49,114 nt of DNA from Nitrosotalea sp. (GTDB lineage Archaea > Thermoproteota > Nitrososphaeria > Nitrososphaerales > Nitrosopumilaceae). Within the stretch, counting starts at the first letter, position 1. Each line of letters starts with the position of its first letter. Both the position numbers and the translations under genes were made by a program. Positions 1-49,114 of the stretch are shown here, in pieces. The notes beneath the pieces were generated by a model, which was given only the letters and a program-made list of their open reading frames with translations, made no database searches and was not told the DNA's origin. The stretch is from contig JANWJG010000038.1 in the NCBI GenBank assembly GCA_025449485.1, forward strand, positions 1 through 49,114, written 5' to 3'.

Positions 1-1230
1 AGAAGACACTTGAGTGATACAAAAAGACAAGGTAGAGTGCAATCTGTCAACTGTTTCATGGGCAACCAAAGAGAAATGGTGGGACAACTTGCAGCAGGAA
101 ACATTCCAGCTTTGCTTGGACTGGAACACGCAAGAGCAGGTCAGACTTTATCATCTGTACCTGGCATTCCAGCATTTGAGGGAATCCAATATGTATCAGA
201 GCCTGTTGTGCAAATTGCAGTAGAGCCAAAACATCCTAAAGACTTGCCAAGACTAGTTGAAGCATTAAACCGTATTACAATAGAAGACCCTAACTTGGTT
301 GTAAAAATTAACGAAGAATCAGGTGAGACTGTAATTGCCGGCATGGGTGTGTTACACCTTGAAATTGCAACTGCACTAATTGCAGATGCCAAGGTGGATA
401 TTGTCACATCACAGCCATTGATCAATTATAGAGAGACAATTCGAGGTGGTGCAGGACCTATCATGTCAAAATCACCTAACAGACACAACAAGATATTCAT
501 GAAGGTTGAACCATTGGATGAGAAAATTGCTGAGATGATACGAAACGGTACACTAAACGAATACAAGGACAAGAAGGAAGTTGCCAAGATTCTCAAAGAA
601 GCAGGCTGGGATGGAGACGAGGCAAAACGTGTCATGAGATTTGATATTAGAGGTAATGTAATGGTAGATGGAACCAAAGGTGTCCAGTTTGTGGGAGAAT
701 CTACCGATTCTATACTATCTGGCTTTGAAGACTCTGTAAAGGAGGGTCCTCTTGCAAGAGAACAGGTAAGAGGATGCAAGTTTACATTCCATCATTTCGT
801 TCCACACGAGGATCCAGCCCACCGAGGCTTGTCCCAGTTGGGACCTGCTGCAAGAAGAGCCTGTACGGGTGTCATGCTTTTGTCTAATCCTGTTTTGCTA
901 GAGCCAACACTTGGAATCGAGGTACGTGTGCCACAAGAAATGATTGGAAACGTTGCAGGTGTGATATCAGGTAAAAGAGGCAAGGTGCTAAACATGGAAC
1001 AAAAAGGTGTCATACACATAATATCAGGTGAGCTTCCAGCATCTGAAACATTTGACTTGTCTGAAATAATGAGAGGCCAGACTGCAGGACGTGCCATGTG
1101 GAACACCCACTTTAAGGCATGGACTCCGGTACCAAACTCTATTTTGACCAAGGTAATTGCTGATATCAGAAAGAGAAAGGGATTGTCACCAGAAGTGCCA
1201 ACTCCAGACGAATACGTCGACAGCGAGTAA
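1..1230 (+). CDS. fusA: Translation elongation factor EF-2, C-terminal portion (5' truncated by window edge)
   Basis: ORF 10..1230; domain III-V motifs GVLHLEIATALI, PHEDPAHRGLSQLGPAARRAC (diphthamide-loop region), IEVRVPQEMIGNVAGVISGKRGKV, FDLSEIMRGQTAGRAMW; ORF probably continues upstream of base 1. Confidence 0.95.
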   Translation, partial: RRHLSDTKRQGRVQSVNCFMGNQREMVGQLAAGNIPALLGLEHARAGQTLSSVPGIPAFEGIQYVSEPVVQIAVEPKHPKDLPRLVEALNRITIEDPNLVVKINEESGETVIAGMGVLHLEIATALIADAKVDIVTSQPLINYRETIRGGAGPIMSKSPNRHNKIFMKVEPLDEKIAEMIRNGTLNEYKDKKEVAKILKEAGWDGDEAKRVMRFDIRGNVMVDGTKGVQFVGESTDSILSGFEDSVKEGPLAREQVRGCKFTFHHFVPHEDPAHRGLSQLGPAARRACTGVMLLSNPVLLEPTLGIEVRVPQEMIGNVAGVISGKRGKVLNMEQKGVIHIISGELPASETFDLSEIMRGQTAGRAMWNTHFKAWTPVPNSILTKVIADIRKRKGLSPEVPTPDEYVDSE

Positions 1231-1339
1231 AAAGGATACGCCCCCTCTTTGTACCTAAAAAATCCCGCTGTCTAGATTATAACGAAAGTTATGATTTGTT
1301 GGAGAGAAGTTAATTATTACGAAAGTTATGATTTGCTAA

Positions 1340-2026
1340 TTGAAACATAGTAGATCAGTTATTTTTGCATTCTCTTTTCTAGTTGGCGGATTAATGACAG
1401 GATTATCACTTAATGCATATGCGCAAACATCTGATCTTATTGTCTTGGATCAAAGAAATAACCATGGGCAATTTTCAATAGATAACGTTCACGTAGTTGA
1501 GAAGCAGTACTATAAAGTAATTTTTATGGACGTTCATGTAAAAGTCAAAGATTTAGCACTTGAAGATATTGCAGACGTTTACTGGACTAGCATAACATTG
1601 ACCAACGAAAATGGTAAAAAATATTCTGCGGAAGGAAGGGATGGTCCAGATTGTAAGAAAGACTGGGATGGAACTTTTTGGGATAGCACGACTGTCAAAG
1701 GCTCAGATGGTGGAATTGGCATGCATTCATTTTGCTACATGGTAGAAAAAGAATTTCATAATTTCAAAGTCTATTACATAATTCCTTTTAACAATCTCAA
1801 CAATCCCTACACTCCATTTCAGATCGGAAACATTGTTCTAGACCAATCCAATGATCCTACTTCAACTCCATCTTCAAGCTCAACTGATTCAAACCCATCT
1901 TCTTCAATTCCATCCATATCTAGTGCTAGCCAATCTGCTACTAACATATTTGAACAGTTGATGAATTTTCTAAGACAAATTTTTCATTTCATGATATTAG
2001 GAACTTCTTTCCTAAATGACTCTTAA
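1340..2026 (+). CDS. Secreted hypothetical protein with signal peptide and Ser/Pro-rich tail
   Basis: Hydrophobic leader VIFAFSFLVGGLMTGLSLNAYAQ; low-complexity STPSSSSTDSNPSSSIPSISS near C-terminus; TTG start. Confidence 0.7.
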   Translation: MKHSRSVIFAFSFLVGGLMTGLSLNAYAQTSDLIVLDQRNNHGQFSIDNVHVVEKQYYKVIFMDVHVKVKDLALEDIADVYWTSITLTNENGKKYSAEGRDGPDCKKDWDGTFWDSTTVKGSDGGIGMHSFCYMVEKEFHNFKVYYIIPFNNLNNPYTPFQIGNIVLDQSNDPTSTPSSSSTDSNPSSSIPSISSASQSATNIFEQLMNFLRQIFHFMILGTSFLNDS

Positions 2027-2663
2027 AGGAAAGACAAATCATTACAACGTCAAATTCCTCAAGGGTTACGGATTCTCAATCAAGGTAAAAGATTCAAAAA
2101 TTGTATTGAAGAATTGCCCTGATCCTTTCAAAGAACCTGAAGTTGAAGAGTGGTATGTCAACAATATGCCGTATGAGAAAATTGTAATGTCAGGAAAAGG
2201 CTACGTGTCCACTGAGGCATTATCCTTACTCTCCCAACATCATAGGAATTTGATTCTAGTTGATACATACGGAAGGGCTACAACGTATCTAAATCCTTCA
2301 TCAATTCCATCAGGCTGTATTTTACAAAAATTACACGCCACTATTGATACTCTGTCATTACCATATATGGAAATAATGTTTCAAGTAACTCGAACTATTA
2401 GAAAGACAACAACTGCACTTGCAATCATTAAAAGTCTGCGAGAAGTAGGAGTGTCTGATGAAGAACAGGTCTGTCACAAATTACAACAATATTACAGGTG
2501 TAGCATTTCAGATTGTTTTGACAATCCACAGTACCTAAGAAAAGTTCTAGATGAGATTTATGGAGATCGTTCAAGAGAAATTACAAAGTTAATCCACCAC
2601 AACTTAGGAGAAGACGTAAATCATATCTCTACCGAATGTTTTCTTGAAGCTTTAAGCAATTAG
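2016..2663 (+). CDS. Cas1 N-terminal-domain-like protein fused to a small thaumarchaeal C-terminal domain; catalytic Cas1 helical domain absent
   Basis: YEKIVMSGKGYVSTEALSLLSQHHRNLILVDTYGRATTYLNP resembles the Cas1 beta-domain; C-terminus DCFDNPQYLRKVLDEIYGDRSREITKLI matches ORF 4460..4891. Confidence 0.65.
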   Translation: MTLKGKTNHYNVKFLKGYGFSIKVKDSKIVLKNCPDPFKEPEVEEWYVNNMPYEKIVMSGKGYVSTEALSLLSQHHRNLILVDTYGRATTYLNPSSIPSGCILQKLHATIDTLSLPYMEIMFQVTRTIRKTTTALAIIKSLREVGVSDEEQVCHKLQQYYRCSISDCFDNPQYLRKVLDEIYGDRSREITKLIHHNLGEDVNHISTECFLEALSN

Positions 2664-2775
2664 AGCATCATCAATCAAAGGTAACAGTTTTATCGATACT
2701 ACTTTTATGGGATTTTCATAAATCTCTCAAGATTAAGAAATACTGAAGATGTCTTCAATAGCAACATGTTATCGG

Positions 2776-2898
2776 TTATTTTTGACAAATTCGCCTGTGC
2801 AAGTTTTCAAATGCAACATGGCTCATTTTGCCATCAATGAAGTCAAAAGCATCTATTTCTAGATCTTTTTTATTGCTTTTTTGGTGTACGTCTTCCAT
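2776..2898 (-). CDS. Short hypothetical ORF (40 aa)
   Basis: MEDVHQKSNKKDLEIDAFDFIDGKMSHVAFENLHRRICQK*; no other support. Confidence 0.25.
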   Translation of the reverse strand: MEDVHQKSNKKDLEIDAFDFIDGKMSHVAFENLHRRICQK

Positions 2899-3062
2899 GA
2901 ATTATAATACAATCCATTGATGATTAACACTAGCAAGTCTTTTCTTGTAACACTATGGTCCTATTACTGATTAATTGAGTTATTTCCAACAAATCATAAC
3001 TTATGCCATAATGTAGTTGTCGGTGCATGGCAGATGTTTGCTGAACAAATTCCTGACTAACA

Positions 3063-3232
3063 TTGAATATTCAAAGTACACGTAGATCCTGTAGGTTGAG
3101 TAGTTGGTGTAGTTGAAAGTATACTTGCAAATACAGCAGGAGTGGCAGATCCACCACCATTGGCGTTATACGAGCTCACTTCATAATAATGTGCATTCAC
3201 ATTTGGAACATACAAGTTATTATATCTTAAAT
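3063..3232 (-). pseudogene. Fossil of a fibronectin type III-like domain
   Basis: Minus-strand frame reads *DLRYNNLYVPNVNAHYYEVSSYNANGGGSATPAVFASILSTTPTTQPTGSTCTLNIQC*, the second half of an FN3 repeat bounded by stops with no start. Confidence 0.5.
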
Positions 3233-3247
3233 CCTATTGGGAATTTT

Positions 3248-3706
3248 ATGAAACTCAAATTGGTAATAATTGGGATAGTTATTGCCACATCTTCAGCGAT
3301 ACTTTATGTAAAAACACCAAGTCTCATTTCTCAGATGGTACATTCTATGATGGTGATGGCAGGACCCTCAACTTCTTCCTCGTCCTTCAATACTTCAAGT
3401 ATGCTCCATGCTATGGGATATCCATCAAGAACTGTCGTCATTCCAATCATACAGTCTTCATTTATAGGATTTGGAATTATGGGATTAATCATGACTATCT
3501 ATGGAATGGCAGCAAAAAAATACAAAAGGCAATTTGTAGCAAAAAGTTCTCCGGACCAAGAACCTGGAACAGAAGAACCCACTGCTAATTCTCAACCAGA
3601 TAATCCACAGAAAAATTACAAGGCCTTAAGCAAATTACAAGAAAGATTAGCGAATGGTGAAATTACTACAAGTGAATTTGAACGAATAAAGAAACTTTTA
3701 GATTAA
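3248..3706 (+). CDS. Membrane protein with C-terminal SHOCT domain
   Basis: Two hydrophobic segments; C-terminus ALSKLQERLANGEITTSEFERIKKLLD is SHOCT-like; internal ATG at 3248 preferred over 3113. Confidence 0.7.
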   Translation: MKLKLVIIGIVIATSSAILYVKTPSLISQMVHSMMVMAGPSTSSSSFNTSSMLHAMGYPSRTVVIPIIQSSFIGFGIMGLIMTIYGMAAKKYKRQFVAKSSPDQEPGTEEPTANSQPDNPQKNYKALSKLQERLANGEITTSEFERIKKLLD

Positions 3707-3903
3707 TCAAAAATTACCTACACTGAACATTTTGCAATCATGTTCGCTATTTTTGAGAACATGTACCATTGGTTACGCCAAATTTTATTTAAGGTGCGTT
3801 CACATTTATGTCAGGTTCATGTGCAAATTTGTCAATGTTACAGACTAGTCTTGCGTTAGTTTTTTTGAGATTGTTGTTGAAAATTCTCTTTGATCTTAGA
3901 TTG

Positions 3904-4179
3904 TTAGGATCCGATGTGGTAAGATAGTGGTATTGATTGCCTGGCAGTATCTTTAATCCTAGACATGTTAAACCAAAACAAATTTCTTACTTGCTTTGTA
4001 CGACTCAGCATAAACAACGCAAAGGCTCCTTCAAAATACGATATGCTTGAGAGTGGATTTTGATGGGATATCTGGAGTGCAGTTAATAGAATTGTTATAC
4101 TTGACATTGCAAGAACTGTAGAATAGTACATGGTGTATTTCTTGGCCTCTGGGTTGTGAAAAGATGAGGGCAATTTCAT
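3904..4179 (-). CDS. Small hypothetical membrane protein
   Basis: 91 aa, two hydrophobic stretches. Confidence 0.45.
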   Translation of the reverse strand: MKLPSSFHNPEAKKYTMYYSTVLAMSSITILLTALQISHQNPLSSISYFEGAFALFMLSRTKQVRNLFWFNMSRIKDTARQSIPLSYHIGS

Positions 4180-4459
4180 AAAATACTATCTTCTAATCTA
4201 GCATTTAAAACCCGTCTGCCAATTTTGGAAATATGTCATCTGTCTATTTATCAATAATTTAGAATAGGTTAGTTTGGTCTATTATGTGACCTTTAGATTT
4301 CAATTTTACCTTACACCTCATTGAGTTTGTCGAACAAAATACTGTGCTTGATGTGTATACATAGCCTTGTACCGCACATGTACCGTACTATGTGCCTAAA
4401 TTAGTATCCAAAAATGGGAAATATTGCTTATTGTTATCTAATATTAGAAAACTTTATCT

Positions 4460-4891
4460 ATGAATCTGGCGATTTATGGATCCATGATTAATGAAACAAA
4501 TCCATGGCATAGTCAGGAAATAGTTTCAAATTCAAAGATGATGCGAGCTAGTTCTGAATCCGCAAGAATTCATGATGAAAAAATACTAAATCAAAACTTT
4601 GGATATGGTGTAAGTGATACCGTTGTACAAAAAGCCATGGTTACTGTGGTAATAGAAAAAGTTCTTTTAGATATTGGCAAGCCGACATATGATAAAGTAT
4701 TGAGGGCTCTATATACAGAATATCACAGTTATCTACCTGATTGTTATGATCATCCTGAATACTTGGCTAATGTACTACGCCAAACATATGGAATTTCATA
4801 CAAATCTATAATTAAAAATATAGAACTTGAGCTCACAGAGTTCTCGTATAAGCACAAAATTCAAAACTTTCTAACTGTAATAGTCAAATAA
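4460..4891 (+). CDS. Hypothetical protein with the DC(F/Y)D(N/H)P.YL..VL...YG domain shared with 2016..2663
   Basis: DCYDHPEYLANVLRQTYGISYKSIIKNIELEL aligns with DCFDNPQYLRKVLDEIYGDRSREITKLIHHNL. Confidence 0.65.
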   Translation: MNLAIYGSMINETNPWHSQEIVSNSKMMRASSESARIHDEKILNQNFGYGVSDTVVQKAMVTVVIEKVLLDIGKPTYDKVLRALYTEYHSYLPDCYDHPEYLANVLRQTYGISYKSIIKNIELELTEFSYKHKIQNFLTVIVK

Positions 4892-5083
4892 CTCTCTGTT
4901 AGCACCAAAATCTTGGCCTTGTCTTGCATGTGGTTATATGTGGTAACTGCAAATAACTCGTAAATACACATTCAAGGTCATTTCAGTCTCAAAGCATGCG
5001 AGGGTGGAAAACTTGCGCTACCAAACAGATGCTAGAGAATGCGTGGAAGAAAGACTAGCAGATATTTTAGAAACAAGTGGCAA

Positions 5084-5287
5084 TTATCCGTCATGATAAT
5101 AGTTTGGCTGTTTTGTCCAACCTTTCTTCTTTCCAAACTCTGTTAGTAAATTCATGATTTCATCATAAGAATCTTGAGTTATTATCTCACGGTCTATTAT
5201 CTGAGAAAGTATGGATTCCAGTCTCATATGTTTACTTTCAATCATATTTGTCAAGTCGTTAATTGCTTGCTTGATATCATCAGACAT
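5084..5287 (-). CDS. Small hypothetical helical protein
   Basis: 67 aa ORF MSDDIKQAINDLTNMIESKHMRLESILSQ... Confidence 0.5.
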   Translation of the reverse strand: MSDDIKQAINDLTNMIESKHMRLESILSQIIDREIITQDSYDEIMNLLTEFGKKKGWTKQPNYYHDG

Positions 5288-5486
5288 AACACCTCTAGAT
5301 CTTATCCGAGTTCTAAACCTTTACTGAAATAACATTTCCATGCGTAATTTGGTGAGGTTCTATTTTTTTGACAGTGAATGAAAAGACAAATCCTCTCTTC
5401 TGTGACATTGCCTAAGATAACTTTGTAATATGGAACATTAAGATTCGTTGAAAATTGTCTAAGATTAATACAAAAAATTGGTGCTG

Positions 5487-5735
5487 TTAAAATGAGGTTT
5501 TACGTACTAGCGATTTTTGTCTTAGATGATATTTTGTACTAAAACCAAAGTGTTTCAATTCAGAGTATATCTCAAGCAGATCATAATAGCTAGGCTTGAT
5601 TTTTCCAAGGTCTTCTCTGCTTATTCCAAACTTGTTTATTACATCCAAGAGGAAATCCCTGTTAACTAGGCCAATAACATGTGATCCGTCGTCTCTTATA
5701 ATACAATGACCTAATCTTACAGTTGTTTCATGCAT
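5487..5735 (-). CDS. Hypothetical protein
   Basis: 82 aa ORF with non-repetitive composition. Confidence 0.45.
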   Translation of the reverse strand: MHETTVRLGHCIIRDDGSHVIGLVNRDFLLDVINKFGISREDLGKIKPSYYDLLEIYSELKHFGFSTKYHLRQKSLVRKTSF

Positions 5736-5989
5736 AACTAGTCAAACAATTTTTTATATTTATGGTTGGTCTTCCAAATTTGGAAATTGTAAACGTATGT
5801 TGACGTTATTCTGGAACCATTCCTGATAACCTTGTAATTTCCTGAATACTGGGTCTTTCAGGCACAAAGGGGCTCTAACAGCAAATAGGGGAAAGAACAA
5901 CTTCTTGATTATTGTTGTATCTTAATTGGTTAGCTGCTATCTAAAAGTTGACAATATTTTTTTAATAATAAATACGAAAAGTTGGATCA

Positions 5990-6250
5990 TTGGGTCCAGT
6001 CACAGTACCACAGAATTTCTTGAGGGTTATGGATGATGCAGTAAATGACAATATGGAAAAGGCTGCCAAGAAAAAGGGTATGCCAGTTCATGAGTTGTTC
6101 ATGATATTTCAAGAGTCTGGGTGGCAAAAAGATGCTGCTAATAATCCGATGCAACTTGATGCAATTAGCAGAAAATATGATAGAGTAGAAGTACGTGAAA
6201 ATAAGGTCGATACTGAATACAAGCAGGAATATCTTGTATACGTTAGCTAA
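5990..6250 (+). CDS. Hypothetical protein
   Basis: 86 aa ORF with basic/acidic soluble composition; TTG start, internal ATG possible. Confidence 0.5.
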   Translation: MGPVTVPQNFLRVMDDAVNDNMEKAAKKKGMPVHELFMIFQESGWQKDAANNPMQLDAISRKYDRVEVRENKVDTEYKQEYLVYVS

Positions 6251-6329
6251 AAATCAAACCTGTAGAAATATGGCTTGTTAATATAATCTAGTCTACAATT
6301 CAAAATAATTGTCAGACGATAACTTTACC

Positions 6330-6428
6330 ACTATACACAAAAGTACTGTGGAAGGAGCTCAAGCATATATCATAAAACCATTCAGTTTTACGGACGTGTT
6401 AAACGCCATAACGATGATACTAAACTAG
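6330..6428 (+). pseudogene. Fossil of a response-regulator receiver domain C-terminus
   Basis: Frame reads ...KSTVEGAQAYIIKPFSFTDVLNAITMILN*, the REC signature GA..Y(I/L).KPF...L...I, with no start. Confidence 0.65.
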
Positions 6429-6500
6429 TGTATTAGTAACATCTTATCAATCCGCAATCTGTTGGAAATGATTTAAAGTCCATGTCCGAGTTACAATGTC

Positions 6501-6722
6501 GTGATTCGCAGTTATAAAATTCTAATAATTGGAGCCTGTATGGAACTTTTTGTTTTATCTAATATTGTAATTTACCATGTTTTTCTTTCTCATGCTCCGT
6601 ATAGTGTAATACTTGTTGCTCTTGGTAATGTGATTCATCCTATACTATTTGGAGGAGTATCTGTATTGTTAGCAGGGACAATAATCTTCTTTAGTGATAA
6701 AAGAAAGATTCAGAAAACCTAG
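6501..6722 (+). CDS. Small membrane protein
   Basis: 73 aa, two predicted TM segments. Confidence 0.5.
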   Translation: MIRSYKILIIGACMELFVLSNIVIYHVFLSHAPYSVILVALGNVIHPILFGGVSVLLAGTIIFFSDKRKIQKT

Positions 6723-6962
6723 TGACATTCTTTGTGGTATCATCGTGTATGAATGCTAGTCAGTCATGCATTAACTCTGGTTCATATGTCTTGGACCCGT
6801 TTTGATAAGAAGTGATTTTTGCTAGAAGATTCGTGTTGTTTCACAAAAGATGTTTCTATGATATGGTATCTGGTGAGGATGAGGATTCTGAGGATGACGA
6901 TTAATGGATACATGATGAACTTGATGCATAATTCTTATAGACAATTTTGAGCCATAATTTTT

Positions 6963-7175
6963 ATGAAGACTCTGACAGGCCTGATTCTAATGTCATTACT
7001 GTTCATTATGACTGTACCGCATGCTCAAGCCCAAGTTAATCCTGGAAACGATCCTGTAATGTGGAGCTATGTGGACCCAACCCAATTTTGGGTTATACTT
7101 GTTGTACTGGTTATAGTCGGTGGAGGGTTTACGATATACTTTCGCAGAAAGCCTGCACCAAAAAATAACACCTAG
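6963..7175 (+). CDS. Small exported single-pass membrane protein
   Basis: Signal MKTLTGLILMSLLFIMTVPHAQAQ plus TM WVILVVLVIVGGGFTIYF. Confidence 0.65.
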   Translation: MKTLTGLILMSLLFIMTVPHAQAQVNPGNDPVMWSYVDPTQFWVILVVLVIVGGGFTIYFRRKPAPKNNT

Positions 7176-7369
7176 GCTTTGGGTTTTACAGTCTTGCCCA
7201 TGAGTAATTTTTGCAATCCTGGAACCATCATGGATATGATTGCAACAAAACCAAAACCTGCTGCAAATAACGCGGCAGTATGGGATTCATACACACGCAT
7301 GACAAGAAACGATGCTGCTGAAAGGCCAAACATGATCAAGGATATTGCAAACATTGTGTTGATTTTCAA
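7172..7369 (-). CDS. Small two-TM membrane protein
   Basis: 65 aa, two TM helices, KPKA tail; convergent with 6963..7175. Confidence 0.6.
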   Translation of the reverse strand: MKINTMFAISLIMFGLSAASFLVMRVYESHTAALFAAGFGFVAIISMMVPGLQKLLMGKTVKPKA

Positions 7370-7571
7370 TTTACAAACCCTTTGACCATACTAGATTTAG
7401 CAATTTCTACTGGAAAAAAGGCAGTACCAAGAGTAAATGATTTATCTTGTGTAAAATTATACATCCTAGACCACAAGGACTCTAACGGGATGATGTTAGT
7501 ATGGCAATCCTTTGACCGATTAGATGTACTGTGGTCAAATCCTTTTCTAATATGGGTATATTGTATCTGTA

Positions 7572-7985
7572 ATGGGATTATTTGGAGGCAAAAAAGAAGA
7601 GTATTGTTCAGTATGTAACAAGAGGACTCCACGTACAAGTAAACCAAAGAAAGAATGGCACATCAAAGGCCAACTCTGTGCAAAATGTTTTGTAGATTTT
7701 ATGAAAAAACCTATTGCGAAAAAAAAGAGTGATGATGTTTGTGTTGCATGTGGGGCAGAACCAGGCGGGCTAAACCTATGGAAACCAAAAAAAGAGTGGC
7801 AACTACAAGGCTGGCTCTGCGAGCCATGTCTTCATGAATGGGAAAAGTCTGATAATGAATTAAAGAAAGCCTGTATCGTATGTAATGCCAAACTTGGCTT
7901 TTTTCCACGCTATGCAAAAAAGGAATGGAACCTCAAGGGGTATTTGTGCAAAAACTGCTGGAATGCCCAAGAGTCAAAAACCTAA
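7572..7985 (+). CDS. Triple zinc-ribbon protein
   Basis: Three tandem CxxC...(K)KEW...G.LC..C units. Confidence 0.75.
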   Translation: MGLFGGKKEEYCSVCNKRTPRTSKPKKEWHIKGQLCAKCFVDFMKKPIAKKKSDDVCVACGAEPGGLNLWKPKKEWQLQGWLCEPCLHEWEKSDNELKKACIVCNAKLGFFPRYAKKEWNLKGYLCKNCWNAQESKT

Positions 7986-8002
7986 AAAAATCATAAATGA
8001 TT

Positions 8003-8287
8003 CTACTCTGGAGGATTTTGGACAAATACATTACAGATCAACCAGTCTGTCTTGGAATCACGATATTGTACGTTGCATGTAACAAACTTGCCCTTTAGTG
8101 CTCGCTCCAAGTCTGCAATGGTTTTCTCTTCATATTGAGGATCCTCGGGATTATCCACCTTGGCAATCATAATCCTCTCAACATTTCCGTATTCCTCCTT
8201 GTTGTCTTTACGAAAATGTGTAACTGACATGTCAAAAGTATTTCCTGATAGACATGCAATTACTGGACCGCCTATTCCATCGCCCAT
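8003..8287 (-). CDS. Hypothetical protein
   Basis: 94 aa ORF MGDGIGGPVIACLSGNTFDMSVTHFRKDNKEEYGNVE... Confidence 0.6.
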   Translation of the reverse strand: MGDGIGGPVIACLSGNTFDMSVTHFRKDNKEEYGNVERIMIAKVDNPEDPQYEEKTIADLERALKGKFVTCNVQYRDSKTDWLICNVFVQNPPE

Positions 8288-8397
8288 GTTTTGTGTATTT
8301 TTTGTGTACCATAATTAACTATTCCACTATGGTTCCTATGTGGTTCTAAACAGTCTATTGTCAAGATCTTTATGATGTCAAACCACGAAATAAAACC

Positions 8398-8844
8398 ATG
8401 AGTAAAACAGAAGTACTAAGCGAGAAGACAAACAAACCAGAGACAAAAGAAATCTATTCAGTATACAGACAGAACGTAAACCGTTACTTTGAAGAAGCAG
8501 AGAAAAGCATGGTGCAATGCATGGAGGCAGCTTCGAGCCTGCAACAAGAATTTGTCTTGGCATGCAAAAATGCAATAGACAATACGGTTGCATTCCAACA
8601 AGAAGTGGTGACAAAGAGCGGACTTGGTTCAAACATTCCACAGTCTTATCTGAAATCAATCAATGATGCATCAGACGAATTTGTTAAAGCCGTCTCTCTT
8701 CAGAACAAGGCAGTGATAACTGCAATCGATGCTACAAGACAGAATATCAAGACATTCAATGACAACTTGAAGACATTTACTACTATGGATACTGGCACAA
8801 TGTCATCATGGTTTTCAGCCTGGAAACCTGTACGAAATCCATAG
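8398..8844 (+). CDS. Phasin-like helical protein (possible PHA-granule associated)
   Basis: All-helical 148 aa; NRYFEEAEKSMVQCMEAASSLQQEFVLACKNAIDNTVAFQQEV resembles phasins. Confidence 0.5.
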   Translation: MSKTEVLSEKTNKPETKEIYSVYRQNVNRYFEEAEKSMVQCMEAASSLQQEFVLACKNAIDNTVAFQQEVVTKSGLGSNIPQSYLKSINDASDEFVKAVSLQNKAVITAIDATRQNIKTFNDNLKTFTTMDTGTMSSWFSAWKPVRNP

Positions 8845-9035
8845 ATCATATCTTTTTATTTTTTAGGCACGAAAAAATAAATTTTCCTTGTATTTACGCC
8901 TTGTCTAAACGTCAATCTAGGCGCAATCCAACATTTTTGTTGCAAAATTGTATTGAATTGATAAATAATTTTTCTGACACTATTCCATCATGACAAAAAC
9001 AAAAACAATCCGAGAAATGCAAGGAGGAAAACTCT

Positions 9036-9179
9036 GATGACTGACTCGGCTACAATCACAAAGTGTCTAGACTATGCAGTCCAGATAATGCAATGGGTTG
9101 ATGGAAAAGAACACCTGTTGGCAATGGGCAAAGTCTTTCTCTGCACGCTATTCCTAGGAGGTCCATAGCATGGCAGTAG
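9036..9179 (+). CDS. Small ORF (47 aa) overlapping the next gene
   Basis: ATG at 9036 preceded by aaggagg; stop 9177-9179 overlaps ATG at 9170. Confidence 0.4.
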
Positions 9180-9601
9180 AAAAAACCGGCAAGATTCAAG
9201 AGATACGCGAAACAGTATCTTGTGCAGTTGAGATAATGCGTCAGATAAGGGCACCTGGAGTACAAGAGTCCCTTGGAAAAATCATGGACATGGGTACAGT
9301 TGTCAAGGATATAATCGAGGCACTAAAGACACCCGAGATGGTCAAGAATATAGAAAATTTCCGCTTGATTACGCAAAACATCAACGAGGCTTCTGAAAAG
9401 ATGCACGGTACCATAAAACTAATGGAAGAGATAGGTGTCATACAAGAAGCCAAGGAATTTACAAGGTCTGCCAAAAACATGATGGACCTGATTGGAAATA
9501 CCGGCCAAGACCTAAGGGAGGTAAATGCAGCAGTAAAATCAGTCTTCAGGTCAGTCCAAGTGCTGGTCGATGATATCAGGCCTGCAGAAAGCAGATATTA
9601 A
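9170..9601 (+). CDS. Helical protein, possibly DUF1641-like or phasin partner
   Basis: 143 aa; GVQESLGKIMDMGTVVKDIIEALKTPEMVKNIENF; aggagg before ATG. Confidence 0.55.
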   Translation: MAVEKTGKIQEIRETVSCAVEIMRQIRAPGVQESLGKIMDMGTVVKDIIEALKTPEMVKNIENFRLITQNINEASEKMHGTIKLMEEIGVIQEAKEFTRSAKNMMDLIGNTGQDLREVNAAVKSVFRSVQVLVDDIRPAESRY

Positions 9602-9626
9602 TATTGATTATACTTTTGTATTAATC

Positions 9627-9779
9627 ATGACAGAATTTGATAGAGTGTTGTGCTCTTGTACAAGTTGCAGGTGTGGTCATTATGGAAAGGGGTCAATTGA
9701 CAATTTTATGTGTGATAACTGTAAAAACGACATCCATGGTGGAATGAGACCTGTCACAAAAGCGGTAAAATCACACTAG
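9627..9779 (+). CDS. Small zinc-ribbon protein
   Basis: CSCTSCRCGHYGKGSIDNFMCDNCKNDI; ATG at 9627. Confidence 0.6.
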   Translation: MTEFDRVLCSCTSCRCGHYGKGSIDNFMCDNCKNDIHGGMRPVTKAVKSH

Positions 9780-9859
9780 TAGACAACTATTTTATTGAAT
9801 ATATTTTACCTTACTTTTTTGTATGACTAGATTTTCATTTTTGCGTTCCGTCATGCCCC

Positions 9860-10936
9860 CTATTTTTCTATTGAAACTTGCTCCATATCAGATAATTTTG
9901 TACCGTTAAAGAAACTATCAAGTATAATATTCATTCCCTGATCAAAAGATGACGCAGAATTAAAAAACACATGGTATCCATTGCGATAAAACTCAAAAGA
10001 GGGAAAAACAGCATATGGATTTGGCTTGCCATCAACATTTGTCGCAGATGAATAAACAGTATGATTGCCAAACTGCCAAGCTTGCATGTACTTTGTCATG
10101 CGATTATAGTCTGGATCAGTTGGCGATAATCCCGTACAGTTGCAATATACTGTGTCAATGATCGGGGTATCGTTATAGGATTTATCCCATGTGTACCTGA
10201 AATAAGTGTCGTTAGCACTATTAAATGCCATATCAATGAGAAATGACCCGTCTTCAAGAAAGAGCGGTATTGGAATAGGAGTTTTGGACTGGGTTGCATA
10301 TTTTTCCAATAGGTATCGAGAAGAATTCAATATCTGATCTTTTGATACATCTCTTCCAATTCCAACCACGCCGTTCTTGTTTTCTTCCCACGTAGGCTGT
10401 TTGACAACCAGATATCCTTGGCTATCAGTATCAAGGTCAAGTTTTGGCAGTGCGCCTGTAACTGGAGCTCTGATCATTACAAGTCCCGGACTGTAAGATA
10501 CACCATCTATTAACCGGTATGGAGGGCTTATGCATGGATCCTCAATCCTCTGTCTCCCAGGTTGTGGCCAATACTTCATCAAGCAGTGAGATGTAGGATC
10601 AAGTGCACTGTATGCACGAAAAGAAGACGTATCATTTTTGTCACCACCAATGATTTTAGGCAGACGAATAAGCATGAACATCTGATAGGCGTTTGCACTG
10701 TCAAAATCATACGAATTAGGATACATAAAATATCCAAAGCTGTTTGGCACCATGTCCGATATCTTGACATAATTCCCGGATGATCCAGGGCTGTTAGATG
10801 AATGAAGGTAAATTCTATCATTTTGACTAGAGATTGTAGAGGGGGAAGTGAATACAATTATGCCATATACGACAATTGCTAAAACAACTATTGAAATCAT
10901 AAAAATAGAAAATTTTGAAAGATGTCGTATTTTCAT
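9860..10936 (-). CDS. Membrane-anchored Rieske-like fold protein with degenerate ligands (paralog A)
   Basis: N-terminal TM; FRAYSALDPTSHCLMKY...EDPC...YRLIDG...GALPKLDLDTDSQGYLVV...KNGVVGIGRDV parallels 17755..18627. Confidence 0.6.
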   Translation of the reverse strand: MKIRHLSKFSIFMISIVVLAIVVYGIIVFTSPSTISSQNDRIYLHSSNSPGSSGNYVKISDMVPNSFGYFMYPNSYDFDSANAYQMFMLIRLPKIIGGDKNDTSSFRAYSALDPTSHCLMKYWPQPGRQRIEDPCISPPYRLIDGVSYSPGLVMIRAPVTGALPKLDLDTDSQGYLVVKQPTWEENKNGVVGIGRDVSKDQILNSSRYLLEKYATQSKTPIPIPLFLEDGSFLIDMAFNSANDTYFRYTWDKSYNDTPIIDTVYCNCTGLSPTDPDYNRMTKYMQAWQFGNHTVYSSATNVDGKPNPYAVFPSFEFYRNGYHVFFNSASSFDQGMNIILDSFFNGTKLSDMEQVSIEK

Positions 10937-11175
10937 TTTCTATCCACAGAATTCCATTCACAATGACCAAGCCAGAATTGACCTGATGTAGCATAAATTC
11001 CTCCTGTACAATAATACTTGTACAAAATTGAATCGTATTGTATTACATTTTTACAACCATTTTTGTCACAGATTTGATAATGAGCATCAGGATTATCTAA
11101 CACTGGAGCTAATGCGATAAACAAAACTGAAAAAAGTATGGAAATTCCAATTATTGCAAGGTATAGAGTTTTCAT
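10933..11175 (-). CDS. Small exported Cys-containing protein
   Basis: MKTLYLAIIGISILFSVLF leader; ATGA overlap with 9860..10936. Confidence 0.6.
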   Translation of the reverse strand: MKTLYLAIIGISILFSVLFIALAPVLDNPDAHYQICDKNGCKNVIQYDSILYKYYCTGGIYATSGQFWLGHCEWNSVDRK

Positions 11176-11185
11176 TATTTTACAT

Positions 11186-12298
11186 CTAATATCCTTGGTT
11201 TTCTGTAAACGGTTTAGGAATCATCTGTATAGTTTTTGTTCCGTTCTGAAATAATATGGTAAACATCCTGTCGGTAGGCGACAGATGTTCGCGGTAATCA
11301 ATTTTGTTTCCATCAGATGTTACGTTAAATGAAGCATAATCACCAATTTTTGGGCTATCAATAAGATCTCTAGGAACAAACAGAGTCATCTTGCTGTCAC
11401 CGGTAGTTTCAAGTGACAATGTCAACCCATGAGTTGTCATATCAGATGCAATATTGTTAATTTTACTCCCTACGGAATAATACATTATTGTAGAATTGGT
11501 ATTGTATAGTGATACAGTCTGCAACGGAATGCCCCAGCCTCTAGTCACAAGTTTAGATGCAGAAGACAAGGTCACGCATGCAGTATTATCTTGCAGATAC
11601 TCATTTGTCGGGTCAGATCTTTTTATTATCACTACAAAGCCTGTTTTACAGTTTAGATCTTTAGCATCAATCCCGGACTGGGCTTGTCTTGATGGTGACA
11701 ACAGAGTGGTTTTGACTGGAAATTCATGAATTATGTTTGCCTCTTTGAAGATCCATTTTCCATCAACTTGTTGCCAAGTTCTAGTATCACCATAATCATC
11801 ACTTAGACTAGGTGTAGAATATTTGTAAAGTGTTTTTCCAGCAAAAGGTTGTACAGAATATGAAAAGATTATTGTAGCGTTGTCATGTGCTGGTGCACCA
11901 TTACCTAGACCGCCGCCAACTCCAATGCGAGTAGTAAGCCTATCTTGAGTTTGAATATAACAGTGCTCGTTTGGACCTAGTGTTATTTGTGGATAACCTC
12001 CTTCTCCATTACCGTCTTTAATATCAACATCATTTACTAACATGGTTGCATTTTTTGTGTTGTACAATTCTAACCAGCCAATAGCCCAAGGTCCTATCGA
12101 GCCATTGTCATCAATACATGATTTCACTCCATCAGCATAAAATGAAATAGGTCCCCATAACTCAACTTGGGTTACAATGATTGGAGGTGCACCTGTATCC
12201 AGAATAGTTGTAGTATCAGCTCTGACTAGATGAATTTGAGAATAAGCAAGTATCATCATAGAAATTCCAACAATTGACAAATAGTGGAGAGTTTTCAT
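11186..12298 (-). CDS. Secreted protein with a divergent copy of the C...AC...RGWG module
   Basis: MKTLHYLSIVGISMM leader; LNCKTGFVVIIKRSD...TACVTLSSASKLVTRGWG. Confidence 0.7.
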   Translation of the reverse strand: MKTLHYLSIVGISMMILAYSQIHLVRADTTTILDTGAPPIIVTQVELWGPISFYADGVKSCIDDNGSIGPWAIGWLELYNTKNATMLVNDVDIKDGNGEGGYPQITLGPNEHCYIQTQDRLTTRIGVGGGLGNGAPAHDNATIIFSYSVQPFAGKTLYKYSTPSLSDDYGDTRTWQQVDGKWIFKEANIIHEFPVKTTLLSPSRQAQSGIDAKDLNCKTGFVVIIKRSDPTNEYLQDNTACVTLSSASKLVTRGWGIPLQTVSLYNTNSTIMYYSVGSKINNIASDMTTHGLTLSLETTGDSKMTLFVPRDLIDSPKIGDYASFNVTSDGNKIDYREHLSPTDRMFTILFQNGTKTIQMIPKPFTENQGY

Positions 12299-13251
12299 TT
12301 CCTAAATTTCATCCTATAAAATCCAATGGCAGAAACTATTCCAATCAATAAAACTGGAACCGAAAATGGAAATTCAGGAACTGTCAATGTACTAGATATC
12401 TTCAAACTTTGAGTGCCAGAACCTGACCATGGAATTGTTATTGTCCTACTCGTATCGTTTTCACTTTCTTGAAAACTGATAGATGTCCCGTCGCGGGTCA
12501 CAACAAATGGCAAAAGGTTACTAATATTAGAATTTCCAGATTTTGAATCTACCAATGTTTTTGGTATCGTAACTGTAATTGATCCATCCTTTGTACTGTT
12601 AACCAAAATAACGATTGATTTGGATCCGACATCTGCTGTGACATTGATAACCTTTCCATTTTCTATTATGTATGGTATAAAATAATTTGTCCCTTGAACA
12701 TTAAGAAATGGCACTACTCCAGACGACATTGTATTATTACAATCAAGCAAGGATTGAGAATTTAGTTCATATCTAGAGTCAACCATGTAAAAACCCAAAT
12801 TCATCATAGTGGAATTATATTTTGCAGATTCAAGTACAACAAAAAAATCAGTTTCAATTTTTGTATTTGTCGGATTGCCATAATCATGACCGACATCTAC
12901 AAATTGATTAAATCGTATGTCGTCTGGAATTATGCCCAAGTTTTGAAAATATTCCTTTATTGCAGTACTCATGGCACAGTATTCAATATGATTATCACTC
13001 AAATTTGACGGTACTGTATTTGATCATGGTACAGCTTTGCCGGATACTGGATATGATTTCCCTGTCCCAGATGATTCCATGACAATATGAGAATAAATCA
13101 TACCGGATGTATCGTTGCTTTGCTCTATAGTATATCGATACCATGCAGGTGAAGAATCAGCACTGGCATAAGATGAACCTAAAAATGAAATGTAAATAAC
13201 AAATGTCAAAAGTGTAATTAGAGAATAAAATGATATTTTCATAGTATACAA
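12295..13251 (-). pseudogene. Secreted PEFG-CTERM-type protein interrupted by an in-frame TGA
   Basis: ORFs 13024..13251 (signal peptide) and 12295..13002 (C-terminal VPEFPFSVPVLLIGIVSAIGFYRMKFRK) lie in the same frame, separated by TGA at 13024-13026. Confidence 0.65.
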
Positions 13252-13268
13252 GTACTGGACAGATATAG

Positions 13269-13359
13269 TTTAAAAAATTGGTGTAGAATTCTTCTAGATT
13301 AAAAGGGATGGACCGGGCCGGACACGCTACTGTGCAGTGCATTTTTGCGTTCCATCATG
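13269..13359 (-). repeat. Promoter/tRNA-3'-end cassette, copy 1
   Basis: About 90 bp nearly identical to 20031..20120: tttaaaaaattggtgtagaattcttctagattaaaa...cgggccggacacgctactgt.cagt.catttttgcgttccatc. Confidence 0.85.
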
Positions 13360-13490
13360 TCTATTTTTCTATTGAAACTTTCTCAATACCTACTCATTTT
13401 GTTTCTATGTTTAACTTCATTTCATTCCAATATCTAAAAATCGTCCATTACATGGAAAGTCAAGGTAGTGGAATAACACATAATCCAATT

Positions 13491-13919
13491 TTAGAGAAGT
13501 TTTATCTGATCATTGATTATGTGAATGATCTTTTTTGAGAGTGTTATGGAACTAATGCTTTTATTGATTGTAGTGATAATTATATTTTCATTTATTGGAA
13601 ATGTAATCATTATAAGATTTGATCTTTCTGATATGTGATAGTTAATAGGACCATAGTTTTCATCAAAATCTCTTCCCATTGAAATCTGTAAAACACAACT
13701 CATACAAAAAAATTCATTCAAATGATCAGGAAATTGTCTAGCAAACAGAGGTCGGGCAATTTTTTCCAGTACTTTCCCACGATTGTTTATAACTGCTACG
13801 GATTGTATATTTTTATTTGATCTGAGAATAGAACCACACAATGACTCCAGTGATACATGAGATGACATCATATTATTCAAGAGATGCAAAATTTGTATAC
13901 ACCGGTAGTTGATTTTCAC
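13491..13919 (-). CDS. Thaumarchaeal hypothetical protein, possibly DUF6659-like
   Basis: IQSVAVINNRGKVLEKIARP...; helix-rich N-terminus; overlaps the 3' end of the HTH gene. Confidence 0.5.
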   Translation of the reverse strand: MKINYRCIQILHLLNNMMSSHVSLESLCGSILRSNKNIQSVAVINNRGKVLEKIARPLFARQFPDHLNEFFCMSCVLQISMGRDFDENYGPINYHISERSNLIMITFPINENIIITTINKSISSITLSKKIIHIINDQIKLL

Positions 13920-14199
13920 ACAACGCTATGTTGATGTTTATAACTTTACTCTGAAACGACGATGATTTTTTACCATCAGATCGTATGGTGTATGTAACAT
14001 GTAGAAGATTGAGTTTTTGAAGTAACTTCAGTTTTCTGTATATAGTACTTGGAGAAATATCATAATTTGAACAAATTTCTGCAGCAGTCATTGCATTCTC
14101 TTTTGTTATGCCGAGTATAATACGACAATGTTTGTCTAATAGAATCTGAAGAATTTGTTCTTCTCTTGTATCAACTTTTAAGGAGGATAAGATTTGCAT
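13873..14199 (-). CDS. Winged-helix HTH transcriptional regulator
   Basis: MTAAEICSNYDISPSTIYRKLKLLQKLNLLHV. Confidence 0.75.
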   Translation of the reverse strand: MQILSSLKVDTREEQILQILLDKHCRIILGITKENAMTAAEICSNYDISPSTIYRKLKLLQKLNLLHVTYTIRSDGKKSSSFQSKVININIALCENQLPVYTNFASLE

Positions 14200-14326
14200 A
14201 ATGTCATACTTACAGTAAAATAATTAAATTGGTAAGTATACACTGCAATACATTCAAGATTAGATTTTAATATGATATGTCTGAGCTCAAATAAAAAAGC
14301 AAGTGTTTCAGATATGAAATAATTAT

Positions 14327-14860
14327 TTATTCGGCAAACTCGAATGAAATCATGGTTTTATCAATTTTTACGTCCATTTTTTTATTAAATACCTCTTCAA
14401 AGATCAATTCGAGAATTGTTTTATGGTACACAGACCAGTTTTTTCCCAGTTCGTGCTTCATCACATATCTGTGAAAATGATTATCCTCATGAATATGACT
14501 CACTTGAACTGACGAGTTTATCATTCGTAATTCAAACCATGACAAAAATGACTTGATGTCAATTTTACCTTTCATGAATAGTGCCATATTCTTTACTTCA
14601 TCTTTCCCAACGTTGGTGGCAACACTTACTATTTCTTTTTGGCTCAGCTTTCCAAAAACATGAACAAAAACCTGCTTATTTATCATCACAAATCCAATTG
14701 TCGATTCATACATTCCCCAATCCAAAAATTGCCTCAATGCTTGATTTACAAGTGTATTAGTGCTTATCTTTCTATTACCTGATTCATTACGTAATTCCTT
14801 TATTATATTTTCATCCAGTCTAAAGGTCATTGTAGATGTTTTTTTGGCACTTGAACTCAA
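14327..14860 (-). CDS. Ribbon-helix-helix regulator with C-terminal ligand-like domain
   Basis: STMTFRLDENIIKELRNESGNRKISTNTLVNQALRQFLDW; architecture shared with 30437..31036. Confidence 0.7.
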   Translation of the reverse strand: MSSSAKKTSTMTFRLDENIIKELRNESGNRKISTNTLVNQALRQFLDWGMYESTIGFVMINKQVFVHVFGKLSQKEIVSVATNVGKDEVKNMALFMKGKIDIKSFLSWFELRMINSSVQVSHIHEDNHFHRYVMKHELGKNWSVYHKTILELIFEEVFNKKMDVKIDKTMISFEFAE

Positions 14861-14963
14861 CTGCTTTTAGTATGTAATGTTGAGCTTTTAAGATTTGTAT
14901 TAGGTAATTAACACATTTTGCCATCTATTTTATAGTATTTCACAAGTCAGATTATCAAAATTG

Positions 14964-15938
14964 TTAAGAATTTATTGATTCAAGAAAGAACTTTCGCAAA
15001 TCGTGATATCTTGTTCTTATGGTAGTGGATGTAATGTGGGAGGCCTTTGCCATCTCTGCTTGGGTCTTTCTTTCTGCGTTTAGGACGCAAGCCAGATAAA
15101 GTGATGCTGATGCTAACGCTTTTGGATTTTTTCCTTGTGACAGTCCTGCTTTCTCAATTGAATAAATTATTTCCAAGGCATCTCTTCTTGATTTTTCACT
15201 AATTTTTGCCTCATTCGCAATACTTGCCAGAAATTCTCTAGAACTAAAAGGATTTATTGATAAATCCAATCTCTCAACTAAACTTCGATACGTTCTTGCA
15301 ATTTCTTTTTTACTTATATTGCTAGCTGTAGATATTTCGAGAATTGATCTTGGTATGCCACATTGCTTGCAAGATGCATAGATGCATGCACAGACTATAC
15401 TTTTTGATTTTCGTCCAACTGTCAATTTCGCCCGTATGGCTTTTCTATACATGTGTGCAGAATTTTCTGCTATGGAATCAGGTATTCCCAATTTCATTTG
15501 TAACATGTTAAGAAATAAAAGGGCAGATCGAAGTGTCTTGTTTTTAGAAGCAACTGCACTCCTAGTATTCAATATGTTGAGGCGATGAAATTCATTCTTG
15601 GCAGTCCTGGAAAGAGATTTACCCATGCTATCTCTCTTTGACATTATCGTAGTCATGTTCATATCAAACATTGTCAAAGAGTTGATCGAACCAGAACTTT
15701 TTTTTGTCAAGTAATCTACTGGATCAGACCAATGTGAAGAAATGGTTTCTAAAGATTTCTCTTCTAAAACTAGTCCGCATGAACCGCAAAGGATCTCGCC
15801 TGATGCATTATCGGTGATTATTGGCCATCCTTTACAATCACGAGTAATACATCTTGGAAAAACTTCATTTATCTGAACAGGGATATTTGTAACAACATCT
15901 AGTTCTTGCTTTGCAAGAACTTGCTTGCGTTTACTCAC
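14964..15938 (-). CDS. tfb: Transcription initiation factor IIB (TFB)
   Basis: Zn-ribbon CKGWPIITDNASGEILCGSCGLVLEE plus two cyclin folds. Confidence 0.95.
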   Translation of the reverse strand: MSKRKQVLAKQELDVVTNIPVQINEVFPRCITRDCKGWPIITDNASGEILCGSCGLVLEEKSLETISSHWSDPVDYLTKKSSGSINSLTMFDMNMTTIMSKRDSMGKSLSRTAKNEFHRLNILNTRSAVASKNKTLRSALLFLNMLQMKLGIPDSIAENSAHMYRKAIRAKLTVGRKSKSIVCACIYASCKQCGIPRSILEISTASNISKKEIARTYRSLVERLDLSINPFSSREFLASIANEAKISEKSRRDALEIIYSIEKAGLSQGKNPKALASASLYLACVLNAERKTQAEMAKASHITSTTIRTRYHDLRKFFLESINS

Positions 15939-16398
15939 GGATCAAGTCAACCCACTGTTTTCTTTCTTTAATTTCAAATGACTGAATTTTCTCAATGTCT
16001 TCTTTTATCAACTGTAATGCTAGTTCAGCTTCATTTCGCAATTCTTCTGAAATGTGTCTTGAGCGAAGTTGTGCAATTCCTTTTATCGTATAATTCATTT
16101 GAACTTCTAAAAGAGTCTGGTTTCCAATCTGAATCAATAAAATGTCTTTTATGCCAGTCAGTGAACCCCTAGTCCATCTTATGTGAATGCCTTCGAGGTA
16201 AAAAAGAATAATTTTTTGATAGCATTTGTCGGAGTTGCTCAATGTTACCTCTCGGGTAATTACATTACCATCGCGTGATTTGTTTCTCACTTTGATCATT
16301 CCCTTCCAAAAATAAGGATCCCTTTCAAGGACAGATATGACACTCCAGACTTTTTTAACAGTGGAGTTGATCATTATCTTTGCAGTGATTTCAATCAT
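15931..16398 (-). CDS. SRPBCC (polyketide cyclase/START-like) protein
   Basis: MIEITAKIMINSTVKKVWSVISVLERDPYFWKGM...; stop overlaps the TFB start by 8 nt. Confidence 0.75.
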   Translation of the reverse strand: MIEITAKIMINSTVKKVWSVISVLERDPYFWKGMIKVRNKSRDGNVITREVTLSNSDKCYQKIILFYLEGIHIRWTRGSLTGIKDILLIQIGNQTLLEVQMNYTIKGIAQLRSRHISEELRNEAELALQLIKEDIEKIQSFEIKERKQWVDLIRE

Positions 16399-16490
16399 AG
16401 TGTGATTTTCTAAAACGTGGCATAAATGGTAGATAGTACACACTGCAATCTATGGCATTGAAATACAATGATGCCATAGTGTGAGTTGTA

Positions 16491-16718
16491 ATGAAAACAT
16501 TAGTAGACAAAACAAAATCAATGACTACATTGTTTGGCATGGTGTCCCTAATTGTTGTCTTTACACTCGTCCCACACGCATTTGCATTAACAACTGCAGA
16601 TGATCCTCATGGACCATTGGAATCTGTTGCATGGATGGCAGCAATGGCAGTGGCTGGTGTTATGAGTGGTGTTGGGATTTTGACAACAATTAAACTTGGA
16701 AAATTACATCAAAAATAA
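16491..16718 (+). CDS. Small exported membrane protein
   Basis: 75 aa with two hydrophobic segments. Confidence 0.65.
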   Translation: MKTLVDKTKSMTTLFGMVSLIVVFTLVPHAFALTTADDPHGPLESVAWMAAMAVAGVMSGVGILTTIKLGKLHQK

Positions 16719-16856
16719 TTCACTCCCATAATTTTTAATTTATAAAAATATTCTGTCATCTGGACAAAGTTTAATATTCAAAAAATTGCTCATTATTTTT
16801 ATATCTTTTGGACAAGATATTAAAGTTATAAAATTCTAAATTTATAAAAATTGAAA

Positions 16857-17654
16857 ATGGTTGGAAAAAAATCCACTCTAGGTGGAATGTATGATCATTT
16901 TTTGCATATTGCTCCACGCTATCGTGAATTAAGAACTACCGATCTTGGACCTGTTCTGTTTATAACCCATAAGCTACAAAACCTCCCAAACATACGTGCT
17001 GCTGATATTGGATGCGGTGCAGGAAGATATAGCCTTAAGCTAGTTCAACATTTGGGAGAAAAATGCCATCTCTTTTGTCTGGATAATAATAGGGAAATGC
17101 TACGTCACTTGAATCAACATTTTATAAAAAACAACATTGTAAATTTCACTCCAATACGAAGTGATTCACACAAAATACCGTTACAAACAGATTCACTTGA
17201 TTGTGTAATGTCATTTAATGCAGTTCACCATTTTTCGCTACAAAATTTTCTAAAAGAGTCTTCAAGAGTGCTCAAAAACAATGGAAAATTATTCATATAT
17301 ACAAGATTGAGAGACCAAAATGCAAAAACTATCTGGGGAACTCATTTTCCGTCATTTGACAAAAAGGAGACGCGTCTCTATGAGCTAGATGAGTTAAAGT
17401 CAGCCTTCGAAAAGGATCCAAATCTAAACATAAACTCAGTACAGTTTTTTGAACACCATAGAGTCTATCCACTAGAAAAACTCGTAGAGCAAGCAAAAAA
17501 CCATCATTATTCAACTTTTAAATTTTATAAAAAACATGAATTTAGAGAAGCATTGCATAGGTTTGTACAAAACATATTGAATCATTATGATGATCTAGAT
17601 AAAATATCGTGGAAAGATCAGAATACATTGCTTGTGATTGAAAATAAACAGTGA
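16857..17654 (+). CDS. Class I SAM-dependent methyltransferase
   Basis: IRAADIGCGAGRYSLKL, DSLDCVMSFNAVHHF. Confidence 0.9.
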   Translation: MVGKKSTLGGMYDHFLHIAPRYRELRTTDLGPVLFITHKLQNLPNIRAADIGCGAGRYSLKLVQHLGEKCHLFCLDNNREMLRHLNQHFIKNNIVNFTPIRSDSHKIPLQTDSLDCVMSFNAVHHFSLQNFLKESSRVLKNNGKLFIYTRLRDQNAKTIWGTHFPSFDKKETRLYELDELKSAFEKDPNLNINSVQFFEHHRVYPLEKLVEQAKNHHYSTFKFYKKHEFREALHRFVQNILNHYDDLDKISWKDQNTLLVIENKQ

Positions 17655-17671
17655 GTTAGGTACCTTCTATG

Positions 17672-17758
17672 CTAATCATGTAATACTTGCCCAAAGGCTA
17701 GACGGTGTATGCCAATTACAACCAGCGCAATTACTATTGAAAGATGCAAAGTTTTCAT
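17672..17758 (-). pseudogene. Orphan signal-peptide fossil of a MKTL-type secreted gene
   Basis: MKTLHLSIVIALVVIGIHRLAFGQVLHD*; ATGA-overlaps the stop of 17755..18627. Confidence 0.55.
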
Positions 17759-18627
17759 TTAGCTGAATAAGTCCTTGCAAGGTGATTAAGCTCGTATGAG
17801 ATCACTGACATGTTTTGCAAACGAACCGCAGCTGAAAGCTCTTCAGTATTGTTTAGATTCACGTTAATTTCTCGGTATGTTCCATTTTCTGTATACACAG
17901 TCCCGTCTCCCATGAACTCACAACTATTGCCAAGTATGATCTTTTGAATTCTAGCATCAGACAAAAGTATTGACTCAATCTGATCTCTTGTTGCCAAACG
18001 GTTTGCATCATACTGTAAATCTGCCTGTTCTGGATCTGTACAATGAAATACATCTCTTCCTGCACCAACCAAACCATTTTTGCCAAATTCAAAAACAGGT
18101 GGCACCACAAAGATGTATCCTTGGTCATCCACCCCAAGATCTAGGTTTGGCAGTGCGTTATATTTCTGATACATTGCAGGACCAATTACTGCAATTCCGT
18201 TAACTGGTTCGTATTCCCCGTTATTGCAAGGCTCTTCCAGTTTTTCTATATTTGGGCGGTAAGCAGTGAGACATCCATGATTTATGTCAATCATACTATA
18301 AGCTCGAAAAGAAGAAATGGCATCCATGTCTCCACTCAAATCTTGTGGTAGTCTTATGAGCTCCCATCGATAAAAAGCACTGACATCAATTGTAGCATTG
18401 CCCGTGTATGGATATGTAAATTCAATAGCAGAGTTTGGAGTTAGATCATCCATCTTTACATATTTTGTGCCATTATCAGTAATTGCATGAATTCTGGCTT
18501 GAATTTTTTCTTCTTGGTTTTGTTTTTCGATGTTGTTTTGGAGTGTCAGCAAAGTGACGATTGTAATTCCAACGGTGGCTAGAATAGCAATGGCAATTAT
18601 GGATAGCCGCAGAGTTTGAGTTTTCAT
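17755..18627 (-). CDS. Membrane-anchored Rieske-like fold protein with degenerate ligands (paralog B)
   Basis: FRAYSMIDINHGCLTAY...EEPCNNGEYEPVNGIAVIGPA...ALPNLDLGVDDQGYIFV...KNGLVGAGRDV. Confidence 0.65.
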   Translation of the reverse strand: MKTQTLRLSIIAIAILATVGITIVTLLTLQNNIEKQNQEEKIQARIHAITDNGTKYVKMDDLTPNSAIEFTYPYTGNATIDVSAFYRWELIRLPQDLSGDMDAISSFRAYSMIDINHGCLTAYRPNIEKLEEPCNNGEYEPVNGIAVIGPAMYQKYNALPNLDLGVDDQGYIFVVPPVFEFGKNGLVGAGRDVFHCTDPEQADLQYDANRLATRDQIESILLSDARIQKIILGNSCEFMGDGTVYTENGTYREINVNLNNTEELSAAVRLQNMSVISYELNHLARTYSAK

Positions 18628-18630
18628 TTT

Positions 18631-20004
18631 CTATGGACCCACATTAAATTTTTCACTAGCCGTTTTATTGTCAAGTGAGGCAATCATTGTGTAAGTACCT
18701 ATTTCATTAATGGCTGGTTTTCCCGCAGGTCCTTCCACAGCATAAGTAAAAGTACCAAAATGCATTCCAGCAGTTTCCGTATGCACTATACAACAATTAC
18801 TCCAAATCTGCGTTCCGTTTGAATTCAAGATTTTCATGTCTGGATAGACCCCACCATGTTCATACCCCGTATACTTTACCATTGCAGCAATTGGTTGACC
18901 AGAAACATAGCTCTGATTTAATCCAGTTATCTCTATTTTTAGTGGAGTTGCCAGCAAATTTTCTAGTGATTCACCCCACTCTCGCTCAATCAATTTTTGC
19001 CTAGTTTTTGGGGTGACACATGCTGGAGTGTTGTCCACCATCTTTATGATTAACTGTAGATCTGCTTTGCATAAAATGTCGTTTACGGGAACATCTTGCT
19101 TCAGTGGCGATAAGATTCTTTCAGAAGGTCTTGTGCCTTCAGGCCAAGAATCACTTGCCAAGTTAATTACTCTCTGAAATTCTTTGGAACCCATAATGCC
19201 TTCTTGGTTCTTTGCATAAATCATCCAGTTGAGAGTGCTTGATACATTTGATATCTGAGAAGGCAATGACACTGTCCAAGAGATCGTTTTCTCCTCACCT
19301 ACCCTAAGAGTAAAGTTTCCATTTGTGGTTTGAAAATTCCGTAAAAGCGGCGAGTCGACAAACGCAAGATGCACATAATACAGCGTAGAATTTCCTACAT
19401 TTGCAATATTTACGCTAACAGGCAATATGGCATTAGGTATTACTCGCCCTACTGGAAGAAAATCTGAATCAATATCCGGGGCAAAATCACTCCAAGCTGC
19501 CGGTGGTGATGCAGGAGGACATTTATCATGACAAATTGGAGTTATAGTAGTGCTAACTTCACTGATCTTGCTTAGGCTTGGATCCTCTGCAACTCCAATA
19601 GACTCGAGGTATGTGTCAGGGGTATCAAGGAGGTTGAATTCGACGCCTACTGCAGTTAGTTTTACATTACCACATAGAGAATTGTCCCATGTGTCATTAG
19701 TTGAGACACCGGTCAAGGCATACTTGTGACCTGAAACCTTTGATTGAAATTCAGTAGAAGTAAGAGCAAGTGCTACTGCTTTGCCCCTATCAAGTGAATC
19801 CGCAGTTTTTTGTAGCTCGTCCCCGATTTTGTTCTGGCATTGTTGGTAAGAAAGACCTACCGAATTGTAAAGTGAGCTTGAATTACTTCCAATGCCATGG
19901 GCATATTGGGAATTATGCTCTTGTGCGTTTACAGGAGTATGTGATAATAACAAAGATAGTCCGAATCCAATTACCGCAATTATCAAAATGTTCTCTGTTT
20001 TCAA
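18631..20004 (-). CDS. Secreted protein with Ig-like regions and the C...AC...R.WG module
   Basis: Signal peptide MKTENILIIAVIGFGLSLLLSHTPVNA; ILCKADLQLIIKMVDNTPACVTPKTRQKLIEREWG. Confidence 0.75.
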   Translation of the reverse strand: MKTENILIIAVIGFGLSLLLSHTPVNAQEHNSQYAHGIGSNSSSLYNSVGLSYQQCQNKIGDELQKTADSLDRGKAVALALTSTEFQSKVSGHKYALTGVSTNDTWDNSLCGNVKLTAVGVEFNLLDTPDTYLESIGVAEDPSLSKISEVSTTITPICHDKCPPASPPAAWSDFAPDIDSDFLPVGRVIPNAILPVSVNIANVGNSTLYYVHLAFVDSPLLRNFQTTNGNFTLRVGEEKTISWTVSLPSQISNVSSTLNWMIYAKNQEGIMGSKEFQRVINLASDSWPEGTRPSERILSPLKQDVPVNDILCKADLQLIIKMVDNTPACVTPKTRQKLIEREWGESLENLLATPLKIEITGLNQSYVSGQPIAAMVKYTGYEHGGVYPDMKILNSNGTQIWSNCCIVHTETAGMHFGTFTYAVEGPAGKPAINEIGTYTMIASLDNKTASEKFNVGP

Positions 20005-20030
20005 AATATGTTATTCTTCGACCTTTGAAC

Positions 20031-20120
20031 TTTAAAAAATTGGTGTAGAATTCTTCTAGATTAAAAATATGGATCGGGCCGGACACGCTACTGTACAGTT
20101 CATTTTTGCGTTCCATCGTG
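20031..20120 (-). repeat. Promoter/tRNA-3'-end cassette, copy 2
   Basis: Near-identical to 13269..13359. Confidence 0.85.
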
Positions 20121-20155
20121 CGTAAATTTCTATTAAAAAATAGAGTTTTCATTTT

Positions 20156-21541
20156 TTACTTGGAACAATCCGTAATTGTTAGAACTATGATTTGCCCTCC
20201 AAGGCAAACACCAGGAGGTAGATGCATCCAATATGTGCCACTTGAAGCATTTTGAGATGTAGACATTGTGATGTTAACAAGAGAACTTGTATGCTCACGG
20301 ATAATTTCTGCAAGCGGATCAACTGTAACATCAATTCCAGGATGATTATGCATATTTGCATCATGCATAAACTCTACATCGTTGACAATGTTGACACCAT
20401 CTGGATATTCTGGGATCCTTGCATCGGTATTAATTGAACTAACTGAAATAGAATATGTTAGAGTTCCATTATGTCCTGGCTCTAGAACATAATTTTTAAC
20501 ATATGGGTAATCAGTGTAGTTGTAAATGCCATAAAATCCTGTAGCGTTGAGGATTTTGCTTGAGGCGCTGTACCATGCAAATGGACAGAGGGGCAATCCC
20601 ATGGCACCCGCGTAGGCATACGGGTTAGAAATGTTAGAAACACATGATGGAATAGCCTGTGATACACTAACTCCAGTTTGATTTTCTTTTGTCACGTATT
20701 GTGGCAAACTTTCAGAGAGATCTTTTATGTCGTTAATTGTTGGTACCACAACAAATGGCAGCCTCATTGTGTGGTTGTCATAAGATATAACCATCACATA
20801 CGAACCAGTTTCATTCATAATTGGAACTCCAAATCCATCTGAGAGTTTGTAATGTATTCTAAAACCACCACGTTGAGGATCACATAATGTAATAGGATGA
20901 TTTGCGTGCCATATGATGTTACCATCATCTTTTTGAATCACAATGTCAGGAATTGTACATGTTATTCCATATCCTGAAAGTTCAATAGTAAAATCAATTT
21001 TCTGTCCAACGGCATAAGTATCAAAAAGACCACTTGCACCCAAATCCACATGCTCTGGAATTTGTTTATCAGACTGATCTGATGTCAATACCAATACCCA
21101 TCCCCTCTGCCACGGATGTGGCACTCCGTGATATCCAAAATATCCCGGTTTTGTAAAAGTATATTCAAATGATTCACCAGGTTTTAGAAAATTTGGCATT
21201 TTTGCATTCTCCATTACTGCCGAAAATCTATTTGTCATATTATAGAAATCCGGATCACTTGAGTTATCAGCAACTACACTATTCATTGTATGGCCATCGT
21301 TGATCCATCTAACAGTGTTGTTTACTCCAATTATTACTCGAATGTACTGCGGGTCATAATTCTTGCCTGAACTTTGATCTTCTGCGCCTTTAGGGATTAT
21401 GACAGTAGTGACTTGACTAAGTGGATCAAAATTAGACATCATTTGTTGCTGTTGATCGTATACCGAGTGATAAATCAGAAAAAAAGACGTGCATGTGATT
21501 ACCACAATTCCAACAATTATTGAAAGATGTAGAGTTTTCAT
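20156..21541 (-). CDS. Secreted cupredoxin-like protein with non-canonical copper ligands
   Basis: VRWINDGHTMNSVV...FLKPGESFEYTFTKPGYFGYHGVPHPWQRGWVLVL; MKTLHLSIIVGIVVI leader. Confidence 0.65.
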   Translation of the reverse strand: MKTLHLSIIVGIVVITCTSFFLIYHSVYDQQQQMMSNFDPLSQVTTVIIPKGAEDQSSGKNYDPQYIRVIIGVNNTVRWINDGHTMNSVVADNSSDPDFYNMTNRFSAVMENAKMPNFLKPGESFEYTFTKPGYFGYHGVPHPWQRGWVLVLTSDQSDKQIPEHVDLGASGLFDTYAVGQKIDFTIELSGYGITCTIPDIVIQKDDGNIIWHANHPITLCDPQRGGFRIHYKLSDGFGVPIMNETGSYVMVISYDNHTMRLPFVVVPTINDIKDLSESLPQYVTKENQTGVSVSQAIPSCVSNISNPYAYAGAMGLPLCPFAWYSASSKILNATGFYGIYNYTDYPYVKNYVLEPGHNGTLTYSISVSSINTDARIPEYPDGVNIVNDVEFMHDANMHNHPGIDVTVDPLAEIIREHTSSLVNITMSTSQNASSGTYWMHLPPGVCLGGQIIVLTITDCSK

Positions 21542-21569
21542 TTTGTACATGTGCTGGACAGACATGTCA

Positions 21570-21627
21570 TAAAAAATTGTGGTAGAATTCTTCTAGATTA
21601 AAAATATGGATCGGGCCGGATTCGAAC
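21570..21627 (-). repeat. Promoter/tRNA-3'-end cassette, copy 3, retaining the T-loop
   Basis: Minus strand GTTCGAATCCGGCCCGATCCA followed by TTTTTAATCTAGAAGAATTCTACC; no complete tRNA upstream. Confidence 0.75.
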
Positions 21628-21731
21628 TAGCCTTAAAACCAATTTTTATACTTTGATGGATATTACAATTTTAGTTCAAAATCCACTAATGACAGGTTCT
21701 GGAGGACGTTTTTGCCCTCATACTTTTTTCC

Positions 21732-21929
21732 TTATTTCTTATGCCTAGTTGTAAATAGGTTGTTCTTTCTTATCTTCCACTTGTTTCTCTCAAGTGTGGC
21801 GCTTTTGATCTCTGCCTCTAACCTCTTTCTTACATCTTGGCTTAGGTTGGGATCCTTTAGCTGCTCATTTTTTGCATTGATCTTCTTTGTGTATCTTTCA
21901 ATCTGAATGTCTATTCCTTCAAAACTCAT
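21732..21929 (-). CDS. Small charged helical protein
   Basis: 65 aa coiled-coil-like ORF. Confidence 0.5.
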   Translation of the reverse strand: MSFEGIDIQIERYTKKINAKNEQLKDPNLSQDVRKRLEAEIKSATLERNKWKIRKNNLFTTRHKK

Positions 21930-21997
21930 TTGTTATTCAAGACCAGGCTTGTAATTTAGCAATTTCTGTTTAGGTATTTGATTGTGGAAATGGTATC

Positions 21998-22135
21998 TTA
22001 CTTTCTTATTATTTCCCATTCGTGTTTACAGTCTTCACACAGGAAATAATAGTGCATTCCGTCACTTTTCTCTACTGGATCCATATACTCTCCAGTGTTC
22101 TTTGACATACATTCTAGGCACTCTTGTTTGTCCAT
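21998..22135 (-). CDS. Small zinc-ribbon protein (45 aa)
   Basis: MDKQECLECMSKNTGEYMDPVEKSDGMHYYFLCEDCKHEWEIIRK*; below ORF-track length cutoff. Confidence 0.6.
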   Translation of the reverse strand: MDKQECLECMSKNTGEYMDPVEKSDGMHYYFLCEDCKHEWEIIRK

Positions 22136-22259
22136 TTTCTTTATCTGACACTGACAGTAAAATTAATGCTTTTGATATTTTCTCAATTACTTTTTCAAGA
22201 CTCTAGGTTTTGGGGTTGTGTTCGGGCTGTTTTTATAGATCGTACGTTGATTTTATTTC

Positions 22260-22526
22260 ATGATGCACTGTGTCAGCTCTGTATGCAGGAGAAAAATTAC
22301 ACGCGGTACGATATGCAGTAAATGCGGAATGGATAATTCAAGAGAGGCAGGAAGGATTGCACTGGAGATACTTGAAGAACGGGGAGTCGAAGATCTTGAT
22401 GAATTCATGCTCATTCACTTTCCTGACGAGAACAAGCGAAAAAAACTCAGACATGTCATGTTGCAAATAAACTATAATGAGACCAGGGCAAAACAGTATG
22501 ATGCATCAAATCGTCATAAGCGATGA
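22260..22526 (+). CDS. Small Cys-containing protein
   Basis: 88 aa; CxxC plus helical charged tail. Confidence 0.5.
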   Translation: MMHCVSSVCRRKITRGTICSKCGMDNSREAGRIALEILEERGVEDLDEFMLIHFPDENKRKKLRHVMLQINYNETRAKQYDASNRHKR

Positions 22527-22600
22527 TTACTCTCATGTAGAAAATACTAGATGGGTACTGAAAACAATCTTTATACTAGATATACAATAACATGTAAAAT

Positions 22601-22786
22601 ATGGACAAGCAAATCAGTGGATTGAAAAAGAAACTACAAAAAAATAACGATGATGCACTGGACTTTGTCCAAAAATTAGAGTCCACGCTTACAGACTTTG
22701 AAAAAACAGGAAACCTGACAGGCAGCTACTCTGAGATAAAAAAAGCCATACTTGAATACAAAGACAAACTAATAGACCAAATCTAG
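22601..22786 (+). CDS. Small coiled-coil protein
   Basis: 61 aa MDKQISGLKKKLQKNNDDALDFVQKLE... Confidence 0.55.
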   Translation: MDKQISGLKKKLQKNNDDALDFVQKLESTLTDFEKTGNLTGSYSEIKKAILEYKDKLIDQI

Positions 22787-22873
22787 CATGGTCAAGTTCT
22801 CAAATATTCCATAATGTACAACCATACCACATGATGAATATCAGTTAAATCCTAATCAGTCACACTGAATCAT

Positions 22874-23359
22874 GTGGTAAAAGCCATTACAATTGCATTG
22901 GTTGTGATAGGTATTGCCATTGCGGGAATTTTCCTATTTTTGGAGATTCCTAAAACTCAAAATTCAATAATACAATTGAGCGCAACTGTTGAAACAACTC
23001 CTGGAAATGTAAAAATCCATTCTCCTGAACAACTCTCAGATATTGACAGCGGCACAATACCTCTTGACAATGCGACTCTGGATAAAATACCTGCATTGAA
23101 AAACGCAATTGATCAAGCCTTTACCAGGTTTACCCCTCCGCCTTACTATCGTCCTCATACATTTACAACTAATATCAGCCAAAGTGATGTTGATTCTATA
23201 TTGCAATTGGCAGGTGGCAAGGCAGAACAATTGCCTGAAACACAAACAAATGATACAAACTTTGGTGTCAACTTTACAACAGATACAACTTCGATGGAGT
23301 TTAAGATGAATAATCTCTATTATCATGTTGTCATTGAACAATTAATTCCGTCTAGCTAA
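22874..23359 (+). CDS. Membrane-anchored extracytoplasmic hypothetical protein
   Basis: N-terminal TM AITIALVVIGIAIAGIFLFL. Confidence 0.65.
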   Translation: MVKAITIALVVIGIAIAGIFLFLEIPKTQNSIIQLSATVETTPGNVKIHSPEQLSDIDSGTIPLDNATLDKIPALKNAIDQAFTRFTPPPYYRPHTFTTNISQSDVDSILQLAGGKAEQLPETQTNDTNFGVNFTTDTTSMEFKMNNLYYHVVIEQLIPSS

Positions 23360-23364
23360 TGAAA

Positions 23365-24153
23365 CTAATTTTGTTGTCGTATGACATTGACCTTGAGCAG
23401 ACGCAGAATTATTTCAATGGATAAACCAAATGCTACAACTGTTAGTGCTATTACAACAGGCCAAAATATATCAGCAGGTATTGGGCTGCCGCTAAAGAAT
23501 GGTGTTCCAGAACCTGCATGTGGACTCTGGGCTGCTATTGTCACTTTCTCCCGTGCTAGCTTGAGCATCTCCTCTAGGGTTGCACCAGAGCCAATTCCTC
23601 CGTCTCCGGAATAAGGACCGCCTACTGCATTGTAGAACGGATTGTAGCTTGTATACCCACTTCCACTTGGTACGTCTGGTATACCTTTTGAGACATCAGA
23701 GACACTACCAGTTCCCTGTAACACAAGGGTTGTAAACCATGCACCAATTGCAGCAATCCCTATTGCACCAAATCTGTACAGGGATTTCAGAGAGCGAGCA
23801 AGTGACTTGCTTGTCCTTGCTTTTTCTGAAAACTTGGACGGCAAAATTACAATTGCAAATTTTGTGGCAGTATAGTATTTCATGTCATGTGATTTTGTAT
23901 TTTTTCCAATCCGTGATATCTCAACCAAGCCTACATCTTGCATCTTTTTTAGGTGATATCGCACAAGCTGCAATGAATATTCTGTCTTTACTGCAATGTC
24001 GTTTGCAGTAAACGTATTTTCAAATAACATCTTTAAAATATTTCTGCTAACATCGTTTACCAAAACTTCCCCAAGTGCTCTTAGGTTGTCGTCTTCTGTA
24101 CCGTATATACCGACTCTTTCTGGAACTGGCTGTCTTGATTTTTCTTGATTCAT
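23365..24153 (-). CDS. Membrane-tethered winged-HTH regulator with extracytoplasmic loop
   Basis: N-terminal HTH (FTANDIAVKTEYSLQLVRYHLKKMQDVGLVEI), two TMs flanking a loop with TLEEMLKLAREKV...HAGSGTPF. Confidence 0.8.
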   Translation of the reverse strand: MNQEKSRQPVPERVGIYGTEDDNLRALGEVLVNDVSRNILKMLFENTFTANDIAVKTEYSLQLVRYHLKKMQDVGLVEISRIGKNTKSHDMKYYTATKFAIVILPSKFSEKARTSKSLARSLKSLYRFGAIGIAAIGAWFTTLVLQGTGSVSDVSKGIPDVPSGSGYTSYNPFYNAVGGPYSGDGGIGSGATLEEMLKLAREKVTIAAQSPHAGSGTPFFSGSPIPADIFWPVVIALTVVAFGLSIEIILRLLKVNVIRQQN

Positions 24154-24251
24154 GATATTTGTACAATAATAACGGTAACATGATATGTAAGACTTTTGAT
24201 GAAATTCTATTTTCATCAAACGCTAAATCCAAAATTGTACCATTGTATACT

Positions 24252-24563
24252 ATGAACAAACTTGCATACAGCATATTGCTTGCTGTACTCTTGTCTGCTG
24301 TCTTGCCGCAACTGGCATTTGCACAGCAGTACCCTGGGTACGCAGGCAGTACAATGACTTTGGAGCAAGAGCTTATTCTTGCAAAAAAGAAAGTTGAAAT
24401 GGTAAAAGCACATCCAGGAGAAGGCTCGGGTACTCCATATCTTAACGCAAACGGAGTGGTTGGGGCTTCTGTGATTTCAGGGGCAATCTTTGGAGGCATA
24501 TTTTTGGCCTTTGTAGTGCGTGCAAAACAGTATGAATTTGTACAAAAAAGACTTGCCCTCTAA
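24252..24563 (+). CDS. Secreted/membrane protein sharing TLE..L.LA..KV...GSGTP motif with the divergent regulator
   Basis: Signal peptide MNKLAYSILLAVLLSAVLPQLAFAQ; MTLEQELILAKKKVEMVKAHPGEGSGTPYL; C-terminal TM. Confidence 0.75.
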   Translation: MNKLAYSILLAVLLSAVLPQLAFAQQYPGYAGSTMTLEQELILAKKKVEMVKAHPGEGSGTPYLNANGVVGASVISGAIFGGIFLAFVVRAKQYEFVQKRLAL

Positions 24564-24697
24564 TTCTCTTTTTTTATTTTTTAAAAATCTCTTGTATTTG
24601 TATAAATCACATGTACACATTATACTGCTGTTAAAACACGAAGAATCTCCTAGAGGAAATCTACGCGACTTTTTTATGCGATGCCAGTCCTGTACAT

Positions 24698-27600
24698 TTG
24701 AAAGAATTGAAACACATGCCTATATCTTTGACACCACTGCATCTCAAAACCCCTGCTCATTTTCTGGCTTTGATGACTGTATTTTTATTACTTGCAGTTC
24801 CAGTCGAGTCTTCTTTTGCAGGGCCAATGATGCCAAGTCCGCTTGCTGGTGGGCCAATTCAAATGCCATTTGTGCCTTCTATAACTCAACAACAAATGGT
24901 TGTTTCCGGAACAAATGTTTACCTGATATGGACCGCATCGACTTCAACTGGACAAAACCAGATTTTCTTTAAGAGAAGCATTGACAGCGGCACGACTTTT
25001 GAAGATCAAATCTCTCTTGGCAATGTGACAAATTCTCAAGATACTCATATGGTAGCCAGTGGAAATAATGTGTATGTATCGTGGTCATCATTATTTAATA
25101 ATACATCAAAGGTTTTTGTAAAATATAGCTCAAATGGTGGAATAAACTTTCAGCAAGTATCTCCAAGTGTTGGAGACGCTACTCTAGTAAGTCTAATTGG
25201 TCTTGAAGCATATGGGAACACTGTACAGCTCTTGTGGACCGGAAGTATAGGACCAAACCGCACTCAGGTAATTGCATTGTCACAGAGTCATACTGGTGGT
25301 AGTTCGTTTGATTCTCCGTTGTACCTTAGTGATCCTAACATGTCATCAGGCCTTCCTATGATATCACACACTGGTTCCAACACCTATGTTGCATGGTCCT
25401 CTCAAGGCGCACATCCATGTATTCAGATGTACGAGTCTTGTCCATCATATCATTTCTTTAGGCCAATTACCGATGGAACACTCGGTCCTATAGTTACACT
25501 AGATGCATTTGATGGAAACATTCCAATCCGTATGGCTTCTGACCAAAATACTGTATTTGTAGAAGGTCTCAAGCGTGTATATCAAAATGGGTTTTTCCAA
25601 AATAGTGTCATCTCAATGTCAAAAAGCATTGATGGAGGTCGCTCATTTTCATCAACCTCATTGAACTTTGACGTAAACATGGCAGACATTTCTCTGGTAA
25701 TCTCAAATGGCATTGTGTATCAGTTTTGGACAGTCTACGATAATGGGTTTGCGCCACAGCCCATATCTGTAGAAAAGAGTACTGACGGAGGCAAAACTTT
25801 TAGCTCTCCAATCAATCTGAGTGGCAAGACAACTCCTCTTGGCATTGATCTGTCAAACCAGATTGTTACCTCTGGTGGAAATGTGTTTGTTGTCTGGCCT
25901 GGTACTGATGACGCAGGCGCATCCCATGTATTTTTTACAAAAGCCGATTCATCTAATGATATCCGAATAATTTCAGATGTATCTCAACCAGGACTATTCA
26001 ATATTGGTGCTCAAGACTCTGCTGTATTTGTATCGTATCTTGATGATGGCAACATGTTTTTTGAAAAAATCAATGATTCCAATTTTGTATCAACAGATTT
26101 TACTTGCAAGACAAATCAGAACATATCACACGAATCCATCACAATGAGTACACCGCAGATCTTCATCTCTGACAATCCTATACAGAATATTCTTGTTGGG
26201 TGGAAGTCACAAATAAAATCAACTTTACAAAATCTTCAAGACGGTGACTTGAATGTTGTATATCAAGTTCAGGCATTAAAAGATGGATCTACAGTATGGC
26301 ATGTATACGAAAATGCTACACTTTTGTGCAGCAAATCACTTGATGCTAAAATAAACTGGTCTCCACAAGAGCCTGGCAATTACACCATCCAAACCTCCGT
26401 CATAAATCCAGTAAATCAGCAAGTGATATCATCAAACAGCACGACAATTCTGGTATCTGAAAACAGTGATCTTCAGACGTTTACAAACAATGCATCTCCT
26501 GTCGCATTTAAAGTGCTAAACCAAACAAGCCAGGTAAATCAGGAGGGCTTTGCAAAATTCCTATTGCAAGCAGGATCAAGCTCACCAAACTATAGGCTTA
26601 GTACCGTTAACCTTTCAATTGATTCTCCTCCTGGAGTTCAGGCCTGGTTTGACCAGTACGCAATATACTCTTTTGATAATTCGCCCCAAAATCTCACGAT
26701 GTATGTCTATGCAGATTCGGGTGCAAAACCAGACATCAATTCATTAAAGATTCAAGGAAAAGGTTCTGCTCAAAATCTTGTTACTGGGGAATATTTCAAT
26801 ATTGGAAACCCAATTCCTCCTGATGAGGGCTCACTCCAGTATCCTCAAAGCATAACTTCACAACAAGAGGGATACACACAGATTGGTACCGTTGACCTAA
26901 ACATTGTACCAATTATGCCAAAACCTGTCACATACTTGACAGTTGGACCACCCTACATTCATCCAGAACATTTCTGTACGCCACCTGGTTCTTCTGTGGG
27001 TCAGAGCTGCATGGGATTTGTAGGCTATGAAGAATTTCCAATCAAGGTGTATTCTGACAAGGTTCGTACTGTGACACTTGATGCAAAAGACTTTCTATCT
27101 AGTGGATGGTACAAGTTTGAACCACAAGAGCTTGTCGCAACACCACAAGGCACTCCTTCTACACTGATTGTTGCGTCTGTTGTCAAACCATTCATGATAA
27201 ACGTTCTATCAAACCATGTGGTCAAACTGTATGCAAATTCTTCTGATGGAAATTCATTTGCATATCTTCCTCTTACTGAGGGAGGAAACCCGATTAAAGT
27301 ACTAAATTCTACTGGGCCAATTGAATTTGGCTCCCTTACAACTAACATCAATAATACAACTCCGAATTCTGTTGGCATTGTTTATGATTCAAACCAAAGC
27401 AGTACATCTCTTCCAGTTTCATTTTCAGTTCTTGGTGTGGTTGACGGTAGCAAAATATCTCAAATGCCGTCTTGGCTCTCAGTTGACTTCTTACCGTCTG
27501 CATTTACATTAAATTCTTCAAAGCCATATTATTTTGCAATTGACATAACCACCGTCGCTCCTCCAGTAGGTAGTAACACTACAGTTGCAATAGGTGAGAA

Positions 27601-27883
27601 AATTGGGACAAAGAACTATACTGGATACATACCAATTAGCATACCGCCACCTGTCTACATGACACCGGCAATGGCATCTCCTGTAGCAACAAGTTCACTG
27701 CCCGTACCTACACAATCGCTCCCACCTTTGAAGATCTTCAATACAGGAGTATCTGTAAAAGATGTTGTTTGTAAGGATGGACTTGACTTGGTTGAAAAGA
27801 AAGAAGATGGTTCTCCAGCATGCATAACCCCACAAACCAAGTCTGTTCTACTTGACAGGGGATGGGCCAAACTAGTACAATAA
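24698..27883 (+). CDS. Large secreted protein with BNR/Asp-box (sialidase-like) repeats and C-terminal C...AC...RGWA module
   Basis: SIDSGTTFED, SIDGGRSFSS, STDGGKTFSSPINLSG; C-terminus VVCKDGLDLVEKKEDGSPACITPQTKSVLLDRGWAKL. Confidence 0.8.
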   Translation: MKELKHMPISLTPLHLKTPAHFLALMTVFLLLAVPVESSFAGPMMPSPLAGGPIQMPFVPSITQQQMVVSGTNVYLIWTASTSTGQNQIFFKRSIDSGTTFEDQISLGNVTNSQDTHMVASGNNVYVSWSSLFNNTSKVFVKYSSNGGINFQQVSPSVGDATLVSLIGLEAYGNTVQLLWTGSIGPNRTQVIALSQSHTGGSSFDSPLYLSDPNMSSGLPMISHTGSNTYVAWSSQGAHPCIQMYESCPSYHFFRPITDGTLGPIVTLDAFDGNIPIRMASDQNTVFVEGLKRVYQNGFFQNSVISMSKSIDGGRSFSSTSLNFDVNMADISLVISNGIVYQFWTVYDNGFAPQPISVEKSTDGGKTFSSPINLSGKTTPLGIDLSNQIVTSGGNVFVVWPGTDDAGASHVFFTKADSSNDIRIISDVSQPGLFNIGAQDSAVFVSYLDDGNMFFEKINDSNFVSTDFTCKTNQNISHESITMSTPQIFISDNPIQNILVGWKSQIKSTLQNLQDGDLNVVYQVQALKDGSTVWHVYENATLLCSKSLDAKINWSPQEPGNYTIQTSVINPVNQQVISSNSTTILVSENSDLQTFTNNASPVAFKVLNQTSQVNQEGFAKFLLQAGSSSPNYRLSTVNLSIDSPPGVQAWFDQYAIYSFDNSPQNLTMYVYADSGAKPDINSLKIQGKGSAQNLVTGEYFNIGNPIPPDEGSLQYPQSITSQQEGYTQIGTVDLNIVPIMPKPVTYLTVGPPYIHPEHFCTPPGSSVGQSCMGFVGYEEFPIKVYSDKVRTVTLDAKDFLSSGWYKFEPQELVATPQGTPSTLIVASVVKPFMINVLSNHVVKLYANSSDGNSFAYLPLTEGGNPIKVLNSTGPIEFGSLTTNINNTTPNSVGIVYDSNQSSTSLPVSFSVLGVVDGSKISQMPSWLSVDFLPSAFTLNSSKPYYFAIDITTVAPPVGSNTTVAIGEKIGTKNYTGYIPISIPPPVYMTPAMASPVATSSLPVPTQSLPPLKIFNTGVSVKDVVCKDGLDLVEKKEDGSPACITPQTKSVLLDRGWAKLVQ

Positions 27884-27966
27884 ATCAAATGAATGGAACG
27901 ATATATAAAAAAGAAAGGAAAAGTTAAGAAACACTTCTTAAAATTTGGATTACACAATTTGCAAAT

Positions 27967-29442
27967 CTAGTTTTTCACTCTAATTTCAATATGTTTTCCC
28001 TCTGTAGTGGAATAAAGATTCTTGAAGGGATAATGATCCGTGTCGTATTTTGAAATGTTGCCATCAAATGTGGCAACAAGTTGTGTAGAATTATACATAT
28101 CCACAAGTTGTTTTCCCCTGTTGATGTCTATTATGAAATGGGGATCTGCTACAAGAACAACTTTTGTCGTGTTTACGGGATATGAGAGTATTTGTGAATA
28201 GTCTAGAGGGACATTTTTCTTGTGAAATACATCGCTGAATATCCACGTGTATGTTGGGCTTGCAAGAATGCTGGTATCATTACCAGTTGACTGGTTTACA
28301 ACAAATGCAGTAGCAGCATATTCGGCACTTGTCAAGTCTGTAGTAATGAGTTTCACAAGGCCTACCATGCCAAATATGCATATGCCTAAAACAAAAACAA
28401 TGGTACCAATGTGGGCAATTTTCTTTCTTGGTATCTTTTCAAACAATCTCACTATCAAGACTGCTGCAGCAATACACATGACAGGTATTACTGGAATCCA
28501 GTAAAAGTATTGGTTGTAGTTTATCGCATACAAGAAAACAACAAATGGAACAAACCAGCCTAGTATGAAATAATCTCTCCTGATTGCTGCAAATCCAATA
28601 CCTGCTGCCGCAAGCCAAAACAGGGCAGGGTCCATTTGCATAAATGATTTTGCGATATAGTTAAGATCAGCACCACCAACCCGATGCGTCTGGAAATAAA
28701 ATACATCACGCATCCAATAATTGAATTGCCCTGCTTCTATGCTCTGGAGGGGCCACAAGAGTGGAATCAAGATAACAGGTAGCAAGAACAATGCAAGTAG
28801 CTTAAAGCGCTTGGTATTGCCAAAAAATGCCATGCCTCCAACCAATGGAATCATGGTAAATGCAGGTATCTTTGTAAATACTGCAAGGCCCAAGAATGCT
28901 CCTGATAACAAAACTAGCCATGTGGCATGTTTTGAATCTCTGGAATGCAATGCAGCCCAGATTGACAGCAAAAGAAATGGCAACAATATGGAATCAAGCA
29001 ATATTCTACGAAATATCCATGACATTGGCATCACGGCAAATAATACGGCAGAAACCAATGCCACATTTTGTCCATAGCGTTTTCCTGCTATCTTGTAGAT
29101 AAGAAAAGTATCTGCAACTGCCAACAGTCCCATGATGATTCTTGGTACTACATATAACATGGAAATGGAATTTGCATCAGCCGAGGGGCTCAGGGAATGG
29201 GGGTACCCAACAGAACCAAGTACTCCTGCAAGAAACATCTGTCCAAACAATGGATGATCATAAAATGAGCCTTCTTGAGGGCTCTGACCGTTTAGAACAT
29301 GCATTGCTCTTCGCATGTACACGCCCTCATCAAAGAAAATATCTGGAAAACCTGCAACATTCCAAAGGTGAGAAAAGGCAGAAACTACCAGTATGGATAT
29401 TATAAGAAGATGGTATCTGTTATGGTAAAGTCTTGTATTCAA
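27967..29442 (-). CDS. GT39/PMT-like membrane glycosyltransferase
   Basis: FPDIFFDEGVYMRRAMHVLNGQSPQ...YDHPLFGQMFLAGV plus many TMs. Confidence 0.8.
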   Translation of the reverse strand: MNTRLYHNRYHLLIISILVVSAFSHLWNVAGFPDIFFDEGVYMRRAMHVLNGQSPQEGSFYDHPLFGQMFLAGVLGSVGYPHSLSPSADANSISMLYVVPRIIMGLLAVADTFLIYKIAGKRYGQNVALVSAVLFAVMPMSWIFRRILLDSILLPFLLLSIWAALHSRDSKHATWLVLLSGAFLGLAVFTKIPAFTMIPLVGGMAFFGNTKRFKLLALFLLPVILIPLLWPLQSIEAGQFNYWMRDVFYFQTHRVGGADLNYIAKSFMQMDPALFWLAAAGIGFAAIRRDYFILGWFVPFVVFLYAINYNQYFYWIPVIPVMCIAAAVLIVRLFEKIPRKKIAHIGTIVFVLGICIFGMVGLVKLITTDLTSAEYAATAFVVNQSTGNDTSILASPTYTWIFSDVFHKKNVPLDYSQILSYPVNTTKVVLVADPHFIIDINRGKQLVDMYNSTQLVATFDGNISKYDTDHYPFKNLYSTTEGKHIEIRVKN

Positions 29443-29572
29443 TATGTTGATGCCATTTTTTAGCCCCTTAAACTTATTCTCTGCGTGTTACCTCATACAT
29501 ACAGCGAAATCTTCTAGTAGAATCATATATGACTTGATGATATTTCCAGTAATTGTTTAACAGTCATGATGT

Positions 29573-29803
29573 ATGCAAGATTTCATGAAACCGTTTCAAA
29601 AGATTTTGGTAATTGATGCAAGTGTACTTGTTGGGTGTTTTTTTCTAATATGGACACTGGCTACCGGTGCAAATTTTCTACTTCCTACAGTACAAACTGA
29701 TTATGTAAAATCATTACCTCTGGCATTAATGTTTACTGCATTGGTTGGTGTTCTGATAGTATTGGGTACTGTTCTTTTATTTTTACCACGACGAAAAAAG
29801 TAG
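29573..29803 (+). CDS. Small two-TM membrane protein
   Basis: 76 aa with two hydrophobic segments. Confidence 0.55.
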   Translation: MQDFMKPFQKILVIDASVLVGCFFLIWTLATGANFLLPTVQTDYVKSLPLALMFTALVGVLIVLGTVLLFLPRRKK

Positions 29804-29816
29804 CGACCCTATAATC

Positions 29817-30023
29817 TTAGGGTATAGTGCCAGATACTTTTTGCACTCTGCCTATCTTACCATCATGTAATTCCACTTTGATTCCATGTGGATGAAAACT
29901 ACTCGAAGTGAAAATTCGTTTTACAGTACCCTCTGTTAATTTACCACTGCCTTGATCTTGCTTTAGTACTATGAACACATTGGATCCTATCTTGATCTTG
30001 TCTCTTGAGGGTACTGTATCCAT
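29817..30023 (-). CDS. YwbE/DUF2196 family protein
   Basis: IKIGSNVFIVLKQDQGSGKLTEGTVKRIFTSSSFHPHGIKVELHDGKIGRVQ. Confidence 0.85.
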   Translation of the reverse strand: MDTVPSRDKIKIGSNVFIVLKQDQGSGKLTEGTVKRIFTSSSFHPHGIKVELHDGKIGRVQKVSGTIP

Positions 30024-30238
30024 TTGGATATGTTACATATACGGTATTATCTAGTTTGATGATCACTTTGTGCTAGAACATTGTTTCGTATTTTTCAAGT
30101 GTGATATGATCCACAATATTTTTATTTTTAGTCGATCAAACTAATTTGAAATACGACACTGTCACAAGTATAATTCACTCATCTGATTCCTACGCAATTT
30201 TTAATAGAATTAGAATTGATGAAACCTAAAGATGAAAT

Positions 30239-30286
30239 TTACGCCACAATCTGACGCAGATAGACGCAATCTGACGCCAATCACGC
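30239..30286. promoter_or_regulatory. Helically phased GACGC repeat upstream of RHH gene
   Basis: TGACGC 30252, AGACGC 30262, TGACGC 30272 (10-bp steps), flanked by TTACGC 30239 and TCACGC 30281. Confidence 0.5.
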
Positions 30287-30436
30287 ACAAAAATGGACTT
30301 TTCATTAATACAAACCTGACTCAAAAATACGTAATATCTAGACATGTTATTTCTGTGCCATACTTACATAGTTTTATTGAATGTGTTTTATCCACACAAG
30401 GTATGGAATCTGAAAATATTATCTCTACGGGTAACC

Positions 30437-31036
30437 ATGATACAATATTTGGTCTGTTGTACTCAACTACTTGGAGTTGCACGTGACGTGGAAATATTGC
30501 GAAAAATATCTACTAACAGGCTCACTTTACGACTACAAAGTGATCTTTTAGAAATCCTCAAACAAAATGCACACAGAAAAGATCTGACATTGAATGCAAT
30601 GATATCTAATATCTTGCACAAAAATGTTGCGTACGACGAAACTGTAAACGTTTTACCAAACATGATTATTCCACATGATTTGTTTTTCTCCATTGTCTCC
30701 AAAATACCTGAATCAGATATGGGAGATGTTGTAAAGGAAGGACCACGTATTGTGAAAAAACATTTTGACATCCTGGGATTGCAATATAAAATTGATCATG
30801 TTATTTACAATTACTTTGTGATGCTTGCCAAGTATTGCAACTGGTTTGAATTCTCGCACAAGGTGTCTGGAAATAATTATCGACTAGTGTTTTGTACCGG
30901 AAATAATCCAAAGTGGTCAATATTTGTGCAACAATACATACATGCAATACTTGAATCATTGAAAATAATAATATCAAATGAATCACATCACGCAGGAGTT
31001 GTTGTCTTTGAATTTTCACACAAAGAATACATCTGA
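30437..31036 (+). CDS. Ribbon-helix-helix regulator with C-terminal ligand-like domain
   Basis: NRLTLRLQSDLLEILKQNAHRKDLTLNAMISNILHKNV; same architecture as 14327..14860; start chosen at internal ATG. Confidence 0.65.
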   Translation: MIQYLVCCTQLLGVARDVEILRKISTNRLTLRLQSDLLEILKQNAHRKDLTLNAMISNILHKNVAYDETVNVLPNMIIPHDLFFSIVSKIPESDMGDVVKEGPRIVKKHFDILGLQYKIDHVIYNYFVMLAKYCNWFEFSHKVSGNNYRLVFCTGNNPKWSIFVQQYIHAILESLKIIISNESHHAGVVVFEFSHKEYI

Positions 31037-31070
31037 CACAGTTTGACACAAACAGAACCCAAATTCCTAT
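31034..31070 (+). promoter_or_regulatory. TGACAC-N4-TGACACAA ... CCAAATTCCTAT promoter element
   Basis: Same half-sites, 10-bp spacing and 22-bp distance to CCTAT as 42515..42551. Confidence 0.6.
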
Positions 31071-31096
31071 AAGTAATTTTTCTACAAAGGTTTCAA

Positions 31097-31306
31097 ATGA
31101 TAGAACAAATTCATGAGAACACAAGCCATGAACGAAACATGCTAAATGGCAGCAAAATACACTCTACGATGGTTTTTTCCAAAGTCGTGTCATGCTGTAC
31201 TTGTGGTATGGAAATGAAATTTGTTGAAAACGATGTAATCTTTGGTGAGGATTGGTATCATGGTAACTGCTGGAAAGCGACACAGGAGAGAGAGCGAAAT
31301 GTTTGA
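31097..31306 (+). CDS. Small Cys/His zinc-binding-like protein
   Basis: CCTCGMEMKFVENDVIFGEDWYHGNCW; overlaps the next start by 8 nt. Confidence 0.55.
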   Translation: MIEQIHENTSHERNMLNGSKIHSTMVFSKVVSCCTCGMEMKFVENDVIFGEDWYHGNCWKATQERERNV

Positions 31307-32174
31307 AAAAACACACCATGAGAATTCGGGAAAAAAGATTCTCATCATAGGCCTCGGACAAATAGGTCACAGTAATGCTGAATACATGACATCTCTTGGA
31401 CTGCAAGTAGATGGCTTTGATATTAGCAAAGATGCAGTTGCAAGGGCCATAAAAGACAAGGTGATACAAAAAGGTGCCACAGATTTTCGTGGTTATGACT
31501 ATTATGTCATCTGTATCTCAACACACAAGCCAGAAGACATGTTTGTACCATATCTTGATGGGCTATTTGACATTGCAAAGCGACTTGCACATGAAGGCAA
31601 AATGGACGCACTTGTTGGAATTGATTCCACTGTAACAAGGGGCACAACACAAGAAATCAAAAAAATACTCGGTCACCGATTACATGTAGTACATGTACCG
31701 CACAGATTCTATGTCCATGAAAAAAGTGAACATGGAGTAAAGCAGGTCCGAGTGATTGGTGGATGTGAACCATGTTGTATGACTGAGGGGAAGCATTTCT
31801 ACGGCAACGTGCTAAAAATTCCGCTTCATCAAGTAAGTTCGCCAGATGTAGCAGAGCTCACCAAAGTTGTAGAGAATTCGTACAGATATCTTGAGATTGC
31901 ATTTGCAGAAGAGATCAAGATGGTCTGTGATAACACATCCCTTGACTTTGATGAACTCAGAGACGCAATTAACACAAAATGGAATATCAAAATCCTTGAC
32001 GCCAGGGATGGTATTGGAGGTCACTGTCTTCCAAAAGACAGTCAAATGTTTCTTGACTTTTCAAGAAACTCTGTAGTGACAAGTATGATACGAGCTGCGA
32101 AGATGGTGGATTCACAATACAGGTTCCACCTTATTCAAAAAGCTACCCAAGAAATACCTCTCGCAAGAGGTTGA
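31299..32174 (+). CDS. UDP-sugar dehydrogenase family protein lacking the C-terminal UDP-binding domain
   Basis: ILIIGLGQIGHSNAEYMTSLG, GIDSTVTRGTT, catalytic GIGGHCLPKD; ends about 35 aa after it. Confidence 0.85.
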   Translation: MFEKTHHENSGKKILIIGLGQIGHSNAEYMTSLGLQVDGFDISKDAVARAIKDKVIQKGATDFRGYDYYVICISTHKPEDMFVPYLDGLFDIAKRLAHEGKMDALVGIDSTVTRGTTQEIKKILGHRLHVVHVPHRFYVHEKSEHGVKQVRVIGGCEPCCMTEGKHFYGNVLKIPLHQVSSPDVAELTKVVENSYRYLEIAFAEEIKMVCDNTSLDFDELRDAINTKWNIKILDARDGIGGHCLPKDSQMFLDFSRNSVVTSMIRAAKMVDSQYRFHLIQKATQEIPLARG

Positions 32175-32180
32175 CATCAC

Positions 32181-32909
32181 ATGAAGATAGTACACGTGGG
32201 TGCGATAATCACTGGGATAGTAATCACGCTAGGCGTTTTATTGGTAGTGCCCGAATTCTTGCGTCCTAGTCCCACCCAACCAATCCTGCTCTCATTTAGT
32301 GTAACTAATGAACAAAATCTTCCTAACTGGTGTCATGATCTGTCATCTGTTTTATCAAAATATGATGTCAAGGCTGCAGTATTTGTAATTGGTAAAGTTG
32401 CAGAACGACACCCTGACTGTGTTAATGGGTTTTCAAATAATGTCGATATTGGTAGTGAATCCTATGACTATGTATCACTTCCATCAATTTCTGATTACGC
32501 TACACAGCTTCAAGAAGTACAAAACGGAAAAATAGCAGTTGACAAGGCTGGGAATTTAGATTCTAAATTATTCAAAGCGCCATATGGAGCAACAGATGCT
32601 AATATTTACTCTCTACTGAGTCGTTCAAACATTTTAGCAGATTTTTCCTATAACGAACAATACAACAAGTATTATAATGGAAAATTCATAAAGTTTGATC
32701 TAGTTACCTATAATGGCTCAAAATATTATACAGGTTTCTTTAGACATATTCCTGCAGACAAACTAGTCCTAGTAAATTTCGATAATTCAACACCTGTATC
32801 TAAGATTGATGAATTTATTTCAGAATTTAAATCTAAAAACTTTCGTTTTGTGAGTGCAACTGAATTAACTTCTATGGATCTGACAATACATGGAGCAAAT
32901 AGGACTTGA
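32181..32909 (+). CDS. Polysaccharide-deacetylase-fold (NodB-like) protein, probably inactive
   Basis: KYDVKAAVFVIGKVAERHP and FKAPYGATD retained; TFDDG replaced by SFSVTN; H..(S)..H replaced by GSESYDY. Confidence 0.6.
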   Translation: MKIVHVGAIITGIVITLGVLLVVPEFLRPSPTQPILLSFSVTNEQNLPNWCHDLSSVLSKYDVKAAVFVIGKVAERHPDCVNGFSNNVDIGSESYDYVSLPSISDYATQLQEVQNGKIAVDKAGNLDSKLFKAPYGATDANIYSLLSRSNILADFSYNEQYNKYYNGKFIKFDLVTYNGSKYYTGFFRHIPADKLVLVNFDNSTPVSKIDEFISEFKSKNFRFVSATELTSMDLTIHGANRT

Positions 32910-34336
32910 CTGTAGAATTACAAGAGAAACCGCGCTCTGATGTTAAAGTAATCGAGATTCCAAAATGCAATCAAAAGTTTGCACCAAGTGGAAGAATTCA
33001 AGTTCGTAAACTAGCATGGGTCCTGAGAATATGTAGCATCGTCGCAATTACAGGTGTGATAATATTTAATGTGATTAAAGGCGTAGATCTAAATGATCCT
33101 CTCATAGTATATTCTACTTTGATGCCGATACATGCCTTGATTATCTTGTTTATTGGATGGTTCTTTTACAAAAATCCTGCAAGGGGTGTGTCAAAAAATG
33201 ACCTAGTCTCGGTCATAATTCCGGTGTATAATCAACAAGCAATGATTGAGATAGTGATTGATGCAATTTACTGCTCTACTTACAAGAATCTCGAAGTAAT
33301 AGCAGTAAACGATGGAAGCAAGGATGGCACCAAAGAAATCCTGGATGATCTTGCAAGAAAATATCCTAAATTAAAAGTCATACATAAAGCAAATGAAGGA
33401 AAACGCAAGGCCGTTGCTGCTGGATTTTATGCCTCAACGGCAGACTATATCGTACTCATAGACTCTGACAGTGTCGTAGACCCACACGCAATCAAGGAAT
33501 TCATGAAAACGTTTGACGCAGATCCAAAAACGGGTGCAGTTGTAGGTTATGCAAGAGCATGGAATGCACAAAAAAGCTTTCTTACAAAATGTCAAGATGT
33601 ATGGTATGATTATGCATTTAATATTCACAAAACAACAGAAAGCGTTTTTGGAAGTGTGATGTGTTGTTCTGGTTGCCTAGCAGGATATAGACGTGAAGCA
33701 ATTGCCAACTTTATTCCATACTGGATAAAAGCAAGAATTCACAATAGTGACGATAGAGACCTTACTTCGTATGCAATAGCAACACCATGGGCAAAAACAG
33801 AGTTGGCTCCAATCTCAAAGAGGATGATGGAGGATACTGCAAATTATGATGATGCTGAAGATAGAATTCTAACTGCCCAAGCTATAGTGGAATGGAAAGC
33901 AACCTACGTTGCATCTGCTCTGGTCTATACTGATGTCCCTGAAAAAGTAAAAGGATATTTCAAACAACAAAAAAGATGGAAAAAGGGCTATGTCCGTTCT
34001 AATCTCTTTGTAAGTTCCTTTTTCTGGAAGAAAAATCCGTTAATGGCTTTGATTTTCTATACTGAATTTATGACGACTTTTACTTCGCCACTCATTGTAA
34101 TAATAGTATTATTCTACGAGCCTGTAATACTCCAGCAATATTGGGTTCCATCAATTTTTGTACTGGGTTCGTTACTTACGGGACTTTCTCACGGGTTGGA
34201 TTGTAAGTTCAGAAATAACCTTTCAACAACTTGGAAGTATAAGCCAATAATGAATCTTATCGCATCTTTTGTCTTGTCTTGGCTGATCTTTCCAGCCATT
34301 TGGAATTTTAGAAAAAATGAATGGCTCACAAGATAA
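32906..34336 (+). CDS. Processive GT2 polysaccharide synthase (hyaluronan/chitin/PNAG synthase-like)
   Basis: VSVIIPVYNQQAMIE, AVNDGSKDGT, DSDSVVD, QQKRW, multiple TMs. Confidence 0.9.
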   Translation: MTVELQEKPRSDVKVIEIPKCNQKFAPSGRIQVRKLAWVLRICSIVAITGVIIFNVIKGVDLNDPLIVYSTLMPIHALIILFIGWFFYKNPARGVSKNDLVSVIIPVYNQQAMIEIVIDAIYCSTYKNLEVIAVNDGSKDGTKEILDDLARKYPKLKVIHKANEGKRKAVAAGFYASTADYIVLIDSDSVVDPHAIKEFMKTFDADPKTGAVVGYARAWNAQKSFLTKCQDVWYDYAFNIHKTTESVFGSVMCCSGCLAGYRREAIANFIPYWIKARIHNSDDRDLTSYAIATPWAKTELAPISKRMMEDTANYDDAEDRILTAQAIVEWKATYVASALVYTDVPEKVKGYFKQQKRWKKGYVRSNLFVSSFFWKKNPLMALIFYTEFMTTFTSPLIVIIVLFYEPVILQQYWVPSIFVLGSLLTGLSHGLDCKFRNNLSTTWKYKPIMNLIASFVLSWLIFPAIWNFRKNEWLTR

Positions 34337-34370
34337 AATGACATCTCCTGTTGTATGGATTGGTGAGTAG

Positions 34371-35843
34371 ATGCTATTTAATTCTCTCCAGTTTATTGTT
34401 TTCTTTGTTGTAGTATTAGGCTCTGTTGCAATTATTAAAAAAAGAAAATTCCAACACTTGTTTTTGTTATTTGCAAGTTACTTTTTCTTTTATTATTCAA
34501 GCAATTATCTGATTACACTTTTAATTTATTCAACGCTTTTAGATTTCTACCTTGGAGGTGCAATTTACAAGTCCACTGATCCTCATCGAAGAAAAATGTT
34601 ACTAGTTTGTAGCATGGCTGGAAACTTGGGTCTTTTAGGATTTTTCAAATATGCAGACTTTGCAATTTCACAGTTTAATGCACTAGGCGTCCATCTAGGA
34701 CTTGGAAGCAACATTCCATTGTTAAATCTAGTTTTACCGATCGGAATTTCGTTTTATACATTTCATACCATGACCTATACGATAGATATCTATCGAGGAC
34801 ACCTTGTTCCAAGCAAAACCTTTAGGGAATTTGCACTGTTTGTCACATTCTTCCCGTCCCTAGTTGCTGGACCGATACTTCGTGCAAGCCAGATTCTGCC
34901 CCAGTTTAGGGAACAGATAGCCCAATCTGAAATGGGAACTAGACTGAAGCTAATTGTTCTTGAGAATTCCAATCTGAAATTTGGTGTAACCATGATGGCC
35001 ATGGGGTTTTTCAAAAAAATGTTCTTCAGTGACAATATTTCGCCCATGGTAAACGACATCTTCAACTATCCAATAGGTGCAGAATCGTTTACAATTATTC
35101 TTGCTACCATTGGCTTTGGCATCCAAATTTACTGTGATTTTTCCGGCTATTCTGACATTGCAATAGGCGCTGCAATGATCTTGGGATTTAAGATACCTGC
35201 CAATTTTAATAGGCCATATTTTGCAACATCGCCTTCTGATTTCTGGAGACGATGGCACATCTCACTGTCTTCTTGGTTGAGAGACTATCTCTACATTACA
35301 CTGGGAGGTAATCGTGTATCGAAGATCAGGACATATCTTAATCTGTTTATCACAATGTTCTTGGGAGGACTATGGCATGGTGCCTCCTGGAACTTTGTCA
35401 TCTGGGGTATGTTACACGGTTTGTATCTTGCTATGCATAAATTAATTCTGGATAGGGTTCCATCGCTGAAGGATAACAAGTTTTTCAAAACAAAAATTGG
35501 AATTGCAGTTTCTATATTCATCACACAATATCTGGTGTTCTTGACTTGGATTCCATTTAGGGTACAAGACTCCACTAATCTGACATACTCTATCTGGAAG
35601 TACATTGTGTGGGACTTTGCAATTGATAAAACAATAAATGTGATTTCATTAAACAAACTTCCAATTTTACTAATCATCGCTTTCATTGTTCTACACTATG
35701 TGTCATACAAAAAGAATAATTTGATAGAAACAATTTCTGGTTTGAAATTACGTTACTGGGCAATGTTTCTTGTTGCAATAACATTTTCAATTTTAATTCT
35801 TTATGATGGAAAACCGGAGGATTTCATCTATTTCAGATTTTAG
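34371..35843 (+). CDS. MBOAT O-acyltransferase (AlgI/DltB-like)
   Basis: FWRRWHISLSSWLRDYLYI, GGLWHGASWNFVIWGMLHG. Confidence 0.93.
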   Translation: MLFNSLQFIVFFVVVLGSVAIIKKRKFQHLFLLFASYFFFYYSSNYLITLLIYSTLLDFYLGGAIYKSTDPHRRKMLLVCSMAGNLGLLGFFKYADFAISQFNALGVHLGLGSNIPLLNLVLPIGISFYTFHTMTYTIDIYRGHLVPSKTFREFALFVTFFPSLVAGPILRASQILPQFREQIAQSEMGTRLKLIVLENSNLKFGVTMMAMGFFKKMFFSDNISPMVNDIFNYPIGAESFTIILATIGFGIQIYCDFSGYSDIAIGAAMILGFKIPANFNRPYFATSPSDFWRRWHISLSSWLRDYLYITLGGNRVSKIRTYLNLFITMFLGGLWHGASWNFVIWGMLHGLYLAMHKLILDRVPSLKDNKFFKTKIGIAVSIFITQYLVFLTWIPFRVQDSTNLTYSIWKYIVWDFAIDKTINVISLNKLPILLIIAFIVLHYVSYKKNNLIETISGLKLRYWAMFLVAITFSILILYDGKPEDFIYFRF

Positions 35844-35854
35844 GAGATTATGAT

Positions 35855-38746
35855 ATGAACAATGCTATAAAAACAAGTATCGCCGCGTCCATTGCTCTAC
35901 TTGTATCTTTTACAATGCTTTTTGCCTATCTTACATATGGTGCGGCAAATCCTGTTGACGTCAGCAATGAGAAATTCTCTTTTGCAGGAGCTGATTCTGG
36001 AGAAAAAAGAGTCTTCCTCTTGGGCTCTAGTTATGTTGAGCGACTAAATTCATCGTACATCAAACAATATCTCTCAGAGAATGGTTTGCAACAATTTCAG
36101 GTCTATAATATAGCAAAAAATGGCGCTGGTAACCCCTCACAACAAATTCAGTATCTAGAACCCATGGTTTCAGCTCATCCTACCGTTATTGTATATGGGC
36201 TAGGTTTTCGTGAATTAGGATACAAGCCGTATACAAATAATGCTCCTAGTTGTGCCCCAGGTGGGTCTATGCCTCTTGAAGGTAACACCACGAATACAGC
36301 ATTTAGCACTCCGTCAGTTCAAGATGCTGCATCATACTTGCAAAAGATAATTCCTGTAAAGACTGACTATTTCTCAAACCTTGCTGACCCAAAACATGTC
36401 ACAGTTGACTTACTAAAATCATATTTTGAAGAAAATATTACATCTAATACTGAAGTAAATGCTGTTGCCAGTAACGAAAACAATTCTACACTTGGTATAT
36501 TGAATGAAAATTTTGTTGAAAAAAGGGATCCGCAGTTTATCAACATTAGAAGTCTTGATGAAATAAACAAACCGCTGGACTATACAGTTCACGTATGCCC
36601 TGATGACATGACCAATGAATTGACAAAATTAAGTGAAATGATATCTACATTGAAGAAAAATAATATCAATGTGATATTGTTTGTTCCGCCATTTTCTCAA
36701 AGTTATCTGAATGCTGTTGGCGATGATGGAATACACACATTCCTATCTACACTGGGTACATTTGCTAGTGAAAATAATTTAAAATTATATGATCTTCATG
36801 ACAAGTATGTTACTCTAAACATATGGGCTGATGCACAACATGTTGCTCAAAACCCAAAGGTGGTAATTTACAGTGATGATATCGCAAAAATTGTTCTAGG
36901 CGAATTACATTCCTATACAAATATGCGAACTGTTGACACAAGTGCCGCGAACTTGAGTTACAAAGATCTTTCTTATGCTGATTTAAGATCTGTGAATTTG
37001 TCAGGAAAGAACATGACTGGAACTATTCTCATATATTCTAATTTGTACGGTGCAAACATGACTGATACAATTCTCAAAGATGCAAATCTTGGGCATGCGT
37101 ATATGCATAATTTGGATTTGTCTGGAGAAGATTTGACTGGTACAGTCCTCACAGGTGCCGATTTGACAAATGCAGACCTTGCCGACGTTGAACTCTCCGG
37201 CAAGGACCTCACTGGAACAAACCTTAGTGGGGTTAACATGTCAGACAAGGATCTGAATGGAACAATCCTTGTAGGGACTAATCTAGTCAATGCCAATCTG
37301 AAAGATGTGGACCTGTCACACAAGGATCTCACTGGAGCTAACCTTGCTGGCGATAACCTGTCAGGCCAAGATTTCACCGGAACAATTCTTGCAGGGGCCA
37401 ATTTGGATTACACAAATCTTCATGATGTTGATCTGGTAGGCAAAAATCTGACTGGTACTAGTCTCAAGGGAGTCTACTTGGCAGATAAAGATCTAACGGG
37501 TGCACTCCTCATAGGATCTAATCTAGCTTACGCAAATCTTAGTGGTGTTGATCTAACAGGAAAAAATATGACAGGAGCATTTCTGTTTAGAACCAATTTG
37601 CAGAATGCTGATCTAGCTAATGCGGATCTAACAGGTGACAACTTACGAAAGACGATATTGATTGGAGCCAATCTAAATAATGCCAAACTTCGTAATTCAG
37701 ACTTGTCTGGTAATACTCTGACTAGAACAGAACTTGTTGGTGCAGACTTGAGTAATGCCGTTCTGCCTGGTGTAAATTTTGCAGGCAAGGATCTGACTGG
37801 AACAATCCTTGTAGGGACTAATCTAGTCAATGCCAACTTTACAGGAGTTGATCTGTCTGGCAAGGACTTTACTGGAAGCAATCTTAGGGGAACGCATCTT
37901 GACTATGCGATTCTATCTGGTGTAAATCTTGGAATGAAAAATCTGACAGGTACTACACTAGAAGGATCTGATCTGACAAAAGCCGTGTTGTGGAAAGCAA
38001 AACTTGTAGATGCGAATCTGATCGGTGCAGATCTGTCTCACAGTGATCTACGTAATGCCCTGATTAAAGGCTCTAACTTGACTAATGCAAATCTATCTGG
38101 CGCCAATCTATCTGGAGCTAATCTGTCAGGCGATGACCTAACCGGGACCATCCTTGTGGGGGCTAATTTGGCAAATGCTACTATGACTGGAATAGATATG
38201 TCAAAGGCAATAACTGATCCTTCTAAAATTAAATCAACGTCTGTCTCTCATGCATTGCCTCATGTTATAATAATGTCAAATTTCCAAACCACGACTGGCT
38301 GGATAAAACAGTCGTCTAGCGGAAACCAGTCATATGACCATACTGATTTCATAAATGGTTCACAAAGTCTGAAACTTGTTACTGCTGGAAATGGCTCACC
38401 CATAGTTACTCATAGTAATATTTTCTCACACGCTTTTGATCTGAGTCACTATGTTACAAGTGCATGGATTAAAGTAGACAATTCATCCAAAGTAAAAGAA
38501 TTCTGGATATATCTCTCAAGTGATGGTTTGAAATCATCTTGGTATACATACAAGATTACAATTCCAAATCATGTCAAGTCTGGAGAGTGGACAAAGATTT
38601 CAATTGATCCAAAACAATTTGTTGTTAATGGTACCCCGGACATATCTGCAATAAACAGAATTCAAATAAGAATTAACGATGATTCTACAGGACCAGTCAC
38701 TTTACACATTAATGAAATATTGGCACAAAAGGAGATATCCAAATGA
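35855..38746 (+). CDS. SGNH-hydrolase-like domain + long pentapeptide-repeat solenoid + C-terminal CBM-like jelly roll
   Basis: FLLGSSYVERLNSSYI (GxS block), IWADAQHV (DxxH block), then A(N/D)LXX repeats from about aa 365 to 790, then a carbohydrate-binding-like region. Confidence 0.85.
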   Translation: MNNAIKTSIAASIALLVSFTMLFAYLTYGAANPVDVSNEKFSFAGADSGEKRVFLLGSSYVERLNSSYIKQYLSENGLQQFQVYNIAKNGAGNPSQQIQYLEPMVSAHPTVIVYGLGFRELGYKPYTNNAPSCAPGGSMPLEGNTTNTAFSTPSVQDAASYLQKIIPVKTDYFSNLADPKHVTVDLLKSYFEENITSNTEVNAVASNENNSTLGILNENFVEKRDPQFINIRSLDEINKPLDYTVHVCPDDMTNELTKLSEMISTLKKNNINVILFVPPFSQSYLNAVGDDGIHTFLSTLGTFASENNLKLYDLHDKYVTLNIWADAQHVAQNPKVVIYSDDIAKIVLGELHSYTNMRTVDTSAANLSYKDLSYADLRSVNLSGKNMTGTILIYSNLYGANMTDTILKDANLGHAYMHNLDLSGEDLTGTVLTGADLTNADLADVELSGKDLTGTNLSGVNMSDKDLNGTILVGTNLVNANLKDVDLSHKDLTGANLAGDNLSGQDFTGTILAGANLDYTNLHDVDLVGKNLTGTSLKGVYLADKDLTGALLIGSNLAYANLSGVDLTGKNMTGAFLFRTNLQNADLANADLTGDNLRKTILIGANLNNAKLRNSDLSGNTLTRTELVGADLSNAVLPGVNFAGKDLTGTILVGTNLVNANFTGVDLSGKDFTGSNLRGTHLDYAILSGVNLGMKNLTGTTLEGSDLTKAVLWKAKLVDANLIGADLSHSDLRNALIKGSNLTNANLSGANLSGANLSGDDLTGTILVGANLANATMTGIDMSKAITDPSKIKSTSVSHALPHVIIMSNFQTTTGWIKQSSSGNQSYDHTDFINGSQSLKLVTAGNGSPIVTHSNIFSHAFDLSHYVTSAWIKVDNSSKVKEFWIYLSSDGLKSSWYTYKITIPNHVKSGEWTKISIDPKQFVVNGTPDISAINRIQIRINDDSTGPVTLHINEILAQKEISK

Positions 38747-38796
38747 AAAACTTTTGTGATAACGAAACTTGGAAGATGGGATGCAGATAGTATAAA

Positions 38797-39744
38797 ATGA
38801 TATTTCTAAAATTATTTTTATTTCTTGTCTTGTCGATGATCCTTATACCTGCTTATCCTGTCTTGGCATATTCTAAGACGTCTTGTCAATGTGTCTCGTT
38901 TAGGCTTGATGATATTCAGGATTATTGGTTAGACAGTGTTCAAACAAAAATAATTGATACATTTCATCAAAAAAATGCAAGTCTGACAATTGGGATAATC
39001 GGGAATCATATAGGACAAGATTTCAAACTAGTGCATGATGTAAAAACGAAACTAGGGAAGACTCCGGCATTAGAAATAGCAAACCATGGTTGGAATCATG
39101 AGGATTTTACCCAGTTTAGCAGAGAACAACAAGGTGTGCTAATGAAAAATACTAACGAGAAGATATCTAAATTGTTTGGAGTTACTCCTTCTTCATTTAT
39201 TCCTCCTTTTGATACGATTAACTCTAATACCATGATAGCATTTTTTGAAAATAACTTCAAGTATGTTTCAGCTGATGTTTCCCAAGATAATCCGTCTGTT
39301 TTTACTAAAAATACCCAAGTTTATCATGTGCCAGGAACCGGACAGATAAGTAATCTCACTGGCAATGATAATGTTTGGCTTCATTATGATAACCAACACG
39401 TTCTTGTAAAAATAATGTCAGATATCCAAAAATATGGATACTCTATGGTAATACTCCACCCTCCGGAATTTGCACAAAGGACACAATCTCATTATACTAA
39501 CGATGTGAATACAACTCAAATTAAAAATCTTGGACTGCTAATTGACAGCATAAAAAAGAGTGATATAAAAATAGTAACTATGGATCAGATTCCATCTAAT
39601 ATGCAAAGTAAATCATATCCTGGTTGGTTGGGTAATGTTTTCATGTGGAATGAAAAAGGAATAATTTCTGACAAACAGGTTTTGTCTAATGTCAATTACT
39701 TGATTGACAAGAAAGTTATTACTTCATCTGCGGTATTCAAATAA
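38797..39744 (+). CDS. Secreted NodB-type polysaccharide deacetylase
   Basis: SCQCVSFRLDDIQ, NHGWNHED, FIPPFD, ILHPPEF; signal peptide. Confidence 0.85.
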   Translation: MIFLKLFLFLVLSMILIPAYPVLAYSKTSCQCVSFRLDDIQDYWLDSVQTKIIDTFHQKNASLTIGIIGNHIGQDFKLVHDVKTKLGKTPALEIANHGWNHEDFTQFSREQQGVLMKNTNEKISKLFGVTPSSFIPPFDTINSNTMIAFFENNFKYVSADVSQDNPSVFTKNTQVYHVPGTGQISNLTGNDNVWLHYDNQHVLVKIMSDIQKYGYSMVILHPPEFAQRTQSHYTNDVNTTQIKNLGLLIDSIKKSDIKIVTMDQIPSNMQSKSYPGWLGNVFMWNEKGIISDKQVLSNVNYLIDKKVITSSAVFK

Positions 39745-39877
39745 AACAAAACCGAACTGATTAATTGTATTTAAGACTTGTTCATTTTTGTAACTGAACA
39801 AAGTTACACAAGGTACTAAATTAACGAATTAAAACTATTTTTGGGTGTGAGTGTGTTGATTATATACGCGAGTAAAA

Positions 39878-40930
39878 ATGACCATTGTTAAATTTAAAAC
39901 TAGAAATGCGCGAATCAAAGCTAATGTACAATTCCTAGCTTTATCTGCAATTCTTCTATTATTGTTTAATTGTGGTTCTTATTTGGCCTCAATTGGTGCC
40001 AACGCGCAAGTGGAAAATACTATCGGATCTGGCACATTTTCAAGTACACAAGGTTCCTGCAAGTGTGTAGTCTTCAGATTAGATGATGTAAACAGCAATT
40101 TTCTGACAAAAGTACAGCTGAACATAATGGATCAATTCATTTCACAAAACCAAAGCATCTCACTGGGACTCATAATGCATAGAATAGACCCAACATCTAC
40201 AGTAGTTGAAAAAGTTAAAGAGGGAAAACAGAAGGGCTTGTTTGAATTGGACCTTCATGGTTGGGACCATGTTGATTATTCACAGTTGAGCAAAGAAGAA
40301 CAGCTTGGAACACTACAGCAAGCTAGCGACAAGATGAATACAATCTTTGGTCAGCGCTCCCAAATCTTCATACCTCCATATAACAAATTTAATGGTGATA
40401 CAATTGGAGTTTTACAATCTATTGGAGTTAGAATATTTAGTTCTGATACCTCTGCTGATAAGAATCCGTATTTTATAGCAAATGGAATGAATGAAGGCAG
40501 GTCTAATATGATTCTGTATCATCTTCCAGCCATGACTAGTTTCAAAAATGATAATGGGAATGGTACGTGGATAAAAGTTCCTATACAGACAATCTTGAAT
40601 GATGTGGATGATAGCGTAAACAGATATGGCTATGCGGTGGTTTTACTACATCCTCAGAATTTTGCAAAGATGGAAAATAAAATATTTGTTGATACTGTGG
40701 ATGAAAATGAAATTAAAGATTTATCACTCTTGATATCCCAGATAAAATCTGAACATCTAAAAATTACAACATTTGCAAATGTAGTAGGACTACAAATATC
40801 TACTTCACCACATGTACAACTAGCTCCTGAATTTTCTGGAACAGCGGCAATTGTATTGGTGGCATCAATATTGTTAATTGTTGGATTTTCAGTTGTGAGA
40901 AAAAATAATCTTGTTAGGCATAGAATCTGA
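39878..40930 (+). CDS. Secreted/anchored NodB-type polysaccharide deacetylase
   Basis: SCKCVVFRLDDVN, LHGWDHVD, FIPPYNKF, LLHPQNF; C-terminal TM. Confidence 0.85.
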   Translation: MTIVKFKTRNARIKANVQFLALSAILLLLFNCGSYLASIGANAQVENTIGSGTFSSTQGSCKCVVFRLDDVNSNFLTKVQLNIMDQFISQNQSISLGLIMHRIDPTSTVVEKVKEGKQKGLFELDLHGWDHVDYSQLSKEEQLGTLQQASDKMNTIFGQRSQIFIPPYNKFNGDTIGVLQSIGVRIFSSDTSADKNPYFIANGMNEGRSNMILYHLPAMTSFKNDNGNGTWIKVPIQTILNDVDDSVNRYGYAVVLLHPQNFAKMENKIFVDTVDENEIKDLSLLISQIKSEHLKITTFANVVGLQISTSPHVQLAPEFSGTAAIVLVASILLIVGFSVVRKNNLVRHRI

Positions 40931-41024
40931 TACCTAGAGTATATTGGACTCGTAAGTTGTCTCACTATTTTTCTACGCGTGTTGTTGTGTAAAAATACAA
41001 CATGTGGCAACCTTGAAACAAAAA

Positions 41025-42422
41025 TTAGGAAATTGGGGGATTGATCTCTCTTATGCTTAATTTTTTAAAATCAAATTCTGCATTGTCTGCCCTGAATTGC
41101 TGCTCTGTACCTCCCCAAGATATTATGTCATTATTATTCATTGAAGCACCAGTTGTGATATTCTTGCATCCATATTTTGAAGGATCACCTGGAACTTGCC
41201 AACCGGAATCTATTTGTTCAAATACCTTGTGCCAGTTATTGTCATCCTGATCATCTATCCATATCTCAAATTTTACTGCGGTGTTGTTTTTGATGTTATA
41301 TGTCATGGTCTTCATACCAATCCAACGATCGTTTAACGGAGTTGTAATTCCACTAGTGGCAAATGTTTCTGAATAGCTTGATTTGTCTCCTGCATGGTAA
41401 AGAGATTTTTGAACTTCTGCATTTCCATCATAGGTTATGCTTGAATAATATGAATATCCTTGGCAAATTGAGACGTGCGGACTACCGCTTCTCGTCACAT
41501 GGGTAAACTCTTGAGGATAATGAGTACTGTTCTGCAATCTGTAATAGCCGGTCATCTCAGTGTTCAACCAAAGTGTGTTTGGCGGTGAATTCACTACTAG
41601 TCTCACTCCTTCATTCTCTGGCACGTCGATTCTTTTTGCATGCCATGAATCATCTGTAGGGTTTTTGTAAAGTTGCATGCATATTGTTGGATCGTTACAG
41701 ATTGCATTTGAGTCAGGGCCGGTGTAAAATATTGTGTCATTTAACGGATCATTTGAATTCATGTACCACTGTGGTCCATCTTTTTCTGTTGGATAGATCT
41801 CCTTGACACCAAAAATGTCATCTGATTCACTTACTGGTGGTATGTAGATTGTGGCAGAGTCCCTATTGTAACTGATATTGGCCCTGAATCCTTGGCTTGT
41901 ATAGTTATTTGATTTTGTATCAATGTGGTACCTGTAATAGCCATCAGGTTGCATGCTCGTGACTGGTATGCTGTCAGTCTTGTATAATGTTCCATTGGAA
42001 AAGAAAATCTGGGCCTGTAGTGAGGGTGATCCATCTCCATTGGGGTGTATTTTCACATCTATATCGTGGGAATCAATCACAGTTCCATTTCTATATGTGG
42101 CATTACGATAGTTTTGTTCCAAAAACCCGCTAATTGTTAATGTTATATTTTTTGCCCATCCTCGTTCAAGTAACATGTTGATTGTTTCCAGTTTTACACA
42201 TGCAGGAGAGTTATCTCTAGTTTTGATGACTAGCTGAAGATTTCCTTGACAAACAACAATGTTTGCAGAAATTCCTGAATTGTATTGTTCTAGTGGGTTC
42301 TTGGTTATGAGCCATTTTGGGATCAAAAGACGCAAGTCACCAGTTTCATTTTGTCCAAAAACGTTGGGTATGATAATTGATACTGTAACAATAAAAATTA
42401 TTGAAAGATATGGTACTCTCAA
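41025..42422 (-). CDS. Secreted protein with C...AC...RGWA module and concanavalin-like (polysaccharide lyase/lectin-type) domain
   Basis: VVCQGNLQLVIKTRDNSPACVKLETINMLLERGWAKN; WLNTEMTGYYRLQ...DRWIGMKTMTYNIKNNTAVKFEIWIDD. Confidence 0.65.
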   Translation of the reverse strand: MRVPYLSIIFIVTVSIIIPNVFGQNETGDLRLLIPKWLITKNPLEQYNSGISANIVVCQGNLQLVIKTRDNSPACVKLETINMLLERGWAKNITLTISGFLEQNYRNATYRNGTVIDSHDIDVKIHPNGDGSPSLQAQIFFSNGTLYKTDSIPVTSMQPDGYYRYHIDTKSNNYTSQGFRANISYNRDSATIYIPPVSESDDIFGVKEIYPTEKDGPQWYMNSNDPLNDTIFYTGPDSNAICNDPTICMQLYKNPTDDSWHAKRIDVPENEGVRLVVNSPPNTLWLNTEMTGYYRLQNSTHYPQEFTHVTRSGSPHVSICQGYSYYSSITYDGNAEVQKSLYHAGDKSSYSETFATSGITTPLNDRWIGMKTMTYNIKNNTAVKFEIWIDDQDDNNWHKVFEQIDSGWQVPGDPSKYGCKNITTGASMNNNDIISWGGTEQQFRADNAEFDFKKLSIREINPPIS

Positions 42423-42444
42423 ATAATTATGGTTTACTTCATAG

Positions 42445-42462
42445 TTTAAAAAATTGGCGTAT
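42445..42462 (-). promoter_or_regulatory. Promoter core shared with secreted-protein cassettes
   Basis: gtttaaaaaattggcgta versus gtttaaaaaattggtgta at 13268; located upstream of 41025..42422. Confidence 0.45.
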
Positions 42463-42514
42463 CTTACATGTATAACAAAGTCTTATTGATTGACAAAGTA
42501 CGGTACCTTAATTT

Positions 42515-42551
42515 TGACACCATCTGACACAACTAGCCTCCAAATACCTAT
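42515..42551 (+). promoter_or_regulatory. TGACAC-N4-TGACACAA ... CCAAATACCTAT promoter element
   Basis: Same arrangement as 31034..31070; 33 nt upstream of ATG 42584. Confidence 0.6.
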
Positions 42552-42583
42552 CAACTATTCTTCAAGATAAAAAAATCACAGAG

Positions 42584-44554
42584 ATGAATGAAATCCACTA
42601 TGGTAGAATACATCATACACCATCATTGCTAGTATTTTCTATTTTTACATTACTTCTAATATTCTCTGTAATGCAACCTGCATTGGCAGTTTCATATGGA
42701 AGTTATGGTGCTAGCGCAAACACCAAGTCCGTGGTAACAACACTTCCCATCACACCCAAGCCTGTAACCGTGAATGCTGTATCCACGACAAATACTGTTT
42801 CCGGCAAAAACACCTGTCCTTGCATCGTGTTCAGGTTAGATGATGTACGAGGATCATACTTGCCTGATATTCAAATGAAGATCATGGATGTATTTCAAAA
42901 GAAAAATGCAAGTCTCAGTATTGGAATTACTGGTTATAATCTCACCCAAGATGGTAAACTAGTCTCATATCTACAAAACAATCTCAAACCCGGGCATACG
43001 GCTATCGAGATGGCAAATCATGGTTGGAGACACGAGGACTTTGCTACCTTGGGCTTATCACAACAGGTCACCTTGATGAATAAAACTAATCAAGAATTAA
43101 ACAAGATATTTGGAAAAAAACCAAATGCGTTTTTTGTACCATATGGCATGTATGATAATGATACCCTAAAGGTAATAAAACAACTAAAAATGAACGTAAT
43201 CAGCTCTAGTATATGGAGCGAGGACAAATTTGTTTTAGCCCAGGGAAAAATAACTGCAAATAAAGATTCGCTAGGACTCTACCACATCCCATCAATGACT
43301 GAATTCCAATCTGATACTGGAAATGAGACATATTGGACAAATATTCCAAAAGACAGAGTAATTGATAGTATTAATTCTCATATCACAAAATACGGTTATG
43401 ATGTATTTTTAATACATCCACAGAATTTTGCAACACTTGTAAATGGTCAATACGTCAACACTGCTGATACAACACATCTTGATGAACTTGCAAGTATAAT
43501 CGACTATGTCAAGTCAAAACATATCCACATATTGACAATTTCTGAAATTGCAGGGCTTGATCGTGCAAGTATCACACCAACTGTAAAACCTGTTGCAACT
43601 ACTTCAAAACCTGTCAGCACAATCCCTGTTTCAAAACCGTCATCTGACGTTGACGTTTCCAACTCCTCAATAGATTCCACAGAACAACCACGAGTTGTAA
43701 AATATGTAGAGCCAAATGGCTCATTGACAATGAATGTACAATATCCTAGCAATGATCCTGCTAATGCTCAAATGCTGTCAATGAAAATCTATCGAGATTT
43801 TGATACCAAGCCCTACCTAGAATTACCAACTGTATCTGAAAATCCTTACACTGTAACACTTCCAATGTACCATCAATACAAAATACAGACATTTGTCAAT
43901 AGTATGCTCTCAAGTGTGATCTTGACCACGCTTGATACTCTACATCAAAATATGGATGTCAATATTCCATGGGGTGGAACCATACTTGTTTCTGTATATT
44001 ACCATGACGGGCAAACACCAGTTTCTGGTGCTAACATATCCATAAGATCTCAAGATAATAAAACACGGGCAATTGGAGTTACTGATTCTGATGGGTCAGC
44101 AACCAGATTTTCACTTCCATCCACAATTGTTGACGGTAATTACTATGTAGTAGATGTAAAGATAAACAGTCACCTGGTTTTCTCATCTGACCCTGTGACG
44201 TTGGCACCTGAAAATATTAATAAAATCAAACTGGTTGCGCCTTGGCCTTCGATGCTAGAAAATCTAATCACCGTCAAAGTATACAATCAAACCAAAGTCT
44301 TGCCCTCAAATGGACAGACGTATGCAGTTCAAATGTATGATGATCAAGGAAACAAACTATCTGAGTCCCCAGTTAACATACATGGTGAAGGTTATTTCTG
44401 GTCTATGCAAGTAGGTGATTATGTCTTCAAAGTTGTAAAGACTAGTAATGATACAGTGCTAGGTGACAAGTTTGTCACAGTGGATGGTACCAAAAACAAC
44501 TTTGATTTGACAATTCAAAACCATGTATCTACAACAAAACCGGTCTTGAACTAA
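42584..44554 (+). CDS. Secreted NodB-type polysaccharide deacetylase with C-terminal carboxypeptidase-regulatory/Ig-like domains
   Basis: TCPCIVFRLDDVR, NHGWRHED, FFVPYGMYD, LIHPQNF; GQTPVSGANISIRSQDNKTRAIGVTDSDGSA. Confidence 0.85.
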   Translation: MNEIHYGRIHHTPSLLVFSIFTLLLIFSVMQPALAVSYGSYGASANTKSVVTTLPITPKPVTVNAVSTTNTVSGKNTCPCIVFRLDDVRGSYLPDIQMKIMDVFQKKNASLSIGITGYNLTQDGKLVSYLQNNLKPGHTAIEMANHGWRHEDFATLGLSQQVTLMNKTNQELNKIFGKKPNAFFVPYGMYDNDTLKVIKQLKMNVISSSIWSEDKFVLAQGKITANKDSLGLYHIPSMTEFQSDTGNETYWTNIPKDRVIDSINSHITKYGYDVFLIHPQNFATLVNGQYVNTADTTHLDELASIIDYVKSKHIHILTISEIAGLDRASITPTVKPVATTSKPVSTIPVSKPSSDVDVSNSSIDSTEQPRVVKYVEPNGSLTMNVQYPSNDPANAQMLSMKIYRDFDTKPYLELPTVSENPYTVTLPMYHQYKIQTFVNSMLSSVILTTLDTLHQNMDVNIPWGGTILVSVYYHDGQTPVSGANISIRSQDNKTRAIGVTDSDGSATRFSLPSTIVDGNYYVVDVKINSHLVFSSDPVTLAPENINKIKLVAPWPSMLENLITVKVYNQTKVLPSNGQTYAVQMYDDQGNKLSESPVNIHGEGYFWSMQVGDYVFKVVKTSNDTVLGDKFVTVDGTKNNFDLTIQNHVSTTKPVLN

Positions 44555-44567
44555 ATAGTGTGATACC

Positions 44568-44708
44568 ATGAATCTAATTTACAAAAAACTTGATGTAATT
44601 GAGACAGATATTGATGATCTTGACAAGTTTGAATTCGAAGATCACGATGACTTGAGGGAATTCTTTGAAGATTCTGATCTTTCTGATACAAAAGATCTAT
44701 CGCTGTAA
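44568..44708 (+). CDS. Small acidic protein (46 aa)
   Basis: MNLIYKKLDVIETDIDDLDKFEFEDHDDLREFFEDSDLSDTKDLSL*. Confidence 0.4.
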   Translation: MNLIYKKLDVIETDIDDLDKFEFEDHDDLREFFEDSDLSDTKDLSL

Positions 44709-44765
44709 AATTTCAAAATAGAAAAAGAGAGTTTGGATTTTATACGTAAAACAAGTTTGTTCTAT

Positions 44766-44930
44766 TTAAAACTCAATCTTGTCTTTTTCAGTAAGTAGAA
44801 ACTTTTTTGATTTTCTTACTCCTTTTAGATCAAACCAGCTTACTTTCATGGTTACTTTTTTGCCCTTGATCTCATCAATTGTTATCTTGTCCGCTATTTT
44901 TACAAGTTCACCTAGTGTTTGATTTGACAT
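44766..44930 (-). CDS. Small basic hypothetical protein (54 aa)
   Basis: MSNQTLGELVKIADKITIDEIKGKKVTMKVSWFDLKGVRKSKKFLLTEKDKIEF*. Confidence 0.5.
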   Translation of the reverse strand: MSNQTLGELVKIADKITIDEIKGKKVTMKVSWFDLKGVRKSKKFLLTEKDKIEF

Positions 44931-45122
44931 TTTTTTACTTGGTTTTATTTTTCAATTTGATTCTTGGGACGAAATTTTATACACATGTTGTTTAAAAAAT
45001 TCTACGCAATGACATTTTTCTAGAAAACACATGATCCCACTTGATCGATTAAGCTAGTATTATGATAAATCAGCTATGTTGTTGAGTATGTATAATATGC
45101 AAAAATTACGTTGATTCTATTT

Positions 45123-45389
45123 ATGCTCCAGACATCACAGATAGATAGAAACACTGAAACTACATGTGTGATGATTAATTGTGAATCAGGTTCTGAGGTA
45201 AGCGTCATTGATGAAATACGCGATATACAGGGCGTAAAAGAATGCGTTAGAACAACAGGTCCACACGATATCTTGGCAATCGTTGAATCAAATACTGTGG
45301 AATCCATCAAGGAAATCATTGAAAACAAGATCCGTAAGATTCCAAATGTTCATGCAACCACGACACTTGTCATAGCAACCCGATTCTAA
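45123..45389 (+). CDS. Stand-alone Lrp/AsnC ligand-binding (RAM) domain protein
   Basis: TTCVMINCESGSEVSVIDEIRDIQGVKECVRTTGPHDILAIVESNTVESIKEIIENKIRKIPNVHATTTLVI; no HTH. Confidence 0.85.
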   Translation: MLQTSQIDRNTETTCVMINCESGSEVSVIDEIRDIQGVKECVRTTGPHDILAIVESNTVESIKEIIENKIRKIPNVHATTTLVIATRF

Positions 45390-45438
45390 GAATTAATTCT
45401 CTAGCGGTATAATAAAACAAAACTACTTGTGCTAGTGT

Positions 45439-45624
45439 GTGTTGTTTTATATCATGAAGGCAATGAGTTATAAAAAATTCCGCGAGTCTAGTGCGCCTTA
45501 TTATGACACCATAGAGGGTAGGATGTCAAGAGCCGACGTCATAAAAAAACTAGAATCCTTTCTGACTGAAAAACTAGGTGAGGGTCAGGATTTCTTTGAT
45601 CAGTACAAAGTGCGAGAAACCTAG
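45439..45624 (+). CDS. Small hypothetical protein
   Basis: 61 aa ORF; internal ATGs. Confidence 0.5.
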   Translation: MLFYIMKAMSYKKFRESSAPYYDTIEGRMSRADVIKKLESFLTEKLGEGQDFFDQYKVRET

Positions 45625-45627
45625 GGC

Positions 45628-48618
45628 CTATCTTGATATGCTATGAGTTAATTTGTCATGAATCTGTGCTAGAATAAGTTCTGCCTTTTCCTTGTTCTCA
45701 AATGTCTCTGCCTTTTCATCCATGATTGCATCAATTTCATAACTCTTGTCAACCAAAACATTTGCAACATGGTCATCAAGAGTTCCATTACCCATTAGAT
45801 AGTACGCAAATACCGTGTTCTTTTGTCCAATTCGGTGTAGCCTATCTTCTGCCTGTCTGTGTATTGCAGGACTCCAGTCAAGTTCTGCAAATATTACATA
45901 ACGTGCTTTGCTCAAGTTTATGCCAACGTTTCCAGCTCGAAGGCCTGCAATGATTAACTTGGTTTCACCATTTTGGAATCTGTCTATTCCATTTTGTCTT
46001 TCCTTGTCACTTTGTCCGCCTATGATTGATGCTGGAGAATACTCTGAAAGACTTCGGTGGAGTAATTCATGAATTGCCTTGTGATGGCAAAATACTACAA
46101 CACTCTCTTCAATTTCCATGATGTTTTTGACAAATTCTATGACATGGGGAACCTTTGCAACACCTGCTGCCTGTCTTTCACTTTGTATTGCTCTCTTGTA
46201 TGAAGAGAACTTGTCAAATGCACTTGTTGCACTTTTTTGTTCTTCTTCCAATCTTTCCCAAATCTTTCCAAGCTCTGTTTGGTAATAATTGATATCAGAA
46301 TCAATGAGCTCCTTGTATCTAACCTTGTCTTTTAGCTCTTTTAGAACATCAGATTTTTTTCGTCTCAGCATGACATGCTTTCGTAACTCTTCTCCTAAAC
46401 TTGCACGCTTGTTTTCAAGAACAATTGCTTTTCCTTTTTCGTTTACATAACAGAAATATTCACAAAATTCTTCAAATGTTCCCAGAAGACCTGGTCTTAG
46501 TATGTCTACAATTGGCCATATCTCTGAACCCCTGTTGTAAATTGGTGTTCCGGATAGTCCAACTCGATATTTTACAGAATCAAGTGCGGCAAGTTTTTTC
46601 ACCGCTGTGTATTTTTTAGTAGTCTTTGATCTGAGATGCTGTACTTCATCACAGACAAGTGTCTTGATGTTTAGTTTTGCGATATCGTCCATTCTTTTGT
46701 GCAATAAATCGTAATTTATGATGTAGACGTCATATTTCCCAAGTTCTTGGGCTTTGCCTGTTCTTATGAGAACTGATGATGGATACTCATTTTCTACAAT
46801 TTTTCCATTGCGACTACGTTTTTTGAGGAATTTCTGAGTTTCTCTTTGCCAGTTGTTAAGCGTTACAAGTGGAGCTACAATTAGTACTGGAAATGTCTGT
46901 TTCTCTGTTGCAAGATATGCCAGAGTCTGGACTGTATTGTGGGTTATGATTCCATTTGCGATATAGTTGTGTGTTTCAGGTACTGATAAATCGTAAACAT
47001 GGCCACGAAATAGTTTTTCTTCTACTGATTTGATTTGACACCAATTGATTGATTCTAAAGATATCTCACGTAATTGTTGTGCTAACTCATGATGCGTGGT
47101 CTCTAACTTATTTGAGACATGCAGCGCAAGTTGTTTACTCATGCCTTGGGTGTATTTGTATGGTGTGTACAAGTTGAGAGAACGCAACGATACTCCGGAC
47201 TCTGCAATCTTTCGAACAATTTTTTGTGTTGGTACACCTTCGATGTTTGTATTGTGTTTTTTCTGTGCTAGTTTTTCTAATGCACGCTGTTTGTATGATG
47301 TTAATAGTTGAAACTGTCCCACAAATCTTTCTATTGAATTACCGCCAAAAGTGCATGTATAGTACGTTCTTCGTATTCTTGTGCCATTTGCTGCATATTT
47401 TTTGGCAGTCCTGATGCGAAGCCATATCCCAAAGTGACGGAAAATTTCGCCTAATGCTAGTGCAATAGATTTACTTGCAGTGGTTATCTCACAATGTGTT
47501 TTACCCACATGGCCTTCAGAATCAAATATGGCCTGCACAAATACTTTTTGCACTTCCAAAGGAGCTTCAATTATTGCACGTGGAACTTTCTTGTCTTTTG
47601 ATCTTCTCCCCCATTCGTATCCCCATTTTGAGAATAATTGGTAAAATTGAGTTGTAGCAATGACTTGACTTGTTCTTTCTTTTCTTGGTTTTGGAAGAAT
47701 TATTCCTTGCTGTCTTGCTAATTTTTGTACTCTTGCAAGTATCTTTGGATCTGAATTGTAAAATCTTCCATGGGGATATTTTTCATTCTCAACATATTCA
47801 TAACCTTCTGCAATCTGCCATGCCATCAACTCTGCAATATCTTGTGTAAGTGCGCCTTTTCCATCGTGTATTGTTTTTGAGGACACTGCAACTTTATCCT
47901 CTGTGCTTAGCTCACCTGCTCTTTTCCATCCGTCTGGAGTGAGAAATCTATGACGCTTGGTGCATTCTATCTCTGAACCGTCTTTGAGAATTATTCTTGT
48001 TATGGACTCGTTAATTTTCTGTCTAAATATTCTGTTTACTTGTTTTATTGTTATGTTTTTTCCATCAAAAGTTTGTATGTTTATGGGAGTTTTCAGTTTG
48101 GCCCATTCTTCGTTTTTGTCGTGTTCCATAATTTCTGCCTGTTTCCAGATTTCTTTGATTGTGGTACTTCCGTTTGTTGTATTGATCAACGTGTCGCCCT
48201 TCAGACATTTACCCAAACCCATTTCGTCTGCTAGCAATGCGTTGCCATATGACTTTAGTAAAAAGTCAAGACCCTCTCTCTGAAAATCAAGTAGGTTGCC
48301 GCGGAACTGCGGTCCGGGACTTGCCTTTCGGAGTTTTTCTATTCGTGTCCATTTTTTTTGTGGAACAATGACTTTGCGAACTTTTCTATGCCATATTGAT
48401 TTTGATCTTATCTCCAGTGGATACCTATCCATTATCCATTTTATCTTCTCTACATTTTGGACCGTGTCTGGTACAATGGCCTCTTCTGGACCATTACCAT
48501 ACCATGCATGCGGTATGACACGGGCTACCATACTTACTGCTCTGGGGCCGGTCAGTTTCCAAGTCCAATTCTTTGAGTATGTGTCCAAAACATATTCAAG
48601 GGTGCCAAATTCTTTCAT
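45628..48618 (-). CDS. SNF2-family helicase/ATPase containing an intein
   Basis: Exteins LLADEMGLGK / TVQTLAYLATEKQ, DEVQHLRS, LSGTPIYNR, RLHRIGQ; intein CLKGDTLI...NGIITHN. Confidence 0.95.
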   Translation of the reverse strand: MKEFGTLEYVLDTYSKNWTWKLTGPRAVSMVARVIPHAWYGNGPEEAIVPDTVQNVEKIKWIMDRYPLEIRSKSIWHRKVRKVIVPQKKWTRIEKLRKASPGPQFRGNLLDFQREGLDFLLKSYGNALLADEMGLGKCLKGDTLINTTNGSTTIKEIWKQAEIMEHDKNEEWAKLKTPINIQTFDGKNITIKQVNRIFRQKINESITRIILKDGSEIECTKRHRFLTPDGWKRAGELSTEDKVAVSSKTIHDGKGALTQDIAELMAWQIAEGYEYVENEKYPHGRFYNSDPKILARVQKLARQQGIILPKPRKERTSQVIATTQFYQLFSKWGYEWGRRSKDKKVPRAIIEAPLEVQKVFVQAIFDSEGHVGKTHCEITTASKSIALALGEIFRHFGIWLRIRTAKKYAANGTRIRRTYYTCTFGGNSIERFVGQFQLLTSYKQRALEKLAQKKHNTNIEGVPTQKIVRKIAESGVSLRSLNLYTPYKYTQGMSKQLALHVSNKLETTHHELAQQLREISLESINWCQIKSVEEKLFRGHVYDLSVPETHNYIANGIITHNTVQTLAYLATEKQTFPVLIVAPLVTLNNWQRETQKFLKKRSRNGKIVENEYPSSVLIRTGKAQELGKYDVYIINYDLLHKRMDDIAKLNIKTLVCDEVQHLRSKTTKKYTAVKKLAALDSVKYRVGLSGTPIYNRGSEIWPIVDILRPGLLGTFEEFCEYFCYVNEKGKAIVLENKRASLGEELRKHVMLRRKKSDVLKELKDKVRYKELIDSDINYYQTELGKIWERLEEEQKSATSAFDKFSSYKRAIQSERQAAGVAKVPHVIEFVKNIMEIEESVVVFCHHKAIHELLHRSLSEYSPASIIGGQSDKERQNGIDRFQNGETKLIIAGLRAGNVGINLSKARYVIFAELDWSPAIHRQAEDRLHRIGQKNTVFAYYLMGNGTLDDHVANVLVDKSYEIDAIMDEKAETFENKEKAELILAQIHDKLTHSISR
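46936..48207 (-). mobile_element. Intein (424 aa) with LAGLIDADG-type endonuclease, in the Walker A lysine/threonine junction
   Basis: Begins CLKGDTLINTTNG, ends NYIANGIITHN then T; DOD-like blocks LMAWQIAEGY and VQAIFDSEGHV. Confidence 0.93.
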
Positions 48619-48796
48619 AAGCTATAATTCTTCGACATTGGTAAGCTCGATTTATGAATCTTTTACTTTGTGCTGCTGATCGCAGTATTCGCCATTTATA
48701 ATGTCTTTAAATAATTTTTAAAAGAAAACTTGTGATTTTTATAGCAAATTGCTGCTTAAAATGGACAAATATCTAAAAAATCTGTTTCCCAAAAAA

Positions 48797-49105
48797 CTAT
48801 TTGGCAGATCTTCTTCCAAATTTTTTCAGTCTCTCTAATCCTAGAGATTTTCCAAAGAATTTTCTTACATAGAAATAGGCAACTGCTGTTGCTAGTCCTG
48901 CAGACATCAGCACGGTAGTAACAATCGGCCAAAATACTGTCTCATGGTTTGGATATAACCCAAAGACTGTTGCGATGGTGTTTGGCACAAGCTCAGCTGT
49001 TCCAGCTACTGTCCACCAGATGATTAGAATAGTAACTTTGTTTGTAACTTCTGTCTGTACTACATTGACTCCTGTAGCTACCATCTGCATTATGTTTTCT
49101 GACAT
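48797..49105 (-). CDS. Membrane protein with two or three TMs
   Basis: 102 aa MSENIMQMVATGVNVVQTEVTNKVTILIIWWTVAGTAELVPN... Confidence 0.6.
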   Translation of the reverse strand: MSENIMQMVATGVNVVQTEVTNKVTILIIWWTVAGTAELVPNTIATVFGLYPNHETVFWPIVTTVLMSAGLATAVAYFYVRKFFGKSLGLERLKKFGRRSAK

Positions 49106-49114
49106 TTGTATTTG

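Follow-up and report, generated by a model that had tools for sequence, protein, structure and literature searches.

The question raised by this locus of a Nitrosotalea sp., an ammonia-oxidising archaeon (AOA) of soil, is whether a dense run of carbohydrate-related genes forms one polysaccharide system and, if so, what kind of polymer it would produce. Extracellular polysaccharide of AOA is visible by microscopy (PMC12448741); glycosyltransferases and exported polysaccharide deacetylases are known from these archaea, some of them being induced on surfaces in N. viennensis (PMC11561398, PMC12448741, PMC4836417). Positions 31097-44554 of the window, i.e. of the whole stretch of 49,114 nucleotides analysed here, had been read in a first-pass annotation as encoding a surface polysaccharide that is both partly de-N-acetylated and O-acylated. 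We observed that a membrane GT2, linked de-N-acetylases and an MBOAT/SGNH pair indeed occur in a kept order, but that the core is a triad made of a dehydrogenase (DH), an inactive deacetylase (NodB0) and the GT2, and not the GT2 with the MBOAT. We favour, with somewhat more confidence than doubt, the view that the cassette is a hyaluronan-synthase (HAS)-type system for an amino-sugar polymer, which would be both deacetylated and O-acylated.

A tightly packed and conserved gene run

All the genes previously named were found on the plus strand, in the order DH–NodB0–GT2–MBOAT–SGNH/pentapeptide protein (SGNHpp)–NodB1–NodB2, then NodB3 (Table 1). The ORF coordinates indicate tight packing: 6 nt separate DH from NodB0, NodB0 and GT2 overlap by 4 nt, and the following spacings are 34 nt (GT2/MBOAT), 11 nt (MBOAT/SGNHpp), 50 nt (SGNHpp/NodB1) and 133 nt (NodB1/NodB2). 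Synteny of the run was observed in four further Nitrosotalea-clade genomes, two of them truncated by contig ends, and the order is the same in Nitrosotalea sp. FS and isolate t3.48. In comparison with two relatives, dN/dS ranges from 0.014 to 0.221 over every cluster gene; all of them are under purifying selection. Since dN/dS is low in every gene and the order is kept in relatives, the cluster is not a chance assembly. The CopG/RHH-like gene that precedes it is a possible regulator.

Table 1. Features of the cassette and its borders (positions in the window)
Feature	Position	Strand	Characteristics
CopG/RHH-like gene	30344..31036	+	just 5' of the cluster; position kept in several relatives
Zinc-ribbon-like ORF, 69 aa	31097..31306	+	CxxC...HxxC; overlaps DH start by 8 nt
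DH, two-domain NDP-sugar dehydrogenase-like, 291 aa	31299..32174	+	NAD-binding and central domains
NodB0, predicted membrane-anchored pseudo-deacetylase	32181..32909	+	lacks LHD and the DD and HxxxH metal ligands; retains KAPYG
GT2, hyaluronan-synthase-like polysaccharide synthase	32906..34336	+	N- and C-terminal TM helices
MBOAT O-acyltransferase	34371..35843	+	PF03062, 7.8e-34
SGNHpp	35855..38746	+	N-terminal TM, SGNH/DltD-like domain, long pentapeptide-repeat region, C-terminal CBM-like domain
NodB1, secreted CE4-type deacetylase	38797..39744	+	full metal triad
NodB2, membrane-anchored CE4-type deacetylase	39878..40930	+	full metal triad
WING-49 protein, secreted	41025..42422	-	C-terminal concanavalin-like (lectin/lyase fold) domain, by fold comparison
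NodB3, secreted deacetylase	42584..44554	+	C-terminal Ig-like domains; Pfam match, metal ligands

The GT2 resembles class I hyaluronan synthases

The DGS, DSD and QQKRW motifs already noted in the GT2 are present, together with DDR-LT (D136, D186xD188, SDDRxLT, QQxRW). The GT-A DxD, DDRxLT and QxxRW motifs are invariant in 23 GT2 homologues, and the protein carries an additional conserved insert, DDAEDR. In the AlphaFold model (pLDDT 83, pTM 0.84), TM-type helices flank the catalytic domain on both sides. The model also matches HAS over its length and would be compatible with a TM channel, the lack of which was to count against the first-pass reading; neither this nor a gene order kept in no relative, another of its grounds for rejection, was observed. 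Foldseek gave class I HAS as the best matches (E 1e-19 to 1e-16, TM 0.63-0.69, 450-500 columns), BcsA and chitin synthases scoring lower, with an identity to HAS of only about 17-20% in the structural alignment. By sequence profile, the GT2 and HAS can be aligned over a number of stretches, among them those with the CSG/YR, DDRxLT and C-terminal W-TR motifs, and the first DDRxLT lines up with GDDRHLT of HAS.

PgaC (TIGR03937) was the top named NCBIfam model for the GT2, with 156.8 bits, far below the cut-off of 422 bits. E. coli PgaC is 32% identical over 303 columns and NodC 25% identical, but the PgaC match is limited to the catalytic core whereas that of HAS spans the whole length. The architecture of the GT2 model therefore appears closer to HAS than to PgaC, in a comparison that is one-sided, as the PDB matches of the GT2 contained no PgaC or NodC structure.

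Other Nitrosotalea surface-glycan clusters have been interpreted as building protein-linked glycans (PMC4836417), and this one could likewise make a short or protein-linked glycan, e.g. of the S-layer, with a non-processive GT2 and NodB proteins acting on the glycan. The HAS-type TM architecture with QxxRW argues against it, and no oligosaccharyltransferase or flippase was recognised within the run; we judge this very improbable.

The conserved triad contains two unusual proteins

The run had been taken to start at position 31097, which belongs in fact to the separate zinc-ribbon-like ORF; DH most likely begins at ATG 31299. A similar ORF lies 5' of DH in seven other distinct scanned loci (L097, L099, L100, L104, L108, L116 and L120), all from Nitrosotalea or other AOA, and in Nitrosarchaeum (L101/L077) the zinc-ribbon-like segment forms the N-terminus of DH itself. 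DH scores 134.9 bits against the NDP-sugar dehydrogenase model TIGR03026, under its cut-off of 189.8. It keeps the catalytic Cys (GGHCLPKD) and the central-domain Lys/Asn (K..EN), and in its PER motif Glu is replaced by His (PHR). The C-terminal UDP-binding domain is lacking, as in every archaeal member aligned, and no separate gene for such a domain follows DH, NodB0 being the next gene. Its identity as a UDP-sugar dehydrogenase is therefore uncertain.

NodB0 had been described as an inactive NodB-like protein, and alignments bear this out: the Asp-His-His metal ligands and the DD motif are missing in all 16 homologues aligned, with rhizobial NodB for comparison. We thus predict that it is catalytically dead; its dN/dS is 0.05-0.07.

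The broadly kept unit is the shortened NDP-sugar dehydrogenase, the dead NodB and the GT2. The full triad occurs in 27 of 36 related cassettes, in Nitrososphaerota, Bathyarchaeota and Chloroflexi, and the dead NodB adjoins the GT2 in 31 of the 36 loci, three of the exceptions being edge-limited. Cassette GT2s form one clade with full support (100/100). The dehydrogenase is the shortened archaeal form in 24 of the 27 triads, its catalytic Cys being kept in those aligned; an active-type NodB is found within 6.5 kb in half of the related cassettes (18/36). The two odd core proteins are thus conserved in more than one group of archaea, and Chloroflexi have a variant. The absence of the cassette from most Nitrosotalea genomes counts against the HAS-type reading that we favour.

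Three Chloroflexi contigs carry glmS, a full-length NDP-sugar dehydrogenase, the dead NodB and the GT2, in that order. Archaeal contamination is unlikely here, as GC is even within each contig (0.53-0.59) and matches the GC given in two bin names. A single archaeal cassette (L085) has glmS directly 3' of the GT2. The linkage to glmS and an NDP-sugar dehydrogenase suggests that the polymer contains an amino sugar and perhaps a uronic acid too. With an identity of only some 20-25% between the archaeal and Chloroflexi dehydrogenases, the latter may be no stand-in for the former.

The combination of GT2 and NodB had first been likened to PNAG/chitosan systems. Linked deacetylases do accompany the GT2, but the HAS-like architecture and the sub-threshold PgaC score fit this less well. 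A PNAG/chitin-type homopolymer would imply that the GT2 uses only UDP-GlcNAc, as PgaC and NodC do, that the NodB proteins partly de-N-acetylate the chain as PgaB/IcaB do, and that DH is a remnant or has its role in another process. The PgaC and NodC similarities given above speak for it, as does the NodB0-GT2 order, which is that of nodB-nodC, and the glmS linkage would also fit a GlcNAc homopolymer. Against it stand the restriction of the PgaC similarity to the catalytic core, the frequency with which a dehydrogenase lies beside the synthase, mostly in its shortened form, and the full-length enzyme at the same position in Chloroflexi. We regard such a homopolymer as rather unlikely.

The deacetylases and the O-acylation pair

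In NodB1, NodB2 and NodB3 the Asp ligand and the two His ligands are intact, as are the FRLDD and HGWxH motifs, and all three proteins exceed the Pfam cut-offs; they are predicted active-type deacetylases, in agreement with the initial assignment of NodB1 and NodB2 and of a third enzyme downstream. The C-terminus of NodB2 gives a weak PEFG-CTERM-like match. NodB3 ends in Ig-like domains that share 25-33% identity with the N-terminus of a large cassette NodB protein (Nitrosarchaeum, Nitrosopumilus, G112).

The MBOAT scores 117.9 bits against PF03062, above the gathering cut-off of 27, and 149.5 bits against DltB (TIGR04091), under the equivalog cut-off of 375; DltB in the PDB is matched at 3.6e-26. 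In MBOAT-linked SGNH proteins, the Ser and His of GxS and IW....H are kept throughout; SGNHpp also has the Asp of DxxH, which is not kept in all of them. The O-acylation pair previously compared with AlgI/AlgJ and WssH/WssI is therefore present, but its nearest named relatives are DltB/DltD. D-alanylation was considered for this reason and dropped, since no DltA (D-alanine ligase) above cut-off was found in five genomes, each 70-95% complete.

SGNHpp had been described as an SGNH-pentapeptide-CBM protein. Its SGNH domain and pentapeptide region were recovered, and the CBM-like end has only weak PDB matches. A better guide than any family name is the sharing of this end, at 33-42% identity, with the large NodB proteins, which adjoin or stand near the GT2; in Nitrosarchaeum and Nitrosopumilus the carbohydrate-binding-like domain is thus fused to a cassette deacetylase. 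This common domain makes it probable that O-acylation and the deacetylases have one polymer as their substrate, and with the NodB3 domain also shared, a single target is the most economical interpretation.

Alternatively, the pair could merely neighbour the cassette and have a different surface glycan, of the S-layer or lipid-linked, as its substrate; this is its probable role at other sites in AOA. Indeed, many Nitrosopumilaceae have an MBOAT and a short SGNH protein without the cassette GT2, most triad-bearing genomes have no MBOAT with the triad, and the source genome has a second MBOAT-SGNH pair (on C58). The domain shared with the cassette NodB of other genera argues the opposite, and so does position: wherever a contig with the cluster spans the site, the pair lies within the run, flanked by GT2 and NodB1. 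We find this alternative unlikely. The module occurs in 5 of 37 Nitrosotalea genomes and is joined to the cassette in one Nitrosotalea clade only; it is a recent addition.

Proposed mechanism

In the HAS-type system that we favour, the GT2 would polymerise nucleotide sugars in the cytoplasm and export the chain, an amino sugar possibly with uronic acid, through its own membrane channel, with no need for an outer-membrane porin. DH would supply or modify an oxidised sugar, while the membrane-anchored NodB0, presumably translationally coupled to the GT2, would hold or guide the emerging chain. Outside the cell, NodB1-3 would strip N-acetyl groups from part of it. In the Nitrosotalea clade bearing the module, the MBOAT would transfer an acyl group, acetyl being the likeliest, through the membrane to SGNHpp. 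The latter would attach to the polymer by its CBM-like end and O-acylate it.

A bolder version, which we put forward only tentatively and consider doubtful, is that of a distinct archaeal synthase complex, probably acquired by Chloroflexi through transfer. There, the dead deacetylase would be an obligatory polymer-guiding subunit of the HAS-like synthase, the two-domain dehydrogenase would oxidise a substrate that is not a UDP-sugar (the chain or a lipid-linked sugar), and the product would be a glycosaminoglycan-like heteropolymer, further O-acylated in Nitrosotalea.

Comparison with known systems

Operons for class I hyaluronan synthase contain hasA and hasB. As in these, a single membrane GT2 is predicted to make and export the chain and an NDP-sugar dehydrogenase adjoins it, with glmS in Chloroflexi and one archaeon; unlike them, the archaeal dehydrogenase lacks the UDP-binding domain, a dead NodB lies between dehydrogenase and synthase, the GT2 has the DDAEDR insert, and deacetylases and an O-acylation pair are added. 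The cassette shares with pgaABCD/icaADBC the link of a GT2, PgaC-like in its core, to NodB-type deacetylases, but it has a dehydrogenase, its adjacent NodB0 is predicted inactive, the GT2 is far under the PgaC cut-off, and no PgaA or PgaD partner was found among the genes of the run. A NodB protein directly 5' of the GT2 recalls rhizobial nodBC, where the cassette differs by a dead, membrane-anchored NodB and no Nod-factor genes nearby. An MBOAT with a membrane-anchored SGNH protein keeping Ser and His is common to DltB/DltD, AlgI/AlgJ, WssH/WssI and PatA/PatB; in contrast, the SGNH protein here is archaeal, combines a CBM-like end with a long stretch of pentapeptide repeats, and comes without DltA above cut-off.

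HAS-type synthesis, O-acylation and de-N-acetylation are known in kind; unusual here are two conserved proteins, a pseudo-deacetylase linked to the synthase and a dehydrogenase without nucleotide-binding domain. No description of the triad, of the added O-acyl module or of an archaeal HAS-type synthase was found in the open-access literature searched. The cassette would represent a small, portable set of genes by which archaea make a glycosaminoglycan-like polymer, which one clade may tune by O-acylation.

A secreted protein on the minus strand

The secreted lyase/lectin-like protein reported downstream of NodB2 is also present. It has no Pfam or PDB sequence match, and the fold of its C-terminal domain is lectin/lyase-like with a TM of about 0.4 only, vAL-1 alginate lyase and glucuronan lyase being among the matches; on these grounds we did not name it a lyase. 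Its full-length form occurs only in genomes with the MBOAT cluster, and in five genomes of Nitrososphaeraceae the lectin/lyase-like domain likewise adjoins a GT2 of HAS-like type.

Organization of the locus

The plus-strand run proposed by the first-pass annotation, from the dehydrogenase-like gene DH to the deacetylase NodB2, and the secreted protein and third deacetylase placed downstream of it are present, and their coordinates were recovered (see table). Only the start of the run was displaced: position 31097 opens a separate 69-aa zinc-ribbon-like ORF which overlaps DH, and a corresponding segment forms the N-terminus of DH in Nitrosarchaeum. Neighbouring genes between DH and NodB2 are at most 133 nt apart, and the tightest pair overlaps by 4 nt. 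When the window was compared with two relatives, dN/dS was 0.014-0.221 across all cassette genes. The assembly to which the window belongs, as contig C38, measures 1.49 Mb and is 85% complete; GT2, the glycosyltransferase of the run, places it with Candidatus Nitrosotalea.

Genes of the cassette and its downstream neighbours
Gene	Product	Coordinates	Strand
DH	shortened NDP-sugar dehydrogenase-like	31299-32174	+
NodB0	pseudo-deacetylase	32181-32909	+
GT2	HAS-like synthase	32906-34336	+
MBOAT	O-acyltransferase	34371-35843	+
SGNHpp	SGNH/DltD-like, pentapeptide repeats, CBM-like domain	35855-38746	+
NodB1	CE4-type deacetylase	38797-39744	+
NodB2	CE4-type deacetylase	39878-40930	+
	secreted protein, lectin-like	41025-42422	-
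NodB3	CE4-type deacetylase	42584-44554	+

CopG/RHH-like proteins are encoded at 30344-31036 and 14327-14860. Several relatives have the first of these genes at the same place upstream of the cassette, which its product may regulate.

GT2 resembles class I hyaluronan synthases

The catalytic motifs of GT2 are complete, and a DDAEDR-type second motif located in its insert is invariant among members of the cassette clade, an invariance that other GT2s do not share. We carried out the structural comparison with hyaluronan synthases (HAS) and BcsA suggested in the first-pass annotation, using an AlphaFold model of GT2 (pLDDT 83, pTM 0.84). The best matches were class I HAS (TM 0.63-0.69); BcsA and chitin synthases matched less well. 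The GT2 profile aligns with HAS over several stretches, from the catalytic core through the C-terminal W-TR motif, whereas the alignment with E. coli PgaC is confined to the catalytic core. This shared core, and the fact that PgaC is the top NCBIfam model for GT2, speak for the PNAG/chitosan-type logic initially cited, but the score of 157 bits is well under the cut-off of 422 and HAS is the better match. Our best reading of the model and profile, which bear on architecture rather than on substrate, is that GT2 is class I HAS-like.

A two-domain dehydrogenase and a pseudo-deacetylase are conserved with GT2

In the class survey, GT2 of the cassette type (at least 45% identity) was found in 17 of 300 genomes, one as a fragment, belonging to families f1, f3 and f5. 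A scan of named genomes detected it in Nitrosotalea, Nitrosarchaeum, Nitrosopumilus, Nitrososphaera, Bathyarchaeota and Chloroflexi. In the tree, the cassette GT2s form a single clade (support 100/100), within which those from Chloroflexi nest inside Bathyarchaeota. NodB0 lies immediately upstream of GT2 in 31 of 36 related cassettes and both DH and NodB0 accompany GT2 in 27, three of the cassettes outside the conserved set being limited by contig ends. A tandem pair of cassette GT2 genes occurs at three loci of Nitrososphaera-type genomes (L080, L083 and L107).

The unusual conserved parts of the system are these two partners, the pseudo-deacetylase NodB0 and the two-domain dehydrogenase DH. 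All archaeal DH members aligned are without the UDP-binding domain; in DH the catalytic Cys is retained and PER is replaced by PHR. A shortened DH, about 44% identical, is also found in Nitrososphaeraceae (L095 and L096), within 6-7 kb of a more distant, second HAS-like GT2 subfamily. That NodB0 is inactive, as first annotated, is confirmed at the sequence level: the DD, both His ligands and the LHD motif are all gone in the 16 homologues aligned, and all 16 keep KAPYG or a close variant. With a dN/dS of 0.05-0.07, NodB0 ranks among the more constrained cassette genes. The metal triads are intact in NodB1, NodB2 and NodB3 of the window; in isolate t3.48, NodB3 (L038 1-1146) has lost both metal-binding His residues.

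Three Chloroflexi contigs carry, in this order, glmS, a full-length NDP-sugar dehydrogenase, NodB0 and GT2, and glmS directly follows GT2 in the archaeal locus L085. The position of glmS thus connects GT2 with the supply of amino sugars in both archaea and bacteria. The full-length dehydrogenases, for which a TviB-like model is best (308-324 bits, under its cut-off), tie it to uronate supply in Chloroflexi.

A putative O-acylation module added to the cassette

MBOAT is present in 21 of the 300 class genomes and in 5 of the 37 genomes of the genus Nitrosotalea. These five all have the cassette and their GT2s form one clade, whose sister clade is without MBOAT. The gene order of the run recurs in four other genomes of the Nitrosotalea clade, two of them cut by contig ends. 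MBOAT with a short SGNH partner occurs in other ammonia-oxidising archaea in different gene contexts. A second such pair lies outside the cassette in the same genome as the window (contig C58, 396-3070). The genes are most readily explained by HAS-type synthesis of a polymer, to which a module for O-acylation was added. The earlier interpretation is thus partly supported: the association of a processive-type synthase with deacetylases and O-acylation proteins stands, with MBOAT-SGNH as an add-on and a synthase closer in architecture to HAS than to PgaC.

In SGNHpp, the pentapeptide region is followed by a C-terminal domain that is 33-42% identical to a domain of a large NodB protein, whose gene neighbours GT2 or lies close to it in Nitrosarchaeum, Nitrosopumilus and genome G112. 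The N-terminus of the same large proteins is matched by the Ig-like end of NodB3. Domains have thus been swapped between deacetylase and O-acylation proteins, and this reshuffling is the best evidence that both share one polymer target.

The full-length form of the lectin-like secreted protein is found only in the five MBOAT genomes; matches to it occur in 31 of the 37 genus genomes, mostly through a WING-49-like segment. Its modelled C-terminal domain (pLDDT 83.5, pTM 0.85) has a concanavalin-type fold, with weak matches that include lectins, alginate lyase and glucuronan lyase. In five genomes of Nitrososphaeraceae (G115, G140, G153, G184 and G239), homologues adjoin a HAS-like GT2. WING-49-like segments are repeated in secreted Nitrosotalea proteins, in the window at 18631-20004 and 24698-27883 as well as in the lectin-like protein.

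Downstream of the cassette, an SNF2-type helicase ORF (45628-48618, minus strand) appears, judging from its translation alone, to carry an intein inserted at Walker A (GLGK|C...HN|T).
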